64,000 nucleotides of DNA from Owenia fusiformis (taxonomy: Eukaryota > Annelida > Polychaeta > Sabellida > Oweniidae): assembly GCA_903813345.2 (NCBI GenBank), contig CAIIXF020000002.1:23140455-23204454 (forward strand). The letters are read 5' to 3'. Under the pieces are notes generated by a model. That model worked only from the letters and a program-made list of their open reading frames with translations. It had not been told where the DNA came from and did not search any database. Of the stretch, positions 1-64,000 are shown one piece after another (position 1 is the first letter of the stretch; every line of letters begins with the position of its first letter). The position numbers were made by a program, and so were the translations under genes.

Positions 1-3000
1 GTGAGGTGTATTTTTATTCTTTTATGTATCACACAGTCTGATGCACGTCAACAAGAAATACATCAGCTTGAAACGATTCCATCTTCAACTGCATTGACTA
101 TCTCCTCCGTGCAATGATTTATCGCAACCGTGTGTAGACTGAGACTGAGCAGCCGCGTTGGTAAATAAATGTTTACCGTGAATTCTTACATTAAAAGATC
201 ACTTACCTTTGTGCGTTGCTACTCCTTGTTCGGCCAACAGCTGTATAGTTAATTGCATGCTTTTTAACTACTGCTTTTTGTATCCATTGTTAATCATATC
301 ATTATGTTTTTTTTACATTAGGGATGAGTGGAACGGCGTTGATGAAAAACAGCAAAACGTGCATCTTTATGCTAGTATTAATGATTCCAAGTATGTTGTA
401 TGCTCTGTATAATATTTTGATCACGATTAACAATTCCTATATGTAAATGTAGCTTTTTTCCGGCATCATGACATCTGAATATTATATTGAATTAAAACTA
501 CACAGCGGGTTTCTATTACATTGTGTTATATCATATATACTAGTGTAGTAATTAATCTACAATGCAGTTCATATGTTATTATTCATTGATGATCATATTG
601 TAGTAGACCAGCAGTATTACTTTTCTCATGAGATGTACACTCTTCCCTAAATTAATATGCCAGCTAATAGCTTAATCGGATTGATCACAACGTATCACTT
701 TTCAAAACAATGCTACAAATCAATCATTATAATAAAACGATCAATTGAAACCACCAAAAAATCAAAACAACAATAACTTCCGTGAATATTGTATGTCCAC
801 ATGTGGTAGCCCCATCAATATGTGGTATTAAGCCTAATCATTGACCCCCGGCACTGACCATAGACTATAGTCTAAGAGTGTACCTACAATATACTTACCA
901 TTCAAGTTTCAGTCTATAATCCAAGTCTCTGTTCAATTCTGATGCAGTTTGGTCCAGTTTGGTAATGATGAGTTTACCAAGTCTCCAGTCAAGAACAGAA
1001 AACCAATAATGATAATACAAGCAAAGGTATATACTTGTAGTACTTGACTGTTGAGCCTTCTCTATTTACTTTGGCCTTATGACTTTAGCTCCTCTATTAT
1101 TAGACATGGGTGATGGCCTTTCTTCATCATCGGTGGGGGCCTAGTCTACATTGTCTAAATTTAATTATGATTTTCACATTATCTTTGTTTTGTAAACGTC
1201 AAATGTTGCCCATTTTCTCTCGGACTTAGAAGAAAAACGTCACCGTCCACCGTCCGAAGTGTGCTATCTGAATGACCATCAACTTGGTGGACCGTACTTT
1301 CTGACCACGCACGTATATCGCCAATATAGTTTATGCTACTTCTGCTAAGAATGGCTGATGTTGTTCCGTTGAATATCAAGCAGTTAAAAATCAATCATTG
1401 TTTCAGGGCAAACAACATGAAAATCATTAAACCATGACCCGAATCCTCAGTTCAACTCCCCAAATGATATTTTATTGGGCTCAAATATTGACGTTTGTGC
1501 TCTCTGATGAAAAGGAGATGCTAAAACTGAAAAGCCTATTAATTATCTAGGATGTTTTCTTGAATGAATTCCCTTTTGGAAAATAGCTGCATCCTTTGAA
1601 TTTAAGCGTTTAACCTGTTGGGAATGTCTCAGTATGAGAACGATAACTCACGGTTTGCATTGAAAGTTGCGATATTATAATTTCGTGAGTATGCCTTGCT
1701 CCCAAATGGAAAGTTTTCCCTTGTGACATATAACCATATGATAGCGGATGAGATAAGAGTTGGAAATCAGTAATTATGACACTGAGTCACTTACTCTTGT
1801 AGCGATCGTTCGATTGATTAATATCTTGCACGTACTATTTTTAAAGAGTTCGATGTCGCAAAAAGAGAGCTTCATCTTCACTCTTTGAAAAAGAGATAAT
1901 TATTGCTTTAGCCATGGCCAGTCAGGGACGAAGATAGTAACATACCCCATATGCCATATTTAGCACCAGGGTATGTTTGGCTAGACTGAACAACTACTTC
2001 TATCAAACCTGTCAAAATGTATAAGGAACCAGTTTCTTAGAGCAACAAATACTAGTTGTCGTACATTGAATTTTTGTAAATCCCCTGATTTATCAACCAA
2101 ACATGTGGTCATTTTACGTGAAAATATTTCGACACAGGATGGAGTCTTGGAAAAGATGGCAGACCAATTTAAACCATCATTTAGGGGGTGGGATTGCACA
2201 GCGAACAGTCCCAAACAGCTTTACTCATAATTTACCTTTGAAAATAATAACTTGAGGGACCGGATGATATCATCGATTACATGCTATTTTGATTGAACGT
2301 TAACATGACCCATAGGACAAGCTGCAAACGTGAGTTAAATTGAGAATATCATCATTCCATATCACAAAAAGATAAGATAGAATGCAGAACAGTTTTTTGT
2401 TAAGTCATCGTGACCTAACACTCCCGAGCGGGTGCCAACGAACTATGTTTCTTTCTAAATATCTCCCTAATTATCGATAGGGGAATACCTTGAGCCGTTT
2501 AATTTGGCATCATGACAAGGGCCTTTAATACAAAATTGCAAGAAATCAAGACGGGGAGTGAATTGAAAAAGATCACGCTGGCATTGTGGGCGTTTTAAAA
2601 AGATAAGCTCCGATTTTGAAATGCGTCCATTTTTCAAAAGGCTCAAAATAAAAAAGAATGCCCAGTAATGTCCGTTTTTTGGTTTCCCATGTCCGCCTAT
2701 GGAGAGTATCAAATCATCGATATACGACGTTTCGATTTAATCGTTGCTCCCCGCCTTAAAAATATAATAGATTTATTACATATGTTCTATACGGAGAGGG
2801 TTTGATTTCTGCATCCGGGCGATCATAGCGTCAAGTTCTTTTCTAGAAGAAGGCATGTCTACAATTGTAATTTAAGAAACAGGAAAATGAGATGAGTATC
2901 AGAATGGGTTTTCTGGTCATCTAAACATATGTTTCATTCCACGTGCACGTAAAGGATCGGTAACCCATTCTGGTACTCACATCTTTCTGATTACCCGCCT

Positions 3001-3013
3001 GTTTCTGATACAT
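1..3013. other. No recognisable gene (left edge)
   Basis: I see no exon that I can assign to a family here. The open frames are short, AT-rich and lack convincing splice context. A 40-residue hydrophobic open frame at 324-446 and a minus-strand open frame near 1179-1394 were considered and not accepted. Terminal exons of a gene lying to the left cannot be excluded. Confidence 0.4.
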
Positions 3014-3490
3014 ACTGGCGGATCCAGAAGTTAACAAGGGGGAGGGCATTTCAAGGCAGGAAAAGAATTTTGGGCCCCAAAGTTGGGCTCAGATTTTGGA
3101 CATTAAAGGCCCATTTTTAAAATTTGGCCACGTTATGCCTAAAAAGGCCTGTTTTGAGGGCCTACTAGATTTTTGGGCCGCCCTAAAAATGTTTCTGGGG
3201 CCACCCAAGGGGGCCCCATGCCTCCCCCACTGGATACATGTAAAAGCTCTCTCAAGTTATAAAAGAAGTAAAATCATACCATCGGAATGGTAAGAACCGA
3301 TAGAAGGCCGTGATTTTGATCCCTTGCGATTCATTTCTTTTTATGATCCATTTATAAAGTACCATGGCTATCCGTGAAAGGCATATGAGAATGCAAGAGC
3401 CTCTAAAAATTTAAAAGCAAGACTTGTGAAATCGGGGTAAAGATTGAAATTATCCCGGGCCCCCAGCCCCCCCCCCCCTAATCCGCCAGT
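3014..3490. mobile_element. Inverted-repeat element with ACTGGCGGAT ends
   Basis: The segment starts ACTGGCGGATCC and ends ATCCGCCAGT, a 10-bp terminal inverted repeat. The interior has G-rich and C-rich runs typical of non-autonomous DNA transposons, with gggg stretches just inside the left end and a long C run just inside the right end. No clear target-site duplication and no transposase frame are visible, so the superfamily is open. The short open frame inside it is not a gene. Confidence 0.55.
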
Positions 3491-6400
3491 GTATCCTGTT
3501 GCGTAATCCAGCTGTTCTCACTTTGCACTTATGTAATATCCGAATATTGTTCTGAATTACTTCAAGTATTTCCAGTGATAATCCACCTGAGTATTACGTT
3601 GATTGTTGTTACACATCAATTAATCCTAGAACTAATAGTGGGAATTCAAGAATATTTACATCATATGTAGTACACTGAGAACAGATGATTAAAATATAGG
3701 CCCCGGGAACTAAACGTTATTGTGTATTCACAAGATCTAGGATGAAGAAAACAGATCTCAAATGCGCTTTGAAACATTACCTGATCTTCATCAAAAGCAA
3801 CGACAACACCAAAACATATCATTGATTTAATCCTTATCAAATTCGACGTAAACCCTAAATAGAATATCAAAACAAGACAAAAACCAAGCATACTGAAGAA
3901 GCTAAAATCGCATTGATTCAAGTGATTGATTTAATTCTTGTTCAAATAGATGGAATATTATATGGGTATGATATGGAGCTCGAAATATATCGATGGTCCA
4001 TGTTGCCACCAACGGCCGTTATGGGGTTAATTCCCCTTATGTTTGAACAGTGCGAAAGAACATCATATTTTCATTAAACAAGAACATGCAAAATGTCACT
4101 ACCTGCCATTTGTAACAGACGCCGACCGCCGGACACTGTGCATAAAAGAGTGCGAGACTTTAACAATAGAAATATTTTAACGCAGGACTATGCATCATTA
4201 ACACATCGAACACACTGAAATAAACAAAATGAGTTGGTCTACACGATTCATTCCGTGTATGCGAAACCAGCTCCCTCTGCAACTGCTTTCATAAACTAAA
4301 GAATGCGTGAAGGATCCTTGTCACAGCTTATTACAAAGTGCAATTGCAGAATTTGCCATTGCATTTTATTCATTTCTTCCATTAAACATAAATGTATTCC
4401 TTCAGTTAACAATAATATACAAGCAATTGATTGCCAAAGTTTTATAAAAACATTAGCAAATAAAAACACAAAACCATACTTGTTAAAGAATAAATATACA
4501 AGTTTTGTAGAGACACAGAAACCTTACACTTTACTGTCTTAAGCACAGTTGTCAAAAGGGGAAATACATAACAGTTCAGCCATTCAGCCATTCACGAGGA
4601 AAACAAACCCCAAATATCCCAATATCTAATGCACACATTTAATATCCAACCCAGACCATGCAGGTATCATTTCCCGATTCAAATGCATAAGATAGAATAC
4701 CTTCAAAATATACTTTTCAATTATCACCAAAATAGTCCCAAAATAATATCATTGGGGTTGTTTGTTTGACCTCACGACTTAGCTCACTTTACCAGAAGTA
4801 ATGAAATATTATTTTACAGAAATATTGTGAAACCTTACCTTGAAATGAGATAATTGATGCTGGTAGTATTAAAGATCTAGTATACGTCCAGTAGGTAATC
4901 TCTGATATGATAGACTACAGTAAATAACGAAGCTCAGCTCCTCTAGCCACAGGTTATCGTTAAGTAACACCTCTCTCGCCGTTGCTTTTGGCTAAAAATG
5001 CCCACTCAAATACCGAACGGGCGCAAAAATGTATTTTCAACTGACAGTGGAGATAAGAGTACATGTAAATCTACCTACCTGTCTTACATAGTTACTTTGG
5101 TCTCATACCACGGAGATTCCTGATGTCGACTAATTTAAGGATTATTTGCAAGTTTTCTACTGAAATAAACATTTTTGCCATGATCATCTGTTATCGTCAG
5201 ATTATATATTTTTTTATAATTTCTCTCCCTTATAAACTAAAGGCCTATAATATTTCCCAAGAAAGCATATGCCAACCATTGGATGTTATTTGCAAATAAT
5301 CGCATACGCTTATTTTAAATTTTTGAACACAATATTGATATGGGTGGTTATTACATACGGGACGTCGGGGTTAATGTCTTAGATTAGATTTCATAAGTTG
5401 TATTTTACGATAGTTCTTGACTTACAGAGAATGAACTTCATTTTTAGCTATGTATATTTCATACTGAGTCTTGAATGCTAATTATGTAGTAGGTATTCCT
5501 TAAATAAATCCTTGGTTCCATTATTCCGGCGATCGGGACATAATTTCCATTCCAATACAGTGGCCTTAGGTTCAACCTGAGGTTCAACCGACCCGTCAGA
5601 GAATTTAGAATCTCTTGAAAGAAAAAAAGTGAGACGAGGATCTAATAAGATTAGCAAGTGATCCTGGTCTGGCACTCAGGTATATCCTTGTACGTTTGGA
5701 TGTTGATTTCCCTTAAGTTCAGAATTAAAACAAAGGCACCGTGAACAACATAGCAGATCACTAAATTGAGTACTTAAAGCCAAATTCAGAAGCGAGTTTT
5801 ATACAATGAGGCATATCGAGAAACGGGAATTAAAAAAAATCTTGTGATTTGCTAAGCGGTATTCAAAAGTTATTTATATGAATATTTAAATCGCACGAGA
5901 TATAACCAACAAATTAAATCCCTGAAAATTACCGTAAAAGTTGGTGGATACTTTCTTGAATATCAATCCAAATTAGAATAAAATTAATGAATGATAAAAA
6001 CATATTTTCAAACTTTACATTTGGATTTCATGATTATGATTTTACCATCTACTGCAATCATATGATTCCTGTCATGCTTTGGTATAAAAGATAGCCTAAA
6101 CACTTTTGAATAACAATAATAATTTACGATAATGCGAACTGATAACAATACAGCACCCAATGGTGCAATAGAAACAGATCAAACTACTTCAATATGATGT
6201 ATTTGCGATGATTAACGTATTTATAGTAACGCATCGACACAGTTTACGGTCGTGTTGAAAGGTAACTACTCAAGCATCGCACTAACTACATTCAAAGGTA
6301 TGTAAATAGTTCTGGGATCAATTGAAAGGTACACGGGCCATTTTAGATTGTTTTTCCGTTCATTCTTCGATTTACAGAATATCACTATTCCTTTAAATCA

Positions 6401-6596
6401 GGAAGCAGGTGCATGCTAAGGAGAGTAACAGAGACCATGTGGCGAGCAACGTTTTCATAGATTTCAATTCATTTTTAAACTGATGTAGATTTCATAACGG
6501 ATGAGCCACGGATATTCCTTTATCATTTCCTTGAATTTATACGTTTCTCCATATTTAATCCTAAAAGGTGTAGCTATAGGGATCCATATATTTTAC
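3491..6596. other. Gene-free stretch with one repeat fragment
   Basis: No gene is recognised. At 4084-4140 lies a partial copy of a dispersed repeat beginning with the words ATGCAAAATGTCAC and CTGCCATTTGTAACAGAC, seen again near 9.7, 28.6, 43.6 and 47.1 kb. The rest is unassigned AT-rich sequence. Confidence 0.45.
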
Positions 6597-7883
6597 ACGG
6601 TGTATAACCCAAACGCTCCTACATGCACGATGGAGCGTTTCATTACTGAAATTAAACAAAGAAACGCTCCGGAGTAGGAAAACTGGCTGGCGGGAATGAT
6701 GAGCCGTCTGACGATTTCCCCAATAATGGGAATAAGAGGTATGAGTTACATATTTCGAGTATACCATTCGATGGGTGTGATATTCATGTTGTACTTGGCT
6801 GGCTGTTGACGTTTGAAGCAATTAGGAAGAGCTGTACGAAGCAGTATAGTTATCAAAATCCAAAAACGTATTTGTCATTCTACCTGTCAAAACCCCTTTT
6901 GTCGATACATATGATTAGTTGAGCCAAGATTAGAGCACCAACGTATATTTAGTCAAATTCCAATGCTTCAACGCAAAATACATTATCGTAATAGTGATTT
7001 TATGACCGAGAATCCAGTCTTAAAAATGACATTCTCATATTCAAGAAACGCTCCGATCTGGTTAACACAGTGAACTGGAAACGCTCCGGTAATCTAGATC
7101 TGTTTAGGAAATATATAGCTTGCCTTTCCTTTTCAGGAAGAGAAAGAAAAGATCTATTATACCCCTTGGCATCAAAAGAAGAGAGATTAATTCACATATA
7201 AATTTTCGTTTTTTCTATAGTTTTATGATTTAGCACACATGTAGGCATGACATCATCTAATGTAGGCTTAAATCAGCTAGTTGCACACGTTTAGCACCAC
7301 CAGGTTCAGATGTTTCAATTTGCCTAACAAGTACAACACGTTTGTGAGAGAAAGATTCGATTCGGAACTCTTCTCTAATCATCTGAAAATGATATCAAAA
7401 CAAAATGGTAAGAGCGTTTCTAAAATTGTGTTCTAAATCGACGGATCGTTTCGAGGAAAAAAAGCGATTTCTTGAGAACAAGTAATGGATTTGAACTGGG
7501 ATTTTAGGAAATGAGAATATACGAGTTTGTGATCTACTACTTTAACAGAAAGATTAACGTTTTCATAGAAATACTAGTTTAATTCGTAATTTGTGGTCAA
7601 ATCGTCATCTTCAGATTCGTTCGATCTACACTACGGAGCTTTGATCAAGCAAATAACAGTTTACCACCAGAAGTTGAATAAATAAGATCTTTGCTCACGG
7701 TATTGTTCATCGAATGGTACATAATACTTCACCATAACATATGATATGTAAGAGAAACGAGAGAAACAATACTGACGGTCATAGTGGAATCTTCATAAGC
7801 CGCCATTTTATTTCGCTCTGGAGCGTTTCCGCGTAAATGAAACGCTCCGTCGTGCATGTAGGAGCGTTTGGGTTATACACCGT
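6597..7883. mobile_element. 1.29-kb inverted-repeat element with GAAACGCTCC motifs
   Basis: The left end (from 6597) reads ACGGTGTATAACCCAAACG, and the same sequence occurs inverted at the right end (to 7883). The terminal repeats run about 45 bp with one mismatch region. The decamer GAAACGCTCC or its shorter form AACGCTCC occurs about eight times in both orientations, at each end and near 7045 and 7080. No long open frame is present, so it is non-autonomous. I cannot see a convincing target-site duplication. The motif repeats may be transposase-binding sites (inference). Confidence 0.6.
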
Positions 7884-8848
7884 CATTAGGAGGTATCAGG
7901 GGAAGGAGCTCGCTCACACAGCCTATATTTAGTATGGTTAAAAAAATGCGTCAAGTCTTTGGACTAAATCACTAGGCTTATAATGCAATTATGTTTACGA
8001 GGCGGGGGGGGGGGGTTGAAGCCATACCCAGTTGCCTGTAATGATAGATTCTCGCTTTCAAGGGCTTAAAGGCCAATACACGTTGATAACCTCAACCGCA
8101 TCTCGGCCGTGAATATTTAGAAACAAGACGATGTGCGAAGAAAAGAAAACAGAAGGAGGAAGGGGATGATTAATTATTTGAGTACTAGATAAATAGTTTG
8201 AGCAAATTCTAGGCCACCCTTTCTGTTAACCTAAAAGATTTAAAAAGGCAATCATAACTTTTGAAGATTGCTCTTTGTACAGTTATTTCTTGAGGTTTTG
8301 GCACATTATTTTAAGAGTTGTCCAGAACTCCTCGGTGAAATGTGCCCTGGGACTGTGCCACGAAATCCCGAACGCATTCAAGGAAACATCTTTCGCAAAC
8401 GTGAGATCAGAAGGGGTGTGGTAAAACCAAAATATGGAAGGAATATTATTTATTGAGTCGATTTAACACTTTTTGATTAGCCAAAGATAGGCGCGTTCTC
8501 ATCTCCGCACGCCCGGTGTAAAATAAATTATAGTCCCCTTTCCTTACGGCCCTTACTGGCCCTGGCTGTGTAAGGAAAATGATTATAATTAGGTCACCAT
8601 GTAAATCAATAGAGAGTAGGACCAAAATTTGATAGGACCACCTACCCTTTTACACCGGTCTTCAGCGAGACTCTGGGTCAGCTCTGGTCGTCACTGTGTT
8701 CTGACCGACGTAAGCCGAGCGACAGAAGATGGCCCTACCAGTGTTTCCTCCTATTGGTCTCTGAAGTTACTCATTTCTTGTGCCGCTATTTATATGAAGC
8801 GAAAATATCTGGCTGGATCTGTGTAGCAGCGGTTTTTTCTTAATTGGT
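7884..8848. other. No recognisable gene
   Basis: This stretch contains a run of about 13 G near 8003 and short unsupported open frames. Nothing in it could be assigned to a gene or repeat family. Confidence 0.4.
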
Positions 8849-9022
8849 GGATTTACACTAGCGCGCTAAGACGTCTTAGCTAAAACATTTTAACGTTAAA
8901 ACGTTTTACTCCAGATTTACCCAAGAGCTCTCGGCTAAGAGCGCTTAGCTAAAACGTTTTAGGACCCTAGTCATAGCCAAGACGTCTTAGCGTTAAAACG
9001 TGTTACAAGCAAGTGTAAATCC
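8849..9022. mobile_element. Palindrome-rich small inverted-repeat element
   Basis: The segment begins GGATTTACACT and ends AGTGTAAATCC, a perfect 11-bp terminal inverted repeat spanning 174 bp. Its interior is built from short palindromes, including AAGACGTCTT, TTAACGTTAA, GAGCTC and AAAACGTTTT. Related words (CTAAGACGTCTT, CTAAAACGTTTTAG, GTGTAAA) recur at about 9400-9540, where the end reads TAGTGTAAATT. That second block could be a diverged copy, or the far end of a larger element of about 690 bp. Confidence 0.5.
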
Positions 9023-11100
9023 ATCGGTTTTAGCTAAGAGCTCTTAGCCCGTTTTTTTGCGTTGCGCCGAACGAAACATTTGAAACTTTCCATTTACATA
9101 TGTCGCATGGTCCTTTATTTTGTCGTATCCCTTGTTCCCAATATCATCCCAAAATAATTGAGAAGAACTTATTTGCCTGGCGATTTATCATATCCTAATT
9201 TATGCATAAAATCTCCCTGCTCTCTTTCATGCTTATAACAATGCTGTCTTTATGACATATTTTTCTGAAACCGATGCATTCTTTATTACAAAGTCGGGTA
9301 CAAAGTATAGAAGCGGGAAAGGAATAGCTATATTGACTGAACCGTCCTTCAACCAGTACTGAACTGCTTTTTTCATTTTACATGTATACCTACATATCTC
9401 TAAGACGTTTTAGGAAAACAGGTGTAAACTCGATCCTATTTCCTAAGACGTCTTGAAAATGGTAATGTAAACTCAACTTAATTTTTCTAAAACGTTTTAG
9501 CCAAAACGTCTTGGAATGCTGCGCGTAGTGTAAATTGGGCTAATGACGCTAAAAATATATTTAGTCCAAATCCATATTAATGACCTCTTTTGCAAAGGGT
9601 GACAAATCATGTTATCAGTAACACTGAAAGAAAACGCTGTAAAAGGCTGACACTAACAGTATCTGTATGACAAGGAAATAACATGCAAAATGTCACCACT
9701 TCCCATTTGTTACAGACGCCGAACGCCACCCGCCGAACAACGCCAACAAAAAGGTTGGACCCTATAGCAATATGTCATCTATAATGACATAAAAACTGAA
9801 ATTCTATACAGATAATTATTCAAGTAAAAAGCTTTTACTGGGTAAGTAATATGAGTGGTAATAACTCATAAAATATAATTGTATGAGACTCATCTCATCA
9901 AAACTCACAAATCAGCTAATTATTCTAAAAAGGCTTTTACAAGTTTATTACTAAATAGAAAGACGGCATATTCTGGTGATGACTCATTACATGTGAATGT
10001 GAACAAGTTGCACTTTCCATAATCATCAGGCTGCTTTAAGTACCCTCAACATCAGAATTACTCTGGTGCTATACGTATTCATATATGTAAAAATATTCGA
10101 TAAATATACAGCATATGTAAAGATATACACTTGAGATGATGCTGGTGATCTCAACGACCTAAAAGTGGTTGTTATTGCCTTGATGGGTGGGAGGGGGGCA
10201 ATATGAAATAAATGCAAGAGTCCGCTATGAATATGCCATGAAAGCATTAATGCAGTAAGTTTTATATTGGTTAGGTTCTAGCGACTGGATTTGGTAAGTG
10301 ATGGTCAAAGAATAATCTAATTCAGAGTGCAGATAAATCAATCTTTTAAAGAATGAGAATCAAATATATAGAAAAGATTCAGTGATTTATCATTTATCAT
10401 TGCAACAGCTGACAGTATATCAACATGATCAATAGAGCGATCCTTTGAATGAGGCAATTGGTCATATTGGGTCAATGATCTCGTAGTAAATAGTAAATAA
10501 AAACGTCCTCCTTCACAATAATTTCAATACAGTATGATTAATTGACTTCTTTATTTTAATTTTTAATTTTTCATAAGTTCTTCCAATACTTTTCAATAAT
10601 AACAAAACAGGGAAAAGGTTGTAGTAACAGATTTTACACAAGCTGAAATGATATAGCCAATTCAATTAATGTCACAGTCACAATTGCTGCGGCAGCAATA
10701 GGCTCTTAAATGTCTATAGCCAATAGCAATTGTAGTACAGCCACGGCATTAAAACGGTAACATACAGTCCAATATGTGAGGGTAGGCACATTGGAGTTTT
10801 TTTAGTTTAAGGAGATAGGAAATCTGCGATTGCCGTAAGACCTGCCAGTGATGACATACATTTACCTCAGGGCGATGGGCGTCACTGCGGCGCTTGTTGA
10901 TCGCAGCTGTCACGGGTATTTCTTGCGACCAATAAACTGATAAATAAATAATTTTATTGAGATTTAAGAGAGTAGTTTTTCTAACATGATTTAATACAAA
11001 GATAATATGACTTTATGGATCATTTATTATTATATTTCACTAATTAATATGTACTTTTACTACAATATTACAAGACATAAATCAATATATAGTCACTTTG
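9023..11100. other. Gene-free stretch with dispersed repeats
   Basis: No gene is recognised. It contains the second palindrome-rich block (about 9400-9540). It also holds a copy of the ATGCAAAATGTCACC family at about 9680-9795, which here keeps both halves: the CCATTTGTTACAGAC word and the later ATATGTCAT...ATGACATAAAA hairpin. Confidence 0.4.
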
Positions 11101-11302
11101 CAGGCCCGTAGCCAGGATTTGCCAAGGGGGGGTTCAGTTTTCAAAAATTTCCAGGGGGGTTCACATTTGACAATTTTGGCCCAAATATGGCTAAAATCAC
11201 TTGAGAAGTGCTCAAAATGGTGAAAAACTGCATGATTTTGAAAGAATCTTTGGCCAAGGGGGGGGGGGGGAAACCCTGCGAACCCCCCTGGCTACGGGCC
11301 TG
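11101..11302. mobile_element. MITE with CAGGCCCGTAGCCAGG ends and 5-bp TSD
   Basis: It begins CAGGCCCGTAGCCAGG and ends CCTGGCTACGGGCCTG, a perfect 16-bp terminal inverted repeat. It is flanked on both sides by CTTTG, an apparent 5-bp target-site duplication. The body is a G-rich left part and C-rich right part with no coding capacity. A second complete copy at 23526-23726 has its own 5-bp duplication, which supports real transposition. Confidence 0.75.
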
Positions 11303-11885
11303 CTTTGGTAAAGAACAAGTTAAGATCAGGATAAAATATGTTACATCAAAAGCTTAAACTGAATAGAATAAAATAAATACGAGATGATACGTGTACATTT
11401 GTGAAATAGATAGATCAATAGTACAGAGTGCATGTACTTTTGAGTTTCATTTCTAAATGGATTTCGAAAATGAGTTTTCTTGTGTTATGTCAAATATACA
11501 TAATTTACTCGTGTATGATGTTTTTATTTTGGATTGCTTACAATTATATACTCGCTACCCATATTTTACATGTATCAATTACACTGCCCACTCATATAAA
11601 GCATGAATAAATGATGATGATATTTGTAAAATGTATCTATTATCATAAAGGATTCAATACATTGAAATATATTGATGTGACTTCATTTTGGAAATTATAT
11701 CAAAGAAAATGTGGGAAAGAAATGAATCACATTCCCTCCACCTCTTAGTTAACTTTTGACTGCCATTACTGCCATCTATAGCTATCAACAGTGTTGCAAG
11801 CAAAGTATCCAGAATACATCAGCATTCAAATATGAACTTTTCATCTATATTCCAAATAAATAACAGTCCTTAACTACCATCCTAA
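11303..11885. other. No recognisable gene
   Basis: AT-rich sequence with no supported exon or repeat. Confidence 0.35.
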
Positions 11886-11887
11886 TA

Positions 11888-12055
11888 CAGTGAAACATGT
11901 CTAGTGGATCACCCTTGGTACCTCTAAAGTGTTCCACTTGGGAGGTGTTCCACTTATAGAGGTACATTAAGTCAGTTGATCTTGGGACTCTGAAAGGTGT
12001 TTCACAAACAGAGGTGTTCCACTTGTAGAGGTGTTCCACTTTAAAGGTTTCACTG
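11888..12055. mobile_element. mariner-type MITE with TA TSD (GTTCCACTT family)
   Basis: It begins CAGTGAAAC, ends GTTTCACTG, and is flanked by TA on both sides. The body repeats the words GTGTTCCACTT and AGAGGT. Sister copies lie at 20345-20503 and 46403-46578, also with TA flanks. Fragments lie near 13530-13605, 23930, 47020-47100 and 48540-48610. It is a non-autonomous Tc1/mariner-style element by target site; no transposase is seen. Confidence 0.7.
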
Positions 12056-12489
12056 TATATAATACTTGACATACATTGATCAACAAAACCTCCATATATA
12101 AATTACCATAGTTATAACATTTTTAAAGAAAACCAATATTTGGCAATTTCCATGATTTGATTAAATAATCAATCAGATCTAATGAAGCGATGTGATTGGC
12201 CTATTTTATAATATCACTTGGGCAGTTACCATAAGTTTCTTCTCTATATTTATATTCCTCCACTGTCCATAAGTTAGTAATCTAAGCCACCAATTGTTTG
12301 TTGTTGTGCGTATTGCTATGGTAACATCAAGCTGTTTATTACATGATTACTTACACCTGGAAAATAAGTTTCTCATTTTATTCACTTCATACTAGCAATG
12401 TCAAAGGACTAGATTGAGTATGGCAACTTCAACTTTAAATACAAAGCCTCTTATATTTAAATTATAATCATTTATTTAAAACAGGTTTC

Positions 12490-12668
12490 TTCAAGTCATG
12501 ATTGTCTGCATGAAATCCGAACTGTCCTTTAGCACATTAAAACAAAGCTTCATGGAGCAACTCTACAAGAAGTTTCAGATGACTAGCTCAACTAGATGCA
12601 CTTTTGTGCACAAAAGTTCATTCTCTTGAAATTAAGGGGGAGAATTTATTTATTTGACACCCTGTACA
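12490..12668. repeat. Solo end of a mariner-like element
   Basis: About 180 bp ending TTATTTGACACCCTGTA is homologous to the right end of the larger element at 54385-54542. Both share AGATGACTAGCTCAACTAG and CTCTTGAAATTAAGGG. No left terminus is seen here, so it is a fragment. Confidence 0.55.
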
Positions 12669-12798
12669 TGTACATGTACTAGAGTGGTTGAAAAGCAACA
12701 AATTAAATTAGTTCAATTTAAAACATCAGTAACATATCCTACAAAAAATGAAGTAAGTACCATAATATAAAAATATTTGTTAGTGATGACAGTGCCAT

Positions 12799-15724
12799 CT
12801 ATGCGGTCCCCACGTAGGATACTTCTTTTCCAGTTTTCTTTAATATCGAGAGGAGTTCTTCGCTACTTTTGTCTGATGTCACAAACACTTTCTGCTTATC
12901 AAGGTCAGCATCTATATTGGATTCTTCAACTGAAACAGAGAAAAAATATCTATTTTCTTTGGGTTTACCTCAACTTTTTTCATTTTTTTCAATTTTTAAA
13001 AGAGAAGCTGAGGCGAGTTGGTAGAACATAATCTTTGTTGTCTTAGGGGGCGAACTGGTATATGTTCATATTTCAGAAAATGAACACTTTTCTGGTTTTG
13101 GATGATATTTTCATTAGAACTTTCAAAATATTGAACCAAAATAGAGTCACGGTAGTTTATATTATTGTTTGTTTTGAAGGGCTCGCATACTCTGATTTGT
13201 TTTTTTTAAATATTGCCCTTTTTGCAAAACTCACTCAAATGTAGTATTTCACAGTAGTTCAGTTTTTTTCTATAATTCATATTTTCTTGAAAAAAAATCA
13301 TGGTAAAAGATATACTGATCTTTAACAAAATATGTGAAAATTAGGAAAATTTACCATCTGGTTATTTCTCGAAAGAATATATAAAAAATTGTGATCTGGA
13401 TCTTGAGAAAAAATCGATTTAAAAACTGACTGTGCAATAGTCATTGAAATATTACCTTTAGTGAATACAATGTACACAAGTCATTAATTTGTCTTTTTTA
13501 TTTCTTTAAATTCTGTGATAACATAACCTCTGAAAGTGGAACACCTTGCAAGTGGAACACTTTTTGGCAGAACCAAGGGTGTTCCACTTATGCAGGTTTA
13601 AACTGAAACAATAGGGAGTTCATGAGTTTTAAACCCTTTGTAATTGTTTGACTTGACTTCTTAAAAGATAGCTTGGTCTTCACATTAAATTGTGACTAGA
13701 CTCTACAAGGTACAAGGGTATCAGATAATTAGAGGTGTCACACCGACCCGGAGTCGACCCAAATCTCGGGTCGGAAGCCTCGGGTCACAAACAACTACTT
13801 ATCGATTTCGGGTCGGGTCAGAACACTCGGGAATATTGTATATTATCGTAAAATGCTTTATATTCCCGGCAATAATTTTAAACTTCTAGCTGGCATATTT
13901 CTTGTATACGTATAAATTACTAAAATAAAATAATTTACAGTTCTTCTCTAACAATTTAATGCCAAGTTTCTATTATTTTTCCTTCATCAAAGTATCATTT
14001 TTCTGTTTTTTTCTGACATGACCCGAGATTACCCGACCCGGGATTTTTTTGTGACCTGAACTGACCCGAAGAATACCTGACCTGTGACACCTCTACAGAT
14101 AATGGCTGTGCATGTACATGTTTATCATAGAGTCAATACTTACTTCCAGCCTTGCCTAGTACTTTAATGGCTGCTCCAGAGCATCCAGAACACGTCATTA
14201 CCATGTTGAACTCGTGTTTCTATAAAAATCAAATTTGAGGAACATATTTCAATCAACTATTATAATGTTACTCTCTCAAATCAATCAATAAATAATTGGA
14301 AATGAAGTGCAGCAGTTGCAATAGGATTTGCACTCTGATGGGAAAAACCTAGGGAAATCAATCGTAAATGATAGCTTGTCTCTCATGTTTCAAGAAACAT
14401 AACTTGAATCACACTATAGGCTACTAAGGATATAAACTTATTGTGCAATATAAGAAAATTTTCATATTGCATACAAATGACATTTGTTTATCTTTGATGC
14501 TTGTGAATTGGCTTATAAAGTCTGTAACCTCTTATATTTTGATGCTTCTCTGCCATGTTAATTCTGAAAAGATGACATGGCAGATAGACCTCAAATTACT
14601 AGAGACAGGCTTATTGCACTAAACTCTAAATAATCGCATATATATACAAATGTCGTCTGTGTATAGTATGAATGACTATGTTTTCCATATATTATCTGAT
14701 CGTTGCACAATAATCTTTAGATTTCTTATCAGGTTCAACTGGTTGCTTTGAAGCAGTGTTACAAACTTTAGTTCGGTCATGCCGAAAATTTTCAACTTTT
14801 GAAATATATAAAGTGAGCTTTCATTGAAGGCTCTCAAACACCTCACGATGTACCATTGTGTTCTTTGGTATGCAGGGAGTAAGGGGGTATAGGTGAGTGA
14901 GTAAGGGGGGGGGGGGGGTTATGAACTCGTGTTCTGTGCCTGTGGTCATGGGTGATTCATATCCATTCTATTGATCATGACTGATTACATAGGTGAGCTG
15001 TAATTGATTGACTTGGAGCACAGGGGCTTGTCTCGAGGCGTCGGGCAAGCCCTCCGATGAGTCTACTGCTTATTAATAGTATTAAGGGTGTAGACTATAT
15101 CCTATTTAGTCTGAATTATATTCAGACTATAAGGCACCTATGTTAAAGTTTGGTAATTCCAAATATTTGTTTACATAGGAAATGCTATTCAAAATGGCCG
15201 ATTGGGTAAAATTAATTTGCACATTTGCTACTTCAGCTAGCTTTATTTCCACTAGACAATATGCTGTGTTACTTTTTATTGCATTTAATTGTACCTTACT
15301 ATTTAATTGAAATTTTGTAATGTTTATTTTATTGAAAAATTGTTTCCTCCAATTGATAATTTTGTGCAAAAAATTTCACTGCAATTTCCACAGGAAAGTA
15401 GTACATCATAACAGACTGACTTCTGTCAGTCTGTTGGATACATACTAATAATACTATTAATAAGCAGTAGACTCATCGGAGGGCTTGCCCGACGCCTCGA
15501 GACAAGCCCCTGTGACTTGGAGTGGAAGTCTGGCACAAAATAAACAGAATGACATGAGCATTTTTGGTCTTTGAAATCTCAAGTTCTACCTCTAATTCTA
15601 CTTTTTATAACACCAGATCAGAATGCAAATTTGTATTCATATTATGTTCGACACTTGCAAGAACATTTTGTAATAGATAGGGCCTAGCAAATTGGGAAAA
15701 TATGGAGAAGCTTACCGTGGACAT
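12799..15724 (-). CDS. ATOX1: ATOX1-like copper chaperone (3 coding exons)
   Basis: This is a cytosolic metallochaperone of the ATOX1/Atx1 family, which carries Cu(I) to copper-transporting P-type ATPases of the secretory pathway. Coding exons on the minus strand are 15724-15716 (three codons, Met-Ser-Thr), 14219-14144 and 12929-12799, with stop TAG at 12801-12799. Introns are GT..AG, phase 0 then phase 1. The product is 71 aa; human ATOX1 is 68. The metal-binding loop MTCSGC (MxCxxC) sits near residues 11-16, and the C-terminus ends LKKTGKEVSYVG, with the conserved Lys-Lys-Thr-Gly of the family. It fits a single heavy-metal-associated ferredoxin-like fold. The start is chosen because the 3-codon exon 1 joins in phase to KHEF, where the human protein reads MPKHEF. 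Two small inverted-repeat transposons sit in its introns. The gene is divergent from the acid ceramidase gene 303 bp away. The order and spacing of all elements match the family, so I am confident. Confidence 0.9.
13730..14095. mobile_element. hAT-like MITE, 8-bp TSD, in ATOX1 intron 2
   Basis: The element begins TAGAGGTGTCACA and ends TGTGACACCTCTA, a 13-bp perfect terminal inverted repeat. It is flanked by CAGATAAT on both sides (13722-13729 and 14096-14103). Eight-bp duplications and TAGAG-like ends are typical of hAT elements. The interior carries repeats of the word GACCCG. There is no transposase, so it is non-autonomous. It ends only about 48 bp from the exon 2 donor at 14143. Confidence 0.8.
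15019..15514. mobile_element. 496-bp element with 66-bp perfect TIRs, 8-bp TSD
   Basis: The element begins CACAGGGGCTTGTCTCGAGG, and the first 66 bases are repeated exactly in inverted orientation at the right end. It is flanked by ACTTGGAG at 15011-15018 and 15515-15522, an 8-bp target-site duplication. The centre has no coding capacity. The perfect arms and intact duplication indicate recent insertion. It lies in ATOX1 intron 1, on the way to the shared promoter. hAT is the best guess from the TSD length. Confidence 0.85.
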
Positions 15725-16027
15725 TTTCACTTTTAAAAGTAGGTCAAACTGTGTTTCTCAATTATGGTTTGTCAATAGGGATCACAAAATATAACTAAAT
15801 TTTAGACGAAACATTTATAGATTTTGAAAATTATCATAATTTATCTCTGCGTATAATAGTTCTGTATGATATATTGATATACCATTGTAATGATCATTTG
15901 ATAAATGGTAAAATATTAGTTAAAGTATACCGTATATCGTGATTCTTACTAGGTAGTCCGAGTCATATGATAAAAAAAAAAAATCTTTTTTCCGAGTTTG
16001 TGTTTCTACTTCCTCATTTTGCCTAAA
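15725..16027. promoter_or_regulatory. Probable bidirectional promoter, ATOX1/ASAH1
   Basis: Only 303 bp separate the divergent ATOX1 and ASAH1 start codons, so both promoters and both 5' leaders must fit here unless distal leader exons exist. No TATA box is clearly placed. An A run lies near 15967-15978. The word ACTTCCTC just upstream of the ASAH1 ATG (about 16008) resembles an ETS site. The promoter call rests on geometry rather than on a defined motif. Confidence 0.55.
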
Positions 16028-19000
16028 ATGTACGTCAACATATTGTGTCTGACGTTGATGTTGGCTTTGACATGTGTATCAGCACAGGTTCCACCAGTAA
16101 GTAAATTATTATAAATATATTTTTGTTCTAAAAGCTCGAACAATTGGTATATGCCCCATTATCGCCCACCGATTTTCACTTAGATCTATTATTTATTTGC
16201 ACTACACTCTAACGACGTAGCGTTATTTTGTGTGTTGTTTTCTTTCAGTTTACTGAGAAGTGTGTACAAGGCACTTACCCTCCTGATCTAAGGTACAGTG
16301 GCATTCACCCTAAATGATTCATTTCTGCATGTTCATTATCTGTTGTTTGTTTGTTTGTCTCCTTTAGAGCGTTAATATGTCACTCAAGCATAACATTTTT
16401 TTCGGGGGGAGGGGATTCTACACAAGCCACTGATTTGTGTCCAGTCAAGACATTAGCAGCATTCTACTGCTGCCTTTTTTACAAGGGACAGTTAATTCCC
16501 TATGTCCCGACACCTTTCCCGCCCTATGTACAGTATTACCATGTCATTCTTTATTTTTGAGTGCAAAGTGAGGAATTCGAATGTCTCTGATTTACAGATC
16601 TGTATGTGCCACAAACAATAAACAGGGCTATCAACTGTCCCACAATTTGTGTATTTGTCATGCATTTACTGAAGAAATTGAAGCCACATCTGAAACATTG
16701 AAACATTCAAAAGTTATCCTCACTTCACTGTCTCCATGCTAGCTTTAGGGACCCATGCACCTCCAATTTATAGTTAAAATGTGAAGTTTTGTTTGACATG
16801 TCTTTTTAGTCAGGAAATGCATTCACATATAAGGAAAACATATACAAAATCTTGTGACTTTATCAAAAAATATGGCTGCCATTTTTTGTACTTTTGATTA
16901 ACTTTAATGCCACCTTAAATGCAGTTATTTGAAATTTTGACGTGAATACCAAAAAACAAAGGCAGATCATTCAGAATTTCCATGCGAATTGCGTATATGT
17001 CACGCCTTTGATTCAAATTTTCTTGTTCCTATACTTCCCCCTTGATGGAGATATTTGAGGTGTTGAAAATTTGGATATATACTGTATATATGTATGAAAT
17101 AAAATTTGAACCAAGGTGTTCAAAATTTGGACAAAAGTGTTCACAATTTGAAGGAAGGTGTTCAATGTTTGTAAGTCACTCATTTTAGGTGTTCCCAGGT
17201 TGACAGGCCTGATTAAAACAATATGATAATTACAATATATAGATCTTAGAAAAATTTTGTGTTATAGTCGGAAAGTGCCAACAGTTATCATAAACCTAGA
17301 TCTAAAACCACAAGACAGATGGACCCATGTTGTGAAAGATATGAAACCACAGGTAAAATCAACTAACATTAATTACTCTTTTTCATCTCAAATATGTGAA
17401 ATAAAGTTCCACCATTAAAACAAATTATACTATCCCATTGTCACCTGAAGAAGAAGGTTCTCTGCTCAATTCCTCTTTTATTCATCTCCAATATGATAGG
17501 GTCAGGGTATCACATATTGTTTAATGTCTTTTCCTTCTCAGATTTTATTTCTCTTATAAATTCTAACCTTTCACTCTACTTTACATAACCCCTAGAAATG
17601 CATAAGAGGCCCCCATAAGATACTTTGTTAGTTTGATTGTATTGTTTAGTGTATTTTTATTCCATCGAACGAAGTTCGTAGGGATATAGGGAACGCCTCC
17701 GTCCGTCCGTCCGTACGTACGTCCGTCCGTCCGTCCGTCCATCTGTCCGTCCATCCGTCCGGGCAATAACTCAAATACCGTTGGCCCGATTTTGTTCATA
17801 TTTTGTACACATATACCCTATGGGGGTAGAAGTTCTGCTAAAAAGCCGATTTTCAAAATGGCCGCTCATTTAAAAATGGCGGCCATTTTAGTGCCGATTT
17901 TACAGTAATTTAGGTGCAATGTGTAAAACTGTGATAGCATTATGTTTTAAATGTAAAAAAATTATATAGGACATTGATAAGCTAGAAATGTAGAAATTAA
18001 AATAGCACATGGCAGCCATCTTGAAAAATGGCGGCCTTTACTCGTTATTTATTAGTGGAGCGATTTTGTTCATATTTGGTTTGTGAATACTATAAGCATG
18101 GCACACTGTCTAATGACATTTTTGGTAGAAGGCGGCCATTTTGAAAAATGGCCACCATTTTAAAGTATTTTACTGTAACTCGAAAAGTAGTGGAGCGATT
18201 TTGTTCATATTTGCCATGTGAATACTATAAAAAAGCATATTACTTCTTCTGATGACAAAAAATGGAATTTGAAAAATGGCCGCCATTTAAACGTATTTTA
18301 CTCGGCCTTTACTCGTTATTTTACGATTTTTGCTGTAACTTGAAAAGTAGTGGAGCAATTTTGTTCATATTTGGTATTCGAATACTATTAGCATGGCACA
18401 CTGTCTTATGACACTTTTGGTAGAAGGCGGCCATTTTGAAAAATGGCCACCATTTTAAAGTATTTTACTATAACTCGAAAAGTAGTGGAGCGATTTTGTT
18501 CATATTTGGCATGTGAATACTATAAAAAAGCATATTACTTCTTCTGATGACAACTTTGTTATGTATGTTATTTTATGATATTTGCTATATATTTCGTTTG
18601 TAAAAATGCCAGCTATTTCTGTTCGATGGGATTCGCTACGCTTTGGCATTGCCGTTGTTCTGGTTGAAAGTACCTTGTTAAAATCTAGCAGTCATTCGAT
18701 AAACCATTCGTAAGGAACAGACACCTAAAAACAAATAAAATAACATAATAACTACTAATAATCCAAATGGGTTGCTTATGAACACCAAATGCAAGGTAAA
18801 GTAGAGTGCCTTTACTTTCAGATTGAAGACTTACTTGTTGCCTTCAAGAGTTTCATCAGAGATTTTGGGAACTGGACTGAAGCTATCATAAAGCTTGTGG
18901 ACAATGATTTTGTAAGTACTAAGTATTACAGAGTTTGAATGGGAAGCCATTCCAAATTATCTAAAAAGTGCACCATCAAGAGTCACTTTCAAAACCAATT

Positions 19001-22000
19001 TACGTAAATATTCAGGGAGAATGAAGCATTTAACAACCACAAACTTGGATCTTACAAGAAAAGAAGAAATTTTACAGAATAGAACAAGATGTGATTTCAT
19101 TTTTACTGGTCATCTTTTTCAACATAATTTTCAAGGTATTGACAGTCCCAAATGCATCTGTGGTTTTAAACAACAAACTACAAAGCATCTAATCTTCAAA
19201 TGCCCTCTCTTGAATGTTATAAGAGAGAAACTTTGGGGGGGAACTCAAGAACATGCCAGAAATGAACATTTTCTTTACAGGATGCTCTATAGAGCAAAAG
19301 CTGAATATCTTAATGTATGGCAGAGATGGAGTTAGCATAACATGCAATTCTTCAATATTGAAGCATTTTACATCCTTTTTGTGTGAATGCATTGATATAA
19401 TTATATAGTTTTTAACACATTCCTGCCATGCATACATACATGTTGGTAGTCATTTTGTTGCTATTTTGTAAATATGAATAAATTTTTTGTATTAACAGGG
19501 CCAATAATGCTGATTTCAGCCTCGGCCCTGTCATTTGTAGATAGTTTTGTAAAGTAAAATAAAGAAACCATAAAAACTAACAGAGTTTGCAAGTACATGC
19601 GAACTCAGTATTTTACAGAGTTATCTGGTAGTATGGTGACTTAGCAAGTACATGTGAACCCAGTATTTTACAGAGTTATCTGGTAGTATAGTGACTTAGC
19701 AATTACATGTGAACTCAGTATTTTACTGAGTTATCTGATAGTATGGTGACTTAGCAATTACATGTGAACCCAGTATTTATAGAGTTATCTGGTAGTATGG
19801 TTACTTTGCAATGACATGTGAACTCAGTATTTTACTGAGTTATCTGATAGTATGGTGACTTTGCAATTACATGTGAACTCAGTATTTTACTGAGTTATCT
19901 GATAGTATGGTGACTTTGCAAGAACATGCAAGCTCAGTATTTTACAGAGTTATCTGGTAGTATGGTGACTTAGCAATTACATGTGAACTCAGTATTTTAC
20001 TGAGTTATCTGGTAGTATGGTGACTTTGCAATTACATGTGAACTCAGTATTTTACTGAGTTATCTGATAGTATGGTGACTTTGCAAGTACATGTGAACTC
20101 AGTATTTTACTGAGTTATCTGGTAGTATGGTGACTTAGCAATTACATGTGAACTCAGTATTTTACAGAGTTATCTGGTAGTATGGTGACTTTGCAAGTAC
20201 ATGTGAACTCAGTATTTTACAGAGATATCTGGTAGTATGGTGACTTTGCAAGTACATGTGAACCCAGTATTTCACAGAGTTAACCAGTAGTATGGTGACT
20301 TTGCAAGTACATGTGAACTCAGTATTTTACAGAGTTATCTGGTACAGTAAAACCTGTAAAAATGGAATGCCTTTGGCACATCAAAGTAGTGTTCATTTTA
20401 AGAGGTGATCTACTTCCCAAGGTGAATTTTACATTAAGTTCATTGTTAACTAAAGCAGGTGTTCGATTATCTACAGAGGTGTTCCACTTTACAGGTTTAA
20501 CTGTATGTTCTACTTTTTGTCTTGTTAATTATGATAAATTGTCAAAGGGATCTTTTGGGAAGTGGGCTAGATTGATACCCTGCGTGCAGAGTCTAGTTAA
20601 ATTACAGAAGAAGCTCTCTTTTAAGAAGTGAAGTCAAACGAATGCAAAGGGTACTAGATTGATTACTTCTCCATATCACTGATTTGATTGAAAAAATGAT
20701 TATTGTTATTCCAGGGTTATTTAGCAGATGAACTTCCAGCTCCTTATGGCGATGAGTTGAAAGGAATTGCGACTGCTTCTGGACTGCCATTGGGTAGGAA
20801 TTAGTATAATTTTTAGTATTTGATTTAATTTGATATTTTATACATAATATTGGATAATCATATAGGGAGTAAATTCATATAATGCAATTTTTTCCCTAGA
20901 TCAATAGATCAAAAGGTTGTCTGTAAGAATTAATTGTTCAAAAATGTCTCAGTTTTATATAGTAGTGTCAGGTCAATGTTGATAGCTCTTTAGAAGCATA
21001 GCACTAATGTGTATGCCACTTTTCAGGTGAAGTGGTACTGTACAACATCTTCTATGAGATCTTCACTGTATGTACATCTATAGTTGGGCAAGACTTGAAT
21101 GGAAGGATGTACCATGCCAGAAACCTGGACTTTGGTCTCTTTCTTGGGTATGATTTAGTATATACATGTAATGAATGAAAGCAAGGAATAGAAAGTGCAA
21201 GACTTTTGAATCATGACTTTCAAAAGAATGTCAATGTTTCCTGTTAATTTTGTTATCCAAAAAAGGATTCATTTTTTGATCAAATATATGAAGTTCGAGA
21301 ATTCAAGATGCAAAAATGTCTAAATTCATCAGAATTGAAATATAGGACTTTTACTGTTTTCAATATTATTGCAAGATAACCTTAAAAATATATTAAAGGA
21401 TGATCATGAAAATAAGTAACAATTATTGGACTTGGAATTCTGATGTAACTAGCAAAAAGGATATACATGTAACGTAGCTGATCTCTCAAAAAATAGATTG
21501 CCTGATAATCACTCGGACACACTTAACCACTTTCCCACGTATCAAACACTGATTCCCATGGGATCAACTTTTAAAATATGCTTTTAACGATTTCAGCTGG
21601 GACATTAAAAACAACACATGGGAAATAACAGAGAAGTTACGCCCCACTATCAGGATTCTGGAGTTTCAGAGAAGTGGTAAAACATTGTACAAAACTGTCA
21701 ACTATCTTGGCTACATTGGTGTATTGACCGGGATTAGACCTGTAAGCATTTTTAGAGTTCTTATTGTATCCCAAATATTTTTAGTCTCATTTCTGGGAAT
21801 ATTTTATTCTGTGTGGTTAGTAGAATCTCCTGTGTTACTTTTGATCACATATTTTTTTCATCCGTCAAATGCAAACTGTTGAATAAAAATTATTTTTGTT
21901 TCAGGGAGTGTTTACATTGACTATGAATGAAAGATTCAACATTGATGGTGGATTTGTGGGTATGGAGCTCCCTTTGCATTAATTCAAATAGTTGGTCATG

Positions 22001-24358
22001 TGTTTTATGGGTTGAAGACTTGTAAAATAAAATAGCAGATGAAAATAGCCTAAAATAGATTTAAGTGTCTGATCATTTAGCTTTAAAAATGAATCTGAGT
22101 ATTACTAGATCTAGTATATAATGCGCTTATAAAGTCTAAGATTTTTGCAATTGAATGAAAGCTTGTATAAATCAGAAATGTGCTTCTAAAAGTTTTCTTA
22201 ACAAATTAGAAAGCAAGTTGGGCTTTTTCTCAATTCTACCTTACTTACACATACGTTTTGTCACTCACATCTGACCAGTGTTCATTTCTCTTTACCAGGA
22301 ATCTTTGAGTGGTTGCTAGGTAACCACACTGGCCAATGGATGAGTTTCCTCACCCGCGACACCCTTGAGCAGGCTGCTAGCTACGATGATGCTAAAGATA
22401 GACTGGCAAACACCCCAATGTTGGCTCCTGCATATTATATACTTGGGGGCACAAAACCTGGGCAGGTATGCAGTTTAAGAATCCTTTAAAATTCCATTTA
22501 TATTTGATTCAGGTCACCTAACAAAGTCAACTGGAGGTGCTTGCAAAGAACCTAGTGAAAAATAATTGTGCCCTTGATATACATTTGGACATTCTGTATA
22601 ATCTTATCATGCCCATGTCCAACTTTTGCCAAGGGGGTTCATTTATCAAAAATAATTCCAGGGGGGGGGGCTCACTTTTGACAACTTTGGCCCAAAACCA
22701 CTTGAAAAGAACTCAGAAAAGTGATAAACTGCAGGATTTGGAAGATTATTTGGCCAGAACCCCCGAACCCCCCTGGCTATGGGCCTGATCTTTTGAATTG
22801 CTTTTGATAAAATTGTTGATATATTTGTCATGTGTGAATGTTAGCCTGAAACCTCTTGAGAGGCAATTAAAGACACATGTTGCATTGATTGTGAGGCTAA
22901 ACACTCAACCTAATCTCATCCTTAACTTAACTGTATAATTGCAACTCATGTCAGGATTCACAACTTAGGTTGAAATCATGATTGCACAGTATAACACATT
23001 GGCATTCGGTCCACTGCCCAATAGGCAACTCATATATCCAAGTTTATTGTCAAGAGTGTTATCTGATTGTTAATGACAGTATGAGCAGCTGTGAGTTTCG
23101 ACCCATGACTCATTAACATATTTGTCTAGGGATGCGTCATCACAAGATCTCGCCAGAAGGCTATTGATGTCTGGGAGATGTCATCCCAACCTGCTAACTC
23201 ATGGTATATACTGGAGACCAACTATGACCATTGGAAGAAGCCAATGTTCCTCGACGACAGACGAACACCTGCAAATAAGTGCATGCAGAAACTGACGCAA
23301 AAAGTATGTTCTTTCATTCCATTTTATTTTATTCTATGAAAATTATTTTATTCAACATAGAAACTATGGAAATGATAATTACATTTAAGTAAAGATTTAA
23401 AGTACATTTGATTGTTGTTTTTTTGTACTGTAATGTGGGTATCAGTTTAAGTGGAGTTGCCTGTCATCTACTATAGTTTTTAAGAGTTATGAGACTGCTC
23501 TTAGATCAGAATATAACATATATTACAGGCCCGTAGCCAGGATTTGCCAAGGGGGTTCACCTTTTGAAAAATTCCAGGGGGGTTCACTTGTGACAATTTT
23601 GGTCCAAAAATAGCCAAAATCACTTAAAAAGTGCTCAGAATGGTGAAAAACTGCATGATTTTGAAAGATTTTTTGGCCAGAGGGGGTTCACTCGAACCCA
23701 TCGAACCCCCCCTGGCTATGGGCCTGTATTATATGACCTACACTCTTGTATTATGGTAAACTACAACTATATTACACTATTATTGTTCACCAATGTTTGC
23801 AGGGAATGGGTATTGCAGGCATATATGATGTGCTGTCCTCCAAACCTGTGCTAAACAAGGTAATTAAAATCACTGAATTAAATTGATCCCATAATTACAT
23901 AATACTAATTATACTTTAGAATAGATGTGTTCCACTTATAGAGGTTTAAATGTACACACAAAGTGATGACATCATGACTCAATTAAATTAATAGTTTCAT
24001 ATAAACATCAAATAATGAAGATTTTACATCAAAATCAAGATTGTTAACATTTATTTGTAGCACATATATTACATAGAGTTGTGACATCATAAAGAACACA
24101 CAATGCTTCTTGAAGACAAAATAATTAAGTTTTTTCTATTTATCCATGATTTTACTGATATTTTACTTGAAAGTCATTAATGAAACATGCACTGGTCATT
24201 GTTGAAACAATTTATATTTAGCATACTGATGCAATATATGAGTTGACTTTCATAACTGTGTGTTTCAGTTGACGACATACACTGCTCTGATGCAAGTTGA
24301 CTCAGGTCATCTTGAATGCTGGCTGCAGTACTGTCCGGACCCCTGCTACCCATTCTAA
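16028..24358 (+). CDS. ASAH1: Acid ceramidase (12 exons)
   Basis: This lysosomal N-terminal-nucleophile amidase hydrolyses ceramide to sphingosine and fatty acid. Exons are 16028-16096, 16249-16292, 17268-17352, 18822-18911, 20715-20793, 21027-21147, 21597-21741, 21905-21959, 22299-22465, 23130-23303, 23803-23859 and 24269-24358. All junctions are GT..AG and keep frame. The product is 391 aa; human ASAH1 is 395. Residues 1-19 are a signal peptide ending CVSAQ. The self-cleavage and catalytic Cys is Cys138 in [10 protein letters not shown]. Family-conserved Arg154 and Asp157 lie in ARNLDFG, and Asn316 in ETNYDHW. The C-terminal CPDPC pair expected to form a disulfide is present, and NxT/S glycosylation sites occur (for example NNTW). 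The close relative NAAA is less likely, because the order of motifs and the CPDPC ending match ASAH1. Introns hold a LINE fragment, a 55-bp minisatellite and two MITEs. Exons look intact. Confidence 0.93.
17650..18640. repeat. Dispersed repeat with (GTCC)n and 150-bp internal repeats
   Basis: The block opens near CCATCGAACGAAGTTCG and has a (GTCC)n microsatellite at about 17698-17760. It then carries diverged repeats of GCGATTTTGTTCATATTTGG, each with ATGGCCGCCATTTT-like words, and closes near TTCGATGGGATTCGC. A related element in the opposite orientation occupies about 54640-55485. It lies within ASAH1 intron 3 and has no coding capacity. Confidence 0.6.
18936..19585 (+). pseudogene. 3' fragment of a LINE (non-LTR retrotransposon)
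   Basis: An open frame readable from about 18936 to the stop at 19335 resembles the C-terminus of non-LTR retrotransposon polyproteins. It has a [13 protein letters not shown]-like stretch and a CCHC-like knuckle [17 protein letters not shown] near 19160. The reverse-transcriptase domain is absent, so it is a 5'-truncated insertion. The end near 19585 is A-rich. It lies in the ASAH1 intron between exons 4 and 5, in the same orientation as the gene. Confidence 0.7.
19590..20342. repeat. 55-bp minisatellite, about 13-14 copies
   Basis: The tandem unit is about 55 bp and contains GTGAACTCAGTATTTTACTG and ATCTGGTAGTATGGTGACTT. Many units carry the self-complementary CTCAGTATTTTACTGAG, so single strands could form a row of hairpins. 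Units differ at a few sites (AC versus TC, GG versus GA). It sits in ASAH1 intron 4. Confidence 0.9.
20345..20503. mobile_element. mariner-type MITE with TA TSD
   Basis: Begins CAGTAAAACCTGTAAA, ends TTTACAGGTTTAACTG, and is flanked by TA. It is the same family as 11888-12055 and 46403-46578. It abuts the right end of the 55-bp minisatellite. Confidence 0.75.
22612..22788. mobile_element. Degraded copy of the CAGGCCC MITE
   Basis: The right end reads CCTGGCTATGGGCCTG and the body matches the 11101 and 23526 copies (TTTGCCAAGGGGG, CCCAAAACCACTTGAAAAG). The left terminus is altered (CATGCCCATGTCC). No clean duplication. Lies in an ASAH1 intron. Confidence 0.6.
23526..23726. mobile_element. MITE with CAGGCCCGTAGCCAGG ends and TATTA TSD
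   Basis: Begins CAGGCCCGTAGCCAGG, ends CCTGGCTATGGGCCTG, and is flanked by TATTA on both sides (23521-23525 and 23727-23731). Together with the 11101 copy this fixes a 5-bp target duplication. It lies in the ASAH1 intron between exons 10 and 11. Confidence 0.78.
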
Positions 24359-26278
24359 GCATCTGGACCCCTTCAACACATTCTAAGCATCACAAAACTC
24401 CAGCAAGGTCACATACTTCATGCTTTTTCCTGTAATACCATGAAATGAGAGGAACAAGTATGGATTATAGGAACTAACATGATGTTAACATTCTGTGATA
24501 TGATTTCAATGCTCAATGATAATTTTTACTGGTCGATCCCGATTCATAGAATGTGCTTTGAACTTTTTAATGTGAATGTGATTTACATGTGCAGTATTTG
24601 TGCCATAAGACTAGACGCTATCATATAGCATTTAAAATGCATTACAGTGAACTGCTTTTTAGTCCCAATTTCAATATAATATTGAGGAAATTGAAGGATT
24701 TTTTGTGAAATAGACTTGTAGACAATCCAGTATATGTCAGTATATGTATATTTCCTGTATTTCACGTTGATCATAGGAATCTTCAGTATATAGTTAAAAG
24801 CAACTCTACAAGTGTAGATGATTTCACAATTTACAAAGCTACTCATGCAGGACATGATTCATTGGCTGTGGTTGTTGAATCATGTATGCTTATCTAAGGC
24901 ATTGGGTCAGATATCAGTTTTTGGTGGTGTAATAAAACCTAGGTTTTGATACAAAGGAATTGAACATTGAGTGGGAGATAATAACTTCAAATGTTGAGTC
25001 TTGAGTATTTGACTCAAAACTAATTGATATTTTGATATTTCAGAGGATATTGTGCCAAAGTGATATATATTATTCAACAGTTTATAAGAAAATCGAATAT
25101 GAAAAACACCATTGTCAATATCATTTCAAACTTGTTCAACTAAACTGCCTCTTTAAGATTTCTGATTTTCATCTGTTTTGATCTGTAACATTAATTTGAC
25201 ATTGGTATTTTGTATTATATACTTGAAAAAGTAATGTTGAAACAATGCAAAATATGTATATTTTAATTTTATATTTATTGAAATATAAAAATACAGGAAA
25301 TAACAATGTTTTACGTCAATAAATAGATACAATATTTAGAATAAATTTTACAAATATTTCATTCTATTGAGGTGAATATCTGTGTATCTTTCACAAGTCA
25401 TGTTTTATTTGTGAAACTGGCACAGGTGTCTACCAAAAATAGAATGAAATGTTTGTTTTATGATTCACCAATTTATTCCCCACTCTCTGATTGGTTCATG
25501 AGGTGTTTCAAACACAGTTTCTAAAAATATACAGCTTTTAAAGCCCTTTAACGTTGATAAAAATAAATATCAGTTGACAATAGAATTGAAATACATATAT
25601 ACCTGGTCAATGTGCTTTTTTATGACATTACATTTTTTAAACGATTTTAAAAATTATGCTGTATGGTATTTCCAATTCCAAGTCACGTTGACTTGGAGAT
25701 GAACCAACCAGAGAGGGAAGAATATAATAGTGATCTATTAATTACATTTTAAAGGGACTTGCTTGAAATCTTGCTTGCTGATCACAAGCTATAATACTGA
25801 CATTTTGCAATCAACTACTGGTCCTTGCATTGTCATAATAAAGAAATACTGGTATTGACTTGGTCCTCGGCTGATTATAAGGTATAACCATTAAAAGGCC
25901 CCATGCAAAGTTTAAAGTTTCATCATTTATATTCATGACTAAGTCTTATTTAAACATTTTTCATTCAATATGCAAGTGAATAGAGAAAAAATTGTCAAGA
26001 AAATTAATTTAAAAATGTTACACATAACTTTTGGTAGACTTCAATATTAGCCAAACAGGTTTCAACTTTACAAATGGCCTTTAAAAGTAATTTAAAAGGA
26101 AATATTGATAATTTCATACTTTGCTATAATCCTAATAGGAAATCATGAAACAAATTAGCAGGTGGTTTCAAATGACTACAAAGGCAAATTTTATACTACG
26201 AAATGCCAACTTAGTCTCTAAAGTACCAAGGAGTCAATTATCAAACTGCAAGAGAAAACTTTGAGCAATAAACTGATC
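24359..26278. other. Convergent intergenic region with 3' UTRs
   Basis: This stretch lies between the ASAH1 stop codon and the stop codon of the minus-strand CNBD2-like gene and should contain both 3' UTRs. Several AATAAA words on the plus strand (for example near 24931 and 25838) are candidate ASAH1 polyadenylation signals. I cannot choose between them. No repeat or additional gene is recognised. Confidence 0.45.
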
Positions 26279-29200
26279 CTAAAACTTCCAGTTTGCTGGT
26301 GGTATACAAAGATATATATCTAGTCCCATTTCTTTCAATGCTTGCTGATGTTGTTTAAAATCGATGACGACATCATCTTTGTACCCGCACCACTCAACAT
26401 AGGAGTGTAAGTCCTTCTGTAAGGTCTCCTGATCAGGGTACGGGTAAACTGTCTCTCTTATATAACCTTTCACTTTGTCATTTGCATGCTGGGCAAAAAA
26501 TGTCTTCTTTAACATAATCACTTCTGCTCCTCTGCTTACCTGTAAAAAAGGAATAGAACTCAAAAAGGAGTTTTAAAATACACATGAAATGCATACCGGT
26601 ATGTACATGTATATTTTGATGTAAAAAATGGAATTTGGAAATAAAATTCTCAGATTTTTTTCAGATCGGATGTGAAATTCTAGAAATATTTTCAAAGGAA
26701 GTAGAAGTAGGGATCGAGAGTGAAAAATGTTGAAAGCAATATTTTTGAAAATCACGCCATTTGTTCCTTTAACATCCTAATTTTATTTTCCGAAAAAAAA
26801 GAAATGAGGCACCTCTTTTAGACCTGATCTAATAAGAAATATTGAAATGCTTGTCTGGGAATCATTTAGAAATGATGAGAGCAAATAATATTGCAAAATT
26901 CGGACAATTTGTATGAAACTTACTCTCAACTCTGACTACACTCCCAATCAAGAATACATAAAAATCTTTCAAGTACATGTATATTGAATTCTTACCAAAC
27001 TAAAGCTTGGTTGCTCATAGGCCAAGTCATCATCAAACTTAACAGTTGGGAGACCCTGGAAATAAACATATATGTTTTAGTTTACTTTGGTCTGCGACTT
27101 TTGAAAATATTTTTGGGCTTTAGATATTAGTTACTGTTTGATTTTTTTAATATTGGTGCCATTTCTCTTTTTGAAATGGAGGTAATTCATTACTAATGTT
27201 AAGGCCGAAATTTATAGTAGTGCTCCGCCCTGATCCACATGTGCTGGTTGTTCTTAAAATAAGTTTGTTCCAAAAGTGAATACTTCTAAATTAAAACTTC
27301 GTGTTAAATCAATTGAATTGTTGAATATTTCACCATACTGTGTATAGTGAAGCAGAACTTAACTTGCAGTTTTATTGGACAATCAGAATAACAAAAACCC
27401 AATGTACTCACAAACACATCTCTTGCCTGCAGGAGATCAACTTGGACAAACACCTCTTCATTTTCACCATCCTCCTCACAGGGTTCTTCTAACGTAGGTT
27501 TTTGACTCTCTGCTGTACGTGCACGTTGCTTCAGTATTGACTTATGTGTAGTGTCTTTTTGGACCTCTTGTCTATCAGCCTGACGTACCTTAAATATAGT
27601 CAGATAGTAGAAAGATATATATACTCCATACATGGACTGTAGCTAGGCGTGAGCCAGTGAGGCAAATATTACAGAAATATACATTAGACACTAGTATCTT
27701 TTTTTTTAATCTTTTTACTTGCTACATCACCAAGTCCGTCTAGGGGAATCTACAATTGGAGAACTTACTTATCACACCCCTACCAAACTTATTCACTAGG
27801 ATAATAAATACTCCTCACTATACTACACTGTTATAAACTCACCATATGTGGTTTACTCAGTTTAGGAAGAATCAACCTAGACATGGAGTACCCAGGTTGA
27901 CCCAGTTTAGATGGAGATTCAGGCTCAGGAGGTGGCGTGGGTAATTTTTTAGTTTTACGTTTACGTCGTATTTTCCTGATTCGTCTCCATTCTGAATCAT
28001 CGCTTTCGTGTGAGCTATCACTGGCTTCGCTGGTAGATTCCTTGTTAGCGTCATCAATGTTGAAGACAACGGTTTTGTGGGTGTCTTGGTTGAGATCTGA
28101 GTCACATATATTCTGAAGGGAGAACTGTCGATGTTAATATTTGATTCATCAGAATATACCTGATACCCGATGCTCTATACTTAACATTGTTTTTCTCTTA
28201 CAAAATGTATTTTCTACTGACTAAATGTTTTTGCTTGGGATCATCACAAGGTCAATATACTTAATAAATTTCTGTTTGGATGCCTTTAAACTGATTCTAT
28301 CATATAAGATGGTGAGTCAACCACTTACCCCTCCATTTTGGTGGAGCAGGAATTCTGTCATTGCACGTTGTATGGGGGAGGGGCAGGTAGGTAGGCTTTC
28401 ATCCCAGCCTTGCGATGCCCTGTGGCAGTCAACCTTTGGCCCTAGTGGAAAAATTTATACACATTTTATATATTTAAACAATGTACAACCTTTAATTATT
28501 GCAGTGCTGTATATGAATTGTGAATTCACATTTTTGGAAATGAATGTGCTAGCAAAACTCACGAAATACAAGGCTTTAACATGCAAAATGTCACCACCTG
28601 CCATTTGATACAGACAAAGAGCACCAACTGCTGACTACCATCCACAAAACAGTTGGAGACTATAACAATATGTCAACACTAATGGTGGTGACATAAAAAT
28701 GCATGATTTCATAGAGGTATTATTTACCCTGGGGCCGAGAAGATTAAGTTTACTACTCTCTGATTAGGAAAAATATGTACAGTTCAATGCTGATAAGATC
28801 TTAACCTCTTTGGTGCCGTTACGACATATATGTCGTTTCCCGTCTTCGTGCCATTACGACATATATGTCGTTTCAACGTGAGAATTTCTTGAAGTACAGA
28901 CCTTTGATTATATCTGGTGTCCCAAAAAAATGAGACACTTTTTGCCAAGTATTTTCTCGGCAACTGATGAACCAAATTTTTTGAAAATTTGTACAAAGTA
29001 GCCCAGGAGTATCGTTAGCAAGGTCCAGAAATATGACAAAGATCAGATAAATATTATGCGAGTATTAAGAAATTCAAGATAGCATGTCAAAATGTCCCAT
29101 ACCGGAGCAATACAATAAGAATTTTCATCGCGTTTGTACCAAAAATGGGAAGGAATTAGACAAGTGATTTCTCAGCAATAGATGAGCCAAATTATTTGAA

Positions 29201-32200
29201 AACTTTACTTGAGGCACTTTAGGGTATTTTCTGCTCGTGCTATAAATATGTAAGAGATTGGTTTCATATTATGTGTGTATTGTTGAATTAGAAACAGTAT
29301 GTAAAAATAACCAATATCGATGTAAATCTCACTTATTAATCCTTTTCATGCAAAATACCTTTCCGTATTTATTCTTAACAATATCACCTCAAATGAATTT
29401 TGAGAATGAATGGATTTTCGATATATGGGAAGAATGAAATGAATTAAGTAGACATGACACACAGACAAGCTATTTTGACTTATTTACAAATGCTATCACC
29501 TGATAGCTGGTGGAAACACTGTAGAGGTCTCATCGCATGGTATGGTATATCCGGTATGGGGATATTTGACATGCTATTTTGAATCTCTTATTACTCTGAG
29601 AATATTTACTTGATTTATTTTATATTTGTACAACTTGCTAATGATACTCTCAGGCTAATTTGTACAAATTCTCAGTGAATTTGGTTTATTAGTTGCCGAG
29701 AAAATACTTGGCAAAAAGTGTCTCATTTTTTTTGGGACACCCGATATATGCTTATTTATTTGTTTTATCAACCAATCAACCACACAGATAAATAAATGTA
29801 GGCAAAGTAGTTGCGTAGAACTTGTTTACAATGTATAATTTACCCAGAGAGAGGAGAAATCATGCATAGAAGCAGAGAAAAATTACCTGAATCAAATCTT
29901 TCGAAAATTTAGAGTAGTTGTAATGACCTTTCATGAGGGTTTCAATATGAAATAAATGAAGCATTGAAATATATATGTGACTCCAATTCCGATTATGCAA
30001 AGATTTTGCATTTGCAAAGAATTTTGATTTTTTTGAAAAATTCAAGTGAAAGGCAAATCAAGATTTGGACAGATTTGATCCCCAAAGCAAGCCACGAGTG
30101 TTCTTTTACCTGGGTCTGCTGTACCAAGTCTAGGAAACTGTTGAGATCTTTGGGGTGCTGACTGTGACTTTCTGATGGAGCTCAGCTTCACTGCCTTCAG
30201 CTTCTTCATCACCTGACATGTACCCTAGCAACACATTAGTTACATTAAACACATGTATCCTAGCAACACATTAGTTACATTAAACAAATGTACCCTAGCA
30301 ACACACTAGTTACATCAAATACATGTACCCTAGCAACACATTAGTTACATTAAATACATGTAGCCTAGCAACACATTAGTTACATTAAACAAATGTACTC
30401 TAGTAACACATTAATTACAATAAATATCTGTGCCCTAGCAAAACATTAGTTGCATTAAATACATGTACCCTAGCAACAAATTAGTGACATTAAATACATG
30501 TACCCTAGCAACACATTAGTTACATAAAACACATGTACCCTAGCATCACATTAGTTACATTAAATACATGTACCCTTGCAACACATTAGTTACATTAAAC
30601 AAATGATTCTAGTAACACATAATTACATTAAATATCTGTATCCTAGCAACACATTAGTTACATTAAATACATACATGTATACCCTAGCAACACATTAGTT
30701 ACATTAAATACATATACCCTAACAACACATTAGTTACATAAAATACATGTACCCTAACAACACATTAGTTACATTAAACACATGTAAATGAACCACACAC
30801 ATTATGCATGATTATACTGTAGTGTGATTCTGTACTTATATTTTCATTGTAAAATGAACAACTACATTGATTAACTTTATAGTTTAGTTTAGTTTAAGTT
30901 TAAAAATAGTTTATTTAAGTCACACACATATAATACAAATAAAATACATAAGATAAAATACAAATCAACAAATATGTCCAGCCGTTGCCGACTTATGAGT
31001 GACTACAGGTAAATGCGTCTTCTACGCCACATTTTAAAAATACATTTGCTTAAGATAAAACTATTACAGGAAGTCATTATATTACAATATTGAGCTAAAG
31101 CATTTAAATTAAAAAAATCTTTGTCAATTGATAACATGTATTCTAAAATTTCGTTTCTTAAATCTGTGTATAATGAACATTCTGTCAAAAAATGAATCTC
31201 TGACTCAACAACTTGAGAATTGCACATTTTACATAACCGTTCCTGTGATGGTGTTTTAGGATTAGTATATCGTCCTATTTCAATATTCAAAGGTAGTGTA
31301 CCACACCTTAAAGATGCTAAAACCTTTCTATAGGGTCTTGGTAAATTTGTTTCAACATAGTTTTCTGTATATAAACGTTGTTTATGTAATCTATAGGTGC
31401 GTAATTTGTTACCATTTTCACAGTTGTTCTTATCGTTCCATAGATCCCTGTACCAGTGTAATTGTTCTGATTCTACATATTTTCTATGAAACGATTTCAC
31501 CACGTTTTTTACCTGTGGTACCAATGTACAGTTAACAGAACTGATATTCCTAAGATCATTCACATTTAGAATTCTTTTGACCCATTGTTCCCACGATTTT
31601 TCTCTGTTTCTAGACCAATTAAATATTTTCTTGGTAAGTCTGTTTTGTTTCATATTTATGAGTCTACACCATAAACGCACTGGCTCTTTTAACTGTATAC
31701 TATAGAATGATGGCCAACCTATGTCGCCCTCTACAGCAGCGGTAGGAGAAAATTTGTTCACACCAAGAAAAAATCTGGCTGCTCTATTTTGTACACTCGT
31801 TAAAACTGCCTGTGGTTTGGTGCCCCAAACTCCCGCGCCATAAGTCAAAATTGGTAACACTAGTGATTTATATAATCTATCGAATACATCAAAAGAAAAA
31901 CCACCTGTTTTATATGATTTTGCAATCAATACACCGAGTGCTCTGTTTGCTGATGATGCCAATGTCTTGATTGCAGTCTTAAAAGTGAGATGCTCGTCAA
32001 AAAATAACCCTAAGTACTTGTATTCATTTACAACTGTGAGTGTGTTTAAATTGCACAAAAACATAAAATTAGATCTTTCTACATTGTCAAGCCTGAAATG
32101 TACCACCTGTGTTTTCTCATTGTTAACATTTAACCTCCAGTTATTACACCACTCAGTAAGTTTACATAACATGAGTTGAAGGTCATGTTCTGTGGCTGCA

Positions 32201-35200
32201 ATCAGTGCAATGTCATCTGCATATAATAATATCGACACATATTCACCTTCATTACATTCCACACCAAGGTTCAGTTGTTTAATTTCAGACACGAGGGAGT
32301 TAATATATATGGAAAATAATATCGGTGATAACTTACATCCCTGCTTGACACCTTTAGATATAGGGAACCAGTCAGTTAATACACCATTTATACGAACGGC
32401 ACCTTGTACATTTTCATATAGTGAAAGAATTGCCTTAAACATATATAATATCTAAATAATAAGTAGCCTTGCCCAACCAAATGATATGTAATTGTAAAAG
32501 AAACTATTGTTTTATTGGTCAAGTTTTCTTGGGGATGTATGCTGGACTAAGAATAGTTTGACTCACAGATTTCACGATGTATATCCATTCTGTTTTGTTG
32601 CTATCTTCTGCTATGATACACCCTCGCCTATAGAAACATAAGGGAATAAGAGTTGTTATCACAAATACTGTACCATAATCTATGAATTCAGAGAAGCAAC
32701 TTATATTTGAAAACATGAATATTTGTTAATATTTGTTGGTAATGGCATAATGAAAACAATATACATTTTGTGTTTTATGTTAGTGTAATGACACATTTAT
32801 CTTGCTACTGTTATAATTTGAGATATATAGGAAATGTGTAACATAGATAAACTTTTATATGGAATGTGTTCCTGCCAAACTTTAATTTGGAATGTGTACA
32901 GTTGTATGTTATCATGGGCTTTTAACAGTCCTTGAAAGCCCATGATGTAATCATTAACATAACTTTGTGATTTAAAAATAAATTAAAACTTCACATAATA
33001 TTTAGAATGGATTTTTCTCAGATATTATTCTCAGGATGGCAAAAAGAACTCAGGTGTTGCAACTTCTACAATTTCTACCTCTATAGCAGATATTACTATT
33101 GCAGATATTACCTGAATAAATGCAACTTACTTGTAGAAGTGGAATAAACATTGTTCCGGAGCTTCCTGTAAGATATCTAGCGGCCAATGGCGCATGAATG
33201 GAATTGTCCTGAAATAAATAGTTGACCATATAGAAATGAAACATTTGCCTGAATAATATACATTTGTAAATAATACTGCTTTAACATGCCATACTATGCT
33301 CAATTTAATGAAGTGTTATTTAATAAAAACTATTTGAAACACATTCAAAATATCATATCTGAACCTCTTTAAATAAATCCTCCCCCAGTATGTTAATAAT
33401 AAAAACACCCAATAACTGATTAAATTCAGTGATTAATCTAATCTACTCATGCTACAGTGCAAGCTATGTGCATGGACTAATGTAAAAATAGCCAAACTTT
33501 ATTTAGTATCGAAAATCCCCTTTGGGTCTCCTGGTATGATTCTTTTATTCCTATTTGTTCGTATTAGGCTTGATTAACTCCAGCCTTACAGTATTATGTA
33601 TATATACAGTTTATTGTGACATTAAAGCGTCAGTCACATTTAATCTATTAGCAACCGTATGGCAGCCGTAGCTTCCCAAAACTCTAGAGAAATATGCAGT
33701 ATAAAAATAGAGAGAAGCAGTATGACGTAGAATTTCTAAATCGATTTTGTGAAGATACGGCAGCATCATAGAGAAAATGTGACTGAGGCTTAACAAACAA
33801 GCAAAAGCACAGACACAAAACACATATTAATCTAATTAATTAGGCGGTGCTTAGTGATGCGATGCTACATCCTAAAATTAGCATGAGGTGATTCATTACT
33901 TAAGTAGCGGTAGATATATAGGGGATTTTCCTCCCATGAATATGTCAAAGAAAGCATCACGCCCTATCACCAACAAATCCATTGCTGTAATGCTTTTGAT
34001 ATCTGCTGTTCTCTCAAGCCTATACAGTAGAGCAAGCTCCTGAAATAGATGACACATAGGAAAAGTTTGAGACACATAGGTAATATAAGACAGAAACTGC
34101 AGTGATAGATATGTGAAATCAAAGATATGTAGCTAATAGTCAAGGTCCTCAAATTGATGACACATGGGGGACAGTCCATGACACATAGGTAAAGGCAGAG
34201 ACAGATATGGGAAGGCGAGGACATATAGCTGATAGTCAAATTCCTGTAATAGATGACACATGGGGGACAGTCCATTGCACATAGGTTAAGGCAGAGACAG
34301 ATATGGGAAGGTGAGGACATATAGCTGATAGTCAAATTCCTGAAATAGATGACACATGGGGGACAGTCCATTGCACATAGGTTAAGGCAGAGACAGATAT
34401 GGGAAGGTGAGGACATATAGCTGATAGTCAAATTCCTGTAATAGATGACACATGGGGGACAGTCCAAGACATATAGGTAAAGGTGTGACGCTTAGGTAAG
34501 TCAAAGACAGATAGGAAAAGGCAAAAACATGTAGGCAAGAAGAATCTTCTGAAATAGATGACACATTGGGAATAGTTCAAGACACATAGGTAAAGGCAGA
34601 GACAGATATGTGAAAGCAAAGATATGTAGCTGATAGTCAAGTTCCTGAAATAGACGATGCATGGGAAACAGTTCGAGACACATAGGTAAGAAAAGACTGA
34701 TATACATAATCTTAATAAGAACAGACTAGGGCACATGAAAGAGAGGCAGTGAAACATGGGGAATTTTAAGTAATTGAATGTGACACATTGGCAAAACAAT
34801 GACAAACGGGGAACAGAAAGCAACTGAATGTGACACATTTGGAAAAAAATGACACACGGGGAAGCAACTGAATGTGACACATTGTGCAAAACAGTGATAC
34901 AAAGAGAACAGTAAGCAGCCGAATATGACACATTGGGCAAAACAATGACACAAAAAGAACAGTAAGCAGCCGAATATGACACATTGGGCAAAACAGTGAC
35001 ACAAAGAGAACAGTAAGCAGCCGAATATGACACATTGGGCAAAACAGTGACACAAAGAGAACAGTAAGCAGCTGAATATGATACATTGGGCAAAACAATG
35101 ACACAAAGAGAACAGTAAGCAACTAAATGTGACACATGGCCCAAAACAGTGACACATATACTAACTTACTTTGCAAACTGTAGATATTCTGGAGAGGTTC

Positions 35201-38200
35201 CACCCATGAATATATTGAAAAAATCATCTCTTCGAATTACCAACAATTGCATTGGTGTAACAGTTACTACAGTAGAACGTCTTTCTAGCTTATATAGAAG
35301 GGCGAGCTCCTGGAATACATATATCCACCAAGAATAATTAATATCAGGTTTTGGCATATACTTAAGGTAGGCAATGTGGGATATTTTTGGTTTGTGTATG
35401 GTGTATACATACACAATTTCATGTACAGGTTTGACCCAGATAACTTCTACTCATCATACCTTAGTTACAATCATTGTGATTTTCTGAAAGAATCAAATAC
35501 TGAATACAACACAGGATTTTTTCCTTTTTGGGTAATCCTTTGTGGCTCTTTGGTTTGTGTCTCTTCTTGTTTTTACTCACAGTTTAATCTAATCTAATAT
35601 TCTAACTAGAAATGAGTCTGAGTTTGTTGAAAGAATACATACGCCAAATGATTCTCCCCTTTGAAGACGAGCTAGTAGGGACACCTGAGGTTCACCATTT
35701 CTGTTGCTAAGCTGTTTAACATGGGCTGAAAATAAACTTGACTGTTAAGAGTGGAAATCATGATACTATAAAATTTAAACACTTTGACATTATAACCCAT
35801 GTATCTATTGTCAAATATAGAATAGCTACTCTCTATTCTTATTGGGGAAACGGATGCATTGTTATCACTTTATTTCAATGGGTCAAGGTTGTGTTTTCTT
35901 GACACAGTAAAGTAAACTGTAAATCACATTTATGCTTATTCTCCAATCACAGGGCTCCAAGACCCAAAATATCTTTCTCTGTCGGAGGTACGGATTCTGG
36001 AATCTGGACACCTACTTTGGAGGAGGATTTACTCTAAAAGGGCCAATTCCAAGATGGGTTTTGTATTTTTGTGTCCATGCTTTAGACTGAAAGTATATTT
36101 ACCTAATCCAGCAAGGATAAAGTAGAAGTTGTCCGCAATGTGCCCCTGTCTTATGATGTACCTTTTAGGAGGTACCCTGCAATAAACAATGTATCAATCA
36201 ATCAATCAATTAATCAACAATCAATCAAAGAAACAAATGCAAGGTTGTAGCCACAATCTGAAAATAAGTGAGGCAAATTTAAATTAGGGAGGCAAATTAG
36301 AGGAAAATGGGAGATAATATCATAATAGAGAGGTTTCGATAAAAGTTGTTTCGAAATCAGTGACTGCAAATGTAATATCTGTTGCATCGTTGTAATCTGT
36401 ACATTATCAACTCAATATCTAGCTCTTGTGGGGCGGTGTTCTACAAACAAGACCCTTTAAGGTGGTTCATCACAGGAACGAGTGGATGATTTCATAGTTC
36501 TTATAAAAGTTTGAGTTTAGATATAAGGTTTAGAACATAGCCGTAGGCAGCGGGGGTTCGATGGGTTCGAACGAACCCCCGGTCAGGATTTCCCAAAATA
36601 TCATTTTGCGGAAAAATGCATATAACCAGAAATATTAAATTACTACAGTGTGCTATTTGAAAACTACATATGCATCAGTCCTGTTACTTTTGGAACACCC
36701 TGTATATGAACAGTAAATGATTTAATATTTGTTATGGTGAACACGAGAGCCTTATTTTGTTAAAAACATGTCATAGTGAAGTTACACTTCCCTCAAAACG
36801 TTTGGCAACCTCAGGCACTGGATGAGATTTAACGGAAGACCCAATAGCATGAGATTTTACATTTAAAATAACAATAATTTCGCACAATTAACTTAAAATC
36901 TGCTTCTTCTCTGACAAAATAACCCATCTTTGGCAATGGCTGAATCAGTCATTTGTAGGAATTTTGTTTTAAGCCAGTTCTGGTCCAATACGAAGTTATT
37001 GAAAGTTATTGAAAACAATGCAGACGTCTCATACTCCGAATGATTTTTACAACATTGACGAATAAATATCTGGAATAGTCGTAATATTGATGAAACACAT
37101 GTTCTTTCAAATGTGTACATCTCTGTTTTGTTTTATTTCAATTAAAATTTAAAATATTTCTTGGGACGTCCCTGGGGCTGGCGTAGTCCCGAAATCAATT
37201 GTGTTAAATAATCAAAAACGTTGTGAAATGAATTATTTAAAAGCGTATATCATTTATAAACACAAGCATTTGTTCAAATTTATTCATTCTTCCATTTGTT
37301 CAGTATTTATTTACCCATCACTTTTCCAAAGAAAATCAATCATTGCAAAAATGATTTAGTCTTTTCAGGTACACTCCACTCATCTAAGAGATTGTATAGA
37401 ATTCAAATTGTTATCGTTCCAGTTGAATTGCTCTCCATTTTCATGTTAATGTCATGATATGTTTAGCGAATAAATTATATAATAAAAACACATTGAAAAA
37501 TCATATGATATTAATCTTCAAATAATGAAGGCCTAATTTGTTATCAAGCCGTCTGAACTTAACAAAATAACAGTCGCTTGTATTTATATATGATTTATAT
37601 CCACTAAAACGTTTTTATTATCAATTGCGATTGATCTGCTCCGGGAGACTTACCACTGAGCTCCGGGGACGTCCAAAGAAATATTTTTAACTTTTTAAAA
37701 CAAAGCATAACCTAGACCCACTTATTTGAATAATATATATTTTTATCAGTAATACGACTATCCCGGATAGTTGAAAAGCCTTCGTGTAAACTTTGTGAAA
37801 AGTTATCATAGAAGAACGATCTTTCGGAGTATATGGGTGTTTGCGTCAATTTCAATAACCTTGCATTTGATCCGAACTGGCTTCCAACAAAATTCTTGAA
37901 AAACAATGATAAGCCATTGCATGAGGTGATTTATTTTGTCCTAGATGAAGTAGCTTAAGTTAAAGAATAAATTGTGCGAAATAGTTGATATTCCTTGGAA
38001 ACAAATCATGCTCCAGGGTCTTCCAGAAATCAGTCGAAATAATGGTGGATTCGGGGCAAATCAGATTTCAGGATATGTATCCAGTAAAAGATTCACCGAA
38101 ATATATATTGATGCAGAAAATTAATTATAAGTTGTCTGACTTTTTTGCATGGTTGCCTGTTTATTTTACTTTGTGAACATTAAAGTTACAAAGCTGCAAG

Positions 38201-41200
38201 GTCATTTTTGAAAATCATGTTTACGTCCTGTATTATTTCAATGGGAGAGGTTTCTTGATAAAGCCTATTACTTTCAGTAAATAAAAACATCATTTTTGTT
38301 AAATAAAATTCAAATTCAATTGTCTACTTAACTTAATGAAGGTACTAAAACATATGTAAAATGAATTATATTTCCCGTTCCAAAATAGTTTTTTCTTTAC
38401 ATATTATGCATACAGAATTCAAACCTAAAGATGCTTTAATACATAATCCAATGGGTTAGTTAGGATTCCCAAACTTTTGGAGGTAGTGTAGTTGTACAAA
38501 TTGCATTATTTGAGGAACCTTAATGAAGGGGGGGAGGGATTTGTGAATAACATAAAAATAGAACCCCCGGTCACCAAATCCTGGCTACGCCACTGTAGAA
38601 TGTATAAAAAGGCATATACACGATTATTGTAAACTTATAAATTGCATCTACCTTGTATGTGTTGAAAAAATATTTGTAACAAATTGGTAAGTTATATAAG
38701 TAAGTTATATAACTAAGTAACTTACATTTGAAACCATGCAACTTTGGCAAGTTTCATTTGCATGTGCAATGGATATTCAGCAAAAGATCGCAGTGTTTGT
38801 AAACCATGGATTACTTTGTTGCACATATCTTTGGTGCGGTGCTCAGGCCGCAGACTTAGTATTTTCTGAACATCTGAACTGATCGAAATCTGGAAAGTGA
38901 AAATAAGTTATTTTAGAAAATATTTTATAAAAAATGATACTCATCCTGTATCCGATTCAGTTATACTGACCTTACTCCCAGATCCAAGTGCATAATGCAC
39001 CCCCCCTATCAAAAGTTTGAGAACAACTTCAATGTTGGATGTTAAAACTTTTTTATGCTTACAGAGAAAAATTATTAACACATTCTCCAATCAGGGTTGC
39101 CAAGTTTTTTGGGAGTGAACATTTAGAATGTAAAACATACCTCTGTATTTGCTTTGTAGTATTTAGGATCAAAGGCCAGGCCTTCATTCTCCAGTAATTT
39201 CTGTAAACCTGCAGATTCCTCCACCTCATTTGCGATGTCAACAAATGATTTCAGTTGACGTTCAATATTTCCCGACATGTCACTGAAAAAAAGAGTTCTT
39301 AAAGTTGGCTTCAAGTCATATGGAATATATGGTATGGATTGATGATGGGCATTTTGGAAGTTCTGTCTATTTGAAGGGTACATTGTAATGTAATTCTTGA
39401 ATGAATAAGTTTCAAAATATATATGTGCTGTTGCATATGGGCTAGGGATTGATGATGGGCTTTTTGGAAGTTTTGTCTGTTTGAAGGGTACGTTGTAATG
39501 TAATTCTTGAATGACGAAGTTTCAAAATATATATGTGCTGTTGCATATGGGCTAGGGATTGATGATGGGATTTTTGGAAGTTTTGTCTGTTTGAAGGGTA
39601 CATTGTAATGTAATTCTTGAATGAATAAGTTTCAAAATATATATGTGCTGTTGCATATGGGCTAGGGATTGATGATGGGCTTTTTGGAAGTTTTGTCTGT
39701 TTGTAGGATACGTTGTAATGTAATTCTTGAATGAATACGTTTCAAAATATATATGTGCTGTTGCATATGGGCTAGGGATTGATGATGGGCTTTTTGGAAG
39801 TTTTGTCTGTTTGTAGGATACGTTGTAATGTAATTCTTGAATGAATACGTTTCAAAATATATATGTGCTGTTGCATATGGGCTAGGGATTGATGATGGGC
39901 TTTTTGGAAGTTTTGTCTGTTTGAAGGGTACGTTGTAATGTAATTCTTGAATGAATACGTTTCAAAATATATACAGGGTGATCAATAAATAAGGTAAAAG
40001 TATCTGGAATTTCTTCAGATTTTACCCAATCCTCATAAAATTTGCGCAGAATAATGTTCAAACATTATTGAATTGATATTTTAAGTTACAGATCAAAGTG
40101 ATGTGATTGGTTGAAGTTATGGTTGCCATAGCAACAGAAAGCACGAAGACCCGGGGCAACTATAAAAAAAACTAAATTTTCAGTCGAAACACTTATGATA
40201 ATATATTTCCAATCACAATTAAAATGGCATATCATATTCTTATTTCATACTTCATAACTGCTACTTAATGTCCTTTGTTTTTAACATATAGTTCATGTCT
40301 TCTACTCCAGTCGTTGAACACTTTTTAAATACATTTTCCCATAGCCTGCAAATTTTCAAGACAGCTAGCTTCAAGTCATCCCATGAGAAACTCTCTCAAC
40401 TCCCTCTTCAGTTCACCATGACAGTAAAATCATAAGGGGACAATTCAGGAGAGTATAGTACATGACCTAACAGTGGAAAACCCAGTGCTTCAATGGTTTG
40501 TACCGTGAGAATAGCATCGTGAGACAGTGCAATGTGAAACGTTTTGTAGGCCTCTTAGTCTTAGCTTCTTCCTCTTTTCTCTCATCAAATCTCTTCTGTG
40601 GGTATTTGTCTTATCATTGACCTGTGTCATAGACTTTCTATGATCACATCAGTTTTCATTATTTATTAATCTTTTCCATGACATCAAACATCGAATTTGC
40701 AAGAAAATATGTAACAATGTAAACAAAGTATTATAGAAACAATTAATGTTGGCACCCACGTTTATTTCTTTTTAGTTTGAAAAAGATGTGCTTTTTATCA
40801 TTTTTTGTTCAAAAAGGATGCAATGAAATTGCCCCGGGTACCCCCGACTCCAGTTGCCATAGTAACTATAATATTAACCAGTCAGATGGCAGAAATTATA
40901 TATTTACATGTTTTAATTTAGAAATGTACAAGGTATATTCTGACCAAATTTCAGGATGTTTGGACCAATATTGACAAAATACCAGATACTTTTACCTTAT
41001 TTATTGATCACCCTGTATGTGCTGTTGCATATGGGCTAGGGATTGATGATGGGCTTTTTGGAAGTTTTGTCTGTTTGAAGGGTACGTTGTAATGTAATTC
41101 TTGAATGAATACGTTTCAAAATATATATGTGCTGTTGCATATGGGCTAGGGATTGATGATGGGATTTTTGGAAGTTTTGTCTGTTTGAAGGGTACGTTGT

Positions 41201-44200
41201 GATGCAATTCTTGAATGAATAAGTTTCAAAATATATATGTGCTGTTGCATATGGGCTAGGGATTGATGATGGGATTTTTGGAAGTTTTGTCTGTTTGAAG
41301 GGTACGTTGTAATGTAATTCCTGAATGAATACGTTTCAAAATATATATGTGCTGTTGCATATGGGCTAGGGATTGATGATGGGATTTTTGGAAGTTTTGT
41401 CTGTTTGAAGGGTACGTTGTAATGTAATTCTTGAATGACGAAGTTTCAAAATATATATGTGCTGTTGCATATGGGTTAGGGATTGATGATGGGCTTTTTG
41501 GACGTTTTGTCTGTTTGAAGGGTACGTTTGTAATGTAATTCTTGAATGACGAAGTTTCAAAATATATATGTGCTGTTGCATATGGGCTAGGGCTTGATGA
41601 TGGGATTTTTGGAAGTTTTGTCTGTTTGAAGGGTACGTTGTAATGTAATTCTTGAATGACGAAGTTTCAAAATATATATGTGCTGTTGCATATGGGTTAG
41701 GGATTGATGATGGGCTTTTTGGACGTTTTGTCTGTTTGAAGGGTACGTTTGTAATGTAATTCTTGAATGACGAAGTTTCAAAATATATATGTGCTGTTGC
41801 ATATGGGCTAGGGCTTGATGATGGGATTTTTGGAAGTTTTGTCTGTTTGAAGGGTACGTTGTAATGTAATTCTTGAATGAATAAGTTTCAAAATATATAT
41901 GTGCTGTTGCATATGGGCTAGGGATTGATGATGGGATTTTTGGAAGTTTTGTCTGTTTGAAGGGTACGTTGTAATGTAATTCTTGAATGAATAAGTTTCA
42001 AAATATATATGTGCTGTTGCATATGGGCTAGGGATTGATGATGGGATTTTTGGAAGTTTTGTCTGTTTGAAGGGTACGTTTGTAATGTAATTCTTGAATG
42101 AATAAGTTTCAAAATATATATATGCTGTTGCATATGGGCTAGGGATTGATGATGGGATTTTTGGAAGTTTTGTCTGTTTGAAGGGTACGTTGTGATGTAA
42201 TTCTTGAATGAATAAGTTTCAAAATATATATATGCTGTTGCATATGGGCTAGGGATTGATGATGGGATTTTTGGAAGTTTTGTCTGTTTGAAGGGTACGT
42301 TTGTAATGTAATTCTTGAATGACGAAGTTTCAAAATATATATGTGCTGTTGCATATGGGCTAGGGCTTGATGATGGGATTTTTGGAAGTTTTGTCTGTTT
42401 GAAGGGTACGTTTGTAATGTAATTCTTGAATGACGAAGTTTCAAAATATATATGTGCTGTTGCATATGGGCTAGGGCTTGATGATGGGATTTTTGGAAGT
42501 TTTGTCTGTTTGAAGGGTACATTGTAATGTAATTCTTGAATGAATAAGTTTCAAAATATATATGTGCTGTTGCATATGGGCATATGGGCATATAGGGATT
42601 GATGATGGGATTTTTGGAAGTTTTGTCTGTTTGAAGGGTACGGTTGTGATGTAATTCTTGAATGAATAAGTTTCAAAATATATATGTGCTGTTGCATATG
42701 GGCATATGGGCATATAGGGATTGATGATGGGCTTTTTGGAAGTTTTGTCTGTTTGAAGGGTTCGTTGTAATGTAATTCTTGAATGAATAAGTTTCAAAAT
42801 ATATATATATGCTGTTGCTGATTGGCTGTATCCAGTATTGATTCCAGTTAATCCTTGTAACAAGATATGCAATTTTATTCTATATTCTCATATATGCAAA
42901 TGTTCAGAAATGCAATTTTATTCTATATTCTCAAATATGCAAATGTTCAGAAATGCAATTTTATTCTGTATTCTCATATATGCAAATGTTCAGAAATGCA
43001 ATTTTGTTCTATTCTCAAATATGCAAATGCATAAAAGCTTGGCTATTGATGTCTGAGGGCACGTTTAAGGAAAATATACCGAAAAATATGCTTTTGATTA
43101 GTCTTATTCCTGTTATGCCATTAAGCATTTTCAACTGTCGCATCAGCCAAAATCCCATATTGAATCTTTCATGATCATGAATGAAACACATGAAACATTT
43201 GAAGTATCACATATATTATCAAATCCTAAGCCAAAAATATGCTTTTATAAATCTTTTTCTATTTATTTTTATCCTTTTATTTATCCTTTTATTTATTTTA
43301 GTTAGCAGTAATTTTTTTACATTTGTCAACAGAAAACATAATTTGGCTTGACACCTGCATGTGAACAGTCTCAGTTTCTATTTCAAGTATTTTACTATTT
43401 ACTAGAGAATTCATTTTATGAGTCAACTGTTAATTTATTTAATGAAGCAGCTTACTTGATAAGGCTGATCCAGGAAAGACATATCAGGACTCTTCTAACT
43501 AGTTTCCTAAAATAGGCTAATGCCTGAAATAAATAAAAAACATGTTTCTTGAAGTAAGATCATGCCTGAAACGAGAAACATAAAGTACAAGGCATTAATG
43601 TGCAAAATGTCACTCCCTGCTATTTGTTACAGACACAGATTGCCACTTGTTACAGACACCAACCACCAAACACCGACTGCCAAAGTTGCCAAACACCATC
43701 CACAAAAAAAGTTGGAGACTATAACACTATATCATCACTTGTGGTGGTGACATAAAAAATAATCTTCAATAGATTTTAAAATAATTTGAAAAAAATACTA
43801 TATTTAAGAAACATCATTTAAAGAAATAAATAAACAACAACAAATAAAAAATAAATAAATAAATTAATAATAAGCTCACCTCTCCATCCTCTTCAAAGCG
43901 TGAATTCAGCTCCTTTGTGATATTTTGACTGTCCCTGAACAAATTACGTGCATTTAAGCCTCCCAAGAACCCAAAAGCAGCTTTTAATCCACCTTGAGCT
44001 GTTTTCATTTTTTGTTTCTTAGTTTTTCTATGTCTTTGTCTACTGTTCCTTAATGAGTTCATAATATCAGTATTCAAAGACATATTCGTCATTTTCCTCA
44101 TAAGTGATTCCTGTCTCGCTTCATCGACATTCCCGTGAAGAGACCAACGAGCGGGAAGTCGACTCCATGTTTTAGCAAATCTATTTTTAGCAGTCACAAC

Positions 44201-44566
44201 TCTTACATCAGATCGTACAGTTTTAACAGTTTGGTCAATTTTTGCTCTTTTTTCTCCAAGTAGTTTAGTAAGTTCATTGACTCCTTTAACAGTATTTCTT
44301 AAAGTTGTTTTCTTTCTGTGTACTGCACTTATTATTGAATTATCATCGTCATCTGACTTAACATTGATCTTATTTTGTTTCACTTGCTGAGTGAAACTAA
44401 AAAGCACTTTTTTAGGATTCGGTTTGGGAAATGTTAAATCACTTTCTGCATTATCGCTGGTTTTTAAGGTTTCCATTTGTATTCTTGGAGGAGAGGCATC
44501 TTCTTTCGCTCGTTTGACTAGACTTGGGAAACCACTCGCTCGGCGGGGAGTTATCTGGACCGACAT
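26279..44566 (-). CDS. CNBD2: CNBD2-like cyclic nucleotide-binding domain protein
   Basis: Minus-strand coding exons are: 44566-43880, 43523-43456, 39282-39141, 38889-38726, 36176-36103, 35725-35643, then 35309-35170 or 34039-33900, then 33208-33131, 32627-32567, 30212-30110, 28096-27843, 27588-27412, 27055-26996 and 26539-26279. All joins are GT..AG and in frame when one of the two 140-bp exons is used, giving 783 aa; human CNBD2 is 576. Residues 1-229 are a basic, low-complexity N-terminus. An FRKLVRRVLICLSW segment typical of this family follows. The cyclic-nucleotide domain spans about residues 340-450, with FYFILAG and the phosphate-binding cassette FGELALLY..ER. A second, partial domain follows (WIYIVKS), then a Lys/Arg-rich segment and a C-terminal ETVYPYPDQE region like CNBD2. 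The family has been linked to sperm and testis function. A leader exon ending at 45025 (GAG then GTGAGT) and an acceptor at 44671 are plausible. Ortholog naming is by pattern memory. Confidence 0.83.
28570..28697. repeat. Dispersed ATGCAAAATGTCACC repeat copy
   Basis: Contains AACATGCAAAATGTCACCAC, CTGCCATTTGATACAGAC, GTTGGAGACTATAACAATAT and GTGGTGACATAAAAA. It is the same family as copies near 4.1, 9.7, 43.6 and 47.1 kb. The AATGTCACCAC and GTGGTGACAT ends are inverted relative to each other, which suggests a small foldback element. Lies in a CNBD2-like intron. Confidence 0.65.
28813..28875. repeat. Doubled 16-bp palindrome ACGACATATATGTCGT
   Basis: The perfect palindrome ACGACATATATGTCGT occurs twice about 40 bp apart, each time inside GTGCC(G/A)TTACGACATATATG. 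It lies immediately left of the mariner-like element at 28913. Function unknown. Confidence 0.6.
28913..29744. mobile_element. mariner-like element with long TIRs and TA TSD
   Basis: The left end TCTGGTGTCCCAAAAAAATG and the inverted right end TCGGGTGTCCCAAAAAAAAT begin imperfect terminal inverted repeats of roughly 110 bp. TA flanks both sides (28911-28912 and 29745-29746). No transposase frame is visible in 832 bp. Lies in a CNBD2-like intron between exons 10 and 11. Confidence 0.75.
30216..30790. repeat. 35-bp minisatellite, about 16 copies
   Basis: The tandem unit is ACATGTACCCTAGCAACACA followed by TTAGTTACATTAAAT, with point variants and small indels. It begins only a few bases upstream of CNBD2-like exon 10 (acceptor at 30213-30214), so its units lie over the polypyrimidine and branch-point region of that intron. 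Confidence 0.88.
30895..32442 (-). mobile_element. 5'-truncated LINE with intact RT open frame
   Basis: A 479-residue open frame (32442 to 31003) encodes the C-terminal half of a non-LTR reverse transcriptase. It contains the fingers/palm motif GVKQGCKLSPILFSIYIN, the catalytic YADD box in ILLYADDIALIA, and a LYKSLVLPILTYGAGVWG motif. The end carries a CCHC-like knuckle (CKMCN...EIHFLTEC). The endonuclease and the first RT motifs are missing, so the copy is 5' truncated and inactive alone. The 3' end reads as short TAAAC repeats at about 30885-30905, a common LINE tail. It resembles CR1/Jockey-type elements. It lies in the CNBD2-like intron between exons 9 and 10, in the same sense as the gene. 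The lack of stops suggests a young insertion. Confidence 0.88.
33626..33789. mobile_element. TTAA-flanked MITE with TCAGTCACATTT ends
   Basis: Left end AGCGTCAGTCACATTT and right end AAATGTGACTGAGGC are inverted repeats, each next to TTAA (33622-33625 and 33790-33793). A related pair of ends, GGTCACATTTG and CAAATGTGAC, occurs at 47280-47372. The TTAA flanks suggest a piggyBac-type target, but the ends do not match a family I know. Confidence 0.55.
33900..34039 (-). CDS. CNBD2: Alternative exon 7b of the CNBD2-like gene
   Basis: This 140-bp exon encodes the second half of the cyclic-nucleotide pocket, starting ELALLYRLERTADI and ending IFMGGKSPIYL. The acceptor is ATCTATTTCAG before GAGCTT, and the donor is AA then GTAATG. 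The copy at 35170-35309 has identical length and phase, and 28 of 46 residues match. At the cassette position where the other copy has Thr, this one has Asp (residue 419 in the joined protein). Splicing it after exon 7a would put it out of frame and hit a stop, so only one of the two can be used. No internal stop or damage is seen, so I treat it as functional. Confidence 0.82.
34041..34720. repeat. 96-bp minisatellite carrying decoy 3' splice sites
   Basis: About seven units with start-to-start spacing of 108, 96, 96, 96, 113 and 96 bp. On the minus strand each unit contains a variant of GTGTCATCTATTTCAGGA, the same sequence that forms the true acceptor of exon 7b at 34040-34041. The rest of the unit (CAGCTATATGTCCTCACC and so on) is unlike the exon. 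The array occupies the downstream half of the intron between the two duplicate exons. Long open frames through it are repeat artefacts. Confidence 0.85.
34740..35155. repeat. 51-bp minisatellite, about 8 copies
   Basis: The unit contains GACACATTGGGCAAAACAGT and ACAAAGAGAACAGTAAGCAG, with a 51-bp period over most of the array. It fills the upstream half of the intron between exons 7a and 7b and stops about 15 bp from the exon 7a donor. It shares the word GACACAT with the adjacent 96-bp array. Confidence 0.88.
35170..35309 (-). CDS. CNBD2: Alternative exon 7a of the CNBD2-like gene
   Basis: This 140-bp exon starts ELALLYKLERRSTVVT and ends IFMGGTSPEYLQFA plus two bases. The acceptor is TATTCCAG before GAGCTC, and the donor is AAA then GTAAGT. 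It completes the phosphate-binding cassette begun by exon 6 (ESFG), with Glu407, Arg416 and Thr419 in the places used by PKA-type domains (GELAL...R.AT). It is the closer match to a canonical cassette of the two alternatives. Confidence 0.85.
36191..36232. repeat. (CAAT)n microsatellite
   Basis: Repeats of CAAT with small interruptions just outside CNBD2-like exon 5 (acceptor at 36177-36178). Confidence 0.7.
36538..38605. mobile_element. Composite inverted-repeat element in CNBD2-like intron
   Basis: The left edge (ATAGCCGTAGGCAGCGGGGG, then GAACCCCCGGTCAGGATTT) and the right edge (GAACCCCCGGTCACCAAATC, then CTGGCTACGCCACTG) share words of a G/C-rich family. Inside at about 37146-37695 is a second pair of inverted ends, AATATTTCTTGGGACGTCCC against GGGGACGTCCAAAGAAATAT. 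I read it as nested or composite elements. The exact borders are uncertain and no transposase frame is seen. Confidence 0.4.
39300..42830. repeat. 110-bp satellite-like array, about 22 units
   Basis: The unit is 110 bp and contains GTGCTGTTGCATATGGGCTA and GAAGTTTTGTCTGTTTGAAG, in intron 2 of the CNBD2-like gene. About 6 units lie left and 16 right of a mariner-type insertion at 39974-41015. Within the right block the two-unit segment 41366-41586 is duplicated almost exactly at 41587-41807, including its private variants (GGACGTTTTG, GGTTAGGG, an extra T). This indicates recent unequal exchange. The first unit starts within about 20 bp of the exon 3 acceptor. Several minus-strand open frames of 70-150 residues are periodic artefacts. 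Confidence 0.93.
39974..41015 (-). pseudogene. Dead mariner/Tc1-type transposon inside the satellite
   Basis: The 1042-bp element has perfect 34-bp terminal inverted repeats starting CAGGGTGATCAATAAATAAG and is flanked by TA at 39972-39973 and 41016-41017. Removing it with one TA restores an unbroken 110-bp unit, so the borders are certain. On the minus strand around 40550-40270 a broken transposase C-terminus is readable, with HDAILTVQTIEALGF and YSPELSPYDF corresponding to the last catalytic region of mariner transposases. In-frame stops follow, so it is inactive. Confidence 0.88.
42862..43030. repeat. 44-bp minisatellite, about 4 copies
   Basis: The unit is about 43-44 bp and contains AATGCAATTTTATTCTATAT and CTCATATATGCAAATGTTCAG. 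Lies in CNBD2-like intron 2, just right of the 110-bp array. Confidence 0.8.
43590..43755. repeat. Dispersed ATGCAAAATGTCAC repeat copy
   Basis: Contains ATGTGCAAAATGTCACTCCC, TATTTGTTACAGAC, AAAGTTGGAGACTATAACA and GTGGTGGTGACATAAAAAA. It is the longest of five copies because an inner ATTGCCACTTGTTACAGACA segment is duplicated. Lies in CNBD2-like intron 1. Confidence 0.65.
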
Positions 44567-46254
44567 CTTGTGTTGTAGAATTTCAAAGTATTTTTGTTCT
44601 CAATTAAGTCATTTCAAATTCCCAATTTCATTTCAAATAGTTTCCAATTTGGTAGGTTTACATCCATTCTGTGAAAACACCTGAAATATAATAAAAGAAT
44701 CTGTAACTAATTCTGTAGAATACTAAGTATTCATTAAAGTTAATGAAAACACACAATGAAATTCTGCGCTAAGTGCTGATGTAAAAAAATCAGTCGTCCA
44801 CCCTAGTATTCATTTAGTTCCCATTAAGAACAACTGTTTGAAAGTAACAGATTTAAGAATTGCATATATTATGTAAAATCTCTGAAGTGCCAATGTTCTA
44901 GTTAAACATCAAACACTCCAGATATTTTTGATAATTAAACTGACAAAATAAACTCTTAAAGATTCTAGTACACACTTCAACACATAGTAACAATTAAGTT
45001 GTCAAAAACTAAACTCAAACTCACCTCAATTCGTAATGTTTGACTTCTGTTGACTTGTGTTTCTATACTTAATGCCATACAATACAGTGGCTGGTCACAG
45101 ACCTAGGGCCATTACATGAAATATAAATCCTATAAAATAGCACAAGAATTCAGTATTGGATTATTTGTGATATTATACTTTCAAATTTGAAGGTACTATC
45201 AAATTTGGCAATGTTATTCAACTGATCCCTTGAAAATTCACCTTTTAGTTTTAAGGTTTCTCAATTTAGATCTCTTGTGTTTTCATTAAGGATTTACCAC
45301 AATTGAAGTGAAAATTTTAGAAATTGAAATAAGAAAACAAAGCTACTCATATTTTTAATAGTAGGGGTTCTTTTTTCAATAGGCAATGTGTTTCTCTAAA
45401 ACGTTATTTATTGCCTCCGGCTTCCAATAAAACTTTCATTCCAAAGTGGATTGGGTCATTCAAAACCTGGATAATCCGTTATATAAAGATTAAATCCAAT
45501 ACTGGTTTTAATATTGCCAAGTCAGAGCTTTAAAGTATTATATTACTTTTAAACAAGTTATAAGATTAAGCGATTGTTGTAAATGATATTCATATTTAAT
45601 ACATCACCAACCAATTACAGTTGAACAATAACTGACCTGCTTAAGATAATTTCACTGGCTTTTATATATGATTAAAATCCACCATGAAAATTCAACGAGA
45701 TTAAAGTCAAAGGACATAATGATGAATGTTAAGTGTAGTCTCTAGCCATCTAGGGGTTAAATAAATAATATGAATGAAATAACATTAAGGTGTTTAAATA
45801 TGATAACATGTTTATCCGCAGTATTTAAATAATATATAAAAACAGGATAGATGAAATTAAAAAGTAAAAATTAGGACTCATGATCTGCAATTTTTTAAAA
45901 AAAATTTTAGAAAAAAGGTTGACTGCAAGTTTTGCTAGGTTTTAATCTGATGTAAAGAACCTGAGAATAACAATCTAAATGCAAAGATAATGACCTACAT
46001 ATTGACATTTCACAGAAATTTGACCCTTATATGATAGAAGGTCAACCAAAAGTCTGATATCCTCAATTTTAACCTTAGATTTTGAATGTTAAACAATTCT
46101 AAACTTTTGTTTATTTGATCTACTTCTCTACCTCTTATTTCACAAAAACAGTTAAGACTCATACGTTTTATTACGAAAGTTGTTTCTACACAGGCCCTGT
46201 AGGCCAAATGTTAAAAATGTGGACCAATTGCTTGTTTTAAAATATACAGCTATA

Positions 46255-46331
46255 CAGGGTGTCCATCAAGCTCCTTTACATTTTACACAAACTTTGTATT
46301 GTAATTGTAAAGAAACTTTATGGACACCCTG
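46255..46331. mobile_element. 77-bp mini-MITE with TA TSD
   Basis: Begins CAGGGTGTCCAT, ends ATGGACACCCTG, and is flanked by TA. The arms extend imperfectly to about 25 bp and the element is almost only terminal repeats. Confidence 0.75.
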
Positions 46332-46402
46332 TATTTCAACTGCAACATTTTGGCAGGACAATACAACCAGATAAATACAAAATACTCCACAGAAAAGTCC
46401 TA

Positions 46403-46578
46403 CAGTAAGGCTAGTCTAAGTGGAACACCTCTGATACACCTAAAGTGTTCCACTTGAAAGGTGTCCCACATATAGAGGTTCATTTAACATTAAGTCAGTT
46501 GGTCTTTGGACTCTGAAAAGTGCTCCACTAACAGAGGTGTTCCCCTTCTAGAGGTGTTCCATTTAACAGGTTTTACTG
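46403..46578. mobile_element. mariner-type MITE with TA TSD
   Basis: Begins CAGTAAGGCTAG, ends AACAGGTTTTACTG, and is flanked by TA. Body with repeated GTGTTCCACTT and AGAGGT. Third complete copy of the family at 11888 and 20345. Confidence 0.7.
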
Positions 46579-47107
46579 TAATACTTAGTACTATGTGCTC
46601 ATATATACATGTAACAGGTATGTACCATGCCAGTTATTTCACGATCAACATTTACAAATATGTTTCTTAATTGCTTTTGCATGATTTGTCATTTCAATTT
46701 AATTCTAGCAGAGAGCGCGAACAGTGTTTAGATTAAGGTCTTTGAATATTCTCAATAGCTCAATGTAATAGCAAACATTTGAGGCCATTTGAAAAAAGAT
46801 CAGTAACAGCTTATTGTAGTGATACAGGTAAACTAGTGTCTGAAATTGCTTTAATATCCAAAACATGTACACTCTCAATAAGATTACCAATTTGCAATCG
46901 GGGCATATATCCCATTCTCCCCAATATATTTCTTTTAGTGACATTGCCATAAATGATGAGATTTTGAAATACGAGAAAACTTCTCAATTGTCAGATTAAT
47001 GTGCCAATTGCAGCGACACCTGTGTAAGTGGAACACCTATTGTTGATAGAGAAAAATAATCTTTTACTTGGATGGTGCTCCACTTGCGGAGGTTCTTAAT
47101 ATATTAC

Positions 47108-47232
47108 TGAGAAGGCATTAACATGCAAAATGTGAGAATAATTTATTAAAAGTGCCGACCACTGAACACCGTCCACAAAAAAGTTGGAGACTATAACAAT
47201 ATGTCACGACTTCTTCTAGTGGCTACATTATT
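47108..47232. repeat. Dispersed ATGCAAAATGT repeat copy
   Basis: Contains AAGGCATTAACATGCAAAATGT and AAAAAAGTTGGAGACTATAAC then AATATGTCACGAC. The middle part is shortened compared with the 43590 copy. Confidence 0.55.
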
Positions 47233-48705
47233 AATAGGTAACTGGATTGTTCAACTAATGAAGATGTTGGATTTATGCCTGGGTCACATTTGTTCAATAT
47301 TCTATTCAATTTTGAACAAAATACTCAATCGGCCGTGAGCCGTATTAAAAATCGGAGCAAATGTGACTACGGCATTACTCTACAGCTAACCAAAGCAGCT
47401 CAAAATGCAATCAACTCCTAACTATTTATGGGGAAAACCTGCAATTTAGTAATTTATGGTCTTGGGAAAATGCTAAAACTATAGAAAAGATGATTTTTAC
47501 AATATATTTTTGTTGGAATATGTACAATGGTTTTTACATTTCTTAATGTAAAACGACGTGTTTTGTTTATTATATAATATATGCACCTACTTCTACTAAG
47601 TATTCTAATCAAGGATTTAAGGGACATTCCTTGCCAGACCATTTCTCAGTTCCTGTGTGAAATCTTCAAATGGCAGCTTACAGGAATTGATTTTGGTAAA
47701 CAAGGAAATATCCCTTTAAAATAAAGAAAAGGATTGGAATCCCCAATTGACTCAAGACATCCACCAGCTATAAGTTCTTTTCGAAAAAATAATTGTATTT
47801 TTAAGGGCTAAATTTCTCATCCTCCATAACCCTAAAATATTTCTGATTAATAATGGTGACAATCAAAGCGTCTTATGTCTAAGGTGGTTGGATAACAATA
47901 TTTGAATGGAAAGTTTTATGTATGTGATCTATTAAGATTGAAACTGAAAATGGTAGGGCATAAAGGATTCCAATCAATTTCTTTATGTCCATGTTCTAAA
48001 GTACATGTAAATTAGTAAATTAAAAAAATATGTATGAAATATCATAAAACCTTTTTTAAAGTGACAATATACAATACCAACATTTGCTGTTTTTAAATGA
48101 ATTTTCTTTACTGTATAGCATACAAAACAGCCAAGAGCATGTAAAATGTGGAGCATGGCTGATATTTAAATAATTTTATTTGACTGGCTGATAGATGAGG
48201 TATCATGAAAAAACCTTTTCACTAAAATCAGCAAATCTACATTTTGCATGTAAAAGAATAAGGATAAACACTGGATGATCATAATATTAATTTTCAATCC
48301 AATCTTTACTCATTTCAAGTTTTTATACAGTTCAACATTTAAGCCTATCAAAATATTTAGCCTGAATATTAAAATATAATAACAATATCTTTTGTAAAAA
48401 TGAACAGTTTCTATGTATCTCTTGTGGATTTGAATCCTTGTAGAATCTACTTTATTTAAAATATACAAGTACACATTGTCTTAAATATTTTGACATTGAG
48501 ATATATGGAAATAAAGATATTGAAATTTTCAGATTGTGAAACCTGTGTAATTGGAACACCTCTGCTTGAATAAGATAGTCTTTCACTTAGAAGGTGTTCC
48601 ACTTAGATGGCTTCTTATTACTATAAGGTAATAGATAAAACAAGCAAAATTCACTTGTGAAGGTGTTCATTCATAGAAATAATCCATCCCACAGTTAGCA
48701 ATCAA

Positions 48706-51700
48706 TCAATTCACCCCAGTTAGCGTTTCCCCACTCTCCCAGTGTACATTTGTCAACAAATGTGTTTTGAGATATCGCAAACTTTTAAACTCCTTATTAC
48801 ACTGTGTACATAGGTATGTTTCAGCTTTCTTGTTATGCTGCTCTTTCATGTGAGTCCCCAGATTATTTTTGAATTTAAACTTTTTCCCGCATATATAGCA
48901 CAACAATTTGACACCAGTGTGTCCCCGTTGATGATCTTCAAGTTTACTCTGTGATGAAAATGCACGATCGCAAACACTACAGCGTTTATCGTCAGCTTTT
49001 ATCTCATGTTGGCGTTTGATGTGCCTATCTAACAATTCTTTTGTTGCAAAAGATTTAGGACACTTGAACGTGCATTTGAACATTTTTTCAACATTGTCAT
49101 GTTTTTTACGATTATGAGTTGCCAAACCTTTAAGAGTTGAACACAATATTCCACATTCCAAGCAGCGAAAAGATTCACCATCTTTCGACGAATGAAATTG
49201 TTGAACATGAGCAGTTATCTCACCCTGATCCTTAAAAGTCGCTTTACAATATTTGCATGTGTTATTTTTAGTCACATGTTTTTTTAAGTGAACTAACATC
49301 GACCAACGAGTCTTCAGAACAACCTCGCAAATTCCACATGTGAACGATGTCATCTTTATAGTCTTTGAATACTTTAGAAGACCAATGTTCTTTTTCACTT
49401 TAGGGACTATTGATTCAAAATCACCCCCATATCCTTTCAATTCAATTTCTTCAATATTGGATTCTGTTATTGGCACTGAACTGTTGGCTTTGTCTACAGC
49501 AGTATGTTCAATCCTATCTGATACAGTGTCGTCACTTCTTATAATGTCAACATTGATGGCTGTTATATCTTCACTGTTGGTTGTAATATCTTCATTTGGG
49601 ATGACATCTTTCTTTTCAGTAATATCCTTATTTGCAATATTATCTTCTTTATCTTTATCTGTCATGATATCATATTTTGTATTGATGTCGTCATTTGTTG
49701 TAATATTGCACACAGTATTGTTCAGGTCAGAGACCTTTAGTTCCGATCCAGAATCTGGCTTATCACTGGTTTTTGACATATTTAAATATTTAGGATCACA
49801 AGCTTCGTTTTCATTTAATTTCACAACAGTGTCTTCATCTTCTTTATGTTGAGAAACTCCCTTGTTTCTTACATCAATGTCAATTTTCAGTTGATCTTTA
49901 TCACTATTAGACTGTACCACATTTTCAATTTCAATTTGGTCCATAACTTTTTTCAATTGTTTACCAATTCCGACTTGATTCATATTATTTTCAGTAACGT
50001 ACACTTCAATTTGATCTGTATCATTCTTAGATTGTACATCAGTTTCCATTTGACCATTGTCTTTTGTCACTTGTACACCCGTGTCCACTTGATTAATTTG
50101 ATCTGCATCCTTTTCAGATTTTACACCAGTATCCACTTCGATTTGATCTACATCATTAGATAGTAAATCATTTTCCATTTGATCATTGTCTTTTTTCAAT
50201 TGAACACCGATATCAACTTGTTTCATTTGATCTTTCTCCTTTTCAGATTTTACAACAATATCAACCTCAATTTGATCTACATCAGTATCAATTTCCATTT
50301 GATCATTGCCTTTTTTCAAGTGAACACCAGTTTCCATTTGATCACTGTCTTTTTTAACTTGTACACAGGTATCTACTTGTTTCATTTGATCTTCATCCTT
50401 TTCAGATTTTACACCAGTATTCACTTCATTTAGATCTACATCGTTTGATTGTTCATCAGTTTCCATTAGATCATTATCTTTTTCCAGTTGTGCACCAGTG
50501 TCCATTTGTTTCGTTAAATCTTCATCCTCATTTGATTTTACCCCTGTATCCACTTCAATTTGATATGTACCACCAGATTGAGTATTGGTGTCCTTCTCAT
50601 TTGGAGCAAGGTTTGCTTCAGCGATAGCATCATTTTCACTGTCCTTTACATTGAGGAACTTACCATCAACACGTCCCTCCTTTGAATCATTTCCACTTAC
50701 TTTACTAGCTCCATGTTTCATTAGAACATGCTTTCTTACGCTGCTCTTTTTTCGGAACATTTTGCAGCAAATGGTACAGCTAAACTGTCTGATCAACTCT
50801 GATACGTGGCCATGTTTCATGTACTCCGCCTTGGTGATAAAGCATTTGCCACAAATCTGACACTGAAATGGAAACCAGCCTCAGTTATTGTACATGCAAC
50901 ACGCCCAGAGGCTCTGAATAGAGTCCTAGCTAAACTTCATGGGATCTTTATCGTAGTTGAATACAATGAGTTGTATGCAAAAATATCAACAGGCTTTGAC
51001 TTGAAAATATAATGTTATATGAAGTTCATGACAATAGGTTGGTTTTGCAAAAATAACAATATAACATAATAATACTACATGTACATGTATATGGATTTGA
51101 CAACTATGGGTTGGTAAATGCAAAAGTATCAACAGGCTTTGACTATTACCACTTATATTGGCTATTACCTGGTAAAACTGGATCTCATTACGCTTGATGT
51201 GAGCATTTATATGAAGCTCCAAGGCACGTTCCTTCACAAACACCTCATCACAGGTAGGGCAGGTAAAGGTCTGGAAATACAATTAATAAGTCACATCCCC
51301 CTCCAAATGTTATGTAATATTATACAAATATTGAATTCTGTAGAGTTGAATATCTGTATATATTTATGAAGGTGTATTCACTGCAGCCCGAAGGGCGAGG
51401 TGAATACATCTCTCAGAAATATATACAGATGTTAAACGTTCTCAGAATTCAATATTTGTTTTATTATTTCCTCATTAAAGTAGTACACAATATTAAGGTT
51501 AGAAGTACACATTATTGATATGATATGACGTCTAGGTTCAACGTATTTCCAAACGTTTGCCAATATTCTGTACATGTTATAATTCACGATCTCAGTCACA
51601 CCATGGATAAATATTAGATTCCGAACTTCCATGTTGAAGTCCATAGTCTTCGTGGTTTGATATGTTGAATACATTTGTAAATTCTTTATCCCGTGTTTGT

Positions 51701-54700
51701 TATACAGTTGTGAACCTTTTCTTGGGAGGACTTCCTGAAACAATGCTTCACCGTCTATCATATCGGATGAAATTAAGTGATGTGACGTCATTTTAATTTC
51801 AATAAATAGTGGTATTCACTAAAAATGACATCACTGCCTGTGAATACACTCTTCACACATTTTCTTAGCAGGGAGACATGGAATACCTCTATATATTTCT
51901 AGTCACATGGTATCTAATTGACCAATGAGAGAACGAGTATCACGGCATGGAAATAATAATAGGTAATATCATAGTCTTCTTCATAGTTTGGTTCTAACCT
52001 TATATAATTTAGGAACAAAATTACAATTACGTTTCCATCTTTCCTTTGAGTTAATTTGAAAAAAAATAATTTTAGCAATTTTCAGAATAGGAACAGATCA
52101 TTGACGTGTAAAACCTGTCTAAATACAAATGAAGTTAAGCCCAATTATTTACTTGCATTTATATTGAATATACATTCATTTAATTTAAATAAAGGGATAC
52201 TGTACATCTTAAAAATTCTTCTCTTGCAATTTGTAAATTTTGTACACAAATTTGTGCAACTGACAAGTGACAACCGTAAACAAAACTGTGCAACTAACCT
52301 TTGAAGTATGCGTCTTGAAATGATCCTGTAAGAGCTTGATGTCTAAGAACATCTCATTACAAAGATAGCACCTATATTCAGTACTATCATTTTCCTGATT
52401 CTTCATTGCGATCTCAATTTTTTCACCCTTATTCTTCTTGACATGTGCCTTCTCTGGGTTTTTATGATCTCGCTCTATATGCACTAAAAGAGTTGATTTC
52501 CTGGTGTAGGCAATGCCACATAGAGTACAACAGTAAGGTTTGACGCCTTTATGGATTCCTAACTCGTGACGAATTCGGTGATCTTTACGTATAAAAGTCT
52601 TCGGGCAATACTGACACTTATGTGGCCTCGCACCTGTGTGTATGTGACTATGGTCCTTTAGATTATTTATGAATCTAAAAGATGTCCCACACACGGAACA
52701 AACGTGTGGTTTTTTAACGGCAGGTTTTGAATTAGTATCCTTTTCAGAAATTCCAAAGGTTGCATTATTAATGGTTTTCTTTTCTTGCTTAGTTGCTTCC
52801 TCTTGATGCTTCTTCACATGTCTCTTATAAGACCGATATGAGCTGAATTTTTTGTTACATTTTTCACAGCCGAGATCTGATGTATTCCCATGTACCTTAA
52901 TATGCTCAGTTAGGTTTTGTTTCCACTTAAAGCCTTTAGGGCAGTGTGGACAAAAGAATGCAACTGTAGAACTGGAACGGCAGATCTGCATATGAGCTTT
53001 AAGATACGTATTGCGTGTAAAGCCCCTGTTACATTTCTTGCAGTAATAACGACGTGTGGTCAGGCAATCTTCCAAGTGAATCTTCAGGAATTCCTCACTT
53101 GAGAAAACCTGAAAGGAAAATAGGTCTAGTTTAGAAATACAATGTTTGTAGTCTCTCATATGCCAAAGCCAGTAGAAATGTTATTGGTTGTATGCTATTT
53201 TAGTATGTACAGGGTGTTAAATAAATAGTACCCCACACACAATTTTGTCGCCTACTTTGATGTATTGTAGAAAATTATCCAAAAAGAGTTTGTTTATAAA
53301 ATTTGGCATACTTTAACTTGAAACATTTTGTGACACTCAAATTTTTTTATTTGGAAATTTAAGTAATATTGACGAAAAACAAGCAATTTTAAAATATTCA
53401 TGTTTAAACAAAATTCGACGAAAATTTCCAGTTTTGCAGTTTTAAAGAGAGTTTAAATCATTTTGATTACATTTTGATCACAAACCTATTGCATTACATA
53501 TGGTTTGTCTGTTCTCTTAAGATACTGTTACTATGTGTTGGAGATGTTTAACTCCTAAATAGGAATATTGTAAGTGTGATTTTATTATTGTTTAAGAGTG
53601 AAGACCCCTTTTAATACTTTCAATACATGGACAGGTGCATGTATCATATGATTTGTTGGCTTTAAGTCTAAAAAGGTTTATCAGGGCATTGAAAGACATC
53701 CCTGCTTGAATTTCTATACCATCCTACCCCTACAGCATTTCCTACTGTCCCACTTGATTAAAAAATCCTTTCCAATAGTTCGCATCTCATAAAATCTCAA
53801 GAAAATGGTTGTATTTTGTTTAAGTCAATTGAGGCATTATTAACAGTGAGCTTGCACTCAATTTTCCATTGGCCTACGATCGGGAGGCCATATTCACCCA
53901 ATACCTCACAGGTGGCCACCGACGGCTTACCTTTTGTTGGAAATGATTCACATGGATTTAACATGTGAACTTTCAGGGGTAACATCATAACATTGTAACA
54001 GTCACTCCTGCTTGGTTCAGTTTTTCTTTTACCAGTGGATTATAATGGTGTTTAATAGGATAGGATTGACCAGAATATTCAAATTGTTTTTGTAATCAAT
54101 TTGTTACAAATCGTTTCAAAATTTAGCTTGATTTAGGTCAAATCTGTAAATGCGTAGCAATTTAGAAACTGAAGTCAAATTGTGGTGAAGTCATATTACC
54201 CCAAACAAAAACATTTGAGTGTCACAAATTGTTTCAATTTAATGTATGCCAAATTTCATGAGAAAACTCTTATTGGATATTTTTCTACAACAAATCAAAG
54301 TAGGCGACAAAATTGTGTGTGGGGTACTATGTTCTCCCCTCCTTAGCTTTAACATCCATATAATGTTGGATAACTTTTTTCTCTACATGATATCTGAATT
54401 GTTCTTTAAGCACATCATAACTAGGCTTCACTGAGCAACTCCACAAGAAGGTTCAGATGACTAGCTCAACTAGATGCACTTTTATGCACAAAAGTTTATT
54501 CTCTTGAAATTAAGGGCGAGAACATATTTATTTGACACCCTGTATAATGTAAACAGTGTGAGACTTCAAGACATACAAAATACTAGAAAAACAGCAACTC
54601 CACAGAGTAGCAAATCCCACCGAACAAAACATATTTAGATTATTAGTGGCCATCTTGAAAATTCCTTCTTGAGCAGAGCTTGTTTGTCCCTAAGCATCAA

Positions 54701-57700
54701 CATAAAAAAGGTAAACCATATCCATAAATTAAAATTTGAGTTATCAAAGATTACATTCTTTTTTACTCAAAATGGAGGCCATTTGAAATTCTGCAGTCAT
54801 TTTGAAAATCTTTCTCGAACAGAGCTAAAGTGTCCCTAGGTATCAGCATATAAAATTTGAATTAAGAAAAATGGCAACCATTTTGAAATTCAGCTGCCAT
54901 TCTGAAAATTCTTCTTCGAACAGAGCTACTGTATCCTTAGGCATTATCATATAAAATTTAAAACAAATCCGTTCGCTGGTATTAGAGTTATCAAAATTTT
55001 ATGTTTTTTTTACGAAAAATGGCCACCATTTTGAAATTCAGTGGCCATCTTGAAAATTCATTTTTGAACAAAGTAACTGTGTCCCTAGCCATCATCATAT
55101 AAAATTTGAACCAAATCTGTTCACTGGTATTTGAGTTATCAAAGATTATGTTTTTTTTACGAAAAATTGCTGCCATTTTGAAATTAAGTAATCATCTTGA
55201 AAAAATTTTGTCGAACATAGCTACTGTGTCCCTAAGCATCATCATATAAAATTTGAACCAAATCCGTTCACTGGTATTTGAGTTATCAAAGATTATATAT
55301 TTTTACGAAAAATGGCCCCCAATTTGAAATTAAGTAGCCATCTTGAAAATCTCTTTTTGTACGTATAAAACTTGAACCAAATCCGTCAACCAGTATTGGA
55401 GTTATTGCCCAGACACACGGACGAACGAATGGACGGACGGACGGCTTCTCTATATCCCCCTCAAACTTCGTTCGGTGGGATAATAATTACATTTGCAATC
55501 TATTTTAATACCTGATTTACCTGAAGCAAGGTAAACAGCCAAGAACAAGTGAGGATTTGGGGAATTTAGAACTGACACAAGGGAATTCAAAGTTTTAGAC
55601 TATAAAGATTTATACGGTATAGCAAGGAAAGGCCTCTCAGAAAGCTGCTACTAAGATTTCAGTAAATCTGCTTTATTTGTAAAATCATGACTAGGTCATA
55701 ATTTCCAAAATTTGTTAGTTTTAGTAAATGTATGAAACAAAGGGCAATGTAGCAGCAGGAAATGGGCAATATTCTTTCCAATTAATTTTCTTACCCAAAC
55801 TGCCCATTGTTTTGAGGAATTTTGTAACTAGAAATTATTCTTTTAATTCATTTTGCCTATTGAGACCGCTCAAAACATGATCGGGGCCAGGGTGATAAAA
55901 TGATACATATACACATAATCATACCTTGGAGCACTGTCCACAGACGCATTGATCAGTTTTTGGGGGCTCCGGTAGAAATAATTGCTTAACTTGTTCAGGC
56001 GCACTGGGAACTTCTAGATTCGAGCTGGGGATAGCTTTTGGATTGTTATACAAGTTTCCTGCTGCGACTGTCCCAGCTCTGTCATATAAATGAGTGTTGT
56101 AATTTGATCTAAACTCTGGCTCTTGTTGAATAGGAACTGTGACCAATTGTTCATTTTGGATGACCTTAAGTGGACTGACTTCATGTTTGTCATTTCCACT
56201 AGTGAGAACCTTATTTTGAGTTGGTCCAGTTGATTCTGTTCGCAGACTGTTAATCGCAACACCCTTTTGATCGTGAACCCCTCGTTGATGCAATTTCAAA
56301 TCATATTTTCGTGAAAATTTTGCATCACAAAACTGACATGCATAATTTTTTGCTCCGGTATGTGTTGTGATATGGCGATCACGGTGTTCTTTCCTCCGAA
56401 ATGTTTTGTTACAAAAAGAGCATGAGAACTCTCGGGAATCCAAGTGGATCTTCTGGTGTTCCTTTAATGTGTGTCTGTATGTGAATTGTTTATTACAAAT
56501 CGCACAAGGGAATGTCTGCGATGACCTGTGTGTTTTCATATGTACACCAAGCATGGTCTTATTAGGGAAAATCTCGCCACATTTTTTACATGAAAAATCT
56601 TTTATTGATTTAGGCTTGATTGCTACTGGCTGAGTCTGTGGCTGCCAGGATTCCTGTATGTTCACATCTGATGGTTGGACTGTCTCAACAATAATATGCT
56701 TTCCTGATGCTTCGCTCAATTTAAATGAGCTTGTATTGTGCTGTACCTGTAATTGAGTTGGTATTGTTTGAGGCAAAGCCAGTTGTGACAGAGCAGATTG
56801 AGACATAGTTGATTGAGTTATTTCTGGTTGTGATAAATTTGATTGCGACAAATTTGGTTGAGGCAAAGTTGGTTGTGATAAAATTGGTTGTGACAATATA
56901 GGTTGTGACAAAATTGGTTGTGACAAGGCTGTTTGTTGATCTATGGCTTCTATAAATGAATGACTATGCGTCTGGAAATCAGTAATGTCAGTGAATGCAA
57001 GATTGCAAGTATTACAGTAGTATAACAAGTTCATTCGTCCTCCAGCTCCAGTGGAGTTACTAGCACTGGTTTCAACATCTCCTGCAGGGACCATCACTGG
57101 GTTGACTGTGCCTATTGACTGGACAATATTCTGAGCATCTTGATTTGAGTTATATTGAATGGCTGGTGTTGTTGTTTGCATAGCCTGCCATTGTTGAGGG
57201 GCATGCTGGGATATGTCTTGGAGGACAGGAGAAACTCGAGACACTGCTGTATTTTGGATGGGGTTAATGTCAGTCACAGGAGGCCTTGAGTTACCATCTT
57301 TTCTTGACTGTTCTCTTGTTTGTGAATCATGTGACTGAACAGTTAGCGACTGAGGATTCTGGATAAACTGAACATTTTGTGGTTGTGATACACTTGGATT
57401 CAAAGTCACATGACCAACTGTATGAATCACTTGACTTTGAGACTGATGGGAAAGCTGTTGCTCCATTATAACCGGTGCCATATGATGTAGGCTTGACATA
57501 ATTGGGTGTTGCTGATTGATATTGTTCCCCTGGGTAATTATGACTCCCTGCGGGGGATGGTCCATTGTGGTTGTCTGATGATTGACCCATGTCCCTGCAA
57601 CTAAGCCAGTGTCTCTAGAAGGATAGCCGAGTCCTGTAGTGTCCACTGTGTAGAGACCTTGGGAAGGTTGGCCAGTATTCCCATTCCTCTGTGGCTCATT

Positions 57701-57703
57701 CAT
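48706..57703 (-). CDS. Large C2H2 zinc-finger protein (about 23 fingers)
   Basis: Probable nuclear DNA-binding regulator. Minus-strand coding exons are 57703-55925 (593 codons), 53108-52299 (270), 51270-51169 (34) and 50862-48706 (718 plus stop), all phase 0 with GT..AG ends; total 1615 aa. Met1 follows an acceptor at 57713-57714, so a leader exon lies upstream. Exon 1 has a Gln/Ser/Thr-rich region, a lone finger (CNTC), an LSQP pentapeptide tract and four fingers. A further finger is split by the intron (CGQC then SK|VFSSEEFLKIHLEDC), which proves the exon join. Exon 2 adds seven fingers, exon 3 one, and exon 4 two, then an acidic repeat region, then seven more. The acidic region has units of about 41 residues with words such as DQIEVDTGVKSEKD and QMKQVDTGVQLKKDNDQME (about 50540-49850). 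Some fingers are CCHC variants. I do not recognise a vertebrate ortholog and no KRAB, BTB or SCAN domain is seen. Confidence 0.85.
51333..51465. repeat. Inverted repeat in zinc-finger gene intron
   Basis: TTGAATTCTGTAGAG...GTATATATTT...GGTGTATTCAC is followed by GTGAATACATC...ATATATACAG...CTCAGAATTCAA, forming an imperfect hairpin with arms of about 50 bp. A further GTGAATACAC lies at about 51841, so the whole of 51371-51852 may be an element. Confidence 0.5.
53210..54542. mobile_element. 1.33-kb mariner-like element, TA flanks
   Basis: Left end CAGGGTGTTAAATAAATA and right end TATTTATTTGACACCCTG are inverted and flanked by TA. An inner inverted repeat of more than 100 bp also exists: GTACCCCACACACAATTTTG near 53229 against AAAATTGTGTGTGGGGTAC near 54310. 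So the right terminus may come from a different family member; it matches the solo end at 12490-12668. No transposase frame is readable. It lies in the intron between the first two coding exons of the zinc-finger gene. Confidence 0.65.
54640..55485. repeat. Tandem 110-120-bp repeats ending in (GGAC)n
   Basis: Diverged units contain GCCATCTTGAAAATTC, CATCATATAAAATTTGAACC and GTATTTGAGTTATCAAAGAT. The block ends with GGACGGACGGACGG and TCAAACTTCGTTCGGTGGGA. It is the inverted counterpart of the element at 17650-18640. Lies in the first coding intron of the zinc-finger gene. Confidence 0.65.
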
Positions 57704-57779
57704 TTCGCAAAGCTGAAACACATGTACAATAATCTGGCATGAATTAGTTGTAACCACAATATGTTTATATGTTGAAATT

Positions 57780-58090
57780 AGAATCAAGCTAAAACTTAAA
57801 TGCACAATGCACCTTTGAATAACAGTGCTTATTTGTTGAATTTAAAAGCTAAAATTTAAATACACAATGCACCTTTGAAGAAACAGTGCTTATATGCTGA
57901 TTTTAGAAGCTAAAACTTAAATACACAATGCACCTTTGAATAACAGTGCTTATGATATGTTGATTTTAGAAACTAAAACTTAATACACATTTGCACAAAA
58001 GAATAACAGTGCTTATCTGTTGAATTTAAAAGCTGAAACTTAAATACACAATGCACCTTTGAATAACAGTGCTTATCTGTTGATTTGATC
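57780..58090. repeat. About 61-bp minisatellite, 5 copies, upstream of zinc-finger start
   Basis: Units contain ACACAATGCACCTTTGAATA and ACAGTGCTTAT, with a period of about 60-63 bp. It lies directly upstream of the acceptor of the first coding exon, so it is intronic if the leader exon lies near 58.3-58.7 kb. Confidence 0.85.
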
Positions 58091-58306
58091 TGCTTATTGT
58101 CTCAGTTGCAAGCCAAAAGTCGACACCCGAAATAAAAAAATGAGATGAGTGGGCGATAATATGTCTATATGAAATTTGAAAAATATTCATTGGATATTCT
58201 ACTAGTTTTATCACTGAGTGCGTATAGATCATAATTTATTCAAATACTCAAATCATCAATGAACAAATACAGCTCATGCAACTAAGTGAAGATAGCCTAT
58301 ACATAC

Positions 58307-58773
58307 CTAAATAACTATAAATAACTTTCAATTACAGCAAAATATTTGTAGGTCATTTGTTGCATTAGAATTACGAACAAAGTCTAAACTGAGTCTGGAC
58401 TCGATTATGAAACAATGCCACACCTGCATCAATAGAATATCACTCCATCAGGACAAAAAATACCGTTTAAGCTTTTATAATTTACTCCACGTGTCTATAA
58501 TGAGGACCAAATAAACATCCAGCTTTTCATAGTCTTACAAAGACATTCGTTCGGCATTTCATAGATAACGAACGTAACTGAGCGTGAATATCCTGAAAGT
58601 ACTTCGTGAGGATTTATAGTTGATTTCTACGCTTATCAGGGACAAACCAGGTATAGTGTATATGCTGCTTTATTCTTAGGAAAGACAATATCACTCCAAT
58701 CTATTGAAAAGTTCAGTATTTCCCATCGCTATGTTTTAAATAAAGTAAATAGTTGTGAAATCTAACTTCCGGT
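58307..58773 (-). promoter_or_regulatory. Candidate promoter and leader exon, zinc-finger gene
   Basis: The word ACTTCCGGT (58765-58773), an ETS-type site common at animal housekeeping promoters, lies about 1.1 kb upstream of the start codon. A donor-like TTTAG then GTATGT lies on the minus strand near 58307. Alternative donors occur near 59680 and 60385. Weak evidence only. Confidence 0.25.
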
Positions 58774-59006
58774 CAGTGGAAATTTGGAAAAACATGATTT
58801 CCGACTTCACAAGTCCTTCAATAACTTGGTACTTATAAAGGGAAGGGGTCCAACCTGTAATATACACAAACTGAAAAATCGAATAAAGAATTCCTTGTCA
58901 TCTCAAAACAACGATGAAGTACATCATTTGATAGATAATTGGTACAGCAATGGAAAAAATAGATGCGATCAGAGTCATACAAGTCGAGAGTTTTAGAAGG
59001 ATATTT

Positions 59007-59598
59007 GGGGTGTTACTAAATACCACCTAGGTGTCCCCTTGGGCACCTGGATTTCTAATTCCATTTTAAACCACATACACATTTTAAATATAGTATTATT
59101 TCCTTTGTCATATTAACTTGACATTTAATGGGCTTGAAATAATAATTTGTAGTCGAGGATATAGCAAAGAAGTTTCGAAAATAAAATGTAAAAAGTTTTA
59201 TTGTTAGAAAAATGGGCACCTGGAATTTTGCTCATATGTACGGTTACTTATTTGTCATAAAACACCATTTATGCTAAATTGTGCATTTATATTTGAAATA
59301 TATATCGTTCTTACTTCAGTTGCTAAAATAGTGAATTTGTAGCATTTTATTGTGAGCAAATAATGAAAGATTATTCTTACAAATGACTTTTTCGACATCC
59401 ATTAAAATTTTTAAGACAATTAAAAATATCATAAACACACAGAAATATTTACACAAGTTCCACGAAAATACTTTATTATGTACCATATTAACACTTGGAA
59501 AAATGTTATCATGAAATGAAGTAGTAAAATATGCCATTAAGGCATTTCAATGGGGACACCTAGGTGTGGGGCACCTAGGTGGTATTTAGTACAACCCG
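59007..59598. mobile_element. Inverted-repeat element with ACTAAATACCACCTAGGTG ends
   Basis: ACTAAATACCACCTAGGTG at 59015 is exactly inverted at the right end (to 59590). Homology continues outward for about 8 bp on both sides (GGGTGTT and ACAACCC). CACCTAGGTG-type palindromes are repeated inside the ends. No transposase and no clear duplication. Confidence 0.65.
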
Positions 59599-59738
59599 AT
59601 GTTCTGAAAAATTCGTGAAAAACATGATTCACTGCATGTAAAAAAATTATGTTATCTTATATTTTACGATGATTACTTACCTATTTTTATAAAACTTGTT
59701 GATCAATAGCTGCTTTATAATTAGTTCAACGTCGTTAA

Positions 59739-59792
59739 ACTCAATAACGGCATTCTTTATTATTAGGAATTTTCTTGGGGCCGTTATTGAGT
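59739..59792. mobile_element. 54-bp TTAA-flanked inverted repeat
   Basis: ACTCAATAACGGC and GCCGTTATTGAGT form 13-bp inverted ends with TTAA on each side. It could be a minimal MITE or simply a hairpin. Confidence 0.45.
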
Positions 59793-59878
59793 TTAACCTC
59801 TTTACTATTCTTTCCTTTGATGCAAGTTTTGGATCCACCGAAACCATTTTTCCGCGATAACATGCAACTGATACTTAA

Positions 59879-60288
59879 GGTCAGGGTGCATGATGGGAAA
59901 TTTTCTGTATCCCTCAATTGAGTCACATGTTATTTTTCAAACAAGAATCACTCCTTCCCCACATTGTCTATATCTTTCACTTTTGCACAAAGAGTGCACT
60001 TATGTGCCTAGAAAAGACTTGTGAGAAGAATGTTTTGATAAAGTGTATAAAAAACAAGAAAATTCAGTGAAAAAATTCAGAAAATTTTTAGAAATTTTTT
60101 TCACTGAATTTTCTCGTTTTTTATACAATTTACAAAACAAATCTTCTCACAAGTCTTTTCTAGGCACATAAGTGCACTCTTTGTGCAAACTTGGAAGGTG
60201 TAGACAATGTGGGGAAGGAGTGATTCTTGTTTGAAAAATAACATGTGACTTGAATGATGCAGAAAATTTCCCATCATGCACCCTGACC
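59879..60288. mobile_element. 410-bp near-perfect hairpin flanked by TTAA
   Basis: Almost the whole element is two inverted arms of about 200 bp with little spacer, starting GGTCAGGGTGCATGATGGGA and closing around 60065-60105. Arm mismatches are scattered and few. TTAA lies at 59875-59878 and 60289-60292. If transcribed it would fold into a long double-stranded RNA. TTAA targeting recalls piggyBac elements, but the ends do not match a family I know. Confidence 0.75.
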
Positions 60289-61369
60289 TTAACAGCAATA
60301 TAAAAACACATAACATCAAGCGATTCAACACAATATTATTGTATTTAATGTTCATTTATACAAGTAAAATGAGGTTAAACTTACCAATCTCTAAAATGAC
60401 ATTTCCGCATGTCCGTCGTTGTGTCTGTTCGTCCTGGGTTAAAATTTAAACTATTGAAACGAAATTGTTGTCAAATAGATTGATAATTATCAAGCAATTA
60501 CTCGGGATAAAAAGATCAATTTTGAGGATAACAGGTATCTTTGATTGATTTATATAGCGCTTGTATACACGCAAAATAGTTATTAATTGCAAACCTACTG
60601 TTCGTTGATGCAGTGTCGCAATGACGGTTAATTCCTGATACGATTTGCAATTTCGATGTTACCGGAACTGACCGACATTTTCGTAAAATTCCAAACCTGT
60701 CTCCAATATTTTCGTAATTATGCATCAATAGGGTCTAAGGGGGATACGGGATGGTGTGTATGTATTTATAAGGTATGTATGCATGCTTGAATCACATTCT
60801 TTATGTAATATTACCATGTTTTCAGAGTTTAATTAGTTCCGCTTGTCGAAACCTGCGGAACGATTAAATTAACGCATCAAGGGCAAAATGATCATGGAGG
60901 TTAGACCTTGCCGGGGCCATAAGACATGTCAGATAAGAAACGAGGCCCAGGCTAGGTCTAATGTTGTTGGACTACTTTATAATATCCTGTGCTAGTTCAA
61001 TATGTGTCAACAACTGTGTTATGTTTAGTAATATACTTAGAAATGTAAATTTCTAAAAAAATTTCAATATCCAGTCCCCGACATTTGTAAGTAGGCACGA
61101 CTGCACTGAAGGAAAATTGTTGCAAGGCATTGCAGTGTCTCAGTATAAACACTGTGGCGGGCAGAATGCATAATCAAAAATTGTTGAATGTAGTCCCCAT
61201 TTCAACGTAGATGAATCCAATTTTATTTTTAAAATATTATTATGAAATATTTATTATTTTACGTTTCCAAATCAAAATTATTAAATATTACAAGAAATCT
61301 CCGCGAAAAGAAATTTGAGTCAAAGTTTTGTTGATATGAGTTCACCGCACTTGGGGTTATCGATTAATA

Positions 61370-61600
61370 TGCACAGTGCATATTAAAAACCCTACATATG
61401 GGTCCCATTTTGATGAAAAAATCCCTAGAACTGGGTCTACTTTTTTGTAAAATCCTGAAACTGGGTATTGTTTTTGAAAAAAAATCGCCGAAAGTGGGTG
61501 TTGTTTTTGAAAAATTACCTTAAGTGGGTCTATTTTTGAAAGAAACACCCTAGATGCTGGTCCATTTTTAGAGAAAAAATCCCTTGATGTGGGTAGATAT
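61370..61600. repeat. Diverged about 38-bp tandem repeat
   Basis: Repeated words are ACTGGGTCTACTTTTTTG, AAAGTGGGTGTTGTTTTTGA and CTTAAGTGGGTCTATTTTTG, with intervals of about 38-40 bp over six or seven units. The minus strand stays open for 63 codons across it, reading a period of about 13 residues with a recurring DP or YP step. I treat it as a minisatellite. Confidence 0.6.
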
Positions 61601-61889
61601 TTTGTTTGAGTCTCTGCGGCACCCCCCTGAAAAAATTTGACCAGGTTGATCTTTTTAAGTGCTCATGAATGAATAATTCACATGCTCAAAATATCAAATA
61701 ATCTGATGGGTTTGAACTTACAAATACGCATGTGCACGTGTGCCATGTTTTTTTGTATTCCTATTTACCTTCTGTGGGAATTGTGTTTAACACAAAGTTC
61801 TTGGAACGAAAAAAGTTCTGAAAAGCAAATGGAGGAAGCATAATAAAATTACTTGGTAGAATTGCTTAAAAGATTTTAGAGATTATTTT

Positions 61890-63285
61890 TGGCTCACACA
61901 GTGAGCCTATGGGATTGACCAGGCGTCCGTCCGTCTGTTGGTCCGTCCATCCATCCGTTGGTCCGTCCGTTGGTCCATCCATCCATCCATCCGTCAACAT
62001 TGGCCACACAAATTAAAACTGCTATTCGGATTGAGTCATATCCACAGTGATTTTATTCATATCCATAATGCCTATTTAACCTATCATCGCCATTTCCCAA
62101 GTTCGCCTGGTTTCCGAGAAATTGCTGATTTTGACGTCAAAAAGTCAAATTTTCTGTAAATACTAGACACTTTGTTGAAGTAGAACTTTCAAATATCTTG
62201 TAGTAGTTGCTGTATATGCAACTTATGTCCTCTGAAGATTTCAAAGCTCTTGGAATCACAGTATTTGGTGTTTACTCTATAAAAGGACGGTTCTCGGTTT
62301 GGAGAAAGAAATTCATCAATATAAATGAGCATTATCCCTGCTTCGGACAAATTTGATTTTTTTTACATAATATAGATTTGAATGTCTTCTTTTGAATAGT
62401 CATAATTTAATTTGGGTAATATTTCTAGATTTTTCGCAAAAAAATATAAGCGCAGTACACTGATGAACTTTTTTCCCCAAATCGAGACTTGTATTTTATT
62501 GAATCGGTCTAATTGAGCGTTATCCCTGCTTCAGACCAATTTGTTATTTTTACATCTTGTAGATTTAAATGTCCTCTTTTGAATATTCATAGTTTAATTT
62601 GGGTAATATTTCTATATTTTTCATGAAAAAAATTATTAGCCCAGGAGACTGTTCTCCAAACCGAGAATCATCCTTTGACAAAAAGTAGGACTTAGTCATT
62701 TTCAGGAAACTTTCTTATGTATAAAGTCAATGGCAGGTTTTGTGATTGACAAGTTTCTCAAAGTTTGCCTTATACTTGATCATTTCTTGCAATGAATTAC
62801 ATCATAACTAGATTTAAGCATTCCCTACACATTGCTCAATATATGTCAGCATCAAATTTTTACCGTTTTTGAGATATTTAACGTCAAAAAACAGTAAAAA
62901 TAAGTTATTTTTCAACTTGCTTCAACTTGACCAAATTTTTTTTTGAAAATCATCTACAAGTTACCAGGAGTTCGAATCTGACATTAGTTTTAGGATTTGA
63001 CCTTCACTTGACCTTCAGTGACCTTTGAAAGGTCAAAAAAGTTGATTTTTCAAATTGATTTTTGGATGTAAATTTTGGTCAGCTTAATCACAAAAGACCT
63101 TACTGATCTCTAAATAAGTAAAATTTTCAAGGTCAAAGGTCATCAAACTAGGTCACACAACTGTGCTGTCTAAGTTTCTCAAAGCTCGAGACTACAAATC
63201 CAAATCAATATTTTTGTTCGAAAGTCAGGATATACATTCCTCTGAAGGTTCCAAACTGTGTGAGCAAAGGACCGTGGGTCCTATT
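61890..63285. repeat. About 1.4-kb dispersed repeat opening with GGCTCACACAGTGAGCC
   Basis: It opens with the palindrome GGCTCACACAGTGAGCC and a (GTCC)n-rich tract at 61925-61995. A segment containing GAGCATTATCCCTGCTTCGG is repeated once, at 62325 and 62517. It closes near TGTGTGAGCAAAGGACCGTG. No coding capacity. Similar layouts are common in marine invertebrate genomes. Confidence 0.5.
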
Positions 63286-63626
63286 TTTTTGCTTATATTA
63301 GCAAAATGTTTGCTTCATTTGTGCATTCTATATTTGAGATAAGAGTCTTAGGCATATGTAAACGAAAACATTTTTGAAGGAGCATTGTACTTGTTTTGAA
63401 AAAACACCACTTATTTATTAAGCCCAGCACTATGTATCAGTGCACAACAGAGTATTTCCAATATTATCCCAACTATAAAGTACTTAACAACTTTCTGACA
63501 ACATGCTCGAATCTTTTTTCTAGGTGTCACATCTGTTTTGGACAAGAACGGAATAAGAGCACCACCTCTCAGCATTAATCAGCAATGGATTCAAATTCTG
63601 TCTAGTCCTAGGATCATGCAAGTAAA

Positions 63627-63952
63627 ATGGCCACATCTGAATCTAAAACACCATCGCAAAATGAACGACATTGGAAAGTCGGGAAGCGATCTTTAGAAAG
63701 TGCAAAGAAATGTATAGAGGAGAAAAACTTTGGTCGGGCGTTTGCACATTTTCTTCTTGCACAACAACTTTTACCAAAATTGAAAACTGATGCTGAGATA
63801 AAGAATGATTTTGTGTATGTTTTGAGTCAATGGACAGCTGAACTGAAAGAGAAAGGTCGCATTGAGGATGTGCTGCAATGTTACGAGCAGGCATGTGAAA
63901 TCTGCCCTGAGAATGAAGTTGTCCATAACAATATGGGATCACAACTTTTTCA
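63627..63952 (+). CDS. PRMT9: PRMT9-like arginine methyltransferase, first coding exon (partial)
   Basis: PRMT9 is a type II protein arginine methyltransferase; its known substrate is the splicing factor SF3B2, and it has N-terminal TPR repeats before two methyltransferase modules. This exon encodes 108 residues plus two bases and ends at CA before GTAAGTC. The product begins MATSESKTPS and contains TPR-like helices: SLESAKKCIEEKNFGRAFAHFLL, then the acidic/aromatic stretch VLSQWTAELKEKGRIEDVL, then CYEQACEICPENEVVHNNMG. This matches the order in human PRMT9 (CYEQALELFPDDEV, MGEHLF). The start has a good context (AAGTAAAATGGCC). An acceptor-like TTTTTTCTAG at 63521 suggests a leader intron. 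The catalytic domain lies beyond the right edge. Confidence 0.85.
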
Positions 63953-64000
63953 GTAAGTCAAATAAGAAGAAAACATATAGGCACATGATATTGTGTTCTT

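Follow-up and report, generated by a model that had tools for sequence, protein, structure and literature searches.

Whether cAMP or cGMP serves as the ligand usually depends on which gene is expressed. In PKG, Thr193 has been described as the residue that selects cGMP, and the isolated first site, Thr193 included, is reported to prefer cGMP just about two-fold (PMC3080414). Conversion of a PKA site to cGMP required two changes, and single changes merely lost selectivity (PMC3765617). The pocket of the mouse sperm receptor CRIS/CNBD2 comprises FGE277-279 and R288 (PMC3854790), and an annelid Cnbd2 has been placed among the hub genes of the larval cilium (PMC10380512). Gene architectures with mutually exclusive exons are well established. 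None of the open-licence papers listed by our literature searches, judged by titles and the starts of abstracts, described a case affecting a cyclic nucleotide pocket; absence from print is not thereby established.

Here we analyze a 64,000-nucleotide stretch of the genome of the annelid Owenia fusiformis (the window). We consider it quite probable that a CNBD2-like gene in this window retains two exons, 7a and 7b, that arose by an old tandem duplication and are used in a mutually exclusive way, with both versions predicted to bind cyclic nucleotides and 7b predicted to be the more cGMP-favoring.

Structure of the gene and of the exon pair

The gene model was built by hand on the minus strand (44566-26279) and consists of 15 exons plus the alternative exon 7b. 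Its spliced product has 826 amino acids with either 7a or 7b. P2 in the list below is a paralogue elsewhere in the genome.

Exon 1, 43880..44566, minus strand: 687 bp; start codon at 44566; open frame from ATG; donor GTGAGC
Exon 2, 43456..43523, minus strand: AG/GT, frame
Exon 3, 39141..39282, minus strand: AG/GT, frame
Exon 4, 38726..38889, minus strand: AG/GT, frame; second half similar to P2 exon C2:9466623-9466711
Exon 5, 36103..36176, minus strand: first strands of the cyclic nucleotide domain; the spliced protein matches PF00027 over residues 355-440
Exon 6, 35643..35725, minus strand: ends ...SFG immediately before the pocket Glu; frame and PF00027 match
Exon 7a, 35170..35309, minus strand: 140 bp, ELALLYKLERRSTVV...; pocket Glu407, Arg416, Arg417, Thr419
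Intron 7a-7b, 34040..35169, minus strand: 1130 nt
Exon 7b, 33900..34039, minus strand: 140 bp, ELALLYRLERTADIK...; pocket Glu407, Arg416, Thr417, Asp419; donor GTAATG
Exon 8, 33131..33208, minus strand: frame; the single P2 exon C2:9464888-9465026 matches exons 8 and 9 together
Exon 9, 32567..32627, minus strand: frame; matches P2 exon C2:9464888-9465026 jointly with exon 8
Exon 10, 30110..30212, minus strand: AG/GT, frame
Exon 11, 28329..28441, minus strand: AG/GT, frame
Exon 12, 27843..28112, minus strand: AG/GT, frame
Exon 13, 27412..27588, minus strand: AG/GT, frame
Exon 14, 26996..27055, minus strand: AG/GT, frame
Exon 15 with stop codon, 26279..26539, minus strand: AG, frame through to the stop

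A sequence-only reading of this DNA had proposed that 7a and 7b are mutually exclusive duplicates, and its account of their anatomy was borne out. The two 140-bp exons (35309-35170 and 34039-33900) each lie between CAG and GT, begin with GAGCTCGC in 7a and GAGCTTGC in 7b, as had been claimed, and both finish in AA. They have equal length, equal phase and GT-AG ends, and share 92 of 140 nucleotides and, in agreement with that reading, 28 of 46 encoded residues. Its frame arithmetic held as well: either exon alone keeps the frame (826 amino acids each), and inclusion of both leads to a stop after residue 476. Skipping of both, which had not been mentioned, results in a stop after residue 440. 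Anatomy, frame arithmetic and the selection described below thus support the proposal, whose splicing component is itself inferred and to that extent unproved. An assembly artefact, either a collapse or a haplotype duplicate, was ruled out because the copies, at 66% nucleotide identity, are much too divergent.

When the peptides of all 16 exons were searched against the window by tblastn, only exon 7 had a second copy at E < 0.01, the next best being exon 3 (E = 0.034), and no further copy of exon 7 beyond the pair reached this threshold (one match at 0.045). Genome searches with 7a and with 7b gave three matches each, namely, the pair and the paralogue P2. No processed copy revealing a spliced form was recognised among 11 genome matches of exons 4 to 6. 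Self-comparison of the window also yielded many tandem-repeat and zinc finger pairs; another same-strand pair, 22530/23526, was repeat-like on reading and was rejected.

Domain content and similarity to CNBD2

The only Pfam family above its cut-off in the 826 residues was PF00027. The spliced domains scored 59.2 bits with 7a (within 826 amino acids) and 57.3 bits with 7b (within 146 amino acids) against a cut-off of 27.5, and the single exons remained below it (7a, 21.7 bits; 7b, 14.5 bits). Kinase, channel and all other Pfam domains stayed under their cut-offs in the 826 residues (PF10459, Peptidase_S46, reached 16.9 bits with a cut-off of 22), so that the long N- and C-terminal parts carry no Pfam family at that level.

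The gene had been called CNBD2-like. Its F405-G406-E407 and R416 have the same spacing as in mouse CRIS, with the Arg at Glu+9, and by this pocket-residue spacing the name fits. The 2013 CRIS paper, however, reports that mollusks, nematodes and a selection of protostomes have no CRIS (PMC3854790).

Selection on both copies

Comparison of 7a with 7b gave a dN of 0.29, a dS of 1.76 and a dN/dS of 0.17, with dS near saturation and two of three methods failing for that comparison. The differences favored third codon positions (14/10/24 for the three positions), and the bootstrap 95% range of pN/pS was 0.21 to 0.57. Neutral simulations were run to an equal number of nucleotide differences. Of 20,000 sequences derived from 7a, of which 13% were stop-free, none retained 28 identical residues; of 20,000 derived from 7b, of which 15% were stop-free, none was free of stops and also retained 28 identities. 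The sequence comparisons indicate that both copies are under purifying selection.

We weighed whether 7b might nevertheless be a decaying, unused duplicate, with 7a alone being spliced in. The 7b donor, GTAATG, had the lowest score in the gene with an approximate matrix, though by plain match count it was tied with exons 6, 9 and 13, and the PF00027 score of 7b is lower than that of 7a. Exon 7b also adjoins tandem arrays (51-bp and 96-bp units, covering 743 of the 1,130 nt of the 7a-7b intron) that bear near-copies of its acceptor, five of which, lying upstream, keep CAG and a sixth of which has GAG. By some measures, 7b is somewhat more diverged than 7a: its dN to P2 is 0.43, compared to 0.34 for 7a (dS to P2 was not computable), and in a tree in which 7a and 7b form a clade against P2 (bootstrap, 97), its branch is 0.39 long, compared to 0.26. 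However, 7b retains an intact frame and both splice ends, in addition to the low dN/dS. Over 37 codons compared with P2, each copy has five private residues, and 7b-P2 differences by codon position are 17/9/23. When one copy was allowed to drift freely for half of the time, only 3.9% of 2,000 simulations kept 28 identities without a stop. We therefore regard decay of 7b as very unlikely; in all probability it is a functional exon, used in alternation with 7a.

The early stops of the both-exon and no-exon combinations might alternatively suggest that the pair acts mainly as an expression valve, in which the proportion of messages with exactly one exon sets the amount of productive mRNA via nonsense-mediated decay. 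Since a poison exon needs no well-conserved alternative pocket, and selection on 7b acts on amino acids, this explanation appears highly improbable.

Possible causes of exclusivity

Neither crowding nor spliceosome mismatch would enforce exclusivity here, because the exons lie 1,130 nt apart and no donor in the gene has the U12 form; both causes were ruled out, which counts against the exclusive-pair reading. Intron RNA structures that compete in the manner of docking sites and selectors might enforce it. The best duplex between the 7a-7b and 7b-8 introns (-61.7) was stronger than those in 20 of 20 shuffles (mean, -53.4; standard deviation, 4.2), but this signal amounts to about 2 standard deviations in repeat-rich DNA and came from one of three intron pairs, the other two being matched in strength by 17 of 20 and 12 of 20 shuffles. 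We consider such structures a rather unlikely cause. The 7a-7b intron also holds 23 TGTGTC words.

Pocket residues and predicted ligand preference

The pocket residues named in the sequence-only reading, Arg416 and Thr419 in 7a and Asp419 and Ile420 in 7b, were found as described, residues 417 to 420 being RSTV in 7a and TADI in 7b. Both versions contain the phosphate Arg416 and the ribose Glu407. Position 417, previously unremarked, is Arg in 7a and Thr in 7b, and Thr417 aligns at the cGMP selectivity position of PKG (Thr193). Among solved structures, relatives of the 7b domain scored 67.7 bits for PKG1 versus 52.5 for PKA RI-beta, and those of the 7a domain 64.9 versus 61.6. The PKG preference of 7b is not clean, since the 7b search also gave 5j3u, entered under the name Protein Kinase A, at 61.2.

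It had been suggested that one isoform binds cyclic nucleotide and the other binds it differently or not at all. Both versions keep Glu407 and Arg416, and a loss of binding is unsupported, whereas an altered ligand preference between 7a and 7b is plausible given Thr417 at the PKG position; for 7b, the residues make a shift in preference likelier than loss. A variant in which both exons are used but the 7b pocket does not bind, yielding an unresponsive or dominant-negative isoform, would draw on Asp419, which occurs in none of nine other pocket segments compared (those carry Thr or Asn) and whose negative charge by the phosphate could weaken binding. Yet the second site of PKG1 has Asn at the position aligned with Asp419, and the loss tested in CRIS came via the Arg that 7b retains (R288Q; PMC3854790). 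A nonbinding 7b thus seems unlikely to us.

A second pair of pocket exons in the genome

Related pocket segments occur at six further places in the O. fusiformis genome. Neighboring pocket matches among 83 genome matches were paired by eye. A second tandem exon pair encoding this portion of the domain, new relative to the earlier reading, was observed on contig C295 in an SLC9C1-like gene, which matches solved SLC9C1 entries (8otq, 8xpq and others). These exons are 177 and 216 bp long, both multiples of three, and lie 32 nt apart, so that their exclusivity would come from crowding and not from the reading frame. Their pocket residues are R-T-A-T in exon A and R-A-A-T in exon B. An array of 20 pocket-exon pieces on C6 was set aside as a third exclusive-exon cluster since its units begin mid-exon; it looks like a minisatellite that arose from the end of an exon together with the adjoining donor.

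Thr occupies the cGMP position in one exon of either pair (7b and C295 exon A) and is absent from it in the other (Arg in 7a; C295 exon B). It is conceivable, though doubtful, that splicing switches cAMP/cGMP selectivity in two receptors of sperm- or cilia-tied families, namely, those encoded by the CNBD2-like and SLC9C1-like genes, and this pattern forms part of that tentative proposal.

Proposed mechanism and its meaning

For the window gene, we propose that one coding exon was duplicated in tandem long ago, giving rise to 7a and 7b, and we infer that exactly one of them enters each message. Messages with both or neither would meet an early stop and presumably be destroyed by nonsense-mediated decay. 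Each exon would bring the ribose Glu along with the phosphate-binding cassette and extend approximately to where helix C begins. Since each supplies the part of the domain that grips the ligand, the two proteins would differ solely in the way their pockets read and report it. Both versions would be expected to bind cyclic nucleotide, and 7b, through Thr417, is predicted to lean more toward cGMP than 7a. The modest preference of the isolated first site of PKG and the two changes needed in PKA count against this prediction.

If this is true, splicing could alter the ligand or the sensitivity of one receptor and leave the rest of it unchanged; under the doubtful switch proposal, cells would choose between cAMP-tuned and cGMP-tuned forms of a single receptor. 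The pair would also provide a natural swap experiment on what sets cAMP/cGMP preference. The idea is testable in one animal, because a second gene of related signaling context has a similar architecture.

Comparison with known systems

Like described mutually exclusive tandem-duplicated exons (PMC6071210, PMC9741552), 7a and 7b are adjacent, homologous and of the same length and phase; they likewise appear old, both selected and, by the predicted frame logic, limited to one per message. Unlike those exons, they would swap the ligand pocket of a cyclic nucleotide domain, and their splicing is predicted.

CRIS/CNBD2 shares with the window protein a single recognisable cyclic nucleotide domain, the FGE motif and an Arg nine residues past the Glu (PMC3854790). 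CRIS is described as having one pocket that responds to 8-Br-cAMP and not to 8-Br-cGMP, and the word "splice" appears nowhere in the main text of that paper, whereas the window gene has two pocket exons; its protein, unlike CRIS, also has long N- and C-terminal parts. In PKG I, Thr193 and T317 directly follow the phosphate Arg, as Thr417 does in 7b (PMC3080414, PMC3765617). In contrast to PKG I, the window protein has no kinase domain, and the other PKG contacts to cGMP, Leu172/Cys173, would map to its constant exon 6. The C295 gene, which matches the sperm sodium/proton exchanger SLC9C1, differs from the 7a/7b gene in the length, divisibility by three and close spacing of its exons, but shares with it the presence of tandem pocket exons.

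Gene model and exon pair

The CNBD2-like gene, assembled by hand from splice signals and reading frame, spans 44566 to 26279 and consists of 15 exons plus an alternative exon 7b, encoding 826 amino acids with either 7a or 7b. The name CNBD2 is used by resemblance, since CRIS, the mouse CNBD2 and cyclic-nucleotide receptor of sperm, has been reported to be absent from mollusks, nematodes, and selected protostomes (PMC3854790). PF00027 (cyclic-nucleotide binding) was the sole Pfam family above the cut-off in the protein. The sequence-only reading had placed two duplicate exons here, and both were borne out, with CAG and GT at their flanks:

35309-35170, minus strand, exon 7a, 140 bp
34039-33900, minus strand, exon 7b, 140 bp

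Its frame arithmetic was confirmed as well: either exon alone keeps the frame and the two together break it, with a stop after residue 476, and in the gene model skipping of both leads to a stop after residue 440. Exon 7 codes for Glu407 of the pocket, for Arg416 together with the rest of the phosphate-binding cassette, and for the chain beyond it until roughly where helix C begins, as inferred from PKA and PKG alignments.

Several other features were observed in the window. The exon 9-10 intron carries a 482-amino-acid open frame (31003-32451) resembling, by eye, a non-LTR retrotransposon reverse transcriptase. Intron 2 carries an element of about 1 kb (39971-41018) with 104-nt terminal inverted repeats (76% complementary), flanked on each side by a block of a 110-bp tandem array. 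On the minus strand, 48706-57841 contains three long open frames with repeats that look, by eye, like C2H2 zinc fingers.

Selection and ancestry of exon 7b

Exons 7a and 7b align without gaps and are identical at 92 of 140 nucleotides and 28 of 46 encoded residues, with nucleotide differences distributed 14/10/24 over codon positions 1/2/3. We obtained a dN of 0.29 and a dS of 1.76, the latter being near saturation and failing in two of three library methods; pN/pS was 0.21 to 0.57 by codon resampling. None of 20,000 neutral simulations from 7a retained 28 identical residues, and none of 20,000 from 7b both retained them and remained stop-free. Under a harder null, in which one copy was unconstrained half the time, 3.9% of 2000 simulations survived, and such partial freedom of one copy is thus unlikely rather than impossible.

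P2, the nearest paralogue in this genome, has one exon of the exon 7 type (C2:9465515-9465364, 152 bp, phase as in 7a/7b); no second copy was seen between its neighbouring exons. Over 37 ungapped codons of 7a, 7b, and P2, five residues differ in 7a alone and five in 7b alone. Exon 7b is slightly more diverged than 7a, as judged by dN to P2 (0.43 versus 0.34), by branch length in a tree of ten pocket peptides (0.39 versus 0.26), and by identities to the related segments P3-P5 (16, 14, and 14 versus 19, 18, and 18). In this tree 7a and 7b group together with an ultrafast bootstrap of 97, a value which comes from short sequences and could be mimicked by gene conversion. Judged from the sequence, mutually exclusive use of 7a and 7b is very likely.

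Possible basis of exclusivity

Described causes of exon exclusivity include short introns, a mixture of spliceosome types, the decay of messages whose frame is broken, and RNA structures that compete (PMC6071210). For 7a/7b we ruled out the first two, the intron being 1130 nt long and no donor having the U12 form. A frame rule fits, because 140 is not divisible by three and there are only two exons. When intron-intron duplexes were computed for three pairs as candidate competing structures, one pair beat all 20 shuffles by ∼2 standard deviations, and in the other two 17/20 and 12/20 shuffles were equally strong.

Tandem arrays with 51-bp and 96-bp units make up 743 of the 1130 nt of the 7a-7b intron (34040-35169), which holds 23 TGTGTC words versus 0 to 1 in each of five other introns counted. 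Upstream of the real 7b acceptor lie five near-copies with CAG and a sixth with GAG, which may be decoys or mere repeat growth. The 7b donor scored lowest in the gene with an approximate matrix; by plain match count (5/9) it is tied with those of exons 6, 9, and 13.

Pocket residues and predicted ligand preference

In a model of mouse CRIS, the ribose is contacted by FGE277-279 and the phosphate by R288; the R288Q change eliminated the response, and 8-Br-cGMP was without effect (PMC3854790). The E407/R416 spacing in both isoforms equals that in CRIS. Of the altered or absent binding earlier proposed for 7b, the absent part is not supported, Glu407 and Arg416 being kept in both isoforms, and loss of binding would be less likely than suggested.

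In PKG I, Thr193, right after the phosphate Arg, bridges phosphate and guanine; its change to Ala or Val raised the cGMP requirement 27-29 fold, yet the isolated site with Thr193 preferred cGMP only about two-fold (PMC3080414). At the corresponding position 7a has Arg417 and 7b has Thr417. The sequence-only reading stressed residue 419, where 7a has Thr and 7b Asp; the aligned position is Asn in the second site of PKG1 and also in that of a frame from this genome that is called PKA-regulatory-subunit-like by similarity. Because of Thr417 and the Asn of PKG1 at position 419, 7b looks more PKG-like than dead.

A solved-structure search (best 60 of 136 matches for 7a and best 60 of 123 for 7b) agrees in part with this predicted PKG-like character of 7b: for 7b, PKG1 was best at 67.7 bits, with 61.2 for an entry named Protein Kinase A (5j3u) and 52.5 for PKA RI-beta; for 7a the values were 64.9 for PKG1, 61.6 for RI-beta, and 55.4 for 5j3u. 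Thr at position 417 also occurs in P2 and in P6, another related segment, and the position thus varies among related genes. At six places elsewhere in this genome with pocket segments related to exon 7, the residue after the phosphate Arg is T (C2:9465), S or R (C2:26037), E (C5:17488), F (C5:20585), T (C7:34078), and A (C8:17701). For the second PKA site, two joint changes were needed to favour cGMP, and single changes lost selectivity (PMC3765617). A ligand switch through splicing of 7a/7b would be attractive but is doubtful.

Other duplicated pocket segments

A whole-genome PF00027 search gave 83 matches, among which inspection by eye found neighbouring copies of the pocket part at one place, on the 25-kb contig C295, besides the window pair and an array on contig C6:

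C295:5294-5118 (regions L005, L008), C295 exon A, 177 bp, open in phase 0
C295:5085-4870 (regions L005, L008), C295 exon B, 216 bp, open in phase 0

Joined to neighbouring exons, either one matches Protein Data Bank entries of the sperm-specific sodium/proton exchanger SLC9C1 across the domain (E of about 1e-49 with A and 1e-45 with B). Over their last 26 codons, A and B differ 10/4/18 by codon position. We take the best-matching entries to be from sea urchin. One long frame of this gene has an ion-transport match under the cut-off, and another has none. The exons are 32 nt apart; an intron of this length is too short for splicing, and A and B would thus be exclusive by crowding. The motif after the Arg is R-T-A-T in A and R-A-A-T in B, with Thr in one only, as in 7a/7b. 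Two pairs are too few for a rule.

The C6 array (region L004:1609-3799) comprises twenty 110-bp tandem copies of a cyclic-nucleotide-domain exon end with its donor. Its units of 77 or 74 nt, separated by 33 nt, are all open in one frame (20/20) and fall into 10 distinct versions. It is probably an exon-derived minisatellite, in a gene that is presumably NTE/PNPLA6-7-like.

Relation to known systems

Judged by titles and abstract beginnings, none of the papers listed in searches of the open-licence literature described a cyclic-nucleotide domain whose pocket is swapped. An analysis of 236 human mutually exclusive exon cases stresses ion transporters, and its main text nowhere mentions cyclic nucleotide, CNBD, PKA, or PRKG (PMC9741552). 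CNBD2 appears, in another study, as a cilium-related hub gene in an annelid larva (PMC10380512). Mutually exclusive tandem exons as such are a well-described class.
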